NCBI GenBank assembly: GCA_947095585.1 | Contig: OX352761.1 | Coordinates: 67,486,316 to 67,550,315, forward strand | Length of the DNA stretch: 64,000 nucleotides | Origin: Nephrocerus scutellatus | Lineage: Eukaryota; Arthropoda; Insecta; Diptera; Pipunculidae | Direction: 5' to 3' | In this document: one piece after another, positions 1 to 64,000 of the stretch | Layout: each line of letters starts with the position of its first letter | Numbering within the stretch: the first letter of the stretch is position 1 | Made by a program: the position numbers and the translations under genes | Notes under the pieces: model-generated | What the model was told of the DNA's origin: nothing | Seen by the model: the letters and a program-made list of their open reading frames with translations, nothing else | Databases searched by the model: none

Positions 1-423
1 TACTTTTGACCTTACATGACTTCACACCCTATAACTCTTGAACGCTTCCAGCTACAAGCTTGCTATTGGTCTTTTTTGAAAGAAAATTACATTTTTAAGA
101 TATAACAATATACACTTTCTTAAATTATTTAAGCCATACCGATAAAAAAGAAGTCAAATTTAAATTTAAAAAAATGTACATTATTTGATCTTAAAAATTT
201 AATTTTGTTTCAAAAATGATCAACAGTGATCTTGTAGCTAGAAGCGTTTAAGAGTTACAGGGTGTGAAGTGATGTAAGGTCAAAAGTACGTATCTTCACA
301 TTGAAACGCTACGTACACCGCAGGGGTTGAAAATAGACCCCCCTTTCCATACGATTTTTTTCACGAAATTAACCAAGGAATCATCCATTTAAGTATTTGC
401 CACCTTAACAGATACACCCTGTA
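1..423. mobile_element. Palindromic (foldback) element, copy 1, truncated by window start
   Basis: The first bases (tacttttgaccttacat) recur as their reverse complement ending at 287, and the pairing continues inward with mismatches to an axis near 144. The right arm runs on through a segment with gtacgtatct to a terminus CACCCTG followed by TA at 415-423. The same arm sequence forms the much larger palindrome at 31556-39396, so this is a diverged copy of that family whose left half lies outside the window. No coding region is visible. The CAGGGTG terminus with flanking TA suggests a non-autonomous DNA transposon of Tc1/mariner type; that assignment is inference. Confidence 0.75.
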
Positions 424-604
424 TTTAAAAGAGATGTACTGAGTGGAAATGTATCTGATTTGTTTTATTCATTTCTTTCTGTAAGATTTATTTCTATTCT
501 AGAAAGGGCATCTGCGTTTTTAGTTTTTGTTTCTTTTTTTAATTCTCTATATTAACTTCACTTGCCCGTGGCACGGATGTCGGTCGTCGGTTGTCTGTCG
601 TGAA

Positions 605-1845
605 ATCTTGCGATCAATTTTTAACCCATTTCCCAAAGACCGATTTTATTGAAATTTGGCACACATGTGTATTTCCGGAGACAACACTTTCTATTAAAAT
701 TTGAGACCCCTCGGGCCACGGGGTCGGGGGGCTCCCTTACAAATATTTTACAATATTTTACTAGATTTTCTTCAAATTTTATACACATGTGTATCTCTGA
801 TATACAACACTTTTTGTAAAAATTTTGGAGACCCCGGGCCCGGGTTCGTAGGGCTCCATAACTTTTTTAAAAAAAATTAACCCGATTTTCTTCAAATTTA
901 ATACACATGTGTAACTCCAATAGACAACACTTTTTGAAAAAAAATTTGTGACCCCGGGCCCAGGTTCGTGGGGCCCCATACAATTTTTTAAAAAAATTAA
1001 CCCGATTTTTTTCAAATTTAATACACATGTGTATCTTTGATAGACAAAACTTTTTGTAAAAATTTGGACTCCCCGGGCCCGGGTTCGTGGGGCCCCATAA
1101 CTTTTTTTTAAAAAATTAACCCGATTTTCTTCAAATTTAATGCACATGTGTATCTCCGATAGACAACACTTTTTGTAAAAATTTTGGGGTCGTGAGGCTC
1201 CAAATTTTTTTTTAAAAAAATTAACCCGATTTTCTTCAAATTTTATATACGTATGTATCTCCGATGAAACACATTTTTTGTAAAAATTTTGGAGACCCCG
1301 GGCCCCAGGGTCATTGGTCCCCAAATTTTTTTTTTAAAAAATTAATCCGATTTTTTTAAAATTTTATATATGTGTGTATCTCCAGTGGGCAACCCTTTTT
1401 GCAAAAGTTTTGGAGACAGGGTTTGGAGGGTCATGGGGCCCCAACAAATTTTTTAAATAAGATAAACCGTTGTTTTTTTTTAAATTTTATATACTGTTTG
1501 CAAAACATTTGGTGGCCGGGGTCGTGGGGCCCATAAAAAATTTTCAAAAAAATTAACCCGATTTTCTTCAAATTTTATATACATGTGTATCTCCGATGGA
1601 CAAAATTTTTTGTAAAGTTTTTGGAGTGAGGCCCTGAGGCCCGGGGGTGCCCATCTAATTTTCTTTAAAAATTAGCTCGATTTTCTTCAAATTTTAAGCA
1701 CATGTGTATCACTGATGGACAAAACTTTTGTAAGTTTGTTGGAGTGATCGGGCCCTGACCCCGTGTGGTGTCCATGTAAATTTTTTAAAAATTAGCGCGG
1801 GTTTCTTCAAATTTTAACACATACCCATCTCCTATTAGAAAATTT
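605..1845. repeat. Tandem array, ~120-bp unit, about 11 degenerate copies
   Basis: A unit containing attaacccgattttcttcaa, then cacatgtgtatctcc, then a short spacer, ctttttgtaaaaattttgga, and a GC-rich gaccccgggcccgggttcg block recurs about every 118-120 bp. The cacatgtgtat core is seen near 660, 781, 901, 1021, 1141, 1247, 1365, 1580, 1698 and 1818; one unit near 1490 is shortened. Copies diverge most toward the right end. Reading frames across it on the minus strand are only repeats of the unit translated, not genes. It may be a satellite or the internal minisatellite of a transposon; no transposon ends were recognised. Confidence 0.85.
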
Positions 1846-2068
1846 ACATGAAAAATTTTAATTTTTATGGGTTGTTTTTTAATATACGATTTCATAATCA
1901 AATTTTGATAATTTTAATCTCCATCTTACAAGTTTAGAATTGGGTTCTTTTATTGAAAAAAGCCAAGTTAAGGGTTCATGATATGTTTCGATTGTAAATT
2001 TACGTCCAAAAAGTTAGGGTCTGTAATATTTTGTTGACCATACAATTGTAGTTCTTTTTCGATAGTAC

Positions 2069-3352
2069 TGTAACGAGGTTTTCCAGCCAGGGTAGACCTC
2101 AGTGTGACCATGGTTCAAAAAGGGGGGGGGGGCATTACAATAAAAAATTTTTGTTTTTGGGATCTTGGAATTTATCTTTTCTATTTATTTTTCAAAACTT
2201 CTTATGCTTGTTTCAATTACAATAACAATTATTAAGTAAAAGTACAAAGTACTCATACTCTTGTTCCTAGAATTAGGGAAAGAACGGGTTAATGGTAGTG
2301 GGAAAGAAATACTCTTAAGACACTGTAGCTGAAAATGAAGATTTATTCATTAAGTGTTGATACAAGTATAAAGTACTCATACCCTTTGTTCCTAGAAGTA
2401 GGGAAAGAACGGGTTAATGGTAGTGGCAAGGAAATACTCTCAAGCCACTGTAGCTGAAAATGAAGATTTATTAGCGCTAAATATATCAATGAAGTACTTA
2501 CTAGCAAAATACAAAGTGCGGAGTACTTGGTTTTCCGTTGGTTTATCGTTTTTCATATTGTTCGTTGTTGTTGTGCAAAGATTTTCATATATGTCCAGAC
2601 GCATGTATGCACATGCATACATGTATATGTTCTCAATCGCAATATTGATGTTTTCCTCCGAATAACGACATGTTTGCTTTCATGTGTGATATACATGTTT
2701 CTTCTGAATACAACATTACAACATGTGTGTTTGTATTTACAATATCCATACTGTCTTATTTTGGAATACGCATGTAGTTGTCTACATGGCGGGCACACTT
2801 GGTAATTTCTTGTATATAACAGAAATGTTATTTTGTTTCACAGACCGCTTTCTGATTTATCAGCGGTGCTCAGGTCATTGACACCATCAGCTGTTGCATA
2901 GTGTTTTGATTTTTGTTATGCGTGGGAGTACATCTGCACCTAATGCCCGAGCGTGAGGGGGACAGACTATCTCTCCGGCGAATTTCATGTTGTGCGCAAT
3001 AGTGATCATCTGCCTATGTCCACTGATTGCCCACAAACAGAGATCGGTGGCGTTAGATTTGTTGTTGCTAGTGTTGTGCGATTGCGTGGTGGTGGTTTTG
3101 TCCAATGCACTATGATTTCTATAATCTCGCCTATCGCTCGCAAGAAAAAGAGGAAAAAGATTCATTGCCGTTTCGCCATCAATTGAGTGACTCTTGAGTC
3201 ACTTAATAATTGTTAAGAATTCGTTGGTAAATATGAGCGATCATTAAAACTACATTTTGAGTTTATTTTAATAAGTTTACATCTATGACAAAAAGGCTTG
3301 GTAATTATTTCCAGACATGTTGTGTGGAATGTGAATAATTTTGTTCCTCACA
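2069..3352 (-). mobile_element. 3' LTR of decayed Ty3/Gypsy element gypsy-C
   Basis: On the plus strand it starts tgtaacgaggttttccagcc, the same terminus as the LTRs at 30136, 49259 and 57667, and ends cctcaca next to a C-run (ctcccccg) that is a polypurine tract on the minus strand. The first ~460 bp match the LTR at 30136, including two ~121-bp direct repeats containing tacaaagtactcata. The minus-strand element therefore has its 3' LTR here and its 5' LTR beyond 30136. The middle has lost the leader repeats still present in the partner LTR, because both copies rejoin at ggttttccgttggt. Four bases outside (2065-2068, gtac) are the likely target duplication, but the other end could not be located to test it. 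Confidence 0.8.
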
Positions 3353-3595
3353 CTCCCCCGTTGCTTTGGTACTTACCCTTCCTAATAGTTAGTACTTGGA
3401 AACGGACGCTCTGTTTGAGGTGCACGAAACCGGGTTTTGATTATCATACGGCTCCTTGTCGTTTCGATTATTTTTGTGACTGCGTTAGTTATTGTCGGTG
3501 GTAGGTACTGTGAGGTTCCAGACGACTGTGGCGACTGATACGGCTGTAGCGACTGTGACGGCTGTGGCGTCTGCGACGAATATGATATCTGTAGC
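3353..3595 (-). pseudogene. Remnant of gypsy-C third ORF (C-terminal end) and 3' internal region
   Basis: Directly inside the LTR, the minus strand reads a short peptide containing RxxVLxxRKGK (about 3357-3415). It aligns with the C-terminus of the Ulp1-like ORF3 of gypsy-A (TRLGVLVTRKGK), at the same distance from the polypurine tract. The rest of the gene is gone. Beyond about 3510 a run of gactgtggc-type short repeats follows, as also seen in gypsy-C at 28980-29100 and in gypsy-B at 60170-60270. The segment is interrupted at 3596-3608 by the LOA-type LINE. Confidence 0.6.
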
Positions 3596-3608
3596 GACGT
3601 TTGCGGTA
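3596..3608. repeat. 13-bp target-site duplication of the LOA-type LINE (left copy)
   Basis: gacgtttgcggta here is repeated exactly at 28891-28903. Both copies lie in gypsy-C internal sequence, and the LINE fills the space between. A 13-bp duplication fits target-primed reverse transcription. Confidence 0.85.
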
Positions 3609-3626
3609 GGTTAGGTTAGGTTAGGT
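3607..3626. repeat. (TAGGT)4 tail of the LOA-type LINE
   Basis: Four TAGGT units (ACCTA on the element strand) lie between the target duplication and the element body, in place of a poly(A) tail. Simple-repeat 3' tails are known in the I and LOA groups. The unit is also a permutation of the insect telomere repeat TTAGG. Confidence 0.75.
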
Positions 3627-3702
3627 TGCGGTGGCAGCTAATGCTCACATAGACCATACGCGGTCCTTTGTGTTACCACAGGATCTTACACCTTTCCCCT
3701 TT

Positions 3703-4989
3703 TCAGAAGATCCATTCAGTGCTCTTAATGAATCGGAGTATATCTCGCACTTTACCGTTTTCGAGATCTGATAGGTTATTCATTAACCGCTTACCCAAGT
3801 GTTTGTGCCTTCTGTGCATTAGTGCCGGACATGAGCAGAGAAGATGCTCTATGGTCTCTTCCTCCTCCTCGTCCAAGCAACCTCTGCAGAAGTCATTATA
3901 TTTGACACCCATCCTTCTCGCGTGTTTCCCTAGAAGGCAGTGTCCTGTCATTATCCCTACAACCGTTCTTAATTCACGTCTTTGTAAGGAGAAAAGCGCA
4001 GTTGAGCGCTTCAAGTCCAGCTTCGGCCAGACTTTTCTTGAAATATTACAAGTGTCGGTGTTTTCCCACCTTACATTTGTTATTGTTTCTGTCTTCTTCT
4101 GAAGCTCAAGTTTCAGTGTCGCGATAGGACTCCCCACCTCCGCCCTTTCCGGTAGCAGCTGGAGAGTCCTACCACGTCTAGCTAACTCGTCCGCCCTGCA
4201 GTTCCCCTTAACATCCATGTGACCCGGGACCCATATGATCCTTATATTGAACTGCTCACTCATCTCGTTAAGAGAGGAATGAAAGCTCAACGCCACCTTA
4301 GATTTGAGTGAGACCGCTTCCAACGATTTTATGGCCGCTTGACTGTCCACATAAATGTTAATCTTCTTTGAGGATAATACATTATGCTTCTGCCAGCTCA
4401 TTACCTCTTCAATCGCTATCACCTCAGCCTGGTATACGCTGCAGCGATCAGGTAGACGGACTGAGATGCTTACTTTCAGCTTGTCACAGAAGACTCCTGC
4501 TCCTACTTTACCGTCTAGCTTAGAGCCATCCGTGAAAAACTGTATTGTTTCGTTATCTTTTACGGATCCACTCTTCCAGTCTTCTCTGGTGGGTATTGAT
4601 GTCCGAAAACCTTTTTGAAAGCATAACATTGGTGTTATGTAATCCAGTTTCGTCAGCTCCTGCTTTAGCGATTTAGTTATGGTGGAGTGTCCTTTCTGAA
4701 GACTTCTCCACTGATTGACAGCTAACAGTCGCGTAGCCGTAATTGCCGCTTTCTGTTTGCCAAATATGTCTAGTGGGATCAGGTGGAGCAAAACCTCTAG
4801 AGCGCGAGTTGGTGTAGATCTCAGCGCCCCACTTATAAGCATGCAGGCCGTACCTTCCCCAATATACTTGTATACGTGGTTTTTTCCATAGCTGGCCACC
4901 ATACGCCTACTCCATACAGTAGTATTGGTCTCACTACTGACGTGTAAAGCCAGTGTGCCAGCTTTGGTTTCAAGCCCAATTTTTACCAA
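3703..4989 (-). CDS. LINE ORF2 C-terminal part: RNase H and terminal zinc-finger region
   Basis: The 428-residue frame continues the reverse transcriptase encoded to its right. An RNase H fold is evident: FFTDGSK with Asp154, YQAEVIAIEE with Glu189, IYVDSQAA with Asp215, and WVPGHMDVKGNCRADELAR with His257 and Asp267. This domain degrades the RNA strand during second-strand synthesis. Near the C-terminus a Cys/His cluster (FCRGCLDEEEEETIEHLLC) gives the CCHC-type finger usual for this group. The frame is open to a natural stop, but the preceding RT lies in other frames, so this is a fragment of a dead ORF2. The start given is simply the first Met of the open stretch. Confidence 0.8.
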   Translation of the reverse strand: MVKIGLETKAGTLALHVSSETNTTVWSRRMVASYGKNHVYKYIGEGTACMLISGALRSTPTRALEVLLHLIPLDIFGKQKAAITATRLLAVNQWRSLQKGHSTITKSLKQELTKLDYITPMLCFQKGFRTSIPTREDWKSGSVKDNETIQFFTDGSKLDGKVGAGVFCDKLKVSISVRLPDRCSVYQAEVIAIEEVMSWQKHNVLSSKKINIYVDSQAAIKSLEAVSLKSKVALSFHSSLNEMSEQFNIRIIWVPGHMDVKGNCRADELARRGRTLQLLPERAEVGSPIATLKLELQKKTETITNVRWENTDTCNISRKVWPKLDLKRSTALFSLQRRELRTVVGIMTGHCLLGKHARRMGVKYNDFCRGCLDEEEEETIEHLLCSCPALMHRRHKHLGKRLMNNLSDLENGKVRDILRFIKSTEWIF

Positions 4990-5003
4990 TTGTCTCCAAA
5001 CCT

Positions 5004-6111
5004 TTATCTTGCTTTATCAGAAAAAACTAAGGGAGTACCATTTAGTGTTGGAGGATCAACTGTTGGAATTTTATATTTCCTGGTGAAGAGGACAAGCTCT
5101 GTCTTATTCGGGTTGACGCCCAGACCGCTTTTATTTGCCCATTCTTTAACGATTAGGAGGGCATTTTGCATAACCTCCCTAATCGTTCTGAGGTATTTTC
5201 CTGAGACAGCTAACGCTACATCATCAGCATACGCTACCACTTTATCCCCTCTGCCTCCAGTTTCAACAGCAATTTGTTGATTACTATATTCCAGAGTAGA
5301 GGGGATAATACACCTCCTTGCGGTGTTCCTCTTACTGCCTGCCTTTTTAAGATGGAACCACCCAGCTCCGCACTAATAATCCTGCCTAGAAGCATATGAT
5401 TGATTAGTTTGCTTGTAGGGTAGTCCACCTCTAGGTCTGACAGTCCTTTACAGATTGCCTCTTTTTTATCGTTGTTGAACGCACCCTCGATATCCAAGAA
5501 TGCTACTAGTGTATACTCCTGGGAGTATATTGATTTCTCAATTGTGCTTACTAAGGTGTGTAAGGCTGTGTCTACAGACTTCCCCTTGCAGTAAGCAAGT
5601 TGGGACTTTGCCCAACTGCTAGGTTTTCCTTAGCACTTATATGAACATCTATCAATCTTTCCAGGGTTTTCAAAAGAAAGGATGATAGAGTTATAGGTCT
5701 CAGGTCATGTGAGTAGCCATGTGAGCTTTTACCCGTCTTCGGTGTAAAAACTACCTTGACTTCCTTCCAAGCCCTAGGAATGTACGTCAGCTTTATACAC
5801 CCTGTGAAAATTGCCTCTAACCATGGGAGTATACACTCCGAGTTATTCTGAATTTCCGCAGGGATTATCCCATCTGGGCCAGCCGATTTAAAGGATTTGA
5901 AACCGCTTATTGCCCACTGGATTCGCGTTTTGCTCGCGATCTCCTTCGTTTGAACCGATTGAGGTTCCAGATGTTGCCTGCTCATTTCTGAATCACATAC
6001 CTGAGTTGAGTCAGAAAAGTGAGTCTCCATGAGCAGTTTCAACGATTCATCAATCGAGATCGTCCATGAACCATCCGGTTTTATTAAATAACTTGGGGTG
6101 GTTTTTGTCAT
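5004..6111 (-). pseudogene. LINE ORF2 reverse transcriptase, frameshifted
   Basis: The RT is spread over three frames: 6111-5572, 5497-5234 and 5240-5004. The first carries the thumb-proximal motifs SAGPDGIIP and LRPITLSSFLLKTLERL. The second has the NTP-site motif FNNDKKEA and the primer-grip-adjacent RGTPQGGVLSPLLWN. The third has the catalytic YADD box (5220-5231), followed by NPNKTELVLF. The motif before FNNDKK normally carries the first catalytic Asp, and MDIEGAF fits that position. At least two frameshifts make the protein non-functional. Clade assignment rests on the downstream RNase H. Confidence 0.8.
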
Positions 6112-6574
6112 AGAGAGAATTTTCGTATACGAGAGGTCTCCGAGGCCCCTCCCATCTTATCACAGAAGAGCCTCCAACACGTCCTCTGCGCCTTTCTCAA
6201 CTCCGTTTTGTAGTTTCTGAGATGTTCTTTGTATGATTCCCAGTCCAGAGACAGTCTCGTTCTTTTGGCTTTATTGAAAGCTTTCCTGCTTGCCTTCTGA
6301 TAGGTCCCTAACTCCGCGTACCACCAAGTTGGCTTTTGTTTGCCCATTGGTTTTATCACAAGGCAGGCAGCATCGAAGGAGCGATTCATGGCACCTGTTA
6401 CAGTATCTACCATTGTATCTATCTCCTCTATAGTGACTGGTGGCTTTGGAGCCACCGGTAGTAGTTTCCCTAGCATCTCCCTATAGATACCCCAGTTTGT
6501 CCTTTTCTTATTTATAAAGGACTCACGAAGGGCAGGTTTGATGTCTAGCTTGAAGATTAAATAGCGATGGTCCG
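6108..6574 (-). pseudogene. LINE ORF2 endonuclease end and EN-RT linker
   Basis: From 6574 leftward the minus strand reads DHRYLIFKLDIKPALRES, the distal end of the endonuclease. It then continues into a lysine/arginine-rich linker (6476-6108, 122 residues) containing WWYAEL, typical of LINEs between endonuclease and RT. The SDH motif is split: S and part of D lie at 23221-23226, beyond BEL-A. The exact gtccg duplication at the break shows BEL-A inserted here. A further frameshift separates this piece from the RT. Confidence 0.7.
6570..6574. repeat. 5-bp target-site duplication of BEL-A (GTCCG), left copy
   Basis: gtccg at 6570-6574 recurs at 23221-23225 immediately outside the two BEL-A LTR ends. 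Five-base duplications are usual for BEL/Pao integrases. Confidence 0.85.
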
Positions 6575-6950
6575 TGTTTGTATGAAGATGTGTTTTTGGG
6601 TCTACTAGTATTGACCAAGTTCTTATACCTTGACAATAGTTGAAGATAATGGTACATAAACCAGTATTACCAATTAGACATGCAACGTTTGTTTATATTA
6701 CCCAGTGAATGCAAAGAATGCGAACAATGAACGACGATTTAAAGTAAACTCTTACGAACCCTTTATTTGTATGATAATTTATTTCGTTTTATTCAAAGCT
6801 TATATACTATGATTTTTTATCATAAGCATGCAATCGTTGAGTGCAGTGCTAGCATAGCCCAGACAACTCGAACGGATGTTTCACATGAAAAAGTGCTAGA
6901 CTAAGATTTGTAACAAAATATTATATGAATGCTCACGTCAGAGGTGAGCA
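6575..6950 (-). mobile_element. BEL-A 3' LTR, distal fragment
   Basis: Matches 22586-22965 of the BEL-A 5' LTR (tgtttgtatg, gggtctactagtattgacc, accagtattaccaattagac and so on) with scattered substitutions. Contact with BEL-B LTR sequence occurs at a shared gcatttcatattcac. About 150 bp of LTR present in the partner (about 22969-23120) is missing at this junction. Confidence 0.85.
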
Positions 6951-7177
6951 TTTCATATTCACAGTAGTAATATCGTCATATTAAGGTAAAGAAGAAATAT
7001 GTGCACAAACAAAATATCTAGTAACAAATTTCAGGGTGAATATGTGTGGGAATATGCTGAATTGCATATTTACAATGATAAAAATAATTTGTTTTACACC
7101 CTACGTTTGGCAGCTTTGGGTTTCTGCATTTTATCACCTACGGTAGGTACCTTTGGTCTTCACTATGTTCCCGAACA
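6951..7177 (-). mobile_element. BEL-B 3' LTR, truncated
   Basis: Nearly identical to 15807-16033 (atcgtcatattaaggtaaag through atgttcccgaaca). The outer ~250 bp of the 479-bp LTR is missing. It abuts BEL-A LTR sequence, so the original left terminus and duplication of BEL-B are lost. Confidence 0.85.
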
Positions 7178-7416
7178 TCCTCCGGGGTGGCTATGAAGCG
7201 ACGTGGCAAGGGAACCATGGTGGGGTGTTGTTCTGATGAGGGTGTCTTCTTCTTCTTGTAATAGTAGGCAGTGGCAATTCCAATAGCTGTAGCAATGATC
7301 CAATATAGGACCACGTAGTGATGAACCTCGTGGAAGTTCATCTGTTGATCTTCATTTTGTGCTGATGTGTTTATTTGCGTAAGACTGGTTGAAAGGTGAT
7401 CTTGTGAAGGGAGCAT
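7138..7416 (-). pseudogene. BEL-B envelope C-terminal end with transmembrane anchor
   Basis: A 92-residue open stretch reads toward the LTR and holds a hydrophobic helix (VVLYWIIATAIGIATAYYY) followed by a lysine cluster: a membrane anchor and short cytoplasmic tail. This is where the end of an F-type envelope gene is expected, and the tail stops inside the LTR. It is separated from the rest of the envelope gene (8340 rightward) by ~0.9 kb of foreign sequence, so the gene is broken. Confidence 0.65.
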
Positions 7417-7429
7417 ACCAGCGCTAACA

Positions 7430-8335
7430 TAGTATTCAAGGTTAGATCGATTAATTATTCATATAGTCCCGACTCATTGCATTCCTCATAATGCCATCTG
7501 CATATGAACCGCAATAACAATATTACAGCATAAACACTCAACGAGTGAATAAACAAAAAAGAGTCTTATTACTTTGTCAGCACACTTCATGCCTTAGCAT
7601 GACAGCATACAAAGTAGTGAGAGTACGATCGGCGGTCGTTAGCCTATGACAACAAACAAAATGCATAGAAAGCGAGCGAGCGCTGATCATAAAAAAAGTA
7701 AATAACGTTCGGTCACTTACCCGTGCTGTGCTTGGCGTTGACCTAACATGCAATAAAATTACAAACAATGTAGGTCACTTGCCTGTGCTGGTAAATATGT
7801 TACATCAGCAATATATAGGCAAGCGACCTGAAGCAATTAAGAATGTTCGGCATATTGGTATACAATAATGCCAAAATGCTGACCAGCACTAATCGATCTA
7901 ACTAGTATACATGTGTATACTTTTATATTTATTCTTATTAAATTGTGTAGTATGTTTTGGTGTTCAAAACACCTATAAATAAGCAACAAGAATCAACAAG
8001 AATGTGTATACTTTTATATGTATTCTTATTAAATTGTGTAGTATGTTTTGGTGTTCAAAACACCTATAAATAAGCAACAAGAATCAAATAAAACTCACTT
8101 CTAATTAGAACGTCAAAGCAATACCACAGGTGTTTTCTTAGGCTTGCGAGCCTTAAACTCTAAAGGCATTAGCAGGAGCCTCTCTATTTTGAATCCCACC
8201 TTGAGTGCAGGAAACTGCCCCAAAGGTCCAAGTCTCTGGCGTAATAGCCTTGACTAGTGGAAACCAATACGAGACATCAAGGAGCGTTATTCTTTACATG
8301 GCGATCCTGATCTAAACAGCTCATACCATTACATG
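7430..8335. mobile_element. Unidentified insertion in BEL-B envelope, with 91-bp duplication
   Basis: This ~0.9 kb splits the envelope gene and has no recognisable gene. Near the left end ggttagatcgatta (7439-7452) is inverted as taatcgatctaact (about 7891-7904), a possible terminal inverted repeat of a ~470-bp element. Right of it a 91-bp unit (7911-8001) containing gttttggtgttcaaaacacctataaata is repeated in tandem (8002-8092). The TATA-like tataaata suggests LTR or promoter sequence. The piece at 8095-8335 matches nothing else in the window; ttacatggcgatc occurs twice in it. Confidence 0.4.
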
Positions 8336-8339
8336 GCGA

Positions 8340-10420
8340 TCATGCCTTTACATACCTCGCCATAAAATTGCGATTACCTTTACAATCTAAGTCCGTTTGA
8401 ATGTTGTTAAATTCATTACGCGTCACCATCCTGTGGGTATAGTTATGGTGAGTTTCATTTTCGGATTGCAAAATTAAGCTACTCAGATTCATTGTGGGTT
8501 GATAAAAGGCTTCAATTCTTGTGTTGAAGTTTTCGATGGAGTGTATAGCTATCATTCCATCCGTGATTATACACGCCTTGTGCATTGTTATCGCTCCAGT
8601 TTCGCTTATAGTTGTGGTTGCCACTTCCTTGTTACAGATGATGTTTATCGTGTGCTCTTTTTGGGAGATAAAAATCCATGTACTCGGGTCGTGTGTAGGA
8701 ATCCACATGTTTTTTGGTTGTGTAAAACGTATATCACAATCCACATGTTTTTTGGTTGTGTAAAACGTATATCACAAGTTTCTGCTCCTTTGTTCATGAT
8801 TAATGCAATCTCGCAAGGTGTGGGGTTTATTAGAGTGTTATGAATTACGTTGTGTATCATACAGAGGTATTCAGCAGGCTTAATGGACTTGCAGATGGAG
8901 AGCTCGCCTTCAGACATTTGGTAGTATGATTCCCTATTTAAACTCATCAGTAATAATTCACTTGATGGTTGTAGGTATGCGTACATGTTCTTGTGCTTGG
9001 TTGGGATGGCGATCGGTTTGATGACTTGATATACTTTGTTGTTCAGTAAGGGTATCTTGAGTTCAAACATTAATGTATTTTTTGTCTGTCCAACCTTGGC
9101 TGTCATCAGTTGGTACATCGATATCATGTTGTTGTTGTTTTCTCCATATATGGTAGCGTCAGCTGGGATGAATTCGTGTATTTTTTGTAGTTCGGTCTTG
9201 AGTTGATCGGGTTTAAGGATAAGTGTGTTTATTTTACTATGATGGATATCAGTGATGACATCAATTAGTTGTTGTTGCGTTGCTGCAAAAGTTGTCATTT
9301 CTATGGATAGATGTATCCATAGAGCCATAAATTTTTGAACTGCTGTATTCTCATTCTCATTTCTTTGAATGAGGTTGAACATTAACATTGTTTGTTTGTC
9401 AATTGCTTCGAGTTGGTTGTTTACCGCCATCCAGTCCTTTTTTATAATGTTCACTGTTGCTTAGGTTATTGTGATTTGGTTTTTCAGCAATTTGTAAATG
9501 TGTTGTTCATTATTTTTTATGGAAGTGATTTCATCATCGTATCGTTGTGCATCCTCTTGGTCGAGAATTCCAAATAATTGGTTGGTCAGCGTTCCTATTA
9601 TGTTTACCAATCCTCGTTTAGCCCGAGCATGTTGATAACTGGGTTGAAATATTTCATTGTTGCGGTTTATGTTTAGTAACTGCTGTTTCATTTCTAATAC
9701 CGCAGGTCTGCAAATTTGCCTTAGTTGCATCCATCCGTTATCCTCTTGACATGACTTAACTATTCTCTCCATCGCCGCGTTATACACTTCAACTTCTAAC
9801 AATATTGATGATAGATTGAAGTATGACATAATAGTCCATTGCTGATGTGATAGTTGGGCGATCCCAATGTTCTCAAAATATATTCCTGTTGTAGTGTTTA
9901 GAGGGGTGATATCAAAACTTGAACCTTTCACTTCTGAGGAATAAACACTAAGCAAGCTTAGTAATGGGATCATGGTGTATAATAGTAGCCTTGATTGAAA
10001 ACAGGGTCTTATTTTTCCTTTGTTAGGTTTAGGTTGGGGAATGGTCTTCATTTTCTCTGCAGGCTTTTTTACCTCTTCCACAGCTGCAAGCAGCATCATC
10101 CAAATTCTTGGTCGTTTTTTATCTTCGTGTAAGGGTTCCTCAATCATATTATGTTTCCTTTGGTTGGATTTCTGGCTAACAGTGGTTGACAATAATTTAG
10201 TCAGTGTGGTAGCTGAGTTTGTGCATTGTTCTTTTTCGGCACCTTGAATTGGTAGAGGTACCAATTTTGTTATTGGCCTTTTTATAAGGACCCTTTCGGG
10301 GCCGCGGGGTGTTGCGACACGAACAAGTCCATCCATCCCTGGGTGAACTTCTATAATTCGTCCAGTTATCCATCTTGATGGTGGAATATTATTGTCACGA
10401 ACAAGCACTAATTGTCCCAA
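8340..10420 (-). pseudogene. BEL-B envelope-like glycoprotein gene (F type), broken; overlaps pol end
   Basis: The frame 10420-9461 starts with the C-terminal DNA-binding tail of pol (RWITGRIIEVHPGMDGLVRV). Further on it has a hydrophobic signal-like stretch (LLLYTMIPLLSLLSVYSSEV) and an ectodomain with a furin-type site (ARAKRG) followed by a hydrophobic fusion-peptide-like segment. This resembles the F-type envelopes found in insect retroviruses and some BEL elements. The reading passes to a second frame at 9461/9454 (to 8645) and then to a third (8744-8340) because of a 38-bp direct duplication at about 8701-8776. The anchor lies beyond the 7430-8335 insertion. The gene cannot make an intact product. 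Confidence 0.75.
8701..8776. repeat. 38-bp tandem duplication inside the BEL-B envelope
   Basis: The segment atccacatgttttttggttg through aaaacgtatatcaca occurs twice head-to-tail. Thirty-eight is not a multiple of three, so it shifts the envelope frame; the frames ending at 8645 and starting at 8744 meet here. Confidence 0.85.
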
Positions 10421-10495
10421 CTCTAAATCTTGTGTTTTTGTGGTCCATTTTGTCCGTTGTTGTAGTTGATGTAAATATTCTTGTGACCATTTCTT

Positions 10496-12124
10496 CTAAA
10501 AGTCTTCTTTCATCTTTAGGATTAATTTCCATCTTGTTAATGAATTTATTTTCTCTTCTGAAGTGCTGGTTTCTGGTTGCGTTATTAAGGTTTCTCCAAT
10601 TAAAAAATGGCCAGGGGTTAAAAAGGTTGGATCACTTGGATCGTTGGTCATTGGTGATATTGGCCTTGAGTTAAGACAGGCCTCTATTTGACAGGTTAAC
10701 GTGGTTAGCTCTTCAAATGTTAAAGTGGCTTCGCCTATGACTCTTTTTAGATGGGTTTTTACAGATTTTACGGCGGCCTCCCATAATCCACCGAAATGAG
10801 GTGCTCCTGGCGGTATGAAATGCCATTTTATTCCGTGTTCGGCGATAGAGATTGAAGCAATGTGTTCTACTGTCTTCAATGTTTTTGATTCAATCACCTT
10901 GCTTGCGCCCACAAAGTTTGTACCATTGTCGCTAAAAATGTCCGTGCATATACCTCTACGTGATATGAAGCGTTTATAAGCTGCTATGAAGGCATCCGTA
11001 GTTAGATCGCTGACTACCTCAATGTGGACAGCTTTTGTTGCCATACACACAAAAATCGCTAGGTAGCCTTTGTATGATTTATTACCTCTACCTTTTGATA
11101 CTCTCACACTGAATGGTCCAGCGTAATCGACACCTGACTTTAGGAATGGCCTGGCGGGAGTTAGCCTTACATCTGGGAGATTTCCCATTAATTGATTCTT
11201 AATGGTTTTGGTAAATCGATGACATCTTAAACATTTGGCTATTTGTTGTCTTATCAAATTTCTTCCATTTATGATCCAATATTTTGTCCTGATGTGGGCT
11301 AGTGTTAACTGGGTACCACCATGCATTGTTGATGTATGACCTTCTTGAATTATTAGGTTTGTAATTGGATGTGATTGTGGAAGAATTATTGGATGTTTTT
11401 CATCATATGACCAGGTGGTTGAATTGTGTAACCGTCCGCCAACTCTTAACACATCGTTCTTTAAAAATGGTGAAAGTGACAGCAATTTACTTTTACAGTT
11501 AATCGGTTTGTTGTTTTTTAGGTCACGAATTTCACTTTTGTATTGACTTTCCTGCGCATGTTTGATTAAGTGAGTGAGCGCCTCTTTCATTTCTTGTGGT
11601 GAAATTATGGTATTTGGTTCGTATTTCACTAGTTTTAGCTTGTTGATGAAGCGTTTGCAGTATGACACTATTCTCTGAATTTTCTTTAAATTTGAATGTG
11701 TCACGTATAGCTCATCAAAGACATCTTTCATGCTTATTAATGTTGTTGTTTTAGATACCGCCACTAGTTTTTTATCTGGAATGTCTTCAGTTGCTATTTC
11801 TACCTTTTGAGTTGGCCAGTCCTTTGGATTGCTTGTTAGCCAACTTGGCCCATTCCACCATAATTCATGTTTGCCTAGGTTCTTAGGTTCTACGCCCCTT
11901 GACGCACATTCAGCTGGGTTTTCGGTTGATTTGATATAATTCCATGTTGATGGGCTTGTGAGACCGAGAATTTCAGATACTCTGTTTGCCACAAATGTTT
12001 TGAATCGGTATGGTTCTGCTTTGATCCATAAAAGCACAATTTTCGAGTCTGTCCATGTGTGTGTTGTAATATTTGGAATACGGAAGCTTTTTATCACCTT
12101 TGCCATTAGTTTCGCAAGTAGCAA
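10496..12124 (-). CDS. BEL-B pol: RNase H remainder and integrase
   Basis: A 542-residue frame. The first ~90 residues (TWTDSKIVLLWI, STENPAECASRG) are the end of the BEL RNase H region. A His/Cys zinc-binding segment follows (LIIQEGHTSTMHGG ... CLRCHRF). The integrase core has Asp333 in SGVDYAGPF, Asp399 in FSDNGTNF and Glu449 in GGLWEAAVK, the complete DDE triad. Integrase joins the cDNA ends to host DNA with 5-bp staggered cuts in this superfamily. The reading continues into the 10420 frame for the pol C-terminus after a frameshift near 10490. The core is intact by eye, but the element lacks part of its RT. Confidence 0.85.
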   Translation of the reverse strand: MLLAKLMAKVIKSFRIPNITTHTWTDSKIVLLWIKAEPYRFKTFVANRVSEILGLTSPSTWNYIKSTENPAECASRGVEPKNLGKHELWWNGPSWLTSNPKDWPTQKVEIATEDIPDKKLVAVSKTTTLISMKDVFDELYVTHSNLKKIQRIVSYCKRFINKLKLVKYEPNTIISPQEMKEALTHLIKHAQESQYKSEIRDLKNNKPINCKSKLLSLSPFLKNDVLRVGGRLHNSTTWSYDEKHPIILPQSHPITNLIIQEGHTSTMHGGTQLTLAHIRTKYWIINGRNLIRQQIAKCLRCHRFTKTIKNQLMGNLPDVRLTPARPFLKSGVDYAGPFSVRVSKGRGNKSYKGYLAIFVCMATKAVHIEVVSDLTTDAFIAAYKRFISRRGICTDIFSDNGTNFVGASKVIESKTLKTVEHIASISIAEHGIKWHFIPPGAPHFGGLWEAAVKSVKTHLKRVIGEATLTFEELTTLTCQIEACLNSRPISPMTNDPSDPTFLTPGHFLIGETLITQPETSTSEEKINSLTRWKLILKMKEDF

Positions 12125-13114
12125 GACAATTCTAATCTAGGAATTGTTTGCTTCGATTTTATTGGTGCGACCTGTGTTTTTGATATTATTAGATATGGTC
12201 GTGGGGAATCCTCTGTACCGTTCCTTTGGTAGGCATATATTACAGCTGCATATGCCAATTCAGATGCATCGCAAAACCCGTGAAGTTCTATAGAGGAATT
12301 GTTGAACGTGTTAACCCATCTTGGTATTTTTATTTGTTCTAGTTCTGGTAAAGAATAGTTGTAACCGTTCCATCTTGTTGCAATATTTGTTGGTAATGGT
12401 TCGTCCCATGATAATCCTGTTAACCAGAGTTGTTGAAGTAGTATTTTTGCTATTGCTATTGGAAACATATTTTTTTCATCGTTTGCTAATTGTTGTAATG
12501 TGCGTACGGCTAAGTATGGAGCACTCGCTGTTCCAAATGGTACCGTCGTTAGTTGGTATTCTAATATTGGTTCGTGGACATTTTCCCTCCAAAGAATTTT
12601 TTTAATATTTTTGGTCATCCTCATGTATTTGTATTTGGCGGTACATTTTTTCGATGTCTGCTGTGTAGGCAATCTTGTACTTCCTCCATCTTAACAATAT
12701 TGATACTAATTCTTCCTGTAGGGTTGGCCCAACCAATAGTTGATCATTGAGACTCTTGTTGTTACTGGTTTTTGCTGAAGCATCGAAAACAACTCGTAAC
12801 TTTGTTGTAGTACTGCCTTCTTTAATGACTGCATGGTGTGTGGATGTCATTTCGTTTTCACACAGTCGCATGTAACCTAGTGTAATGTATTCCTTAATGC
12901 ATTTTTTGTAGTCGTCGGAGAATGTTGGGAATGATGCAAACTTTTTCTCTAATTGCAAGAATCTAGCTAGGGCTCTGGTTTTGGATGTTCCAAGGATTGG
13001 TGGATTATTTTTGAATGGTATGCGAACCTCATATCTTCCACTGGGGTCACGATGATAGTTTTCATCGTAATGTGTTTGACATTGCTTTTCTTCTTTTGTA
13101 AGTGATTTTTCCAT
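12106..13114 (-). pseudogene. BEL-B reverse transcriptase with the YxDD region deleted
   Basis: The frames 13114-12602 and 12672-12106 carry the BEL RT start (QCQTHYDENYHRDPSGRYEV), TTKLRVVFDASAKT, and the first palm motif with its Asp (AYTADIEKMYRQIQ). The sequence then runs directly from the segment before the catalytic box (ANDEKNMFPIA) into AKILLQQLWLTGLSW, which normally lies well over 100 residues further on. The YVDD box and surrounding palm/thumb are absent, so no polymerase activity is possible. A short gcaatagcaa-type repeat at the joint suggests a microhomology deletion. A frameshift also separates the two frames. Confidence 0.85.
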
Positions 13115-13960
13115 TTGTACTTCTTCTATTTCCTTTTATGACTTCATTCATTACAATGGCAGGATAGTAATCTGCACCTAGTAATATGTCGATTTTGTTC
13201 GGCATGTTGTAATTCGGATCTGCCCATAACAGGTTACTAATGTGAGGCCATTTCCAAGCATTGAAGCTCTTTTCCGGCAGGTCTCCGAGTAGCTGGTCTA
13301 CTATAAGTGCACTTACTTGAAATTGAAATTTTGACGAGAATCTCGGCTTGATGTTAAAGTTGATTCGCTGATCGGAAACGCCAGCTTTAGCTCCTCCTAT
13401 TCCTTTATACTCAACGTGAGTTTTTTGGCTTTGAATGTTTAGTTTTTTCGCCGCGTTGTAAGTTATGAACGATGCTTGGGATCCTGGGTCAAACAATACT
13501 CTGAGCAATTCTGGATAAGAGCCATTTATTGGAACCTTTACTAAGGCTGTGCTCAAGATTACTTGCGCTGTTGTAGATATATTATTTACCATATGTGTCT
13601 CCACCACTGGTGTTGTTCTTTGTGTTGATGGATGCCGTGCCTTTGGTAAATTGTTCTGTTGAGCTACAGTTGTATTTTTGGTGACGCCTTCTTTTGTGTG
13701 GAGAAGGGTATGGTGTTTGCCCTTGCACGCTAAACACGTGCTTTTTAAAAAACACATTTTTGAAAATTTGTGAGTGCCTAAACATACTCTACATAGGTTC
13801 ATCATGGTACAGATCCTGTTGCGTTCGATCGTTGACATTTGCAAAAATGATTTGCACGTGTCGATGTTGTGTGATCCTTTACAATTTATGCATATGTTTG
13901 TTGTTGCTGCTAATGTCGTTATGGCACTTTGGGGTTGTGGTCGACTGCTTGTTGGTTGAT
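13062..13960 (-). CDS. BEL-B gag zinc knuckle and aspartic protease
   Basis: From about 13960 the minus strand reads CINCKGSHNIDTC, a zinc knuckle, and then CRVCLGTHKFSKMC and CLACKGKHHTLLH, the multiple Cys/His clusters usual in BEL gag. The aspartic protease follows with VLFDPGSQASFIT. The expected D-S/T-G is Asp-Pro-Gly here, which replaces the usual Ser or Thr and may weaken the enzyme. KIDILLGADYYPAIV near the end is the protease-RT junction motif of the superfamily. The annotated Met at 13844 lies inside the zinc region, so the true reading starts further right. Confidence 0.75.
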
Positions 13961-14138
13961 GTCAGTTGCTTTTATTTCCGATTACGTCTAGTGATTGGAA
14001 TCGTTTTTCCAAAAACAGCAAAAATGTATGTAGATGTTGATTCTCTTTGGGATCTTCTAAAGTTGTCTCAAAAATTCTGATGGTCTCACTGTCTAATTTT
14101 TTTTGCAAAATGTGAATGATTAAGGCATCGAATTTTTC

Positions 14139-15218
14139 TTAATTTTTTAGTATGTTGTTGATGTTATGAATGGCTTCACTTGTGGTGTCGTGCATTGTTC
14201 TGATTCCTACACTGCTTTCCGTTAGAAAGTTTGGTTGATTAATCAGCTGGTTGAAATATGCTGCTGCCATCACTCTGTTGTTGTTGTAGCGATTATTCAA
14301 TTCAAGATGGCTTACTATTTTAGCAGCTGAACCTCCTAAGTGACCTTTTAAGTAGTTGATTCTATGAGTGTCTGTAATTGTCTTGTTCTTATGCACTAGT
14401 TTTTCAAAGATGTCTGAGAAACCTTTCCATTTCATGATGTCACCATAGAAATGTGGAATTTCTATGTTTGGTAATCGGACTTCCGCTGTGTTGTTGTTTG
14501 TTTGATAATGACTGTCATTCTCCATCTCAATTGTGATTTTTACCACAATGTCATCATGTTCTTGTCTTATGTTGTTGTATTTCTGTTCCATGAAGTATTT
14601 TAAATTCGTCTCATCTTCGTCTGAAGCTTCTAAATGTATCTTCTCGTCGAGGTCCGTGATCTGCTCCATCACCCTTTCCATGTGTTTCAAGGCGAGTTTC
14701 AATGCTTGCTTCGGTTTATTTTCTTGCAAGGCGTCTTCCGCTGTTCTTATTTCCCTATTCAGAGTTCTTATTTTAATTGTCTGCTGTTTTATCATCTGAT
14801 CGAACTCTTTCCTGTTGGTAATTTCTGTGGTTGTTAAATTGACATCGGATTGTTGTTGTATCTTCTTCGTGGCTGTCTGCTCGTTGTCGTCTATTGGTGG
14901 CTCATGGTTTAGAAGTGTCCGCATCTCATCAATTACGAGGTTGTAAATCTCCGCAATCTCCTTTCTGGTTGTTGTATATGGATGATGTTGGTCTAACGAT
15001 GGTTCCTTGTTTCGGATGATATCATCAGTGGTGATGAATTCTTTGTAGAGCTTCTTCAATGCCGCTATTTTCTTCTCCAGATATGATTTTGTTTTTCGTG
15101 TAGCACTTTCTTTGTAATAATTCGTTTTAAATTGAATTATCTTTTCGGTTGTTACCTCTTGTTGTGTTAGTAGCGCTTCCATGTTGTTATGTTGTCTTCT
15201 GGTTGGTGGCTCAGACAA
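14139..15218 (-). CDS. BEL-B Gag N-terminal and DUF1759-type domain
   Basis: A 359-residue frame starting MSEPPTRRQ, the first Met after the primer-binding leader. Residues ~1-230 are lysine/glutamate-rich and probably coiled coil. Residues ~245-355 hold the BEL gag core (LPNIEIPHFYGDIMKWKGFSDIF ... SAAKIVSHLEL), the DUF1759 family that builds the particle. The frame ends at 14139; the following ~180 bp before the zinc knuckle lies in other frames, so at least one frameshift separates Gag from the nucleocapsid part. Confidence 0.8.
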   Translation of the reverse strand: MSEPPTRRQHNNMEALLTQQEVTTEKIIQFKTNYYKESATRKTKSYLEKKIAALKKLYKEFITTDDIIRNKEPSLDQHHPYTTTRKEIAEIYNLVIDEMRTLLNHEPPIDDNEQTATKKIQQQSDVNLTTTEITNRKEFDQMIKQQTIKIRTLNREIRTAEDALQENKPKQALKLALKHMERVMEQITDLDEKIHLEASDEDETNLKYFMEQKYNNIRQEHDDIVVKITIEMENDSHYQTNNNTAEVRLPNIEIPHFYGDIMKWKGFSDIFEKLVHKNKTITDTHRINYLKGHLGGSAAKIVSHLELNNRYNNNRVMAAAYFNQLINQPNFLTESSVGIRTMHDTTSEAIHNINNILKN

Positions 15219-15554
15219 ATTCTTAATGCTTGTTCCAGCCGTAGTTTGTTGGGGACACGGTAACTTCTAGGTGCCGGCTCCTGGTTGGCTTGGAAGCACT
15301 GATGAACAGGATGGTTTTCAGTCACCTTTGTGTGCTAGTTGACTGTAAGTTATTGGCTTTAGTTGAATGATGGCTCTGTAACTTCTAGTGGTTGATGGCT
15401 GGAGTTGTAAATTCCAGTTTCCGTTGGTAGGTGGATCTGCGTCTACTTGGTTGTAAATTCCAGTTTCTGGATAGCTTTGAATGTTGGTATTTTCCAGTGG
15501 AGTTGTAAATTCCGTTGTTGGTTGCCAGTTTACTAGTTGGCTTCGAAGGACCAA
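15219..15554 (-). promoter_or_regulatory. BEL-B leader with primer-binding site
   Basis: Untranslated leader between LTR and gag. On the element strand the LTR end is followed by T and then TGGTCCTTCGAAGCCAACTA (about 15534-15553), the expected primer-site position beginning with TGG. I could not match it confidently to a particular tRNA. The leader contains imperfect repeats with aaattccagtt and gttggc (15340-15540); an open frame through them (15554-15318) looks fortuitous. Confidence 0.6.
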
Positions 15555-16033
15555 TGTTCAGCCTAGGAAATACTTTTCCTTAAACTGACTATCATATCTT
15601 CCGCTTGCCGTGGGTCGGGGCTTAACGAAGATATTAATTCGGCGATAGCTTTTTTTGAACTATATTTTATTGGACTAAAAGAAGGGTTTATATACAAAAT
15701 TACAAACTATCTAACAATATCTAATGCTAACATGACAATAATTTCTTATCTCTAACACGTACAATATGCAAAATGCAGAATTGCATTTGCATGTGAATAT
15801 GCTGCATTTCATATTCACAATAGTAATATCGTCATATTAAGGTAAAGAACAAATATGTGCACAAACAAAATATCTAGTAACAAATTTCAGGGTGAATATG
15901 TGTGGGAATATGCTGAATTGCATATTTACAATGATAAAAATAATTTGTTTTACACCCTACGTTTGGCAGCTTTGGGTTTCTGCATTTTATCACCTACGGT
16001 AGGTACCTTTGGTCTTCACTATGTTCCCGAACA
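15555..16033 (-). mobile_element. BEL-B 5' LTR (479 bp)
   Basis: Plus-strand ends are tgttcagcctagg and ttcccgaaca, giving the TG...CA termini. The inner ~227 bp is repeated at 6951-7177. Left of it lies the primer site; right of it BEL-A LTR sequence (tatactgttacatg) resumes without a gap. Confidence 0.85.
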
Positions 16034-16160
16034 TATACTGTTACATGTCCATGTGTCTATTTTGAATTTTATACTTTTATTTGATAAGGAAATATGTGCA
16101 ATGTGTGCATTTAAATTTTATTAATCTAAGTAATGAAATTTACTATTCTAAGTATCAACA
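16034..16160 (-). mobile_element. BEL-A 3' LTR, proximal fragment
   Basis: Matches 23121-23220 of the BEL-A 5' LTR (tatactgttacatg, ctattttgaattttatac, taagtatcaaca) with a ~27-bp insertion containing aatatgtgcaatgtgtgc. The plus-strand end aca at 16160 is the U3 start; the next bases ttctccgcgcctt are the polypurine tract on the element strand. Confidence 0.85.
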
Positions 16161-17747
16161 TTCTCCGCGCCTTGAACTATTGTTCAAATAAGAACGGTAA
16201 AGTTGTCTCCATCTCTTGAGATAGTCCTAGGAGCTGGCAGTGGTGTGTTGGTCGTTTCTTGTTTTCGACGACGTTGAATGTTAGTCCAGATTTTGTAGCT
16301 CAAGATGATCAGGCAGGAGAAGACAGCAATGTATCCAATCGTAAACTGATGGACATCATGGGCTTATGTTTGGTGCAGTAATTCATTAAGTTGTTGTTGT
16401 GTGAATCATTTCCATTTCCTTACTTACTTCCTTCCTTCCTTTCTTACTGAGCTGGAATAGACGTTGTCCCCATGGATGGCAACTAAATCGTGTTTAACGG
16501 TGCAGTCTGCCGGAATTGTTATAATGCCAGACCGTTGCAGAGTTACTTGAGACACGTTCCTTTGGCAAACGACGTTTAACAGAATTTCGTTCCGTAGGGA
16601 AAATATCCATTGATTTGAATTTCGTATCTGGACCCAGTACTGGTTGTTTGCGAAATTGATAAACTGACATGTTGAGTTGTCGAGAATTTGGTTCAAAAGG
16701 TCGACTTCACACTTGCGAAATGCATGAATGCAACTCATTTTCCGTTAGTGGATAGTATTGGTCTCGATGGAGGCTGATCATTATGTAGTCGGTGGAAGGT
16801 TTTATTGCTACGAATGAAGTGTTGACAAGCACGGGTACGGGAATGACTCGATAAAGTTCATATTCTTCAGATGACAGCAATGGTAGCTTTAGTCTAAATA
16901 TGGTAGTGTTTGAGACGATTCTTCCTTCTACCATCATTAATTTGTAGAGCTGTGCGGCGTTTTCAAATGTCGTTGGAAGATGAAGAGAGGCTGGTAAATG
17001 GGCCTTAATAGTTGTCAATTCCTGTCGCAGCTGATGCACTGAAATAATTGCGGTGCTTAGCCTTCCATGATGTAGCTCTGTCATTAGGTCCAAGATAGAC
17101 GATTGAATTTTTTGAAGATTGGTTACAGTGAGGAAAATTTGAAAAGTCTGCGACATTACTAGCTGAGCTAATTGTTGTCGATATATTTGGGTCGTTGAAT
17201 TGTTGACTTGATCCATTATTTCCTTTAATACGACGTCGAGATTTTGAAATTGTTTTTTGATTCTTCCTTGGTTGTTTCGGATCAGGTTGGCCGTAGAATT
17301 GATAATTGATGTTTGATTTTTCATAATACGTAAGAGATAATCTTCTCCAGCTCGCATATCTATGATGACGCGTGACATGCGTTCGGCATAATCTGAGTCT
17401 AAGACTCCAAATAGGGCATTGGCTACATTTCCCACAATATTGATAGTCCCCCTTTTTGATCGGGAGGATCCTTGTCGCAGTAGTTCATCATTGTCTTCCA
17501 ATTCCTGATAGAGATGAACGAAGTGTTGTATAGAATTGTTGCAGAAATCTTTATCTGTCATGGCTCGGCATAGTGTTTTGAGCTTGATGCAGCCTGCTCT
17601 TACTAGGCTCAAGTCGTTTCGGTAGGGCTTCAGGTCGTAGTAAACCACTAAGTTCCATTCATCCGAAATGATATTTGTGTTTCCTAAGTTTTCAAAATGG
17701 ATTCCGAGAGTAGAGTTGAATTGGAGTATTTTTACTTCAGACCCCAT
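16161..17747 (-). pseudogene. BEL-A envelope-like glycoprotein gene (F type), broken
   Basis: The 17747-16707 frame has an ectodomain with a furin-type cleavage site (GSSRSKRG) followed by a hydrophobic segment (INIVGNVANALFGVL), matching the layout of the BEL-B envelope. It shifts to 16738-16424, ends in a run of aagg-type simple repeat, and the anchor helix is seen in sequence at about 16370-16270 (YIAVFSCLIILSY). The signal peptide is probably TLPTILLISFLL in the 18066-17737 frame, which overlaps the pol end. Frameshifts at ~17740 and ~16720 and the repeat insertion disable it. Confidence 0.75.
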
Positions 17748-18587
17748 GACCCATTGGTAATAGGAACGAGATGAGTAAGATAGTCGGTAGCGTAACGAGA
17801 GGATTGTTTCGAATTTTCTTCTTCGGGAGTGCTTCTGCTTGAGGTAACAGTTCAGGATGTTTACCGATGTGCGGAGTGCTTGAATGTGGCTCTTCAGGAG
17901 GAACTGGCGGAGTTTTTAAGTCGGCTGGAGATTCCAAATCTTGAATTTCAACAGGTAGAGGTGACAACCTGTGAATTGGTCTTCGGAAGATGCTGTTTGT
18001 ATTTCTGCAACGCGCACTACGCCGTCTTCTCCGGGAAAGGTCTGAAGTACTCTCCCCAGTGGCCATTTCATGACTGGACAGTTGTCTTCTTTAATAATGA
18101 CCAAAGTTCCTGGAAGTATATTGTTGCATTTGTGCTGCCACTTATGTCGTTGTTGAAGCTCATGTAAATATTCATTCTGCCATCTTTTCCAAAAGCCTTC
18201 TTTGATGTCTGAAATTATCTTCCATCTTGCTGGCAGATTAGCCCTGGAAGGTTCAGCGACTGGATCAATGGAGTTTGTTAATGGCTCTCCTATAATGAAA
18301 TGTCCTGTTAGTGCCATCAAATCGTTCGGATTAGCTGACATCGGAGTGAGTGGTCTTGAATTCATGATGGCTTCAATTTCAATCACCAGTGTTTCTAGAT
18401 CTTCATAGGTCAATGATGCAGGCTCCATGCTGCGTCGTAGAAAATGTTTTGCCGATTTTACCGCTGCTTCCCAAAGGCCTCCGAAATGGGGTGCCCTAGG
18501 AGGAATGAAATGAAATTCAATCCCTCTTGCTATGAATGCGTGGTGTATCTTCGTTCTTGCTTTGTCAGTGTGAATCATTTCGCTCAA
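17737..18587 (-). pseudogene. BEL-A integrase C-terminal half and pol end
   Basis: The 18587-17916 frame holds the third catalytic residue of the integrase (GGLWEAAVK, Glu40 of this frame), SRPLTPM, and the C-terminal domain (LPGTLVIIKEDN, VMKWPLGRVLQTFPGEDGVV, DUF5641-like). A frame from 18066 to 17737 contains the last pol residues (FRRPIHRLSPLPVE) and then the presumed envelope signal peptide, so pol end and envelope start overlap. The first two Asp residues lie in the neighbouring frame at 18584-19285; a small deletion after the second Asp causes the shift. Confidence 0.8.
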
Positions 18588-19285
18588 CTCTTGTAATTGG
18601 TGGTTGCGTTGTCACAATACAAGTGACGGCAATTACCTCGCCTTCCAATGAATCGTTTTATAGCCGCTATGAACCCCATGGTCGAGAGGTCCGTGACAAG
18701 TTCTAGATGAACTGCCTTTGATGCGAAGCAGCAAAATACTGCGATGTATGTTTTTTGAGGATGCTTTCCCCTCACCTTAAAATGAGTCCTGAATGGACCG
18801 CAAAAATCGACCCCCGCATTAACAAATGGACGCGCTGGCTGGACTCTATGCGCAGGAAGATTTCCCGTTATTTGCGTGAGCAATTTTGGTTTTGCCCTTG
18901 CACACCTGACGCAATTCTGTACGATTGGTCGCGCTAATGTTTTGCGTTTGATGGGCCAGAATTTCTGTCTAGTGATAGATAGCAGAGCTTGTGGACCACA
19001 ATGTAGATTCTCGCTGTGAAGTGACGTCATCAGTAACTTCGTGAATGGGTGTGAATAAGGAAGTGGTAGCGGATGTTTTGTTTCGTAAGGTAGTGATGAA
19101 GCTTCCAGACGAACTCCTACTCGGATTGCGCCTCTATCATCAATGAAAGGAGATAAGCTTACGATTGGGCTGTCCTTTGGGGTCTCTGCGAGTTGTTGTA
19201 GATGTCGTAAGTCCTTCTTGAACTCCTCACCCTGCATAGTCTTTATAATGCATATTAATGACTTATGCATTTCCATCGGCTTCAA
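18584..19285 (-). pseudogene. BEL-A integrase N-terminal half
   Basis: A 233-residue frame with the His/Cys zinc segment (SLHSENLHCGPQ ... CVRCARAK), then Asp160 in AGVDFCGPF and Asp225 in YCDNATTNY. After DNA the usual asparagine-phenylalanine-glycine stretch is damaged and the frame ends, while the homologous reading continues in the 18587 frame. It is therefore one integrase broken by a short indel. Confidence 0.8.
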
Positions 19286-19406
19286 GATACCCGTATCTCC
19301 CTTTGGTTCCTTGTTCTTTGTGGCCCTCGAGTAACTAATAAATCAGAGTACGTAAGCGTAAATGCGTTGAAGTCTTCGGAAGTTGTTTTGATGATCAACA
19401 TTTGAT

Positions 19407-19518
19407 GATCAACGCAATATTGTGGGAAATGTAGCCAACGCCCTATTTGGAGTCTTAGACTCAGATTATGCCGAACGCATGTCAGGCGTCATCATAGATA
19501 TGCGAGCTGGAGAAGATT
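19407..19518 (+). repeat. Inverted copy of BEL-A's own envelope inside its pol gene
   Basis: About 112 bp here (aatattgtgggaaatgtagc through gagctggagaagattat) is the near-exact reverse complement of 17340-17451, the furin-proximal part of the same element's envelope. It reads on the plus strand although the element is on the minus strand. It sits where the RNase H end of pol should be, between ALSKELQLEWKHFR and the integrase zinc region, and replaces coding sequence. Confidence 0.9.
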
Positions 19519-20697
19519 ATCGAAAATGCTTCCACTCCAATTGTAGTTCCTTGGAAAGAGCAGCGTCCCAATCAACTGCATCCTTCCAGAGTTTTTGAAG
19601 AAACATTTTTGCTGTTACTATTATTGGACTTAAGAAACCCAATGGATCGAATAGGTGAGCAATGTCAGACAGTACGGTGCGTTTGTTAATTTTTTCGTTA
19701 ATGCTAGGTTGAATGTTCACGAGGAAGGAATCTGACTTAGGTATCCATGTTTGCCCAAGCGTTTTGATATGAATAGAGTCATCAACGTCCAGATCTAATT
19801 GAAGTGCGATGTCACTAGACGGAAATCTTTTTAATAAGCTCTCATGATTTGAACACCACTTTCGCAGGGTGAAGCCAGCTTTACGAAGCAGCTTATCTGT
19901 TTGGCTGTCAGGCTATATGAACCTGTCATTACGTCGTCAACGTACAAGTCCCTTTTTTATACTTCTGCACCCAACGGATAACCCTTAGATTCGTCATTTG
20001 CTAACTGTTTTAGACATCTTGTGGCTAGATAGGGTACGGATGTAATCTCGTACGTAACTGTTTCTAGTTGATAGATCTGTATGTCTTCTGTAGGGGTGTC
20101 TCTCCAAAGAATTAGCTGGAAGCGTTTGTCAGCCTCGTGATTAAGTATTTGCCGATACATATTTTCGATATCAGCCGTGAAAACATATCTGGGTAGGCGA
20201 AAGCGAAGAAGGATTGAGATTAAGTCATCTTGAATGGTTGGACCAGTTAATAAGAGATCGTTGAGCGATATATTGGATGTTGTTTTTGATGATGCATCAA
20301 AAACCACTCGTAATTTTGTAGTTGTGCTGCTCGGTTTTAGTATGCTGTGATGAGGAAGAAAATAGTGTGCTCCCTCCATCTTGCTGGCTTCGATTTTTTT
20401 CATTTGTCCAAGATTTCTATATTCATTTATGAACTGGTGATATTGCTGTTTGAGGTCTTCTTGTCTTGCTAATTTTCTCTCGAGTGCCAGGTAACGCTGT
20501 TGCGCAATCCCTCTTGACTCTCCTAGCTCGCTTGGATCTCCTTTGAAAGGGAGTCTGACAACAAATCGCCCACTGCTATTCCTTTTGGTGTTTTCAGTAA
20601 AATGGGTTTCGCACCTTTTCTCTTCAGCTGAGCGACTCCTTTCTTCTGATTTTGGAACTTCTTCTATTTTCCAAAATCTTTCCATATCTTGATTCAA
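19517..20697 (-). pseudogene. BEL-A reverse transcriptase with stops and frameshifts
   Basis: The frame 20697-19957 carries RCETHFTENTKRNSSGRFVV, TTKLRVVFDASSKT and the first palm Asp (FTADIENMYRQI). A TAA stop follows at ~19957, and the same frame then reads KRDLYVDDVMTG with an intact YVDD box at 19933-19944. The last segment (19720-19517, LSDIAHLFDPLGFLSPIIV) is in another frame. The RNase H domain is largely missing, replaced by the inverted envelope fragment. Catalytic residues are preserved, but the gene is interrupted. Confidence 0.8.
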
Positions 20698-22515
20698 TTG
20701 GTCTTTAGTGCAAATCCCGCTAGTTGCCCATGATTGGGTTATGTCTCCAGCTTTCCCAGCTACTATCCAGCCAAAGTGTGTATTGTGTAGCGTTGGTAAG
20801 TCCCTTCCCAGTCTTATTTGTCCGACGTCGAGTAAGTGAAAGTAAACTTCAGCTCCAATTTATAGGTCAACATGATCTGGACGATCGAAAAGTGGATCCG
20901 CAAGTATAATGTTTTTCGGAATGGCCCATTCCGAATTTTCGATCCTTCGTGTTGGCTGAGGAGGCGTTATTTTTGGTAGGACGAATGCTTCAAGACTTAT
21001 ATAAAATTCGGACGTTCTGGATTTCAGGAGCATATTCATTCTTTTGTGTGAATGCCTTGTGCCTTCGCCGATTCCTAAGATGCCCATGGTTTCAATCACT
21101 TCTGGAAGCTTAAGTCTTCTTGCCAATTTTTCTGTTACAAAATTGAGCTGTGATCCGGAATCTAACAATGCTCTGCATTCTACAACGCCGCCTTGGCTGT
21201 CCTCAAGTTTGACTACTACCGTGCTAAGGAACACGTAACATCTTTTGGTTTGCGCCAATGCAGCTGCCGACACAATCGTATTGCCCTGCCCTGTGAGTTT
21301 ATCTGGATGGATTTCCTGGGGGCGTTGTCCACTGGATGTATGAGTTGGCAATACTGGTGTTTTCTTAAAATGTAACAAGGTGTTGTGCCTTTTTGAACAT
21401 TTCGTGCAGCCACGGACAGCACATGATGGTGCTATGTGGCCATGTCTCAGGCAATTAATGCAGAGGTTTTTTTTCTTGACGAAGTCCAAGCGGCTTGTCG
21501 GTTTCAATTGTGAGAACTTCTGACAATAAAACAATTTGTGGTTGTCACTGGAGCATAGAGGACAACGAGCTCTTCCAGCTGCAATAGACATCAATGCACG
21601 TGCAACCGGTTTCTTTTGATGGTCTTCTATAATTCGACCTTTGTTTCCCAATGCCTCCAAGGATTGAAAGCGGACTTCGAGAAATGTTAGGAAGTCTGAT
21701 AGCAAGGGCAATGCTCTGGGTCTCTTCAATGACTGTTCGTACAATGAGTGCGTGTTGCGATCTAATTTTTTTATGAGTACAATTTGAGGTAAGTTCAATC
21801 GGGTGCTGTTGGTCGCTGTTGTGGAAGGCTGTGATTGTTGTGGTATAGTACGGTTGTCGCGTTCTTCTGCACATTTTACAAGTACATCTTGAACGATAAC
21901 TTCCATTTTCATGTAACCTTGCAGGTCGTGGCCAGCCGTTTGTGGGTCATCTGTCATGTCCCAAATTTTGTCTTGAAGGCGTTCAATTTGTACCCAAAAG
22001 TTTGTAATCGTCTCTCTTTTCAGTTCCCAAAACTGCTTTGATGTCGCTTGCGATTCCAGCAGGCTGTCTAGAGCACGCTGCAGTGCCTTCATCAAGGCTT
22101 CTTGCCGCCTGATCGTGCGTATGACTTCGTTTGACGTCAGTTGTGGTGCAGAGACGTCATCTTGTAATTTATGCTGTGACAACGTCCCTTTTGTTGCTTC
22201 TGCTGTAACATCTCTAGCGGCGGCTAGTTGAAGAGACGATATGTTCATCTGAAATTCGTCTTTGTATCGATCGCGAACAGCCTTTATGGCATCGTAGTAA
22301 TTATTCGCAAAGTAAAGATGATCCAATTGGTCTGGATGGGAGGACTTGATGTCGCTATGTGTTGCATCAAAATCCTGCCAAAGCTCCTAAAGCCTTTGAA
22401 GGCGTTCTTTGTAGTATAGGACTGTCTTCCTAGTGACGGGGTCCTTCTTATAGTTTGAAATGATTCGCTCGATTCCAGATCCAGTGGTTCGTTGCAGTTC
22501 CGCCTTCTGGTCCAT
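20698..22515 (-). pseudogene. BEL-A Gag and protease with nonsense codons and gag core deletion
   Basis: The likely Gag start is ATG at 22515, in frame with the long reading 22326-20860. Between them is a TAG stop at 22387-22389. Zinc knuckles are at CPLCSSDNHKLFYC, CINCLRHGHIAPSC and CTKCSKRHNTLLH, and the protease at CRALLDSGSQLNFV. A TAA at 20860-20862 then interrupts a frame that runs on through IGAEVYFHLLDVGQIRLG into the RT. In Gag, RLNLPQI is followed at once by a segment that normally lies after the DUF1759 core, so ~150 residues of capsid are missing in frame. Confidence 0.8.
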
Positions 22516-22565
22516 AGTGCTGCTGCAGGGTATGCTTCACGGAGTAATTGTTAAACGTTGTTGCA

Positions 22566-22583
22566 ATCACGTCGGGGTCACCA
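22566..22583 (-). promoter_or_regulatory. BEL-A primer-binding site, complementary to tRNA-Trp
   Basis: On the element strand, TT after the LTR is followed by TGGTGACCCCGACGTGAT. From memory this equals the complement of the 18 bases at the 3' end of animal tRNA-Trp, the same primer used by avian alpharetroviruses. Confidence 0.8.
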
Positions 22584-22585
22584 AA

Positions 22586-23220
22586 TGTTTGTATGTAGAT
22601 GTGTTGTTGGGTCTACTAGTATTGACCAAGGTTCTTATACCTTGGCAATAGTTGATGATAATGGTACATAAACCAGTATTACCAATTAGACATGCAACGT
22701 TTGTTTATATTACCCAGTGAATGCAAAGAATGCGAACAATGAACGACGATTTAAAGTAAACTCTTACGAACCTTTTAATTGAATGATAATTTATTTCGTT
22801 TTATTCAAAGCTTATATACTATGATTTTTTATCATAAGCATGCATTAGTTGAGTGCGGTGCTAGCATAGCCCAGACAACTCGAACGGATGTTTCACATGA
22901 AAAAGTGCTAGACTAAGATTTGTAACAAAATATTACATGAATGCACACGTCAGAGGTGTGCACCGAACGTGGGAATAAATGACAAAAGTGTAATAAGAAA
23001 TCGTGCTGCTGAATAAGTCAGCACATTGCACTGATCGTGGGAACAAGAATACTGCAAAATAAGACGTCAGCACATTGCGCTGGTCGTGTGAATAATTATA
23101 AAGACAATTTGGTAACTAAATATACTGTTACATGTACAGTTGTCTATTTTGAATTTTATACATTTATTTGATAAGTTTTATTAATCTAAGTAATGAAATT
23201 TACTATTCTAAGTATCAACA
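22586..23220 (-). mobile_element. BEL-A 5' LTR (635 bp)
   Basis: Starts tgtttgtatg beside the primer site and ends aagtatcaaca beside the GTCCG target duplication (23221-23225). It is complete, whereas the partner LTR is split and has lost ~150 bp. Repeated cacattgc(a/g)ctgatcgtg-like motifs occur at 23020-23085. Confidence 0.85.
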
Positions 23221-23693
23221 GTCCGAGAATGAGTGTTCTTTTGCAACCTTCCATTCTCTTACCTCAGTTGTCACTCAATCGCCGCGGTGTACGGACGTGC
23301 TGCACTTCAGCACGCGCGTTGTTAACTTAAAAAACAGAACAGCAAAAAAATATAGTGTTGTGTTGGCGCAAAGAAAATAAAAATCAAAACAAAGTGCCGT
23401 TTAAAATACAGCTTGCGCGTTCGCTCGTTCACAAAGTGCAAAGTGCAGTGTGTGGTGTCCGTTCGTCCCATCCTCAACAGCTAAACAAAAGAAATTGGAG
23501 AATTATGTTGTTGTATGCTTGCATACACAATGTGATAATCTAATTCTTTTGTAATTATATAACGGATTGTGAGTGTTTGTTTCTTTTGGTGATTTAACTC
23601 ATTTTGTTGTGAAGGCATAACACTGGCAACAAATTGTGTTGATAATCCAAATAGAGACATACTCTTCTCAATTCGGTTTAAAGAAGCAGTAAG

Positions 23694-24452
23694 TTGTGTA
23701 TTGTGTGTTTGTTTGTTGTAGTTATGTGTGTTTTCAGAGTGGATCTCAGCAACATACGTGGGCTGAGAACGAATTCGTTTGCTGTGTTTAACCATGTACA
23801 TGTCCACAGGCCAGCAATTTTGGCACTGAGTGAAACTCAGGTGTTTGATAATTCCGATGTTTCGGAACTTAATCTGCCTGGGTATAGCTTGGTGCCATTA
23901 TTTTTCTCTCGACGCGGACTCGCAATCTATGTCCGGAGTGATGTTGCGTTTCAGCTTTTGCCTCAATTTAGCCAAAGTTCCAAACCGGAATTCAATTTCA
24001 TTTGGCTCAAAGTTAAGGTACAAGAGCGCAACGTCTACTACTGTTTCCTTTACAGAAGCCCCAACTTAGACAGTGTTTCAACTCAGAGTGAGTTTGATGC
24101 ACTGACTGATTCAATCTTAAGAATTGATAAAAAGCATGAAATCGTTATTGCGGGCGATTTCAATGTACACAATTCTGGGTGGCTTCGCCATTCTGGCCAG
24201 ATAACACCCGAAGGAAGGTGTGTTGAGTTATTTGCTGAGTTCAATCACCTTACTCAGCTTGTAAATGAGCCTACCCGAAAACCTGACATTGCATATCATT
24301 CCGCTAACACCCTTGACTTGTTCCTTACCTCTCGTCCTGAGAAATACTCCGTAAATGTATTATCGCCTCTAGGCTCGTTAGACCATTGTGTAGTATCAGC
24401 TAATTTCTCGTTAATAAACCACGTAGTTAGAGAAAAAACTCCCAAAAAATAG
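23694..24452 (+). pseudogene. LINE ORF2 endonuclease domain
   Basis: A 252-residue frame of apurinic/apyrimidinic-type endonuclease: DLSNIRGLRTNSFAVFNH at the start, ALSETQV (catalytic Glu), IVIAGDFNVHNSGW (Asp/Asn catalytic loop) and GSLDHCVVSANF (terminal Asp-His). The enzyme nicks target DNA to prime reverse transcription. The frame breaks at ~24447; the homologous reading (WHYEKANWDGLNNFFGRTNW) continues in another frame to about 24680, where a second shift occurs. Confidence 0.8.
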
Positions 24453-24827
24453 TATGGCATTACGAGAAAGCCAATTGGGACGGCCTTAACAACTTCTTTG
24501 GGAGAACTAACTGGTCGCTATTTTTTCGTGCTAGCAACGTGGATGCCGCCGCTGATGCAATCACAAACATCATTCTTATTGGTATGAAAAAGTTTATCCC
24601 TTTCAGGAATAAATCTATCAAATCAAAGGAAGATGGTTGGTATGACTTGAGCTGTAAAGAGGCTTCGGTTTTACAAAGCAAACCCTACCGAGGAAAACCG
24701 AAAAAAGTTTAAACGAGCAAGAAATGATTGCAATGCCCATCTTCGGCGAGTCAAATTCGCCTACGACCGAAAATTAAGGCAAAAAATACTACAATGTCCC
24801 AAAGGTAGTAAAAATTTTTGGTCTTTC

Positions 24828-26571
24828 GTGAAAAGAATCAAAAATACAGCCTCGTCGTCGATTCCAACGCTCATTTATAATGACATTCCAGTTGTCAGCT
24901 CTATAGACAAGGCCAATCTGTTTGCTGCGCATTTCGCAGCTAGCTCTACGCTTCCAGATTGTGCAATGCCGCCTCCTGCACCTCAGAATATTGAACACTC
25001 TATGGGACAGATATTTTTTCGTACTCGTGCAGTTGCTAGAGTTTTAAATGATCTCAACACTCACAAATCCGCTGGGCCAGATGGTATTTCTCCACTAGTT
25101 CTGAAGAGGTGTTCTTCCAAGCTGGCATTACCATTGCGTAAGCTTTTCCATCTATCCTACTCTTCTGGACTCTTCCCGAGAAGTTGGAAAACTGCATTTG
25201 TCCAGCCAATACCCAAAAAAGGCGAGCCGTCGTCTCCTTCTTCGTACCGACCCATAGCACTTACATCCATTCTATCCAAGGTCATGGAAACGCTGATCAA
25301 TTATCAGCTTAAGAAATATCTTGAAACCAACGAAATCCTTAGTGACCGGCAGTATGGATTTCGTGGGCAACGTTCTACTGGTGATTTGATGGTATATCTC
25401 ACCGAACAGTGGAACCGATCTTTGCATAATTTTGGTGAAAGTAAAGCTGTTGCACTCGATATTTCTAAGGCATTTGACAGAGTTTGGCATCAAGCTCTTT
25501 TGTGTAAAATGCGTGCTTATGGTGTTGATGATAAATTACTTCATTGGATTAGAAGCTATCTTTTGGACCGCTCAATTCAAGATGATTTAGACGGTTTCAA
25601 GTCTGAAATACACCACATAAATGCTGGCGTTCCCCAGGGCTCTGTTCTGTCCCCGACACTCTTTCTCATTTTTATTAATGATCTCTTATCTGTGACTTCT
25701 AATCCAATTCACTCTTTCGCTGACGACAGCACTCTCAGCTTCTCATATAAGTTTGAGGAACGTCCCTCCACCTCTGATGTGGAACTCAAACAACTTTGTA
25801 TGTTAAGCTCGTTAAATTCTGACCTTGACAGCATAATACAATGGGAAGAAATCAATCGAGTAGAATTTAACGCTTCCAAAACCCAATGCTGTCTCCTGTC
25901 GTCCAAGCGAATCCTTAACCCCATGCCATTATCCATGAATGGCACTTGCATCGAGGAAACTGAAAATCTCGCAATTCTCGGTATGTGCGTTAACGACAAG
26001 CTTCGTTGGAATGACCACATATTTAACATCGCCAAAAACGCTGCGAAATGTTTGGGTTTTCTAGCCCGGTGCAAGAAATATTTCACTCCCTCTGATCTGG
26101 CTACCATATACAAGGCTTTTATTCGCCCAAAACTTGAGTACAATTGCCATATCTGGTCTGGTGCGCCTAAGACTATTTTGCATCAGCTAGACAGAATACA
26201 AAACCGCGCGATAAAACTTATCGGTGACGAAAATATAGCGAAATCAATAGATTCGCTTGAACACCGCAGGAAGGTTTCCTGCTTGTCACTGTTTTATCGC
26301 TTCTTCTACCAGCGGTGCTCAAGAGAAATAGCCAGCTGCATGCCACCTCTCCTTGAATTCAACCGCAATACCCGTGGCGCTTTAAATGCTCATTAGTTTA
26401 CCCTCAAGCCCATCTTCGGACGTACAGTTAAATTCAGTGATTCGTTCTTCAGCCGTACAACACGTATGTGGAATGCTCTGCCAAGCTCTGTCTTCCCACC
26501 TCACTATGATCCACAGGCATTCAAAACACAAGCTCATAGACATCTCCTCTTTTCTCCTCCTCTTCCTTAAC
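24828..26571 (+). pseudogene. LINE ORF2 reverse transcriptase
   Basis: Motifs occur in order: HKSAGPDGISPLVLK, SYRPIALTSILSKVMETLI, QYGFRGQRSTGDLM, AVALDISKAFDRVWH (first catalytic Asp), NAGVPQGSVLSPTLFLI, SFADDSTL (catalytic Asp pair) and FNASKTQCCLLS. A TAG at 26394-26396 ends the open stretch, but the same frame reads on through RTTRMWNALPSSVFP, a C-terminal signature of CR1/Jockey-like LINEs, to about 26571. With the two frameshifts upstream, ORF2 is dead. The polymerase core itself is open. Confidence 0.85.
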
Positions 26572-26658
26572 GCCCACGCTGTGCCAAGCAAATAGCCGAG
26601 CATTATAAGGGTGCGAACCCCTTGAAGCGTGCGCGAATTATAAAAAAAAAAAAAAAAA

Positions 26659-27261
26659 TACGCTATAAAGTCTGATACGAGAGTTACATCGGATACTTCT
26701 CGCCTATTTTTTATTATGAAAGTGGGTTCTTGCCCAATATTACAAATAGCTAGGTTCGTATTTAATAAGTATTCAAAATATGACTCACCTCTTTCATTAA
26801 CGTCGGTGCTGCACCATATTGTGTGATGAGCATTTGCATCACATCCTAGAATCGCACCAATTTTTCTATTCTCTGCCTTCCAGTATTTTTGGTGGAGTCT
26901 GCTTTTCTCGGTCCATATATGCCGAAACCAGCCAGAATTTTGCGTTTCCGACTGCAATGCTGGCTGCATTTATATCACCGTCACTATATTGTGATAAAAG
27001 GAATATATTCAGGTTAGTTTTACTCAGAATACAAGATCTGATCATCTCTGACTTACTTGAGTATAGGACTTTATACCCTTTAAGTCCGAGCCCACAGATC
27101 TTAGCTCCATTTATCCATGGCTCTTGGATTAGGACGAGATCTTTCCCCGTTTCTGCTAACCTAAGTAGAAGAGCTGCCGAAGCAGTTTTGGTATGGTGAA
27201 GGTTTATTCGAATTATGTTTAACATATTTATACTTACCTTTGCCCCATCGTTAGCATTCAT
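26659..27261 (-). pseudogene. LOA-type LINE ORF2 endonuclease, N-terminal part
   Basis: 27261-26866 begins ORF2 with INLHHTKTASAALLLRL and DLVLIQEPWI (catalytic Glu). A frameshift near 26880 moves the reading to the frame containing GAILGCDANAHHTIW (catalytic Asp/Asn) and REVSDVTLVSDFIAY. There it meets the poly(T) of the inserted plus-strand LINE at 26658. The remaining endonuclease (WKVAKEHSFSDHR) lies at 23262-23221 and 6574. The domain is thus broken by two insertions and one frameshift. Confidence 0.8.
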
Positions 27262-27262
27262 G

Positions 27263-28532
27263 CTACCTTAGTCTCCGAGGATCTGCCGGCACATTCCGTC
27301 TCGTTCCCCTTCGACTAATCACCGTCTTGTTGACAGCGCTCTCTTCAATGGAGTCCGACAAGTTTTCCTCGTCAGACTTCATGGCAAAGAGGTTGCCCAT
27401 CCTCCATACCAATAAGGACTCGCTGCACCGACTCTCAGTCTCTAAGGCAAGCCCGATATCAACAGGCCAGTCGGGACCCCCGTGATCGGAATGGTCCACT
27501 CCTTTACACTTGTTGACGTCGTCAGCCTTATAGACCTTGAGAGTTATCGACCCGAAACCGAAGCTGATAACTCCATTAGTACTTGCAAGAGGAGCCAGGG
27601 ATTCCTTGTTGATTACCATAGTTGATAATCTGAAGTTACCCTTAGCCTCCTCCTGCTTCACGATCTTCCAGTTTGAAGCTGGAAGATCAGGGTTGTTGGC
27701 TGCGATTATCTCTGCAACAGCTTTAGCGTCGGCAGGTTCGGTAGGCAGCCAGACGCGTGCTCTTTGCCTGCTAGGAATTTCTTCCCTGCTTACGGCCGCA
27801 AGCTTTGCTCCTGGCCACACCTCACCCACTTCGGCAATCGCGTTTTTTTCAGAGATCAACCGATCTCTGATCTGAACACACCGTCAGCTTGACGCGTCCC
27901 TGATGCCAACCTGCATCCCTGCAGGAAGGGGGAGGTCTCGGATTCTCTCTCAGGACCTTTAGGAAAATGGAGTTCAGCGCGTTGAACACCGACTTCCATT
28001 TTCCCGGCGTGATGCTCCCATCCTCTTGACTATTGTCAATGACGGCCAGCATCAGCCCGTGTTCTTTGACGGTGTTACTAAACGATTTCGTCCTGTGCGT
28101 CTTAAGAGCCACCGATGGAGTCTCCACTTGCACCTTAGCTCGCTTGCTGCTTCCGGCTTCAACCTCTTCCTGAGACCTTTGCCTTTTCTGCCCTAGGTCC
28201 TTGGCGGGGTTTTGTCCACCTTCCGCAGTCAGCTTCGCCCATGCTACGGACTCCTTCTCTCTTTTCGTTAGCTGCTCCTCAGGGATACTAGCCAACTTTT
28301 CCAAGACTTTGAAGGCCGCTTGACGATCCCGGTACCGTTTCTTCGTCGGCGGTATAGTGCGTGACCCGTTATCGGTTTCACTTTTGCTGGTGGTGCTGGT
28401 CCCTGGCCTATGGGCCTTAGGATCCAGTACTACCTTGGTTTTAGCGGCCGGGACCCCACCTTTACGGTTAGAGCCACTTGCCACGCTTGTTTCCAGCTTT
28501 CGGTGAGTGCTGGTCTCGTTTTGTTTTGGCAT
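27263..28532 (-). pseudogene. LOA-type LINE ORF1 (Gag-like), one frameshift
   Basis: Two overlapping frames: 28532-27849 (227 residues, basic, rich in Lys/Ser/Thr, containing KKRYRDRQAAFKVLEKLAS) and 27859-27263 (198 residues, containing RARVWLPTEPADAKAVAEII and FGFGSITLKVYKADD). The second has the look of the DUF4780-like RNA-binding part found in ORF1 of this LINE group. No CCHC knuckle is seen. They meet in an 11-base overlap and are presumably one ORF1 with a frameshift. ORF2 starts two bases after ORF1 ends. Confidence 0.65.
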
Positions 28533-28890
28533 TTGGTGAGTGAAAAAAGTTTTTTATTGCGCTTCATTTTTAGTCCCACGAGTGTCGGAGAAAGGGTGGT
28601 CCACTCGCGCAGAAATCCGAAATACGCGAGTAAGGTAGGATACATCTAGAGGTTACCAGGTATATAGATGGCTCCGATAGAGACTGGGCTATTGATGGGC
28701 CCCCAGCTGGTCGATCCTCGGCTCGGGTCGCATCACACCTTGATCCAGCCCATTTGTTGTCATTTAGCGTGACCCGTTCCGCACCTAGGTTTTGAAACTC
28801 ACAACCTCTGTCCGCAGCTAGAGGTGAGTCTAGGGTACCACACTCCAGTCACGGTCAGAGGACCCGGAGGCGACAACAATTACGAAGCAA
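28533..28890 (-). promoter_or_regulatory. 5' leader of the LOA-type LINE
   Basis: 358 bp between the 13-bp duplication (28891-28903) and ORF1. An internal promoter would be expected here for a LINE, but no motif is distinctive. It contains the short direct repeats cctaggt/cctcggc; nothing else is recognised. Confidence 0.5.
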
Positions 28891-28903
28891 GACGTTTGCG
28901 GTA

Positions 28904-30053
28904 ACTTTGACAGCTTTTGATTAAGTTAATGTTCCTGGCGACGGTGATGATTTCTAAAAACTGTTTTGGTCCTTGGTTACGGGATTTTTGGCTGGGGCGA
29001 CTGGGACGGCTGTGGCGAATGTGACTGCTGTGGCGACTGTGACGGTTGTGGCAATAGTGAAGAATGTGATAGCTGTAGTGACTGTGGCGTTTGCGGTGAC
29101 TCTGACAGTTTTTGATCAAGTTTGTGGCTGTGACGAAGGTGATGATTCCTAAAAGCTGTTTTGGTTTTTGGCGACGGGTTTTCTGGCTGCTGGTGGATTA
29201 GAGTGACGTAAGTACTCCTCAACCATGACGATTCTTGAGCTTTTATGGGTGACTTCTGGCAATGCTGATTGCTTAGGCGTCTGTGACAATCCTTGGCGAG
29301 AGTCCTGACTGTAATGGTTTTGGGTGGCTGTGACGTCTTCTTCTGGACGGTGTGACTAACACCAAGTCTGACTTCAGCGGCTGTTGCGTCTTTGGCAATT
29401 GTGATTGCTTTAGTTCTCGAAATGTGTTGCACGTCAGGGGGTTAGTGCATTCTTTTTGAAAGTGGAATGACTTGTCGGCACTATCGACAAGTCATTCGAA
29501 GATTGTATGGTCCTTCTTCAAGCTGACTCACCATATAATGCCTCTCCTGTGGACTTCTTTCCTGTTCCTGCTGTTTCTGTCGTCTCTGGCGAATCTCATC
29601 GTCCAGACGTTCCCAGTACCTTGTGGGCAAGAAGAATTGCAGGAAATCTGCTTTGAAGCGGTCTTGCCACTTCAGGTTGTTATTGCGGAACCACAGTAGG
29701 GCTCGGTCGCGAAGCAGCTCAGGCATAGTTCGTGGAAGAAGGTTTCTGCTCAACGAGTACGCGTCAGCGAGTTCCTCCAACCTCTCGATTAATATAAGAA
29801 GTTCCTTGCTACCTTCGTACCGTACTGACCACATTCGTACCTGGTCGATAACCATGGGATATGATGTCCCTGGTGCTTCCGATGGAATTCGAGTGGCTGT
29901 TGTTTCTCGTGGTGCTGGGGACGCTGTCCTGCTTAAAGCCCCCTTGGGTTTCCTCAATTCGTCAAGTGCACCTTTACTGTGTAGTCTGAATTCGCTCAAA
30001 TAGTTTTTCAACTCTTCCTTCGACAGGTTGTACACCCAGCTCGTTTTGAACAT
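28904..30053 (-). pseudogene. gypsy-C gag remnant and collapsed internal region
   Basis: 30053-29481 opens with KTSWVYNLSKEELKNYLSEF, the same start as Gag of gypsy-A and gypsy-B. It retains the capsid segment RDRALLWFRNNNLKWQDRF and skips the region leading to the zinc knuckle (QRRQKQ joined to SPQERHYMVSQ). Left of it, TCNTFRELKQSQLPKTQQP matches the gypsy-B segment after the protease. The protease, RT and integrase are absent. A Ser/Pro/Gln-coding repeat region (29100-28980) is the counterpart of the low-complexity stretches of gypsy-B. A non-coding internal deletion derivative. Confidence 0.75.
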
Positions 30054-30115
30054 CTTGTCTTCGTACTGGTATTATTGGATTGTTGACTTAGTTTTATTTT
30101 ATTTAAAATTCCAGG

Positions 30116-30133
30116 GTCCCTGTTCGGGCTCTA
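30116..30133 (-). promoter_or_regulatory. gypsy-C primer-binding site, tRNA-Lys type, decayed
   Basis: The element strand reads TAGAGCCCGAACAGGGAC, two mismatches from the tRNA-Lys primer complement TGGCGCCCGAACAGGGAC, at two bases from the LTR end. Confidence 0.7.
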
Positions 30134-30135
30134 AT

Positions 30136-31380
30136 TGTAACGAGGTTTTCCAGCTGGGGTTGACCTCAGTGTGACCAGGGTTCAATTACAAAAAAACAAT
30201 TATTTAGTGAAAGTAAAAGTACAAAGTACTCATACTCTTGTTCCTAGAATTAGGGAAAGAACGGGTTAATGGAAATGGCAAGAAAATACTCTTAAGCCAC
30301 TGTAGCTGAAAATGAAGATTTATTCATTAAGTGTTGATACAAGTACAAAGTACTCATACCCTTTGTTCCTAGAAGTAGGGAAAGAACGGGTTAATGGTAG
30401 TGGCAAGGAAGTACTCTTAAGCCACTGTAGCTGCAAATGAAGATATATTAGCGTTAAGTATATCAATGAAGTACTTACTAGCTAAATACAAGGTGCAGAA
30501 TACTTAGTATTTTGAACTCTTGGGTGAGGTTTCGGAAATCTCCTATAGCGTTTAGCGTGGAGGTAATAGCAAGGTAGGTACTCTTGAACTATTAGTCGAG
30601 GACTTGGATTTTACAGCGTTTAGCTCGGAAGTAATAGCAAGGTAGGTACTCTTGAACTATTAGCTTAGGACTTGGTTCTTGCAGGCTTTAGTTCAACAGT
30701 AATAGCAAGGTAGGTACTCTTGAACTATTAGTTGTGAACTCGGGAAGAATAAGCCTTCTGGTTGAGCTGCGTGCTCCTTTTATACTTTTTCCGTTGTTAG
30801 AAAATAGTGCTATGCGGCTTGGTTTTCCGTTGGTGTAACGGTCGGGCTAAGTTAGCGCGAGCTATCTCATGATAATGGCATACATACCGTCTTGTGACTG
30901 GAGTCAGTTACTCACCCTATAAATCATGAATTTTTTTTGTAACTGTGGTGTACATACATGGAATAGTCGGTTGAGCACGATACCGCATCGAAAGAAAGAG
31001 GAACCTAAATCCATTCGAAGATGGTACAGTCAGCGTCATAGTTGCAGAAGATGTCAATGCACGTAGCTGTATAGATGCTGTAGATGTATAGACTAACGCT
31101 TGCTTACACCCGAAATGCAAGAAAAAAGAAACAAAGGAGAACACAAAAGAAAGCTATGGAAGAAAGCGATGGGAAAATACTGGCTCGGGTATCGACTGTA
31201 GGAACTGGCGTTGGCAAATTTATGATTGAGTATCGGTCAGTGGGATTTTATCAATGCTAACGATAAGTCGCAGCTCGTCCAGTCTGGTGGTCTAGAAATT
31301 AGCCTGAGTGGGCATTTTTCTATTTTTTTGTTATCGGTGGAATTTGTTTGTCGTTGAACGGGAAGTAAGCTCGTGCAGTG
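30136..31380 (-). mobile_element. gypsy-C 5' LTR, right end not resolved
   Basis: Starts tgtaacgaggttttccagctgg beside the primer site. It contains two ~121-bp direct repeats (30205-30480), then a 68-bp minisatellite (aatagcaaggtaggtactcttgaactattag; 30571, 30639, 30707), and a TATA-like ttttata at about 30779-30785 (element strand TATAAAA). Compared with the LTR at 2069 it keeps the minisatellite but diverges after ~30840. I could not find an end matching the cctcaca terminus, so the right boundary is approximate. The 31380-31555 stretch up to the palindrome is unassigned AT-rich sequence with a 14-C run near 31482. Confidence 0.6.
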
Positions 31381-31763
31381 CGCGTAAAAATTAGTTCAAT
31401 ACCATATTTTTTCCTGGGGGAAGAAAAAGTTAACCCCAACAAAAAAAATTTGTGCGACGCGCGCACTCTGTGTGCCCAGACCCCCCCCCCCCCACGTTAT
31501 TTGAACAGTGCCGACAATCTCCGCTCGAAAGTTGTGCGGCATATTTTTTTTGTTATACAGGGTGTACAAGAATTCGTGGCACAAACGAAGCAGGGTAATA
31601 GCGGAGGTCATTTCCAACCAAAATAGCCAAATGAAGTTTTATCGAATTGTTGATGGTTAAACAGTTATTCCATTTTTAGTATTTTTGGGTAAAATCGCAT
31701 ACGCCGCCGCTAAAAAATTAATTTAAAAAAAAACAACAGTTCTTTTGTTTATGTTTATTTTTT

Positions 31764-31768
31764 AATAC
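31764..31768. repeat. 5-bp target-site duplication of BEL-C (AATAC), left copy
   Basis: aatac is present at 31764-31768 and again at 37913-37917, and once, as gtatt, at the mirrored position of the palindrome's right arm (39186-39190). Confidence 0.95.
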
Positions 31769-32205
31769 TGATAAGGAGAAAAAGCAGCAGCTGAAGTAAT
31801 CTTGAGTCACCCGGTGTTGCCGAAATAGCAAACAGGTATACACACAAATTCGAAGTCATGAATTGCCTTTGTGTTTTTGCTTTTGTTCATTCTTTTCGAA
31901 AGTAGTATTGTTTTGCAGCTTGCGATGGCAATATACGCCTGGTTTTTAATTGTTTCAAGTTAAATTTTTGAATTGTTAAAAGGTTGTAAAAAATAGTTTT
32001 TCTTTTAAAAATATACCGCAATAAACAGTTGTATCATTATTAAATTTGGCTAGCGTTTAATATAGTACATCATATGATTACAAGTGCTGTGTTTTGCCGT
32101 GCTGGATACGCGCACTAAATCGAAGCGTCGTCTTATGAACGACAAAATTAAAATAATTTTCATTTGCTGCTGCCGTTGGCTGCACATTACAGGCAGTCAT
32201 TTTCA
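31769..32205 (+). mobile_element. BEL-C 5' LTR (437 bp)
   Basis: Starts tgataaggagaaaaagcagc and ends ggcagtcattttca. The copy at 37476-37912 has the same length and only a few differences seen by eye (for example gttaaatttttg versus gtttaatatttg), indicating a fairly recent insertion. Confidence 0.95.
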
Positions 32206-32206
32206 T

Positions 32207-32224
32207 TGGTGACAGCGGTGGGAT
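32207..32224 (+). promoter_or_regulatory. BEL-C primer-binding site, probably tRNA-Leu
   Basis: TGGTGACAGCGGTGGGAT begins one base after the LTR. Its complement ATCCCACCGCTGTCACCA resembles the 3' end of animal tRNA-Leu isoacceptors as I remember them, so the primer assignment is moderately supported. Confidence 0.65.
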
Positions 32225-32457
32225 TTGTTGGCGTCCCGTTGCTTGCATAAAGCCACGCATATTTAACTTGCAAAATTACATGCGCTCTGCTGCGTTAGTG
32301 TTTTACTGTTTTGCTGCTGCTGCTGAAAGTACCGTTGGGTAACGTACTTGAGTCACACGTTTTCGATTTCTCTGCAGATCAACGCGTGCTGCATATTGCT
32401 GTAAGTTACTGCATATATATTTGTAATTTACATTTTTGTTTGCTGGTTTAAGGAAAT
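32225..32457 (+). promoter_or_regulatory. BEL-C leader
   Basis: 233 bp between primer site and gag with no gene. It includes ctgctgctgctg and is otherwise featureless. Confidence 0.5.
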
Positions 32458-35139
32458 ATGGCTGACTTAAAACGGGCGCGCGCAATGCAAAAGAACCACT
32501 TGGAGTATTTTAAGAATTCTAAAATGTTTATGGAAGATCACTTGTCCACTGCCAAAAAGAACCAAGTGAAGTTGCGCCTTGAAGAGCTGGTTGAAACGCG
32601 CAACAGATTTTTAAAGAACCAAGCGGCGCTCGAGAATTTAGATGAAGCAGAACTAGAATCCGATGTTCGCTCAGTTGGGGATAACTTTTACTATGAAATA
32701 AGGCCAGCGTTCGAGGACAGGCTGGATGAATTCAAGGATGTTAGGAAGGAAGGTCCGGCTGTACGTGAGGTTGACGACTTGGGCTTAATTCCAAAGTTAC
32801 CTGATCTCAAGTTGGAGCTATTTTCGGGTGAAGTAAAAGAGTGGCCTAGTTTCATTGCATCATTTAGCAGCCACGTGCATAGTAACACTAAGTTGAAAAC
32901 CATCACGAAATTTCAATTTCTCCGAAATGCAATTACTGGATTGGCTGCAAAGGTAATTAAAAATCTGGACTTTGGTGCTGATAATTATGAGGAGGCACTG
33001 AAGCTGCTGACGGAACGGTACGATAAGCCATATGTCATCGCTGAGGAGCATATGCGAGCAATATTCCGATTGAAACCAATTGACAAGGGCACATCGCAAA
33101 AATTGCTCAGTTTACTTGATGATGTCAATTCACATCTTCGATCGCTCAAGTCACTTAAACGTCCGACGGAATATTGGGATGATCTGCTTGTCTACATAGT
33201 GGTTTCAAAATTGGACCCGGAAACCAAAAACAAGTGGGTGGAAGAAGCACCGCAAGATGCAATGCCAACATTTCAAGACATTTCGGCATTTATTAAAGCG
33301 AGAAGCCACATGTTACAAGGTCAGCGAAGCGATTTATCTGTTCCCATCACGGGGCAATCAAATAATACTTTGACAGGCAGGCCGTTTGTTCTGCGATCTG
33401 GTGCCACCTTCCAACGACCACGAGTTTCCGCGTCTTTACATGCCTACCGTTTCTTTTGCGTAAATTGCAACCAGGAAGGCCACTCAATTATTCGGTGTCA
33501 CAAGTTGCTTGCATTATCGGTCGATGACCGACAGCAGTTAGCCTTGGATGCAAAATTATGTCTAAATTGCCTAAAGCCGTCGCACGACGTTGGAAATTGT
33601 CCCAGTCAGGATGTTTGTCGGCTGTGTCAAGCCTGGCATCACACATTGATTCATATGGATCCGACATCGGTTTCGAGAAAACCCCAATTGTCCTCCTTTT
33701 TGTCCAATATCGCGGGGGATAATCCATCAGGAAGGACTCATGTTAATTGTCAAGAAGATAATGCAGAGGTTGCGCTTGCACAATATCAGCAGTGTTCCTT
33801 AACCACATCTATTGGAGAACCAAGTTACGTTTTTCGCGCGACGGCACAGGTACTTGTAGGTACCGATAATCAGAAAGCTGTAGCGGTCAGAGCACTCTTG
33901 GATTCTGGTTCACAGTTAAATTTTATTTCGAAATCACTGTCGTCCAAGTTGAATTTAGCATTAACCAAAAGGCAATTATGCATCAATGGAATCGGAGGTA
34001 ATTCCACGCAGTCGATGGGTGTCATCACAATAAACGTTCAATCCAGAACCGGAAACTTTGCAGCAGATCTAGAAGTTCACGTCTTATCCAAAATAACGTG
34101 CGATCAGCCATCAATCCACATTGCTCGAGAGAAATTCGGGTTACCTAAGGATTTAGAGTTGGCGGAAGGCAGGAAGGAGAGTTTGCTTTGTGCCATTAGT
34201 TCCTTAGATCAGAGGCTCGAGCGTTTCTGGAACTTGGACGAAGACCTGGTCAAGCCGCTTCCGACTACGAAGGATGAAAATCCGTGCGAGCAGCACTTTC
34301 TTAGCACTTATTATCGTAACGAGGTTGGACGATTTGTATTACGGTTGCCATTTTTAAAACCGGTGCAATTGCTTGGTGATTCCGCAAAAATGGCGTTGAA
34401 ACGATTTTTAAGCCTGGAAAAGCGACTGGAACGTGATGCAATTGCCAAAAAATCATATCATGACTTCATGGATGAATATCTGCGCTTGGGTCACATGGAG
34501 TTATTGCGACAAGTGCCACCCATTAACTACTACTTACCACATTTTGCGGTTTATTCTGATTCAACCTCCACCAAATTAAGGGTTGTATTCGACGGCTCGG
34601 CGAAAACCACCAGTGGAACATCATTAAATCAAATACTAATGGTTGGGCCGGTGATTCAAAGCGATCTGGCGACCGTTAGTTCAGACGTCGTTAAAATGTA
34701 TCGGCAATTCCTGGTGCACCACGAGGACCGTCGCTATCAGTGTATATATTGGAGATGTAATTCCAGCGATCCAGTTCGAACCTATCAGTTAAACACGGTC
34801 ACCTACGGCTTGGGTCCTGCATCGTACATGGCAACAAGATGCCTGCAAGAATTGGTTGTACAATACAAGCATAAGTTTTCTCATGCTACCGAGTGCATCG
34901 CAAAAGACTGCTACGTGGATAATTTGCTAACGGGTTCAAGTTCCGTAGATGAATTGGCTAGAATTAAATCGCAAATCATATCAATTCTTGCTAGCGCGGG
35001 TATGAGTTTAAAGAAATGGGGCACAAATAGCAAAGAACTATTGCAGAGTATACCTGAGGCGGATCGTGAAACAATTTGCAGTATAAACGGGGATCAAATG
35101 AATGAAAGTTCTGGGTCTATTGTGGTGTCCCGATGGTGA
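32458..35139 (+). CDS. BEL-C Gag-protease-RT polyprotein, N-terminal part
   Basis: An 893-residue frame starting at the first Met after the leader. Residues ~110-250 are the DUF1759 gag core (LPDLKLELFSGEVKEWPSF). Zinc knuckles are at ~340-400 (CVNCNQEGHSIIRC, CLNCLKPSHDVGNC, CRLCQAWHHTLIH). The aspartic protease is at ~478 (ALLDSGSQLNFIS). The RT has STKLRVVFDGSAKT (~708) and SSDVVKMYRQF (first palm Asp, ~743). The catalytic box reads YVDN (residues 819-822) instead of YVDD. The protease-RT junction is shortened (PKDLELAEG joined to RKESLLCAISS), and ~12-15 residues before SSDVV are missing. The frame ends at ~35139, with the reading continuing in the 35102 frame. Confidence 0.9.
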   Translation: MADLKRARAMQKNHLEYFKNSKMFMEDHLSTAKKNQVKLRLEELVETRNRFLKNQAALENLDEAELESDVRSVGDNFYYEIRPAFEDRLDEFKDVRKEGPAVREVDDLGLIPKLPDLKLELFSGEVKEWPSFIASFSSHVHSNTKLKTITKFQFLRNAITGLAAKVIKNLDFGADNYEEALKLLTERYDKPYVIAEEHMRAIFRLKPIDKGTSQKLLSLLDDVNSHLRSLKSLKRPTEYWDDLLVYIVVSKLDPETKNKWVEEAPQDAMPTFQDISAFIKARSHMLQGQRSDLSVPITGQSNNTLTGRPFVLRSGATFQRPRVSASLHAYRFFCVNCNQEGHSIIRCHKLLALSVDDRQQLALDAKLCLNCLKPSHDVGNCPSQDVCRLCQAWHHTLIHMDPTSVSRKPQLSSFLSNIAGDNPSGRTHVNCQEDNAEVALAQYQQCSLTTSIGEPSYVFRATAQVLVGTDNQKAVAVRALLDSGSQLNFISKSLSSKLNLALTKRQLCINGIGGNSTQSMGVITINVQSRTGNFAADLEVHVLSKITCDQPSIHIAREKFGLPKDLELAEGRKESLLCAISSLDQRLERFWNLDEDLVKPLPTTKDENPCEQHFLSTYYRNEVGRFVLRLPFLKPVQLLGDSAKMALKRFLSLEKRLERDAIAKKSYHDFMDEYLRLGHMELLRQVPPINYYLPHFAVYSDSTSTKLRVVFDGSAKTTSGTSLNQILMVGPVIQSDLATVSSDVVKMYRQFLVHHEDRRYQCIYWRCNSSDPVRTYQLNTVTYGLGPASYMATRCLQELVVQYKHKFSHATECIAKDCYVDNLLTGSSSVDELARIKSQIISILASAGMSLKKWGTNSKELLQSIPEADRETICSINGDQMNESSGSIVVSRW

Positions 35140-35515
35140 TTGTTTTAAAATTAAAGTCCAGCCAAAAAATTTCTCGAATAAATTTACGAAGCGCAATGTC
35201 ATTTCAGATGTGGCAAAAATATTTGACCCTTTGGGTTTGATAGCTCCTGTCGTCGTTTTAGCCAAGATGTTTATGCAGCAATTGTGGTCATTAAAGATTG
35301 GTTGGGATGCGCAATTGCCAATGGAGGTTCGTGATGAATGGTTAACATACAGAAACGCGCTCTCGGAGTTGAACCAGTTGAGAGTTCCTCGGCATGTGTT
35401 TGATGGCTGTCCGCATCCTAAGGAGGTGCAGTTGCATTGTTTTGCCGATGCTAGCGAGAAAGCGTATGGCGGATGTATTTACGTACGTAGTAGATGCAAA
35501 GATAAAGTCGACTAG
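35102..35515 (+). CDS. BEL-C pol continuation: RT thumb and RNase H start
   Basis: The reading after the frameshift near 35100 gives VLGLLWCPDGDCFKIKVQ, ISDVAKIFDPLGLIAPVVV and FADASEKAYGGCIYV (an RNase H-type Asp), and then stops at TAG 35513-35515. Pol resumes in a third frame from 35515, so two lesions break pol here. Confidence 0.85.
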   Translation: MKVLGLLWCPDGDCFKIKVQPKNFSNKFTKRNVISDVAKIFDPLGLIAPVVVLAKMFMQQLWSLKIGWDAQLPMEVRDEWLTYRNALSELNQLRVPRHVFDGCPHPKEVQLHCFADASEKAYGGCIYVRSRCKDKVD

Positions 35516-37506
35516 TGTGCTCCAAGTCAAGGGTTGCACCTAAAGGTAAAACTATTCCGCGACTTGAGTTATGTGCTGCAGAGCTAGTTTCCAGGATGGC
35601 TGCAAAGTATAAGGGAGTTATTAACTATCCGGTTGATGGCTTGTATTTTTGGAGTGATTCAACGATCGTGCTCCACTGGATTAATACACCAATAGACGAA
35701 CTAGAGATATTTGTTGCGAATCGTATCAGGACTATCCGTCGGCTGTCATTGCGGGAAGGTTGGCGTCATGTAGATTCAAAAGCCAATCCGGCCGACATCG
35801 TCTCACGGGGATTGAAGCCCGCATTATTGATCGCTTCTGAATTGTGGTGGAATGGCCCGGGTTATTTATTACAAGATCCTAAGGAATGGAGTGGTCCATT
35901 TTTGCCGGCAGATAAACAAGGAAAGGACATGGCAGCTGTAGCGGCAGTAGAAGTCGAGTACACCATGCTTTCGGGGTTGCATTGCCGGGATTCATTCATA
36001 ACCTTACAGCATACATTTGGGTTTGTCATGCGGTATTTACACAATCTGCGATGGAAGGATAAAAGGCGCCATGGTAATATATCCTTTGTGGAGCTTGCTG
36101 CTGGGCATGATGCTTTGATTCGAGCGGTGCAGCTAAGTGCGTTTGGTAGCGATGTAAAAAATGTTTCTAAGGCGGGTCATCAACTAAAGATGAAATGCCT
36201 GCGGTCACTGGATGCCTTTCAGGACGATAAAGGTCTGATACGCGTTGGTGGGCCGCTAAAATTTTCAAATTTGCAATATACGTCGAAGCATCCTATGATA
36301 TTGCCAGCGAATAATTTTGTAACAACAGCAATCGTAAGCTTTATTCATAACACACATTTGCATGTGGGCCCTCAAGGTTTGTTGGCAGCGGTTCGTCAGC
36401 GATACTGGCCGATCGCCGGAAGGCGAGTAGTCAATACTGTGGTACACAATTGCGTCATCTGCAGCCGTGCTAAACCAAAAATGTTTCAGCAATTTATGGG
36501 AGATCTGCCTAAGGACCGAGTCACAGTGGCATATCCATTTCATGTCACTGGAGTTGATTATTGTGGTCCAATTTACGTATATTACATTATAAGAGGGAAG
36601 GTTCCTACGAAAGCATATTTAGCGGTTTTTGTTTGCTGTGTCACGAGAGCTGTGCATTTGGAGTTGGCCTCAGACATGACCACTGCCTGCTTTATGGGTG
36701 CGCTCAGGCGTTTCGTAGCAACGCGAGGTTTGCCGGGAAAAATAATTTCTGACAACGGCCGTAATTTCATTGGCGCAAACAACCAACTACGCGAATTGGC
36801 GAATTTATTGATGAGCAATAATTTAGACGACGAAATACATTCCTGGTGCCAGCAGAGTCGAATTGTGTGGCAGTTTGCGCCGCCAGGCTCTCCTCATTTT
36901 GGTGGTATTTATGAGGCAGCGGTCAAGGCCGCAAAATTCCACCTGAAGAGAATTACGCACAATATCAGATTCACTTTCGAGCAGATGACAACCATAATAA
37001 AACAAATTGAAAGTGTGTTGAATTCAATGCCTATGGTTCCAGTGATTGGGAATGATATAGTAGAAGTGCTCACACCAGGGCATTTTTTGGTTGGGCGCCC
37101 CATGACATCAATACCGGAGGCATCATTTTTTGACGAAAAATTAACCTACAACCAAAAATGGGAGCAGGTTAACCAATCCTACAAAACCTTCTGGTCAAGA
37201 TGGGCTGGCGAATATTTATGCGAGTTGCAGAAGCGAAACTATTGGCAGAACAAGGCACCGAATATAAAAATAGGAATGATCGTAATCATCCAGGATCCAA
37301 ACCTTCCACCATTACAATGGAAATTCGGGAGGGTAACGGCCGTTCATCCAGGCAAGGATGGGTTTGTGCGGGTAGCCACAATTCGCACGGCAAGTGGTGA
37401 GTTGACTCGTTCGATCACGAAACTGGCGCTGTTACCAGTTGAAGTTGAATCCCATGGTGTTCAAGGCGGGGAGGATGATAAGGAGAAAAAGCAGCAGCTG
37501 AAGTAA
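35515..37506 (+). CDS. BEL-C pol: RNase H end, integrase and C-terminal domain
   Basis: A 663-residue frame beginning CSKSRVAPKGKTIPRLELCA after a start codon that is fortuitous. RNase H motifs are YFWSDSTIVLHWI and DSKANPADIVSRG. The integrase has the His/Cys segment (HNTHLHVGPQ ... CVICSRAK) and a complete catalytic triad: Asp348 in GVDYCGPI, Asp413 in ISDNGRNF, Glu467 in GGIYEAAVK. The C-terminal DUF5641-like domain (PPLQWKFGRVTAVHPG) follows. The frame runs 31 bases into the 3' LTR and takes its stop codon there. There is no envelope gene in this element. Confidence 0.9.
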   Translation: MCSKSRVAPKGKTIPRLELCAAELVSRMAAKYKGVINYPVDGLYFWSDSTIVLHWINTPIDELEIFVANRIRTIRRLSLREGWRHVDSKANPADIVSRGLKPALLIASELWWNGPGYLLQDPKEWSGPFLPADKQGKDMAAVAAVEVEYTMLSGLHCRDSFITLQHTFGFVMRYLHNLRWKDKRRHGNISFVELAAGHDALIRAVQLSAFGSDVKNVSKAGHQLKMKCLRSLDAFQDDKGLIRVGGPLKFSNLQYTSKHPMILPANNFVTTAIVSFIHNTHLHVGPQGLLAAVRQRYWPIAGRRVVNTVVHNCVICSRAKPKMFQQFMGDLPKDRVTVAYPFHVTGVDYCGPIYVYYIIRGKVPTKAYLAVFVCCVTRAVHLELASDMTTACFMGALRRFVATRGLPGKIISDNGRNFIGANNQLRELANLLMSNNLDDEIHSWCQQSRIVWQFAPPGSPHFGGIYEAAVKAAKFHLKRITHNIRFTFEQMTTIIKQIESVLNSMPMVPVIGNDIVEVLTPGHFLVGRPMTSIPEASFFDEKLTYNQKWEQVNQSYKTFWSRWAGEYLCELQKRNYWQNKAPNIKIGMIVIIQDPNLPPLQWKFGRVTAVHPGKDGFVRVATIRTASGELTRSITKLALLPVEVESHGVQGGEDDKEKKQQLK

Positions 37507-37912
37507 TCTTGAGTCACCCGGTGTTGCCGAAATAGCAAACAGGTATACACACAAATTCGAAGTCATGAATTGCCTTTGTGTTTTTGCTTTTGTTCATTCT
37601 TTTCGAAAGTAGTATTGTTTTGCAGCTTGCGATGGCAATATACGCCTGGTTTTTAATTGTTTCAAGTTTAATATTTGAATTGTTAAAAGGTTGTAAAAAA
37701 TAGTTTTTCTTTTAAAAATATACCGCAATAAACAGTTCTATCATTATTAAATTTGGCTAGCGTTTAATATAGTACATCATATGATTAAAAGTGCTGTGTT
37801 TTGCCGTGCTGGATACGCGCACTAAATCGAAGCGTGGTCTTATGAACGACAAAATTAAAATAATTTTCATTTGCTGCTGCCGTTGGCTGCACATTACAGG
37901 CAGTCATTTTCA
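37476..37912 (+). mobile_element. BEL-C 3' LTR (437 bp)
   Basis: Partner of 31769-32205, with the TG...CA termini. Upstream gaaggcggggaggatg-like purines (37463-37475, caaggcggggagga) form the polypurine tract. The AATAC duplication follows at 37913-37917, and then the left arm of the palindrome resumes. Confidence 0.95.
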
Positions 37913-39399
37913 AATACGATCTGGAAGAGTGTGCCTTTTCAATAAAGTCATTTTTATAAACTTTATTATCTTCTGTCAAATTAAAACAATAGATTTGTGA
38001 TGTCTTTTTGTTTCCCAAAATTTTTTGATTGGTTTTTAAGTAGCTCTGGCGAAAAAACAATGTAATACAGAAAGTTGAGCGACTATCAGAAAAACTTGCG
38101 ACATTAATGCAGATTCTTAAATGGTATCACACATAGGAATATTCAAAACAGAATGGTTTTTATCAATTGTTTTGTGGTGTACGTAGAGTTTTAAAACAGA
38201 GATACGTACTTTTGACCTTACATCACTTTACACACTGTAACCCTTGAACAAGCTACAATATCACTGTTGGTCTATTTTTATAGAAAACTAAATCTTTAAG
38301 GTCAAAAAATGTATTTTTTTTTTAATTCTTAAAACGTCGTCAAAGTCAAAAAAGAAAGGTTTTTTTAAAATTTTATTTTCAAACGCGATTATTTCAAAAA
38401 TGATCTTGGATAATTTTTTTTTGACAAATGCAATATTAAAGCCCATTGAATTTTCTACAACTTCACCTCATAATATTTCTTCAATATTTCTTGTAGCTGG
38501 AAGTGTTCAAGTTTTATAGGGTGTAAAGCATGTAAGATCAAAAGTACGTTTTCAATCATTTCACAAACTTTCAATTTAATCCTGTGCCTGTTGACCTATT
38601 GCAGAAATATTATGAGGTGAAGTTGTAGAAAATTCAATGGGCTTTAATACTGCACTTGTCAAAAAAAATTTCCAAGATCATTTTTGAAATAATCGCGTTT
38701 GAAAATAAAATTTTAAAAAAACCTTTCTTTTTTTGACTTTGACGACGTTTATATCGGTAATGGTTTTAAGAATCTAAAAAAAAATTACATTTTTTTGACC
38801 TTAAAGATTTAGTTTTCTGTCAAAATAGACCAACAGTGATATTGTAGCTTGTTCAAGGGTTACAGTGTGTAAAGTGATGTAAGGTCAAAAGTACGTATCT
38901 CTGTTTTAAAACTCTACGTACACTACAAAACAATTGATAAAAACCATTCTGTTTTGAATATTCCTATGTGTGATACCATTTAAGAATCTGCATTAATGTC
39001 GCAAGTTTTTCTGATAGTCGCTCAACTTTCTGTAGTACATTGTTTTTTCACCAGAGCTACTTAAAAACCAATCAAAAAATTTTTGGAAACAAAAAGACAT
39101 CACAAAGCTATTGTTTTAATTTGACAGAAGATAATAAAGTTTATAAAAATGACTTTATTGAAAAGGCACACTCTTCCAGATCGTATTAAAAAAATAAACA
39201 TAAACAAAAGAACTGTTGGTTTTTTTTAAATTAATTTTTTAGCGGCGGCGTATGCGATTTTACCCAAAAATACTAAAAATGGAATAACTTTTAAACCATC
39301 AACAATTCGATAAAACTTCATTTGGCTATTTTGGTTGGAAATGACCTCCGCTATTACCCTGCTTCGTTTGTGCCACGAATTCTTGTACACCCTGTATAA

Positions 39400-40562
39400 A
39401 TTCTACACAGTCCTGTAGAAGAAAAAAAAAGGAAAAAAATTTTGAATCTGTAGCATAATAATCTGGTGTGAAGTGGTTGTCGTGTTTCGTAAAGAAACCC
39501 CCTCTGAAAAGCTTGGTGACGCAATTCTCTGTTATTCTTGATCCACGATTTGTTAAATAAAGAAAATTTAATCGGTTAAATGAACTGTGCGGTGTGAACA
39601 AAAAGAAATAAAGAAATTTTTTATAAGGAACGGGTGGGAGGAAAACCTCTCCGCGACCCGTTAAGAAGCAAGCGAAAAACAAATTCAGCGAACCCCCGAA
39701 GCAAACCAAAGTGCCCCATTTTAGATCCTCCACGTACATTGGACTGCCATTTCCTTCCTTGGTCTGCTTCCAGGAGTAACAGGTGGTCTCGATTCGTTAT
39801 AATCGACTTAACAAGCAATTTCAACCACTTGTATACTTATTAATTATTTCTTGGATGCCAAATCTGACGAAACCAGGGGCATCCATTAACTCTTACCAAA
39901 TAGGGGCGTGTCAGGAGTAACCATCGGCCATAGGTCCATCTTCCATTTAAACTATAAATTGCGTCTGAATTTGGAGTAAGCGCAACACAGAGAAAAATTC
40001 GTTCTTAAATTAGAGTAGAAAAAAAATATATTGTATTAATTTAGCACTTTTTTCATAGAAGTATTTAAGTTGCATACTTGCAACAAAGAACGTAAATAAA
40101 GAGCGAAGAAATTTTTTTTTTGGTTCATAGACATAATTTAAGCAAAGTTTTTTCTGGTGCACACTTTCCAGGAAAGCTTAGAGGTAATAAGCAACAGAAA
40201 TCTTATCCATAAAAGACTTTTAAGAAATTTTTTTTTTGTTGCATACTTTTGGTGCATACTTTCCAGGAAAGCTTAGAGGAAATAAGCAACAGAAATCTTG
40301 TCCATAAAAGACTTTTACGAAAAAAATTTTTTGTTGCATACTTGCAATAAAGAACATAAATAAAGAGTGAACAAAAATTTTTTTTTGGTTCATTTTAACA
40401 AAGTATTTTCTGGTGCATACATTCCGGGGAAGCTAGCTAGCTCTTAGAGAAAACACTTGAACTTTTAATTTTGGTTGCATACTTGGCAACCAAGAATATT
40501 TAAATAAGTAACCGAAAATTTGTGTTCGTAGAATTATTCTAAGTAAACTTTTTTTTTTTTTT
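39400..40562. repeat. AT-rich interval with interspersed direct repeats
   Basis: No gene is supported. 39400-39960 has nothing recognisable beyond a short run of purine-rich sequence. From about 40040 to 40530 a mosaic of direct repeats occurs. Ttgcatacttgcaa..aagaac.taaataaagag appears at ~40070, ~40335 and, altered, ~40467. The block cttagagg.aataagcaacagaaatctt.tccataaaagactttta appears at ~40178 and ~40271. Each copy is followed by a T-run. A 17-T tract (40548-40562) precedes the LINE start. Confidence 0.6.
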
Positions 40563-40854
40563 TGAGTCAGCATCGAGCACTCAACAAGAGCACATCTTAT
40601 ACAGATCTTGCACCAGATCGCTCAGCTACCTGCTACCGGCTACGGAAAAAAATCCTCACACCAAAAAGCGAGCATTTCGCTACCTGCGACTTTTTAACAT
40701 ATTTCACTAATTACTTTTTTAATTTCAGGCACATATATATAATTAATAGTTATTTAATTTCAGATTAAGTTTTTTCATCTTTCGGCCCTATAAAATGGGA
40801 AAAAAGAAAAACGAAATGAAAAGGTTAATGAGGTATTAACGTTAATCAGACAAG

Positions 40855-42257
40855 AATCTCCACCCTTGCTTCCTTATATGAAAGGCTGGATGAAGTCAAC
40901 CAGCTGTGCGAAGACTCAGCTTCCTCTGAAGAGGAGAACATGTGCCTTGGCGAGTTAGCGGTCCATGATGCGTCCGAATCCAGCAGCAGCGGAACGGAAA
41001 ATTCTAGCGATGAAGACAGTCACAAACAGCGGTCTTCTTCCATGCCAATAAAGGCAAAAATAAGGAGGTTGTCTGGAAATTCCAGACCATCATCGCCACC
41101 AACATCATCTTCTCCTGCAGTGGTTGCTGTTGAAGTGTGAAAACCGCAAAAAGTCACTGCTGTAGAGAAAACAGCCAAGGCTAAAGAGGCACAAAATGCA
41201 ACTAAGAAGGCACCACCTTCAGCAAGCAAAAAAGCCCCAATTACGGGACATCGAAACCATTTGCTATGCCGCCAATAGTCTGCTTTATACTCAACGTTGC
41301 TGAACTATCTAAGTTCGCGAAGAGTGCCAACATTAGTTGCAGAATTCGCAACATCAACAGCAGCAAGCAGGTCGTTACCGCCATAAACAAAGATGGGCAC
41401 CAGAAATTTCGGTCTTTCCTACAATCGGGAAAGACTGAATTCAACACATACACTGCTAAGGAGGACCGAAAAGAACTGTTGGTCCTAAAAGGCATACACC
41501 ACTCCTTCGATACTGATGATGTTAAGAACGCATTAACGGCAGAGGGTATCCCTATACTGGAGGTCAAACCCTTCAAATCTCAGAGGACCGACAAGAAATT
41601 TAACAATTTCATTGTCGAACCTGAGAAAAACTGCGATAAGGTAGCAGTTTGCTCAAAAACCCTTCTTATGAACCAGTTGGTACATTGGGAAAAACTTAAA
41701 CCGGCAGGCATTACGCAGTGCAAAAACTGCCAAAAGTTTGGACATGTAGCAAGCAATTGCGGCATGAAATACAGATGCGTTAAGTGCAAGGACGAACACT
41801 TACCTGGCCAATGACCGAGAAATGTAGACAACAAGAAAGACGACAACGTCTCCTGCAAAAATTGCCAAAAATCTGGACTTCCTGCAAACTATCGAGGATG
41901 TCCTAAATATAAAGAAAAAATGGCGGAAAAAGTAAAAACCACCCAAAAGAAGATGGAGCAGCATAAGTTGCTGCAAAATCTATAGTGAAAGGAGTTAGCT
42001 TTGCTAGTATAGCTGCTATGGGGACTGCTAGCAAGCCAGCAACAAACAACAAACCACCACCAACCATCCAAGCAAGCAAAAAATCAGTATGTAAGCAAGC
42101 TCCAAAACCGGCACCATCTACTGGAAATTCTAACATCTTCGATTATGCGGAAAGGCTATTTCGAGCAGACCTTTTTTTACAATTCTGCAGAAAGCAAGAG
42201 AAGTCGTGCCTGCTAATTATAGCAGTCTTGATGACAGGTCCAAAACAACCGTTTTGA
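40855..42257 (+). pseudogene. Jockey-type ORF1 (Gag), fragmented
   Basis: Pieces lie at 40940-41140 (Ser/Glu-rich N-terminus), 41266-41814 and 41985-42257. The middle piece has the PRE_C2HC-type region (HSFDTDDVKNALTAEGIPIL) and two zinc knuckles (CKNCQKFGHVASNC, CVKCKDEHLPGQ). A third knuckle (CKNCQKSGLPANYRGC) follows in sequence at about 41853-41900 after a TGA at 41812-41814. Jockey Gag packages the RNA. Stops at ~41138 and ~41812 and shifts between pieces disable it. Confidence 0.75.
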
Positions 42258-42276
42258 GTCGACTTATTTTTGAATT

Positions 42277-43050
42277 ATGTTCACAATAAGCAGGATAAGT
42301 ATATTCTCATATAATGTGAACTCTATTTATTCCTTAGTTAGGCGTATCACACTAAAATTATTAATTAAAACTAATAAACCTGACATTCTTCTTTTATAGG
42401 AAACTAATCTCACAGGGAGAAACCAATTCAGTCCAGACGGATACAACATCCACAGGGTCGACAAAAGCAGTGATTGCTCTGGGACGGCGGTCCTTATCAG
42501 GAACACTATGGCAGGCGAAAAGGTGCAAATCAGTGGTTTGCGTAGTATGGAAGCAATAGCTGTCAGCATCAAAGTCAACGAGGTTGAGACCTTGTTGGTA
42601 ATATCAGTGTATAATCACTGTAATGCAACGAGGGAAAACATTCAACGGGATCTGCAAACTGTCTGCGGCATCTCCTCTAGGCACACTTACTCTGTGGTTG
42701 TAGGGGATTTTAACGCTAGGCACACCCGATGGCAAAATGAAGTATGCAACAGTCAAGGAAAGGTCATTGCAGATTGGCTGGATTCAAATTCTCAGCAGCA
42801 TACCATGGCTGTTGTTTCACAGCCCCGAACAAAATATCCTCGGACACCATCCATGCTGGATTTCTTCTTGGCAACGACAAATTTCGTCAACATTCTGCCG
42901 GAAATAACGAATTATTCCAGTTTTGCACATAATAGTGATTCGGATCATTTGGCCATAGAGCTTCGAGTGAGGTTGAATCAGCGAATGCAGCAAGTTACCC
43001 CACCTGAACAACACATCAACTTTACGAAAATAACCAGGAAGATGAACTGA
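42277..43050 (+). pseudogene. Jockey-type ORF2 endonuclease
   Basis: The start is placed at ATG 42277 (MFTISRISIFSYNVNSI), in frame with the open stretch at 42508. A TAG at 42397-42399 interrupts just before ETNLTGRNQF (catalytic Glu). It continues with VVVGDFNARHTRWQ and HNSDSDHLAIELRV, the catalytic Asp/Asn and terminal His. After HINFTKI the frame leaves homology and stops. The neighbouring frame (EDELTKRLQNIKPGPYAF) leads straight into the RT, so most of the endonuclease-RT linker is missing. Confidence 0.8.
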
Positions 43051-44849
43051 CCAAACGACTTCAGAACATCAAACCAGGCCCGTATGCTTTTAAAAAGCTG
43101 AATTCTGTGATCGGAAAACGTAGTTCTATTCCAGAAAGTATCACGTTTGGAGAGCAAGTAGCATCCAGTCCTGTTGAAAAATCCGAAGCCTTTGCCTGTC
43201 ATTTCAAAAGGAGCTTTACTGACCGACCACCAACTCATCTTCCAGAATTCGTCGAAGAGGTTGAAAGTCTTCTGGAAGACACCGCTTCCCCAATAACTTT
43301 TGAAGTGCAATTCAGCGATGACAATCCCGCAAACGCACCCGTAGATGTGGATATGTTTACCGGGACAGCTGTTGTCAGTGATTTAATTATGAGTGGAAAC
43401 TCTAAAAAATCATCGGGCACTGATGGGATTTCAAATTTTCTGCTTAAAAAGCTGCCGGGTATGGCAATTTGTATGTTAACCATCATATTTAACAATTGCC
43501 TTAACAGTGGATACTTTCCAGACAACTGGAAGGTAGCCAAAGTAGTACCAGTACCGAAGAAAACCGACCGCTCCAGTGTAACTGGTTACCGCCCCATAGC
43601 TTTACTGTGTCGTATCAGTAAAATATTGGAGTCTTTGATCCGTAAAAAGATCAATGCGTATTGCTCGGAAAGAAATATAGTTCCTTTCTTTCAGTTCGGC
43701 TTTCAAGAAAAGCACTCTACGCTGCACCCTCTGATGAAGCTTTACAGTAACGTCACTCGAGGACTGAATGTCAAAAGTAGTACAGTAGCCTATTTGTTAG
43801 ACATCGAAAAAGCTTTCGATAGCGTCTGGACAAACGAGCTTCTGTACAAACTTACTCTATTTGGTTTCCCCAATTATATTGTGAAAATATTTAAGAATTT
43901 TCTTTTTAACGGGGTCTTTTTTGTACAGGTGTATGGCAGCCCATCGACAAGGAAAAGGATTAAAGCCGGAGTTCCCCAAGGCTCCAGACTTGGACCAGTC
44001 CTATTTAGCATCTTCACGGCGGATCAACCCACCAATACAGCCGGAAAAAGGACCATGCTTTTCGCGGATGACTCCATCACGTATTCCGTTTCCCGCTCTC
44101 CTGAGATAGCTCCCTCCCGAAGAGTGGAGGAACACCTCCGAAATCTTTGGGAGTACTACCTGAAGTGGGGACTGAAGATCAACGCCAACAAAACGGAACT
44201 CATCTGTTTCCGAGTACCAGCAACCGAAACAAGGATAAGAAAAATCGCAAGCCGGAGCAGAGCCTTAAAAATCACCCTTCCGGATAACACGACAATAAAC
44301 ACCATGTCAGAGACTAAGTACCTAGGAATAAACTTTACTGAGACTAAGTTAAACTCTCACATCGATAAAACAATGAAAGAAGCGAACTACGCTCTTCATT
44401 TGGTGCACCCGCTACTAAGAAGACGAAACGGACTATCCAACAACACCAGGCTGCTCATCTACAAGCAGCTCATAAGGCCAGTGATAACCTATGGCTATCC
44501 CATATGGTTTACCGTCTCACCAACAACGATGAAGAACATCTCCCTATTTGAAAGGAAGGTACTTAGGATCTGTACAGGACTCTGGAGGGTGCCAAACAGC
44601 TATAAGTTTGTGTCGACTACAAGACTTTACGACGCGGCAGGTCTGCTGCCAATAACCGACCACTTGTTCCAAATGGCAAAGAAATTCGTTGATGGGTTGG
44701 AAACACATCCAAGTCCGGAGATGCAAGGACTGAGAATCGAGGAAATCGAGCCAAGCCACCGCTACATAAACATCAGAGGATTAACAGATGCTATATTGGA
44801 CGACATCTTTAATAATCCACTTGTTCCAAATGGCAAAGAAATTCGTTGA
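43035..44849 (+). CDS. Jockey-type ORF2 reverse transcriptase
   Basis: The open frame (Met at 43107, reading in from ~43035) carries KSSGTDGISNFLLKK, YRPIALLCRISKILESLI, FQFGFQEKHSTLHPL, VAYLLDIEKAFDSVW (first catalytic Asp), KAGVPQGSRLGPVLF, MLFADDSITY (Asp pair) and NANKTELICF. All polymerase motifs are intact. The C-terminus is altered: a 157-bp direct duplication (44661-44817 repeated at 44818-44974) shifts the frame, so this copy ends at NNPLVPNGKEIR and the original tail lies in another frame to 45024. Confidence 0.85.
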   Translation, partial: QEDELTKRLQNIKPGPYAFKKLNSVIGKRSSIPESITFGEQVASSPVEKSEAFACHFKRSFTDRPPTHLPEFVEEVESLLEDTASPITFEVQFSDDNPANAPVDVDMFTGTAVVSDLIMSGNSKKSSGTDGISNFLLKKLPGMAICMLTIIFNNCLNSGYFPDNWKVAKVVPVPKKTDRSSVTGYRPIALLCRISKILESLIRKKINAYCSERNIVPFFQFGFQEKHSTLHPLMKLYSNVTRGLNVKSSTVAYLLDIEKAFDSVWTNELLYKLTLFGFPNYIVKIFKNFLFNGVFFVQVYGSPSTRKRIKAGVPQGSRLGPVLFSIFTADQPTNTAGKRTMLFADDSITYSVSRSPEIAPSRRVEEHLRNLWEYYLKWGLKINANKTELICFRVPATETRIRKIASRSRALKITLPDNTTINTMSETKYLGINFTETKLNSHIDKTMKEANYALHLVHPLLRRRNGLSNNTRLLIYKQLIRPVITYGYPIWFTVSPTTMKNISLFERKVLRICTGLWRVPNSYKFVSTTRLYDAAGLLPITDHLFQMAKKFVDGLETHPSPEMQGLRIEEIEPSHRYINIRGLTDAILDDIFNNPLVPNGKEIR

Positions 44850-44974
44850 TGGGTTGGAAACACATCCAAGTCCGGAGATGCAAGGACTGAGAATCGAGGA
44901 AATCGAGCCAAGCCACCGCTACATAAACATCAGAGGATTAACAGATGCTATATTGGACGACATCTTTAATAATC
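44661..44974 (+). repeat. 157-bp tandem duplication in the Jockey ORF2 tail
   Basis: cacttgttccaaatggcaaa through catctttaataat occurs twice head-to-tail (44661-44817 and 44818-44974) with no differences seen by eye. It is therefore recent. 157 is not divisible by three. Confidence 0.9.
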
Positions 44975-45024
44975 AAGATGTCTCCTGCTACGAAAAGGCC
45001 AGCAATCAACATTACAGAGGCTGA

Positions 45025-45393
45025 AGATCGCCCTGTTTATACGCCATCTTATATTTTTTTCATTTTTATTTTATTTTAAAATTTATTGTTTAAAATTAAA
45101 TTGCTTTAAATATAACATGTAGTAGATTAAGTAGTCAAAAATAATACGTCGGGCCCCTATTGTTGAGCCGACACTTATTAATAATAGTTATAAATTTAGT
45201 TTTAAGTCAAAATTGTGTATTACTTAAATGTTTAATAAACTATCTTAATCTAAACCATTTTTTTTTTTTGCAAAACTGTCAACAAAGATTATATAACTAA
45301 TGAGCAGAGAAGTTTGCTAAAGATTGTTCTATGGTTTTTTTTTTTCTTTTTTTATATTTTCCGGAAAAGAATTTTGTTAAATTAAGGCCACCA
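45025..45393 (+). other. Jockey 3' UTR and AT-rich spacer
   Basis: No gene. 45025-45253 is the LINE 3' UTR with tttaataaac at ~45230. 45254-45393 holds two T-runs (45258-45270, 45335-45346) and nothing else recognised. Confidence 0.5.
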
Positions 45394-46043
45394 TGTAATA
45401 ACAACCTTTTTTAACACAACTTGTTTCTTGACTCACAACAAATAATAATTCACTTGTAAATTATAATTCACTAAATGACTGTAACAACTCTGAATAATAA
45501 TTGACTTAACGACTTGTTAACTGAACTAACTCTGATGACTTCTGAATGGAACTAAAAGAAATTCGTGTATTTCCATACGGCTTATATACTATTTGTGTGC
45601 TGTACAACTACTTTGTTAGCTTTTGGACTTTGATCTTGTCCTTGAATTTACGAAGTAAACATGTTGATCTCTTAGATCGCAAAATTTGATAATGGTTATT
45701 CATGTTCTAACATGTCCTTGAATTTGGATCAAAATGGTAAACAAGATAAGAATGTGTAAACGGTAAAGAAGATAAGAATGTGTAAACGGTAAACAAGATA
45801 AAATGTGTTCATTGTGAATATCCTCAATTGGACATCTGGTTGTCCTTGAATTTAGAAGACGTAAACATGTTTACTTCTTAGATCTGAATTAGAGGTAAGG
45901 ATTCAAAATGCGTCAATCTTATATTGTCCATTAGGACTGCGCGTATGAATAATATTATGAATGTGTATTATGAATAATATTATGATTACATAGTTATTCA
46001 TATTATTTGGAATGTATGTGGTGTGGGATCCACTGCTTTAACA
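45394..46043 (-). mobile_element. 3' LTR of an errantivirus-like (Ty3/Gypsy) element
   Basis: Plus-strand ends are tgtaataacaacc and ctgctttaaca. The inner edge is followed by ccccccg, a polypurine tract on the minus strand. A TATA-like tatataag on the element strand lies near 45583-45592. Envelope coding sequence abuts on the right, the usual order env-PPT-LTR. No second LTR or other gene of this element is in the window, so it is a 3' fragment. Confidence 0.65.
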
Positions 46044-46335
46044 CCCCCCGTTAGCCTGAGGCTCCAACGAAGTTACAATTTTAATGGTGTTTTTACGCTT
46101 ATTACTTTTATATATTGATAGTGCGATAATTATAATGATTATTATTAAAATATAAGGTATATGATATAATATTTTATGTGTATTGTTCAGAGTTATTTCT
46201 TCAATTTGTTTTCTGTTCGTTTCAATTTTATGGATATGAAAATCCTCTAGTTTTATCATTTCTATAGTTTTGTTTTCTTTTATCTCTGATACAAAATATG
46301 GGAGAATAACACTATCTGTTATTTTAAAGTATGTA
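46038..46335 (-). pseudogene. Errantivirus-like envelope, C-terminal fragment
   Basis: An open stretch from the Helitron junction (46335) to a stop that overlaps the LTR start by a few bases. It contains an ectodomain end (YFVSEIKENKTIEMIKLEDF), an isoleucine-rich membrane anchor (IPYILIIIIIIIALSIY), a short basic tail (KSNKRKN) and a polar end. This is the anchor and cytoplasmic tail of an envelope glycoprotein. The rest of the gene is cut off by the Helitron at 46336. Confidence 0.65.
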
Positions 46336-46900
46336 CTAGCTGATTACCCGGCGTTGCCCAGGTATTTATTCATCCCAATCTTTTATTAAGCAGGGGTAGA
46401 AAAAAAATGATATCTATCTATAAGGTAAAATTGCAGTTTTTATTAACAAAATTTATTTTATAAAATATATTTTAAATTACAGCTATAGTATTCAAAGTTT
46501 AAAAGCAAAATTAGGTTGTCATCTCAAATCTATACTCAGCAGTATTTAGTAAACTGTCCGACTTATTGATCGTCATCGAAAACGCAAGTTTTACTGGGAA
46601 TTGCAATCTCTTGAATTTAAAAGGAAGATTCGTCGAAATTAGTACTATCCGTGGGATAAAAACTGTTTCACACTGTCCTTTTTCTGTTAAGATAGTCGCT
46701 TCAATTATATTGCTTGGCATCTCTTTTACGGTCTTGTGCCGTTTTAAAGTTTTGGCGAGTCGAGAATCCGTTGTAAAATAATTGGAGATCAAACTGTAAG
46801 GTGCCAATCCAGACGAATTAAGTGAGTGTAGGAACTCAGTTAGATAATTAACCTCATTATCAGTATCTACAACGGTATCGATACAGTTCATCTCATTCAG
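46336..46900 (-). mobile_element. Helitron 3' end with helicase fragment
   Basis: On the minus strand the sequence ends in a GC hairpin (CCTGGGCAACGCCGGG-type) followed by TAATCAGCTAG and then host T, the hallmark CTAG|T end of Helitrons. The frame 46891-46511 (126 residues) contains VFIPRIVLISTNLPFKFKRL and FPVKLAFSMTINKS, the C-terminal part of the Pif1-type helicase of Rep/Hel proteins. Only this part is present; the Rep domain and 5' end are absent. The last motif (INKSDS in place of the usual INKSQG) is altered, and the frame ends soon after. Confidence 0.75.
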
Positions 46901-47931
46901 CTGATCTCAACGACCCCGAAAACTAAAGGATCAACACTGATATCGGTCACCTCCGGGGAGACAACTTACCCATTGGAGTGTCCTACCAAGACTATTAATC
47001 TCAGTGGTCCCGAAAACTATGGAATGGACACTAATATCGGTCGGCCCCCTCAGTTATCGACCCCATCCCCCTATAGCTGTCTTACCATCACCATTCAACT
47101 CAGCGACCCCGAAAACCATAAAATCGACACTAATATCGTTCACCCCCCCTCAGTTATCGACCCCATCCCCCTAGAGGTGTCTTACCATCACCATTCAACT
47201 CAGCGACCCCGAAAACCATAGAATCATTACTAATATCGGTTACCCCAACCCCCCCCCCCCCCCCCCCTCAGTTATCGACCCCATCCCCCTAGAGCTGTCT
47301 TACCATCACCATTCAACTCAGCGACCCCGAAAACCATAGAATGGATACTAATATCGGTCACCCCCCCCCCACAGTTATCGACACCATCCCCCTAGAGCTG
47401 TATTACCATCACCATTCAACTCAGCGACCCCTAAAACTATAGAATCGACACTAATATCAGTCACCCCCCCTCAGTTATCGACCCCATCCCCCTAGAGGTG
47501 TCTTACCATCACCATTCACAGTATTCAATTCAGCGACCCCGAAAACCCTAGAATCATTACTAATATCGGTAACCCCAACCCCCCCTCAGTTATCGACCCC
47601 ATCCCCCTAGAGCTGACTTACCATTCAACTCAGCGACCCCAAAAACCATAGAATCGATACTAATATCGGCCAACCCCCCTCCCCCCCACCCTCAGTTATC
47701 GACTCCATCCCCCTAGAGCTGTATTACCATCACCATTCAACTCAGCGACCCCTAAAACGATAGCATCGACACTAATATCAGTCACCCTCCCCACCCAAGT
47801 TATCGACACCATCCCACTAGAGGTGTCTTACCATCACCATTCAATTCAGCGACCCCGAAAACCATAGAATCGATAGTAATATCGGTGACCCCAACCCCCT
47901 CTCAGATATCGACCCTGGTCACACTGAGTTT
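46900..47931. repeat. C-rich tandem array, ~100-120-bp unit, about nine copies
   Basis: The unit includes tcagttatcgaccccatccccctagagctgtcttaccatcaccattcaactcagcgaccccgaaaaccatagaatcgacactaatatcggtcacccc. The cagttatcgacccc core recurs at about 47051, 47151, 47270, 47372, 47471, 47588, 47692 and 47804. Length differences come mainly from poly-C runs of 4 to 18. It lies between the Helitron fragment and an LTR of gypsy-B. A short plus-strand frame (46973-47221) is just the repeat translated. Confidence 0.85.
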
Positions 47932-47993
47932 TTTCCAGCCGGGGTAAAACTCAGTGTGACCAGGGTTACTTCTACTTCTAGGGTCGTTACAAT
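47932..47993. repeat. Inverted repeat at the truncated gypsy-B LTR end
   Basis: accctggtcacactgagtt (47932-47950) is the reverse complement of aactcagtgtgaccagggt (about 47949-47967), separated by ttttccagccggggta. The normal LTR terminus tgtaacgaggttttccc is missing here, so the terminus was replaced by an inverted copy of nearby LTR sequence. Confidence 0.8.
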
Positions 47994-48125
47994 AAAAGAA
48001 TTTGTTTGTTTAGGGAATGGAATTCAAGCGTTTTCATTATTTCTTCCTTTTCTTCGCTTAATCCGTATACTTAAACTATTATTAACTTAAAACTATGTAT
48101 AATATTAAATTGTGTTTGTTTGGCA

Positions 48126-48690
48126 AGGATTTCACTCTTGCACTCTCGGTCGTGAGGTGGTCTTACTAGCGTAAAGCGTGGACGTGAAGGCAAGGATTTC
48201 ACTCTTGCACTCTCGGTCGTGAGGATAATTGTACTAGCGTAGAGCGTGGATGTGAAGGCAAGGATTTCACTCTTGCGCTTTCGATCGTTAGGATAATTGT
48301 ATTAGCGTGAAGCGTGGCTGTGAAGGCAAGGATATCACTCTTGCGCTTTCGATCGTTAGGATAATTGTACTAGCGTGAAGCGTAGCTGTGAAGGCCAGGA
48401 TTTCGCTCTTGCGCTTTCGATCGTGAGGATAATTGTACTAGCGTGAAGCGTGGCTGTGAAGGCAAGGATTTCGCTCTTGCGCTTTCGATCGTGACGATAA
48501 TTGTACTAGCGTGAAGCGTGGATGTGAAGGCAAGGATTTCGCTCTTGCGCTTTCGATCGTGAGGATAATGGTACTAGCGCAAAGCGTGGCTGTGAAGGCA
48601 AGGATTTCGCTCTTGCGCTTTCGATCGTGAGGATAATGGTACTAGCGTACAGCGTGGATGTAAAAGCAGGGATTTCACTCTTGCACTTCC
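48126..48690. repeat. 68-bp minisatellite of the gypsy-B LTR leader
   Basis: The core aaggatttc begins near 48126, 48191, 48259, 48327, 48395, 48463, 48531 and 48599, a spacing of 68 bp after the first. It lies downstream of the LTR TATA on the element strand, thus in the transcribed leader. Confidence 0.85.
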
Positions 48691-49254
48691 GATCGTACAC
48701 TTGTTGCCGGGAGGAGGAATCTCTAGGAAAGAGGACCGATTGTTGGGACTGCTGGCCTTTTATACTCTTCCGTCGAGGGAAGGAGTCCCGTTAATGCTAC
48801 GATAGCCGAGTCCGTTAAATCGTATGATCGGTCGATGGTGTATCGTTGTTTTTGTTTCCTTTGTATTACTATAGGAGTCCATTAAATCATACGATCGACC
48901 AGTGGTGTATTGTTGTTCCTACCTTTGTTTTGGCATTGTTGTTGTTGTTTGTTGTTGGTCGGTTAGCATTGCTGCGCTTGATGGCTTGTTGCTCCCAGGT
49001 CCCGTTGTTGCAACGATAGGGAAATCAGTTAAATCATACGATCGACCAGTGGTGTAGCGTTGTTGTTGCCTCCATCGACCCTATGTTGTTTTTTGGTTTT
49101 CCTGGTCACCATGCATTGCGTGCTGTTTGTTGTTGTTGTAACTCTCTACTTGTCTAAGAATACTGCTAACTGCGAAGTGCATGCGGCCATGTATTGCATA
49201 TTGTTTGTTGTTGTTTCTTGAATCGACATCGATCGGATCTTCCGAGTCTGTGAT

Positions 49255-49258
49255 GTTT
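49255..49258. repeat. 4-bp target-site duplication of gypsy-A (GTTT), left copy
   Basis: gttt occurs here and at 59752-59755, directly outside the two LTR ends. Four bases is usual for Ty3/Gypsy integrases. Confidence 0.85.
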
Positions 49259-49539
49259 TGTAACGAGGTTTTCCCAGCCGGGGTAGAACTCAGTGTGACC
49301 AGGGTTCCTTCTATTAGGGTCGTTACAATAAAAAGAATTTATTTTTAGTTGGGAATGGAATTCAATCGTTCTTTATTTGTTCTTCGCTTAATCTGTATAC
49401 TTAAAATTATTGTTTGCCTAAAGCTATATATATTATCTTACTGTATTGGTTTCAATTATGATAAAAGGAGAACGGCGTATCTCCAGGAGGGATGATGGTC
49501 TGTTCTCGCGTAGAGCGTGGACGTGAAGGCAAGGTCTTC

Positions 49540-50285
49540 GCTCTTGAACCTCCAATCGCGTGGATAATGTCTAGCGTAAAGCGTGAGCGTGAAGGCAAAG
49601 ACTTCGCTCTTGAACCTCCAATCTAGCGTAAAGCGTGGATAATGTCTAGCGTAAAGCGTGGGCGTGAAGGCAAGGACTTCGCTCTTGAACCTCCAATCTA
49701 GCGTAAAGCGTGGATAATGTCTAGCGTAAAGCGTGGGCGTGAAGGCAAGGACTTCGCTCTTGAACCTCCAATCTAGCGTAAAGCGTGGATAATGTCTAGC
49801 GTAAAGCGTGGGCGTGAAGGCAAGGACTTCGCTCTTGAACCTCCAATCTAGCGTAAAGCGTGGGTAATGTCTAGCGTAAAGCGTGGGCGTGAAGGCAAGG
49901 ACTTCGCTCTTGAACCTCCAATCTAGCGTAAAGCGTGGGTAATGTCTAGCGTAAAGCGTGGGCGTGAAGGCAAGGACTTCGCTCTTGAACCTCCAATCTA
50001 GCGTAAAGCGTGGATACTGTCTAGCGTAAAGCGTGGGCGTGAAGGCAAGGACTTCGCTCTTGAACCTCCAATCTAGCGTAAAGCGTGGGTAATGTCTAGC
50101 GTAAAGCGTGGGCGTGAAGGCAAGGACTTCGCTCTTGAACCTCCAATCTAGCGTAAAGCGTGGATACTGTCTAGCGTAAAGCGTGGGCGTGAAGGCAAGG
50201 ACTTCGCTCTTGAACCTCCAATCGTTAGGATAACTACTGGCGTAAAGTGTAAAGTGAAGGCAAGGACTTCGCTCTTGAACCATTC
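49540..50285. repeat. 75-bp minisatellite of the gypsy-A 3' LTR leader
   Basis: The unit contains ctagcgtaaagcgtgg(a/g)ta(a/c)tgtctagcgtaaagcgtgggcgtgaaggcaaggacttcgctcttgaacctccaat. Cttgaacctcc recurs at 75-bp steps through eight to nine copies after a first 66-bp step. Inside each unit the ctagcgtaaagcgtgg block is itself doubled. Because 75 is a multiple of three, the minus strand stays open for 275 codons as a 25-residue repeat. Confidence 0.9.
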
Positions 50286-50350
50286 ACTCTGACTTGTTGC
50301 CGGGAAGAGGGATTTCTAGGAAAGAAGACCGATTGTTAGGACTGCTGGCC

Positions 50351-50357
50351 TTTTATA
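50351..50357 (-). promoter_or_regulatory. TATA box of the gypsy-A LTR
   Basis: The element strand reads CTATAAAAGGCC. The same box lies at 58749-58755 in the 5' LTR, and TATAAAA-type boxes sit at the equivalent place in gypsy-B (~48757) and gypsy-C (~30779). It lies just upstream of the minisatellite, so transcription would begin about 25-30 bp further and include it. Confidence 0.65.
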
Positions 50358-51444
50358 GTCCTCCATCGAGTGTAGAAATCCCGTTGTTGCAACGATCGTG
50401 AAATCCGCTAACTCGCCTGATGGTGTGCTGTTGTTGTTGTTTCCTTTGATGTGATATGGTTGTTGTTGTTTTGTCCGGCTGGTCAGTATTGCTGCGCTCG
50501 GCGGTCTATTGGTTCGTGATCCCGTTGGTGCAACGATAGGGAAATCCGCTACGTCACATGATCGGTGGGACTTGGTAGTGTTGTTGTTGCCTCTTTGATG
50601 TTTGTTAGTTCCAAGATCCCGTTGATGCAACGATAGGGAAATCCGCTACGTCACATGATCGGTGGGACTTGGTAGTGTTGTTGTTGCCTCTTTGATGTTT
50701 GTTAGTTCCAAGATCCCGTTGATGCAAAATTAGGGAACTCCGCTACATTGCATGATCGGTGTAGTGTTGTTGTTGGTTTGCCTCGAAAATGCGTGCTGTC
50801 GTACATTGTGTGTTGTTTGTTGTTGTTTTTTTCTTTTGGTTGTCTAATGATGCTGCAGACTTCTGATTGTCCGCTATCATATTTTGCATGCTGTTTGTTG
50901 TTGCCTTTTACGTGGGTCTGCGCCGTCTTACACTGCATGCTTTGTTGTTGTTGTTCTCCTTGACTTGTCTGATGCAAAATGTATGCATGTTGTTTGTTGT
51001 TGTTTTGAATATTGGTCGGGTATTCTGTGTCTGTGGTGCTGTATGCCTGCTGTTGTTGTTTTCTACGATGATGCTGTGTGCTTCTGCATGTATTGTGAGT
51101 CACGAGCGGGGTATCCCTAGGCTGTGTGGTCTGGTGCTGTATGTGTGTCGTCATTCTCTCACTCAGCTGCTTGATGATGGCGTGCATTGGTTGTGCGTGG
51201 TGAATTTACGCGTTGTGAAATATAGAGAACCTGTGTATCATAAGCCGAGAGTAATTTCGGCGAGTAATTTACCACTTAAAAGAGTGGGAAACATGTTGCT
51301 AGGTTTAAGAACATTATGGTAAACGTTTCTTTGTAATGTGTATGCAAGTTTTTTTTATTAAATTCAAAAGAAAGTGTTGTTTACAAAAAGATGGTTGCGT
51401 ACCAAAAATAATGTGTGGAAAAAATTGTGTGGCAAATTTTCCCT

Positions 51445-52815
51445 TCACACCTCCCCCTTACTTCGACGGATGCTGATCTTTCCCTTCCTGGTGACTAGCA
51501 CTCCAAGTCGGGTCTTGTCCTGCACATGGAAGAAGTGTATCCTTCGTAGTTCTCCCGCTTGTACTCTCGCCTTTGCCGTATCTATCTTGGCCTGGAGTTC
51601 ATGGGATACGGTTTCGCTTATGGTCTCTTCTTTGTGCACTATGTCACTCCCTGTGAGTGACAGGACATCTTCCTGTCGTCGGGTCGTCGCGGTTTTTGGT
51701 GGGTTGTTCCTGTCTGGTCCGGGTTCGAGGAGGCCTGTCGGCGGGGTGAAACTTCTTTCCCTCGGTTTGTTGTTGTGGCTGCCACTGCTACTGCTACTGC
51801 TACTACGGTTGCTGCTGTTGCTCCCACTACTGCTGCTGCTGCGGGTACTGTTGCTACTACTGTCACTGCTGCTGCTACTGCTATCGTGTCTGCTGCGGCT
51901 GCGGTAGCGGTGGCGAGTGCGGCGCGGAGTTTTTGGCCTGCTGCGGTTGACTCTTTCTCGGATGTTACAGTCTATGTCGTCATCGCCTAATCCGAGATCT
52001 GGAAACTTAATTGCTGGGTCGGCGCTTCTTTGGATGAGGTTGGCAAGCATTCCCCGTTTCTGTCCGGCGCTGTCCGGCGACATCCTCTGGCCTGGCGAGT
52101 CGGGTCCTGACAGTCCCCAGGTGAGGACTTTCTCCGCTGCTTCCAGTAAAAATGCGCCACAATCCACCCCATTTCGCTGTTGTGGCATCTCCATGTGTCG
52201 GCCTGGGTATGAGTCCTGGAACTCTGCCCACGTCCAGTGATGTCCCTTCGATAGGTGCTGTTGCACGACGTAGCCGCGAATTATCTCAATGGCCTCGTTC
52301 CTCGGTGTTTTGGCCCACGAATCGTACACATCAATGGTGGCACGGTGAGGTCTCCCCGGGTTGGTAACCACCACGAGGTACCAATGGTTGCCGTCGCAAA
52401 TGGGCACTAAAACCAGGTCTTTCCTGATGAGGTCCTTGTGCCGGTCCCACCTGCTCACTAGTGCGTGTCGCCTAATGGCCGTTGACTCGGGGCTCTCCTG
52501 CTGATCTGGCTGGTACTGCTGCATCCGTGAGAAGAGGAATGTGCTGCAGATCCTGATTCTCTCCCGGTGGCTTTCCTCCATCCTTCTCTCTAACCACCTG
52601 AGTCCGACTCCCACCAGAACGTCGTTGAAGTATACCCCTTTCTTTAGTCGGCAGTAGTCGGCCATTCGCACATCGATGCCACCTGGCCCTGGAGGAAAAC
52701 TTCCGATCACCTGGTTTAACTCGGCGTCTCCGGATGCGTGAATCGTGTTTGTGGCTTCCATGCAGATGCGTTGTATGGCTTCGTTGTCTATCTTGGGTGT
52801 CCTCTGGGTATTCAT
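51445..52815 (-). CDS. gypsy-A ORF3: C48/Ulp1-like cysteine protease with Ser/Arg-rich tail
   Basis: 456 residues at the position usually held by an envelope gene. Residues ~47-235 match the Ulp1/SENP fold in order: DYCRLKKGVYFNDVLVGVGL (like the LND substrate-entry motif), ICSTFLFSRM, DLVLVPICDGNHWYLVVV with His144, IDVYDSW with Asp165, and PQQRNGVDCGAFLLEAAEKV with Gln213 and Cys219. That is a complete His-Asp-Gln-Cys catalytic set. Residues ~285-350 are Arg/Ser-rich, followed by a Lys/Glu-rich end. No signal peptide or membrane helix, so it is not an envelope; the product is likely nuclear or cytoplasmic. The stop (TGA) is completed by the first LTR bases. Ulp1 proteases process SUMO or ubiquitin-like proteins; the actual substrate here is unknown. 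Confidence 0.85.
   Translation of the reverse strand: MNTQRTPKIDNEAIQRICMEATNTIHASGDAELNQVIGSFPPGPGGIDVRMADYCRLKKGVYFNDVLVGVGLRWLERRMEESHRERIRICSTFLFSRMQQYQPDQQESPESTAIRRHALVSRWDRHKDLIRKDLVLVPICDGNHWYLVVVTNPGRPHRATIDVYDSWAKTPRNEAIEIIRGYVVQQHLSKGHHWTWAEFQDSYPGRHMEMPQQRNGVDCGAFLLEAAEKVLTWGLSGPDSPGQRMSPDSAGQKRGMLANLIQRSADPAIKFPDLGLGDDDIDCNIRERVNRSRPKTPRRTRHRYRSRSRHDSSSSSSDSSSNSTRSSSSSGSNSSNRSSSSSSSGSHNNKPRERSFTPPTGLLEPGPDRNNPPKTATTRRQEDVLSLTGSDIVHKEETISETVSHELQAKIDTAKARVQAGELRRIHFFHVQDKTRLGVLVTRKGKISIRRSKGEV
51450..51463 (-). promoter_or_regulatory. gypsy-A polypurine tract
   Basis: The element strand reads aagtaagggggagg immediately before the LTR start TGTGAAGGG, giving the plus-strand primer of reverse transcription. 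It overlaps the last codons of ORF3. Confidence 0.8.
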
Positions 52816-53105
52816 CTTGTAAAAATTTTGTTGGTTTTGGTTTTGTTTACGATGTCTGGATACACTGAGTAATCACTTGAGACTAATTTTTACTTGTTGT
52901 GTGTACTTGAAACGAAAACAAGTTGCGGGACCTGTACTCCGTTATTTTCTTCTTCTGGTGTAGTTTACTTCGTTGTTTCAGCATTGGGGTGTCGTGGTGT
53001 TACTTTGGATGTGTTGTCTTTTCTTTCTTTTCCCAAGTTGATATCATAGTTTCTGTAATTTAACTCTTTTGGTTACAGATGGGATCGTCAAATGCCGTTT
53101 CAGTG
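52816..53105 (-). other. gypsy-A pol-ORF3 spacer
   Basis: 290 bp without a frame, A-rich on the element strand. The sequence before the ORF3 Met (aaatttttacaag) could act as a 3' splice site for a subgenomic ORF3 message, but this is a guess. Confidence 0.4.
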
Positions 53106-54887
53106 TCAGTGTGTTGCTGACGTATTGCTCTGGATTTCGATGATGATGCTATTGATCGCTGTCGCATTTTCGTCATGCCCCTGACTTCTCTCTCCCGCTT
53201 GTGTTCTTTTGTGTGGTCGTCTTGAGGTTTGTTGCCGATTGTTTTGTCTTGTGGTTTTTAATGGAACGATGTTCTGTTCATGGTTCCCCGTCCCAGACCG
53301 CCAGTTGCGCGGGTGATTATACCATTCGTGCTGATGTTTGCTGCCGTGTTGTATCACTATGGGCTCGTTAGAGTGTTGGGTGTGGGGTGTCACTGTTATT
53401 GCGATGCGGTTTGTCTTCTCTGGTTCGGGTGGGGAGTTTCCGTGGAAGTCTTTCAACTCATTGACGTGGGCTGTGCGCTCCTTGTTTTGCCCATGTTTCC
53501 TTAGCCTTACTATGACAGGTGAGACGAAGCTCATCACTAAGTATGGCCCGTCGTATCGTAGTGCTAGTTTACTAGCGAACCCTTCCACTGCCTTTGATAG
53601 GTGGTGCTGTTTGACCAGCACCAGATTTCCGATCTCGGGCTTCCCAGGACGTCGTCTGAGGTTGTAGTGGCGGGCTTGATCCTTCGCAGCTCGTTCTAAG
53701 TTTCGTCGCACGATCTCGAAGATCTCGTTCATCTGGGTCTTTCGGTCCTCTGGTTTTTTACCTAGTGTGCCCGTCCCAGGAGTGATCTCGTCGTACAGCG
53801 TGTTCGGGAGGCGGGGTTCTCGGCCCTGCGTCAGGAATGCCGGGCTGTATCCCGTTGAGTCCTGTACGCTTGAATTTATTGCTAGCATAACTTCGGGCAG
53901 CTTCTCGTCCCAAGTGCGTTGTTGCGTTCCCGCTAGTTGTGCAATTATTGTTTTAGCGGTGCGGTTGACCCTTTCAGTGGGATTTTCTTGGGGGGTATAT
54001 GGCGCTGTAAATTGCTGGCGTATGCCCATGGTCTCCAAGAATCGACGAAATGCCCTGCTACTGAATTGCGCCCCGTTGTCTGTTATCAGGATCTTGGGTA
54101 CGCCGTATCGGGCCAGTATACGTTCGCGAAAAGCCCGTTGGACTCCTTCGGTCGTTGCCCTTCGCATTGGAATCAGTTCGACCCATTTCGAAAACCGATC
54201 AAAGAAAACCAGTAACATGGTATTTCCGTGTTTCGACCTAGGGAGTGGCCCAACGAAGTCACTACACAATGTGGCCCATGGTTCGTCGGCCACCTGGGTA
54301 AGCATTTTACCTGCTGCTTGCTGTTGGCTGGGTTTGTAGCACTGGCAGCTTTCACATTTCTTTACATACTGACGAATGTCACGAAACATACCCGGCCAAT
54401 AGTAGCGACCGCATATTCTCGCCGTGGTCTTCCGGATCCCCAGGTGCCCTGCTGATGCGCTGTCATGGTTTTCCTGCAGTACCCGACTTCGAAGGTTACT
54501 CGGCACACACAGTTTCCACGGTGTTGAGTCCTCGTCTCCGGCTCGATGCCCTATGTGTCGATACAGCTGCTGGCCTTCGATCACGTAGTCGGGGAATTTG
54601 GCTGGGTTCTCTGTGACCTGCTGGACCTTCTTTCGCAGCCAGTGGCACTTCTGTTGCTCTACGTGTTCCTCGGAGGTTGCCATCAGTGTTTCTTGCGGCT
54701 GTCTTGATAGAGCGTCTGCAACGACGTTGAGTTTGCCCCGCCTGTACTGTATGTCGTATGTATACTGCTGTAGTTCTAGCGCCCACCGTGCGATCCGGCC
54801 GGACGTGCTGGATATCGAGTTTAGCCATTTGAGCGAGAGGTGGTCTGTTATTACTGTAAACCTATACCCTTCGATGTATGCCCGCAT
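53106..54887 (-). CDS. gypsy-A pol: RNase H end and integrase
   Basis: A 593-residue frame that continues the RT frame after one frameshift at ~54915, where a base seems lost within NYSPTEKECLAIVW. RNase H motifs are TVITDHLSLKWL and VADALSR. The integrase has the zinc domain (HLGIRKTTARICGRYYWPG, CESCQCYK) and the DDE core: Asp210 in SDFVGPL, Asp270 in TDNGAQF and Glu305 in NPTERVNR, with the D-35-E spacing of Ty3/Gypsy. A GPY/F-type module (RYDGPYLVMSF) follows. The C-terminal ~100 residues are polar and unassigned. The start codon shown is internal to the real polyprotein. Confidence 0.9.
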   Translation of the reverse strand: MRAYIEGYRFTVITDHLSLKWLNSISSTSGRIARWALELQQYTYDIQYRRGKLNVVADALSRQPQETLMATSEEHVEQQKCHWLRKKVQQVTENPAKFPDYVIEGQQLYRHIGHRAGDEDSTPWKLCVPSNLRSRVLQENHDSASAGHLGIRKTTARICGRYYWPGMFRDIRQYVKKCESCQCYKPSQQQAAGKMLTQVADEPWATLCSDFVGPLPRSKHGNTMLLVFFDRFSKWVELIPMRRATTEGVQRAFRERILARYGVPKILITDNGAQFSSRAFRRFLETMGIRQQFTAPYTPQENPTERVNRTAKTIIAQLAGTQQRTWDEKLPEVMLAINSSVQDSTGYSPAFLTQGREPRLPNTLYDEITPGTGTLGKKPEDRKTQMNEIFEIVRRNLERAAKDQARHYNLRRRPGKPEIGNLVLVKQHHLSKAVEGFASKLALRYDGPYLVMSFVSPVIVRLRKHGQNKERTAHVNELKDFHGNSPPEPEKTNRIAITVTPHTQHSNEPIVIQHGSKHQHEWYNHPRNWRSGTGNHEQNIVPLKTTRQNNRQQTSRRPHKRTQAGERSQGHDENATAINSIIIEIQSNTSATH

Positions 54888-54892
54888 CTTCC

Positions 54893-56608
54893 TTATTCCC
54901 CATACGATGGCCAGGCATTCCTTTTCGTCGGCGAGTAGTTCTTCTCTGCGGGGTTTAGGTGTCGACTGGCATACGCTATGACCCGTTCACTGTCGTCTAT
55001 CTCCTGGGTGAGGACTGCTCCTAAACCATAATCGCTGGCATCCGTCTGGAGTGTGAACTTCTTAGAGAAATCGGGGCAGGCCAGGATTGGGGCCTCGGTA
55101 AGTTTAACTTTGAGTGCTTCGAATGCTTGCTGCTGCTCTTCTCCCCACTTCCAGTGCTTGCCTTTCTTGAGGAGGCTCGTCATCGGTCGCACGGTCTCGG
55201 CGAAATCTGGAACAAATCGGCGGTACCATGAAGCGATGCCCAGGTACCGGCGTACCTCTCGTACATTACTCGGGGGTTGGAGCTCTTTGATGGCCGCTAT
55301 TTTGTCGGGGTCAGTGTGTATGCCTTTGTTACTGACCACGTGTCCCAAGTACCGTATTTCCGTTTTGCAGAACTCACATTTTTCCGGGTTAATTTTTAGG
55401 TTAGCCATCTGCAATCGCCTGAACACCTTGCGCAGATTTCCCATGTGTTCGTCAAACGTTCTCCCGATGACGACTATGTCGTCAAGATATGCAAACGCAT
55501 GGGGCTCCATCTCTGGTCCGATGACTCGATCGAGCGCTCGCTGGAAGGTCGCAGGGGCCGAATGTAGCCCAAACGGCATCACGCGCCATTGGAACAAGCC
55601 ACGGCCGGGTACCGTGAAGGCGGTGTACTGCTTACTCTTCTCCTCCATGGGGATTTGCCAATATCCATTTCTCAGGTCCAGACTACTGATGAATTTGGCA
55701 CCGCGAAGCTTTTCTAGAATGTGTTGGATTCGTGGCAGGGGGTATGCGTCGGGCACTGATCGTGCATTCAGTTCTCGATAGTCGATACATAGTCTCCATT
55801 TGCCCGTCTTCTTTCGCACGAGAACTATGGGCGCGCTGTGGGGGCTATGTGAAGGCTCGATACATCCTTTTTCCAACAACTCGTCGATCTCTGTATTTAT
55901 TATTTCCTGCATGGCTGGATTACGGGGGAAGTAGCGCTGCTTTATTGGGCGTTCGTCGTGCATGATGATTCTGTGTTCCGTGATGTTGGAAACGGCGGGT
56001 AGTTGATCAAATTTCTTGAATTCTTGTTGCAGAAACGCTGAAAGCTGTTCCTGTTCTGTCCGTGGTGTTTCTTGCGTGGTGGTGCATTGTCGGATGTGTT
56101 CTGCGGGCGTTGTTCTGTGCTGTAATTTTATGGTCTGGCCACCGCAGCTTAGACGGGCCTCCACCCGTGACAAAAAGTCCAGACCTAAGATTACTTCATC
56201 CATTGCATCTGGGAGAATCAAGAATGGAAACTGTATCTCCCTATTACCTATCTCGACATCTAACTGTAGGGCCTCTCGGATCAACTTGGATGTCCCTTCG
56301 GCCATCCGTACGGTCACATCCATGGGTAGACTCTTTGTTGTCCCCCTTTTGTCTTCTGCAAAACGTTCGCTCACAAAACTCCTAGTAGCCCCTGTGTCAA
56401 TCGTAGCTTTTACCGGCGTCCCTCCTAGGGTGATGGTGGCGAGGATCCGGTTGGAATCGTAGGCAAGGAAGTTTACTGGGCCCGGGGTGTCGGTCTTGGG
56501 GTTTCCGTCGCACCACGGTTTCGGCGGTCCCCTTGCTCGTTTCCTGGTCGTTCGACGCGTTTCCGGCAGCATTCCACGGTCCGAACATTTCGAAGGCCGC
56601 AGTCCCAA
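54893..56608 (-). CDS. gypsy-A pol: protease and reverse transcriptase
   Basis: A 571-residue frame overlapping gag by ~135 bp in another frame, so pol is likely made by frameshifting. The protease has TIDTGATRSFV (DTG at 56390-56398) and VILGLDFL. The RT shows KWRLCIDYRELN, FISSLDLRNGYWQI (first Asp), RVMPFGLHSAPATFQ and an intact YLDD box (55478-55489). The connection/RNase H start follows with FTLQTDASDYGLGAVL. The frame ends at 54893 only because of a single-base lesion; the same protein continues in the 54887 frame. Apart from this, all catalytic residues are present. Confidence 0.9.
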   Translation of the reverse strand: MGLRPSKCSDRGMLPETRRTTRKRARGPPKPWCDGNPKTDTPGPVNFLAYDSNRILATITLGGTPVKATIDTGATRSFVSERFAEDKRGTTKSLPMDVTVRMAEGTSKLIREALQLDVEIGNREIQFPFLILPDAMDEVILGLDFLSRVEARLSCGGQTIKLQHRTTPAEHIRQCTTTQETPRTEQEQLSAFLQQEFKKFDQLPAVSNITEHRIIMHDERPIKQRYFPRNPAMQEIINTEIDELLEKGCIEPSHSPHSAPIVLVRKKTGKWRLCIDYRELNARSVPDAYPLPRIQHILEKLRGAKFISSLDLRNGYWQIPMEEKSKQYTAFTVPGRGLFQWRVMPFGLHSAPATFQRALDRVIGPEMEPHAFAYLDDIVVIGRTFDEHMGNLRKVFRRLQMANLKINPEKCEFCKTEIRYLGHVVSNKGIHTDPDKIAAIKELQPPSNVREVRRYLGIASWYRRFVPDFAETVRPMTSLLKKGKHWKWGEEQQQAFEALKVKLTEAPILACPDFSKKFTLQTDASDYGLGAVLTQEIDDSERVIAYASRHLNPAEKNYSPTKRNAWPSYGE

Positions 56609-57582
56609 CAGAAGATGGTTTGGGGGTTACGACAGTCCCGCCTCATGTGTCCGTCCTGGCCACATCGCAGGCAAGCCGTCCTTACGTTTATTCGCGCTTC
56701 CATATTTTGTGCTACCATGAAATTCCTTTCGGGTTGTCTGGGTCGGGGCGAGGGTTTGATAGGTTCTGCTGCACCAGCGATGCCTTCGAAATCTTCTGCC
56801 AGACTGATGAGTTCGTGGAGGTCTCTAAAATCCTTCCTCCGGATATAGTACTGGTACTCTTGGCGACAGTTTCGGAAGATCCTTTCGACCTGTTGTGTAC
56901 CGGTGTAGTTTGCGTGCCTCATGAGGTTCTGCATTATGATTACGAAATCCTTGAAGCGCTCCTTTGGCTTTTGCTGGCGTTGACGAATTTCGTCTTCTAG
57001 ATGTTCCCAGTACCTGGAGGGCAGGAAGAACTGTAGAAAATCTGTCGTGAAGGCGTTCCAGGTCTCCCATTTTCGGTTGTTGTTTCGGAACCATAATAAC
57101 GCGCGGTCACGGAGTAGTTCCGGCATGGTTCTGGGTAGAAGGTCCCTGTTTAAACAGTAGGCATCCGCAAGTTCTTCTAGCCTTTCGATGAATAGGAGAG
57201 GCTCCTTACCACCATCGTACTTCACCGACCACTTCCTCACCTGGTCCATTATTTGAGCGTACGACGTAACTGTCGTGTCCGTTCTGCTTCGCGTTGGAAC
57301 CATTTCCGGTGGTGCCGGAGAGATTGCCCTGATGGTTGCCTTTGGGTCGTCGCCTACCGTGGCTTCAGATGGATTCAAGGCTGGTGATGGGCTGCGTCTA
57401 TGCTTCTCCTCGAGCTCACTTAGGCGTATCTCGTCCTCCGACGTAACGTCTCGTCCCGAAACAAAGCTGGAAAACCTTTTCCTTAAATCTTCCACTGCGC
57501 CGTTGCTGTCGATTCGGAACTCGCTCATGTAGCTCTTCAGCTCCTCTTTCGACAGTGTATAAATCCAACTGGTCTTAACCAT
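56473..57582 (-). CDS. gypsy-A Gag
   Basis: 369 residues starting MVKTSWIYTLSKEELKSYM, the first Met after the primer site. The N-terminal ~60 residues resemble a SAP-like helix-loop-helix (LRKRFSSFVSG). Residues ~130-260 are the retrotransposon capsid domain (LLRDRALLWFRNNNRKWETW, FLPSRYWEHLEDEI). A CCHC knuckle is at residues 304-317 (CLRCGQDGHMRRDC), and a second Cys cluster at 325-338 (CWDCGLRNVRTVEC). The same protein, more decayed, is found in gypsy-B and gypsy-C. Open over its full length. Confidence 0.9.
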   Translation of the reverse strand: MVKTSWIYTLSKEELKSYMSEFRIDSNGAVEDLRKRFSSFVSGRDVTSEDEIRLSELEEKHRRSPSPALNPSEATVGDDPKATIRAISPAPPEMVPTRSRTDTTVTSYAQIMDQVRKWSVKYDGGKEPLLFIERLEELADAYCLNRDLLPRTMPELLRDRALLWFRNNNRKWETWNAFTTDFLQFFLPSRYWEHLEDEIRQRQQKPKERFKDFVIIMQNLMRHANYTGTQQVERIFRNCRQEYQYYIRRKDFRDLHELISLAEDFEGIAGAAEPIKPSPRPRQPERNFMVAQNMEARINVRTACLRCGQDGHMRRDCRNPQTIFCWDCGLRNVRTVECCRKRVERPGNEQGDRRNRGATETPRPTPRAQ

Positions 57583-57646
57583 CGTGGTTATCTAATTGTG
57601 TTCTTTCTTTATTGGTATATTTTTTTTTTCTCTATCAAATTCCAGA

Positions 57647-57664
57647 GTCCCTGCTCGGGCGCCA
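57647..57664 (-). promoter_or_regulatory. gypsy-A primer-binding site, tRNA-Lys type
   Basis: The element strand reads TGGCGCCCGAGCAGGGAC, two bases from the LTR. It differs at one base from the well-known tRNA-Lys3 primer complement TGGCGCCCGAACAGGGAC. The same site occurs in gypsy-B at 62362-62379 and 63493-63510. Confidence 0.85.
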
Positions 57665-57666
57665 AT

Positions 57667-59751
57667 TGTAACGAGGTTTTCCCAGCCGGGGTAGAACTCA
57701 GTGTGACCAGGGTTCCTTCTATTAGGGTCGTTACAATAAAAAGAATTTATTTTTAGTTGGGAATGGAATTCAATCGTTCTTTATTTGTTCTTCGCTTAAT
57801 CTGTATACTTAAAATTATTGTTTGCCTAAAGCTATATATATTATCTTACTGTATTGGTTTCAATTATGATAAAAGGAGAACGGCGTATCTCCAGGAGGGA
57901 TGATAGTCTGTTCTCGCGTAGAGCGTGGACGTGAAGGCAAGGTCTTCGCTCTTGAACCTCCAATCGCGTGGATAATGTCTAGCGTAAAGCGTGAGCGTGA
58001 AGGCAAGGACTTCGCTCTTGAACCTCCAATCTAGCGTAAAGCGTGGATAATGTCTAGCGTAAAGCGTGGGCGTGAAGGCAAGGACTTCGCTTTGAACCTC
58101 CAATCTAGCGTAAAGCGTGGATAATGTCTAGCGTAAAGCGTGGGCGTGAAGGCAAGGACTTCGCTCTTGAACCTCCAATCGCGTGGATAATGTCTAGCGT
58201 AAAGCGTGGGCGTGAAGGCAAGGACTTCGCTCTTGAACCTCCAATCTAGCGTAAAGCGTGGGTAATGTCTAGCGTAAAGCGTGGGCGTGAAGGCAAGGAC
58301 TTCGCTCTTGAACCTCCAATCTAGCGTAAAGCGTGGGTAATGTCTAGCGTAAAGCGTGGGCGTGAAGGCAAGGACTTCGCTCTTGAACCTCCAATCTAGC
58401 GTAAAGCGTGGATACTGTCTAGCGTAAAGCGTGGGCGTGAAGGCAAGGACTTCGCTCTTGAACCTCCAATATAGCGTAAAGCGTGGGTAATGTCTAGCGT
58501 AAAGCGTGGGCGTGAAGGCAAGGACTTCGCTCTTGAACCTCCAATCTAGCGTAAAGCGTGGATACTGTCTAGCGTAAAGCGTGGGCGTGAAGGCAAGGAC
58601 TTCGCTCTTGAACCTCCAATCGTTAGGATAACTACTGGCGTAAAGTGTAAAGTGAAGGCAAGGACTTCGCTCTTGAACCATTCACTCTGACTTGTTGCCG
58701 GGAAGAGGGATTTCTAGGAAAGAAGACCGATTGTTAGGACTGCTGGCCTTTTATAGTCCTCCATCGAGTGTAGAAATCCCGTTGTTGCAACGATCGTGAA
58801 ATCCGCTAACTCGCCTGATGGTGTGCTGTTGTTGTTGTTTCCTTTGATGTGATATGGTTGTTGTTGTTTTGTCCGGCCGGTCAGTATTGCTGCGCTCGGC
58901 GGTCTATTGGTTCGTGATCCCGTTGGTGCAACGATAGGGAAATCCGCTACGTCACATGATCGGTGGGACTTGGTAGTGTTGTTGTTGCCTCTTTGATGTT
59001 TGTTAGTTCCAAGATCCCGTTGATGCAAAATTAGGGAACACCGCTACATCGCATGATCGGTGTAGTGTTGTTGTTGGTTTGCCTCGAAAATGCGTGCTGT
59101 CGTACATTGTGTGTTGTTTGTTGTTGTTTTTTTCTTTTGGTTGTCTGATGATGCTGCAGACTTCTGATTGTCCGCTATCATATTTTGCATGCTGTTTGTT
59201 GTTGCCTTTTACGTGGGTCTGCGCCGTCTTACACTGCATGCTTTGTTGTTGTTGTTCTCCTTGACTTGTCTGATGCAAAATGTATGCATGTTGTTTGTTG
59301 TTGTTTTGAATATTGGTCGGGTATTCTGTGTCTGTGGTGCTGTATGCCTGCTGTTGTTGTTTTCTACGATGATGCTGTGTGCTTCTGCATGTATTGTGAG
59401 TCACGAGCGGGGTATCCCTAGGCTGTGTGGTCTGGTGCTGTATGTGTGTCGTCATTCTCTCACTCAGCTGCTTGATGATGGCGTGCATTGGTTGTGCGTG
59501 GTGAATTTACGCGTTGTGAAATATAGAGAACCTGTGTATCATAAGCCGAGAGTAATTTCGGCGAGTAATTTACCACTTAAAAGAGTGGGAAACATGTTGC
59601 TAGGTTTAAGAACATTATGGTAAACGTTTCTTTGTAATGTGTATGCAAGTTTTTTTTTATTAAATTCAAAAGAAAGTGTTGTTTACAAAAAGATGGTTGC
59701 GTACCAAAAATAATGTGTGGAAAAAATTGTGTGGCAAATTTTCCCTTCACA
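57667..59751 (-). mobile_element. gypsy-A 5' LTR (2085 bp)
   Basis: Same ends as the 3' LTR. It carries the 75-bp minisatellite (about 57945-58625) with slightly different unit content, TATA at 58749-58755 and one copy of the 97-bp unit. Differences from the 3' LTR seen by eye are mainly this missing 97-bp copy and a ~9-bp net change in the minisatellite. Frames through it on either strand are translations of repeats. Confidence 0.9.
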
Positions 59752-59755
59752 GTTT

Positions 59756-60055
59756 GATTGTGGTTGTTGTATTTCTCTACTTGTCTAAGAATGCTGCTAA
59801 CTGCGAAATGCATGCTGCCATGTATTGCCTGTTGTTTGTTGTTGTTCTCTTTCGTATTAGTCGGGTATTCTATGTCTGTGGTGACTCGTACTGCCTGTGT
59901 GTTGTTGATGCTTCCGAGTGTATTGCGGGTGCGTTTACTCATTAGGCATCGAGTTGGGTATTCCCAGTCTGTGTGGTCTCGTATTGTATGCATGTTGTTG
60001 TTGTTTTGCTCAGCCGCTTGATGATGCGTACTAGCTATGTGTGGTGAGTTTACGA
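59756..60055 (-). mobile_element. gypsy-B 3' LTR, right part
   Basis: Continues the LTR broken at 49258 after the GTTT duplication (tacttgtctaagaatgctgctaactgcgaaatgcatgc). It resembles the GTT-rich U3 of gypsy-A up to gtgtggtgagtttacg and then departs, so the U3 start and polypurine tract of gypsy-B have been lost. Confidence 0.7.
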
Positions 60056-60546
60056 GAGAAGAGAGAAAAAAGGGAAAATTAGAAAACCGGAGTTTTCCGT
60101 CGCAGCGCGGCTCCTTTCTTTATTGATTCTCCTTGTGACTGATGTCACTATTGCCGGTGATGGGTGCTTTGGGGTTCCAGATGGCTGTGATGGCTGTAAC
60201 GGCTGTGACGACCGTGTCGGCTGTGACGACTGTGATGGCTCTGGCGGTTGTAGTGACTGCCGTGATTTAGCTGGCCGTTGGATAAATCGACGGCTATCAT
60301 TAATAGCGGCTGCTTTATTCCTTGATGACATATTCTCTGGCTGCGGTTGGTTTCTGGTGACAGAAATTCTTCTCGATGATGATTGCTGTTCTGCTGTTGC
60401 AGACGACTTTCGGAAATGCCTACTCTTGGGGTATCTGTGGAAACTTCTGGTGTAAGTTCTGACGGAAGTAGGCTCAAAGTAGGCATCGCACTTGAAGGTT
60501 GCGATGTATCACGTCAATTGTTGCACTGTGCTGTTTTGGAAAGAGG
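60056..60546 (-). pseudogene. gypsy-B 3' internal remnant with Arg/His/Ser-coding repeats
   Basis: No conserved domain is left. The minus strand reads low-complexity HSRHSRHGRHSRYSHHS and SQPLQPSQPSG-type peptide from ctgtgacgactgtgatgg repeats (60170-60270), matching the internal 3' end of gypsy-C. RT, integrase and any ORF3 are deleted between here and 60547. Confidence 0.6.
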
Positions 60547-62298
60547 TTACTTTCGTAATCTTTTGTGCTTGCTTGGCGGTGCGGCTAATGAAGACTGCGA
60601 TTTTGACGACTTTGACGTCTTTGACGACTGTGACGACTTTGACGACTTTGACGACTTTGCCGACTGTGACGACTTTGACGACTTTGACAACTGTGACGGC
60701 TGTAGCGACTGTGACGACTTTGACGACTTTAACGACTGTGACGACTTTGACGACTTTGACGACTGCAACTTTAGCGGCTGCTGCATCTTTGAAAGTTGTG
60801 GTAGCTTTGGTTCTTGGAGTGTGTTGCAAGTCCGAAGTTTAACTGGCCGCGCTGGCCTAGTTTGGAGTGTTATACACTCACTTCCGAAGCTTAACGTGGC
60901 TGTGGATCTTGTTAGAAAGTCCATCCCCAGTGTGAGGGCATCAGCGGCGGTCGGTAACACCAGCAAGCGCATTAAGCATGAGGACTTCCCAAAGCGAAAG
61001 TTGACGTTCAACTCTTCGCGGACTGTCGTCTGACCCCCGTTGGCCATTTGAATTGGGATGTGCACAGGGGTTGTGTTGTCCAAATTTCGGAGTCTCTCAG
61101 CCAAAAGTTCGTTCACGAAACTGCGGTATGCGCCGGTGTCGATGGTGGCCTGTACGGTTTCGCGGCCGATGATGATGCGAGCGAGAAGTCGATTTTGGTC
61201 ATGGATCAGGGATGTGTTCTTGTTTGACTGGAGCGAATGACGCTGCTCAACGTGTGAAATACGTTGACGGCAGCAGTCCATTGTCCTGATACTCCGTAGG
61301 CCGCAATCCCAACAGAAAATCACCCGTAATTTAGGGCACTCCTGTTGAAAGTGACCTTCCTGTCGGCACAATCGACAAGTCGTTCGGGGATTGTATAGTT
61401 CTTCTTCAGGCTGACTCACCATGCAATGCCTTTCCTGTGGACTTCTTCGAGATGTCGTCGTTATGCTGTCCTGGTTTTCCTGAATACTTTCAAAGACCTC
61501 TGCCAGGCTAATGAGTTCTTTGAGATTGTGAAAGTCCTCTCTTCGGATATAAAGCTGGTATTCTCGCCGGCAATTCCGGAAGATCCTCTCGACCTGTTGT
61601 GTAGTGGTGTAGTTCGCGTGCCTCATGAGATTTTGCATGATGATGACGAAATCCTTGAAGCGCTCCTTTGGCTTTTGCTGGCGTTGACGAATTTCGTCTT
61701 CCAGATGTTCCCAGTACCTTGAAGGCAGGAAGAACTGTAGGAAGTCTGTCGTGAAGGCGTTCCAGGTTTCCCATTTTCGGTTGTTGTTGCGGAACCATAA
61801 TAACGCGCGGTCACGGAGTAGTTCCGGCATGGTTCTTGGCAGGAGGTCCCTGTTTAAACAGTAGGCATCCGCCAGTTCTTCTAGCCTTTCGATGAACAGA
61901 AGAGGCTCCTTACCCCCATCGTATCTCACTTACCACTTCCTCACTTGGTCCATTATCTGAGCGTACGATGTAACTGTCGTGTCCGTCCTGCTTCGCGTGG
62001 GAACCAGTCCCGGTGGTGTCGGAGATGTTGCCCTGATGGTTGTCTTTAGTTCGTCGCGTGCCGTAGCTTCAGACGGGTTTAGAGTTATCAGGGGCACTGG
62101 TGACGGGCCGTGTCTATGCTTCTCCTCGAGCTCACTTAGGCGTATCTCGTCCTCCGACGTAACGTCTCGTCCCGAAACAAAGCTGGAAAACCTTTTCCTT
62201 AACTCTTCCACTGCGCCGTTGTTGTCGATTCGGAACTCGCTCATGTAGCTCTTCAGCTACTCTTTTGACAGTGTATAAATCCAACTGGTCTTAACCAT
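60547..62298 (-). pseudogene. gypsy-B Gag and protease, with stops
   Basis: Gag starts at ATG 62298 (KTSWIY). A TAG near 62262 replaces a glutamate codon and a TAA at 61930-61932 interrupts RKW-VRYDGG. 61929-60547 then reads the capsid domain (LLRDRALLWFRNNNRKWETW), a CCHC knuckle (CRLCRQEGHFQQEC), CWDCGLRSIRTMDC, and an aspartic protease with TIDTGAYRSFV and LTLGMDFL. After TCNTLQEPKLPQL it enters a Ser/Lys/Gln repeat region and ends. RT and integrase are missing. Confidence 0.85.
60590..60780. repeat. Minisatellite of gacgactttgac units in gypsy-B
   Basis: Tandem 9-15-bp units of gacgactttgac, gactgtgac and variants. All frames stay open: the element strand encodes SKSSKSSQSLKSS-type peptide in frame with protease, and the opposite strand an Asp/Phe-rich peptide. 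Confidence 0.85.
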
Positions 62299-62381
62299 CG
62301 TGGTTATCTAATTGTGTTCTTCCTTTATTGGTATAATTTATTTTCTCTATCACATTCCAGGGTCCCTGCTCGGGCGCCAAT

Positions 62382-62640
62382 TGTTACGAGGGTTTTCCCA
62401 GCCGGGGTAAATCTCAGTGTGACCAGGGTTCCTTCTTCTTCTAGGGTCATTACAATAAAAGAATTTGTTTGTTTAGGGAATGGAATTCAAGCGTTTTTAT
62501 TATTTCTTCCTTTTCTTCGCTTAATCCGTATACTTAAACTATTATTGACTTAAAACTATGTAGAATACTGCTACTGCGAAGTGCATGCGGCCATGTATTG
62601 CATATTGTTTCTTGAATCGACATCGATCGGATTTTCCGAG
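62382..62640 (-). mobile_element. gypsy-B LTR, internally deleted copy
   Basis: Starts tgttacgagggttttcccagcc beside a primer site (62362-62379). At ~62565 it jumps from LTR leader to the distal tactgcgaagtgcatgcggcc part (equivalent to 49165 onward), so the minisatellite and most of the LTR are gone. At ~62640 it joins gag sequence rather than a normal LTR end. Confidence 0.8.
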
Positions 62641-63429
62641 TCTGTGTTGTTTGAGATTGTGAAAGTCCTCTCTTCGGATATAAAGCTGGTATTCTCGCCG
62701 GCAATTCCGGAAGATCCTCTCGACCTGTTGTGTAGTGGTGTAGTTCGCGTGCCTCATGAGATTTTGCATGATGATGACGAAATCCTTGAAGCGCTCCTTT
62801 GGCTTTTGCTGGCGTTGACGAATTTCGTCTTCCAGATGTTCCCAGTACCTTGAAGGCAGGAAGAACTGTAGGAAGTCTGTCGTGAAGGCGTTCCAGGTTT
62901 CCCATTTTCGGTTGTTGTTGCGGAACCATAATAACGCGCGGTCACGGAGTAGTTCCGGCATGGTTCTTGGCAGGAGGTCCCTGTTTAAACAGTAGGCATC
63001 CGCCAGTTCTTCTAGCCTTTCGATGAACAGAAGAGGCTCCTTACCCCCATCGTATCTCACTTACCACTTCCTCACTTGGTCCATTATCTGAGCGTACGAT
63101 GTAACTGTCGTGTCCGTCCTGCTTCGCGTGGGAACCAGTCCCGGTGGTGTCGGAGATGTTGCCCTGATGGTTGTCTTTAGTTCGTCGCGTGCCGTAGCTT
63201 CAGACGGGTTTAGAGTTATCAGGGGCACTGGTGACGGGCCGTGTCTATGCTTCTCCTCGAGCTCACTTAGGCGTATCTCGTCCTCCGACGTAACGTCTCG
63301 TCCCGAAACAAAGCTGGAAAACCTTTTCCTTAACTCTTCCACTGCGCCGTTGTTGTCGATTCGGAACTCGCTCATGTAGCTCTTCAGCTCCTCTTTTGAC
63401 AGTGTATAAATCCAACTGGTCTTAACCAT
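62641..63429 (-). pseudogene. gypsy-B partial Gag, duplicated copy
   Basis: Repeats 61517-62298 at an offset of 1131 bp with almost no differences. It shares the TAA between RKW and VRYDGG (63061-63063) but lacks the extra TAG found near 62262. Gag starts at 63429. The frame 63060-62542 runs from capsid into LTR sequence, showing the chimeric joint. Confidence 0.9.
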
Positions 63430-63512
63430 CGTGGTTATCTAATTGTGTTCTTCCTTTATTGGTATAATTTATTTTCTCTATCACATTCCAGGGTCCCTGC
63501 TCGGGCGCCAAT

Positions 63513-64000
63513 TGTTACGAGGGTTTTCCCAGCCGGGGTAAATCTCAGTGTGACCAGGGTTCCTTCTTCTTCTAAGGTCATTACAATAAAAGAATTTGTT
63601 TGTTTAGGGAATGGAATTCAAGCGTTTTTATTATTTCTTCCTTTTCTTCGCTTAATCCGTATACTTAAACTATTATTGACTTAAAACTATGTATAATATT
63701 AAATTGTGTTTGTCAGGCAAGGATTTCACTCTTGCACTCTCGGTCGTGAGGATAATTGTGCTAGTACCAGTTGTGTATTGTTGTTGCTACCTTTGTTTTG
63801 GCATTGTTGTTGTTGTTTGTTGTTGGTCGGTTAGCATTGCTGCGCTTGATGGCTTGTTGTTCCCAGGTCCCGTTGATGCAACGATAGGGAAATCCGTTAA
63901 ATCATACGATCGACCAGTGTTGTTGTTGCCTCCGTCGACCCTATGTTGTTTGTTGGTTTTCCTGGTCACCATGCATTGCGTGCTGTTTGTTGTTGTTGTA
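63513..64000 (-). mobile_element. gypsy-B LTR running off the window
   Basis: Begins tgttacgagggttttcccagcc after a primer site (63493-63510) and continues past aaggatttcactcttgcactctcgg. Only one minisatellite unit remains before the GTT-rich part (63775 onward, matching 48900-49140). The window ends inside it. Confidence 0.85.

What the first reader, a model, noticed from the sequence alone, without database searches (positions are those of the whole stretch)
51445..52815. A Ty3/Gypsy retrotransposon with an Ulp1/SENP-like protease gene in the envelope position
The third gene of a young, nearly intact element has the C48 cysteine protease motifs in the right order: FNDVLVGVGL, NHW with His144, YDSW with Asp165, and PQQRNGVDCG with Gln213 and Cys219. 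A Ser/Arg-rich tail follows, and there is no signal peptide or membrane anchor. Ulp1-like genes are known in some DNA transposons (for example plant MULEs). I do not know of one established as the third gene of an insect Gypsy element; from memory, the third ORF of Osvaldo-like elements was described as envelope-like. Such a protease could remove SUMO or a related modifier from host silencing factors, or process element proteins. That role is inference.
Basis: partly seen in the sequence, partly recalled or inferred. Interest (0 to 1): 0.88.

Follow-up and report, generated by a model that had tools for sequence, protein, structure and literature searches.

The report
Retrotransposon carrying a SUMO-protease-like gene
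A family of jumping genes in this genome carries, as its third gene, an enzyme that looks like the cell's own SUMO-removing proteases and has kept its active site, which could let the element interfere with the host machinery that silences it.

Summary
Confirmed. The ORF at 51445-52815 (-) matches Pfam Peptidase_C48 (E 6e-25); its best solved relative is human SENP7 (profile E 6e-21). It is the third gene of a Ty3/Gypsy element (59751..49259) with 2.1-2.2 kb LTRs (7 mismatches of 2084), AAAC duplication and tRNA-Lys-type primer site. This copy's pol is frameshifted. The genome holds at least 99 matching stretches (lower bound). I examined 36 sequences: three subfamilies and a variant. All 16 divergent loci have the element's integrase upstream. 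Catalytic His, Gln and Cys are kept in 36 of 36, Asp in 35 of 36. Between subfamilies the domain's dN/dS is 0.09-0.16, so selection maintains the enzyme. A basic Arg/Ser-rich tail suggests a nuclear protein. The likeliest role, removing SUMO or a relative from host nuclear proteins such as silencing factors, is inference. In the papers listed by nine capped searches, C48 genes occur in DNA transposons (MULE, Ginger1, Crypton); none was seen in an LTR retrotransposon. Host SENP genes could not be searched; other species only through limited protein searches.

The parts
57667..59751 (-). 5' LTR, 2085 bp, TG...CA
   Evidence: 7 mismatches of 2084 aligned bases against the 3' LTR
57647..57664 (-). 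primer binding site TGGCGCCCGAGCAGGGAC, tRNA-Lys type (the tRNA assignment is recalled)
   Evidence: identical in 3 of 4 other 5' pieces examined (L037, L039, L040; L038 gave no match)
56473..57582 (-). gag ORF, 369 aa, Retrotrans_gag and a CCHC knuckle (the knuckle just under its Pfam cut-off)
54893..56608 (-). pol, first part: aspartic protease, RT, start of RNase H; this copy's frame ends here by a frameshift
53106..54887 (-). pol, second part: rest of RNase H, integrase zinc finger, rve core, C-terminal domain
52912..52943 (-). 32-nt block in the pol-ORF3 spacer, conserved between subfamilies; candidate splice acceptor region or other RNA or promoter element
   Evidence: alignment of 9 loci; pattern found in 34 of 36 loci
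51445..52815 (-). ORF3, 456 aa, C48 (Ulp/SENP-like) cysteine protease gene; stop codon lies inside the first bases of the 3' LTR
52108..52704 (-). C48 catalytic domain (residues 38-236; the Pfam stretch is 78-230)
52384..52386 (-). catalytic His144
   Evidence: 36 of 36 copies
52321..52323 (-). catalytic Asp165
   Evidence: 35 of 36 copies (L023 has Asn)
52177..52179 (-). oxyanion-hole Gln213
   Evidence: 36 of 36 copies
52159..52161 (-). catalytic Cys219
   Evidence: 36 of 36 copies
51736..51960 (-). basic, Arg/Ser-rich tail (residues 286-360; 30 Ser and 15 Arg of 75)
   Evidence: a basic/Ser-rich tail is seen in the seven copies from three subfamilies shown
51450..51459 (-). polypurine tract AAGGGGGAGG, which is also the last codons of ORF3
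49259..51449 (-). 3' LTR, 2191 bp
59752..59755 (.). target site duplication AAAC, element 5' side
49255..49258 (.). target site duplication AAAC, element 3' side

Best explanation
ORF3 is a real, selectively maintained gene of a long-LTR Ty3/Gypsy family. It encodes a catalytically competent-looking C48 cysteine protease closest, among solved structures, to SENP7 (the SENP6/7-Ulp2 branch), followed by a basic Arg/Ser-rich tail and a conserved C-terminal segment. Shown: the domain, the active-site residues, the third-gene position in every divergent locus examined, and purifying selection. Inferred: it is made from a spliced or otherwise separate message (it lies 290 nt after pol), enters the nucleus through its basic tail, and removes SUMO (less likely NEDD8 or ubiquitin) from host proteins. 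The most attractive targets are SUMO-dependent transposon-silencing factors such as Panoramix; removing SUMO there would ease transcription of the element. Rough sub-probabilities: C48-fold protease gene of the element 0.97; active isopeptidase 0.85; SUMO rather than another modifier 0.7; acts against host silencing 0.45.
Against: No activity, localisation or RNA data. No test of modifier specificity. In yeast the SUMO protease Ulp1, tethered at nuclear pores, restrains Ty1 transcription (PMC8585004, abstract), so the sign of a deSUMOylation effect is not given. The AlphaFold models are weak (mean pLDDT 52.7 and 61.7), and SENP1 was the only other row in their alignments. Among the five young B copies the domain's pooled pN/pS is 0.65, weak constraint. 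A SUMO-interacting-motif-like DVLSL in the tail is not kept strictly (DALSL in C, DVLPF in L024) and a match to the pattern turns up in 376 of 20000 shuffles of the tail, so it is not good evidence. Solved Ulp2 itself scores poorly by sequence (E 0.05), so the placement in the SENP6/7-Ulp2 branch rests on SENP7 alone. No relative of the protein was found outside this genome except one SENP1 at E 1.8e-4 and none in viral contigs; these searches are of limited reach, so spread beyond this genome is barely tested.
Confidence: 0.5

Rival explanations
1. The enzyme works on the element's own proteins: it trims Gag, integrase or their SUMO or ubiquitin conjugates during particle maturation or nuclear entry, as related cysteine proteases do for some DNA viruses (recalled).
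For: Proteases of large DNA viruses appear among the structural neighbours. An element gene under purifying selection must serve the element.
Against: The element already has an aspartic protease in pol, so polyprotein cleavage needs no second enzyme. By sequence the domain is nearer to SENP7 and SENP1 than to the viral proteases, of which the profile search listed none at E up to 1. The basic Arg/Ser-rich tail points to the nucleus.
Confidence: 0.25
2. ORF3 is a nuclear RNA-handling accessory protein (export or splicing control of the genomic RNA, like CERV of Cer1 or retroviral Rev) in which the Arg/Ser tail does the main work and the C48 part binds or trims partners.
For: Arg/Ser-rich tail, with a Pfam SR-25 match in 3 of 7 members (best 1.2e-07; such matches are partly compositional). 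Cer1's CERV shows that a nuclear protein from a spliced retrotransposon message can serve RNA export (PMC10309623, abstract).
Against: The strongest constraint is on the protease domain: whole-ORF dN/dS 0.18-0.23 against 0.09-0.16 for the domain, with the full catalytic set kept. A binding-only role would not require this.
Confidence: 0.15
3. Chance capture: a host SENP fragment carried along by this copy, without function.
For: Retroelements do transduce host genes now and then (general knowledge).
Against: Present in subfamilies at 51-70% protein identity to the window copy, with dN/dS about 0.1 and the catalytic residues, and built into the polypurine tract and LTR boundary.
Confidence: 0.02
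4. ORF3 is an envelope-like protein, as the position would suggest.
For: Position between pol and 3' LTR.
Against: No hydrophobic segment; a C48 enzyme domain fills the first half.
Confidence: 0.01

Closest known systems
SENP6/SENP7-Ulp2 branch of the Ulp/SENP SUMO proteases (Pfam PF02902, peptidase family C48)
   Same: Catalytic domain over its whole length, His-Asp-Gln-Cys in order and alignment; best solved match SENP7.
   Different: Only 24-25% identical to SENP7 in the structural match; yeast-type Ulp2 scores only E 0.05 by sequence; encoded inside a retrotransposon with its own tail; substrate unknown.
Osvaldo lineage of Ty3/Gypsy elements
   Same: LTRs of about 1-2 kb, tRNA-Lys primer site, mostly 4-bp target duplication, as described for mosquito members (PMC3286476, passages and section 13).
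   Different: That paper's table gives one or two ORFs, or 'frag', for its Osvaldo-like elements. In D. melanogaster all 17 lineages with a third ORF carry env and belong to the gypsy/gypsy clade (PMC12992720, passages). RT phylogeny not tested here.
DNA transposons with Ulp1/C48 domains: Mutator-type elements, Ginger1, oomycete CryptonF and some CryptonS
   Same: A mobile element that encodes a C48 domain (PMC2836005, passages; PMC3212892, passages).
   Different: Cut-and-paste or recombinase elements; in Ginger1 the domain is C-terminal in the transposase. Here it is a separate third gene of an LTR retrotransposon.
Bdelloid rotifer LTR retrotransposons with enzymatic ORF3 (GDSL esterase/lipase, DEDDy exonuclease)
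   Same: A captured enzyme in the third-ORF position (PMC5408684, abstract).
   Different: Different enzymes; no C48 protease is named in the abstract.
Giant planarian Gypsy-like elements (Burro)
   Same: A Gypsy-like element with a link to the SUMO pathway: a Ubi2/SUMO-like domain is reported (PMC6431247, passages).
   Different: There it is a SUMO-like fold within a giant polyprotein, not a SUMO protease as a third gene.

Membership tests
Ulp/SENP C48 peptidases | Significant match to the PF02902 catalytic domain | tested here: met
   6.2e-25, 88.7 bits against cut-off 20.7; 7 of 7 members of A3
Ulp/SENP C48 peptidases | Catalytic His-Asp-Cys and oxyanion Gln in order | tested here: met
Ulp/SENP C48 peptidases | Fold of the C48 domain | tested here: met
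Ulp/SENP C48 peptidases | Cleaves SUMO precursors or conjugates | not testable with these tools
   needs the purified enzyme
Ty3/Gypsy LTR retrotransposons | gag, then aspartic protease-RT-RNaseH-integrase in this order between LTRs, with PBS, PPT and TSD | tested here: met
Osvaldo lineage | Long LTRs (about 1-2 kb) and PBS for tRNA-Lys | tested here: met
   2085 and 2191 bp; PBS TGGCGCCCGAGCAGGGAC; the tRNA-Lys 3' end is recalled, not fetched
Osvaldo lineage | Grouping with Osvaldo in an RT-RNaseH-integrase tree | not tested
   no named Osvaldo sequence was on hand
Insect endogenous retroviruses (errantiviruses) | Third gene is an env-F fusion glycoprotein | tested here: not met
   ORF3 has no hydrophobic segment and is a C48 protease

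The most novel reading that the evidence does not exclude
This Gypsy family carries its own SENP7-like deSUMOylase as an anti-silencing weapon: a nuclear third-gene product that strips SUMO from Panoramix-type or other SUMO-dependent repressors and so blunts piRNA-guided transcriptional silencing.
Probability: 0.38. Interest if true: 0.92.

Novelty: new variant of a known kind. Interest (0 to 1): 0.78.

Why it matters
Third genes of retroelements are usually thought of as envelopes. A selectively maintained SUMO-protease-like gene in that place gives an LTR retrotransposon a plausible direct handle on the host's modifier pathway. Panx-mediated transposon silencing in fly cells depends on SUMO (PMC13195609, passages), but I know of no transposon-encoded enzyme shown to counter it (recalled, not searched for). 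The case makes 'do retrotransposons counter-attack the silencing machinery?' directly testable with one enzyme and one catalytic-dead control. C48 genes in Mutator-type, Ginger1 and Crypton elements and now in an LTR element suggest repeated recruitment of the same activity.

Tried and rejected
Protein searches: three against the 5.8-billion-protein set gave one SENP1 at 1.8e-4 and nothing more. In the first only the 7990 candidates sharing most words were scored, probably swamped by words from the Ser tail, and exact-word seeding limits all three, so this does not show that relatives are absent. Viral contigs: no relative of ORF3 or of pol. No ORF3 remnant elsewhere in the window. The envelope idea was dropped (no hydrophobic segment). 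The idea of a SUMO-interacting motif in the tail was dropped (not kept strictly; pattern in 1.9% of shuffles). A spliced ORF3 message is only suggested: the spacer block and the AG near it are shared by subfamilies, but donor candidates inside gag did not give a clear in-frame product when I followed them by eye. Host SENP/Ulp genes could not be looked for: the whole-genome family search did not complete. No named Osvaldo sequence was available for a tree. A tRNA scan of the window found no tRNA, so the primer tRNA is recalled.

Print: nine answered full-text searches of open-licence PubMed Central papers. Each lists only its best 15 to 25 papers (of 36 to 2,157 that held the terms). In these lists, and in the 12 papers of which I saw passages, outline with abstract, or one section, I saw no LTR retrotransposon described with an Ulp1/C48 gene. 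Most listed papers were not opened. Subscription papers, most preprints and Repbase reports were not covered, so a note of it may exist.

Full report
What is there. The ORF at 51445-52815 (-), 456 codons, is the third gene of an LTR retrotransposon that runs from 59751 down to 49259. The LTRs are 2085 and 2191 bp, differ at 7 of 2084 aligned bases plus gaps (one of 97 bases, one of 9, two of 1), and are flanked by AAAC on both sides. The primer site TGGCGCCCGAGCAGGGAC follows the 5' LTR by two bases. Gag (57582..56473) has a Retrotrans_gag domain and a CCHC knuckle just under its Pfam cut-off. Pol carries aspartic protease, RT, RNase H and integrase, but in this copy a frameshift in the RNase H region splits it in two ORFs. 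After a 290-nt spacer comes ORF3. Its last codons are the polypurine tract, and its stop codon lies inside the first bases of the 3' LTR.

Many copies, several subfamilies. In the window's own genome (613 Mb, unnamed) ORF3 has 99 listed matching stretches, some of them two pieces of one place; this is a lower bound, since 93 of 1749 candidates were scored. By my count 36 of the 99, the window's own included, cover residues 1-456 without a stop. I examined 36 sequences: the window's and the 35 loci L002-L036 (L001 is the window's own copy and was dropped). They fall into subfamily A (98-100% identity), B (67-73%; the three used are 68-70%) and C (52-56%; the three used are 51-52%), and one variant, L036 (84%). 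Five of the 36 (L016, L026, L027, L028, L036) have truncated or late-starting frames and were used as far as they go. All 16 divergent loci L021-L036 carry this element's integrase upstream; for L002-L020 this was not looked at. In 33 of 36 loci (L001-L036) the ORF3 stop lies in the TGTGA of the LTR start; in L026, L027 and L028 the frame ends earlier. His144, Gln213 and Cys219 are present in 36 of 36 sequences; Asp165 in 35 of 36, L023 having Asn.

Selection. With Nei-Gojobori counts, the C48 domain (199 codons) has dN/dS 0.088-0.089 between A and B (three pairs; dS 1.06-1.16; bootstrap limits 0.046-0.146) and 0.13-0.16 between A or B and C (four pairs; limits 0.071-0.283; dS 1.8-2.4, near saturation). 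Residues 237-290 and the C-terminus are looser (0.2-0.5 where it could be computed; for residues 237-290 dS was saturated in two pairs). Within subfamilies the pooled pN/pS of the domain is 0.28 (A, 19 copies), 0.65 (B, 5) and 0.21 (C, 7); the B value is weak evidence of constraint among its young copies. For comparison, in 7 of the 16 divergent loci, those whose integrase matched in one piece, the RNaseH-integrase core has 0.036-0.055 and the integrase C-terminus 0.11-0.18. Protein identity to the window in the C48 domain is 82% (L024, B) and 60% (three C copies), against 93-94% and 89% in the integrase core. So the protease evolves faster than the core of pol but under clear constraint, and the order A-B closer than A-C is the same for both genes, as expected if they travelled together.

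How it is probably expressed. The spacer holds a 32-nt block 128-137 nt before the ORF3 start (178 and 278 nt in the late-starting frames L016 and L036), matched by one degenerate pattern in 34 of 36 loci, despite dS above 1 between subfamilies. The pattern was written after seeing the alignment of nine loci. An AG follows the pyrimidine-rich part of the block in A, B and C, and by eye the first ATG after it is the ORF3 start or an in-frame ATG just before it. A spliced message is my inference. A donor candidate within gag is at a similar place in A, B and C but gave no clear in-frame product by eye.

How it may work. The tail suggests a nuclear protein; the domain suggests an isopeptidase for SUMO or a relative. 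In fly ovarian somatic cells the piRNA effector Panx needs SUMOylation to silence, and SUMO fused to it is removed by endogenous deSUMOylating enzymes, with weaker silencing (PMC13195609, passages). An element that supplies its own deSUMOylase could profit. Against a simple reading: in yeast, Ulp1 tethered at nuclear pores restrains Ty1 transcription (PMC8585004, abstract). The main rivals are action on the element's own Gag or integrase, and an RNA-export role like that of CERV of Cer1 (PMC10309623, abstract).

What is known. Ulp1/C48 domains are described in Mutator-type elements and Ginger1 (PMC2836005, passages) and in oomycete CryptonF and some CryptonS (PMC3212892, passages), all DNA transposons. 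Non-envelope enzymes in the third position of LTR elements are known from rotifers: GDSL esterase/lipase and DEDDy exonuclease (PMC5408684, abstract). A giant planarian Gypsy-like element is reported with a SUMO-like domain (PMC6431247, passages). In D. melanogaster all 17 Metaviridae lineages with a third ORF carry env and belong to the gypsy/gypsy clade (PMC12992720, passages). The long LTRs, tRNA-Lys-type primer site and 4-bp duplication fit the Osvaldo lineage as described in mosquitoes (PMC3286476, passages and section 13). Passages of PMC6338049, PMC7264820 and PMC12910113 named no such gene. Nine searches of open-licence papers, each showing only its best 15-25 papers, brought up no LTR retrotransposon with a C48 gene; Repbase reports and subscription papers were not covered.

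Limits. Spread of this gene beyond one genome was tested only by three word-limited protein searches and by scans of viral contigs. Its origin from a host SENP6/7-like gene is untested, because the family search of the genome did not complete (calls listed under Tried and rejected).

Noticed in passing
49558-50223 and 57966-58621 (-), inside the LTRs: About nine copies of a 75-nt (25-codon) tandem unit per LTR, open through one frame (ORFs 49456-50283 and 58031-58681); the two LTRs also differ by a 97-nt gap, the length of the unit of another array at 50518-50761.
   Followed up: no
60547-63699 (-): Gag-like sequence 88-90% identical in DNA to the element's gag, followed by an aspartic protease only 41-42% identical in protein and a Ser/Lys-rich tail; 61512-62000 and 62643-63131 are duplicated at 99.6%. 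Looks like a recombinant or a distinct gag-PR element; no ORF3 remnant found in the window outside the element.
   Followed up: partly
52912-52943 (-): Noncoding 32-nt block conserved between subfamilies whose synonymous sites are near saturation; function undecided.
   Followed up: partly
30136-30183, 2069-2116 and 47926-48863: Ends of related LTRs and a 71-74% identical LTR-like stretch; the first is followed by a primer-site-like sequence and a gag-like stretch (29570-29849).
   Followed up: no
ORF3 copies in the genome: Six matches over residues 1-456 at 95-98% identity hold a single TAG inside ORF3 and two more (94% and 89%) a single TGA; whether the stops are at shared codons, and whether these copies spread by transposition or by segmental duplication, was not checked.
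   Followed up: no
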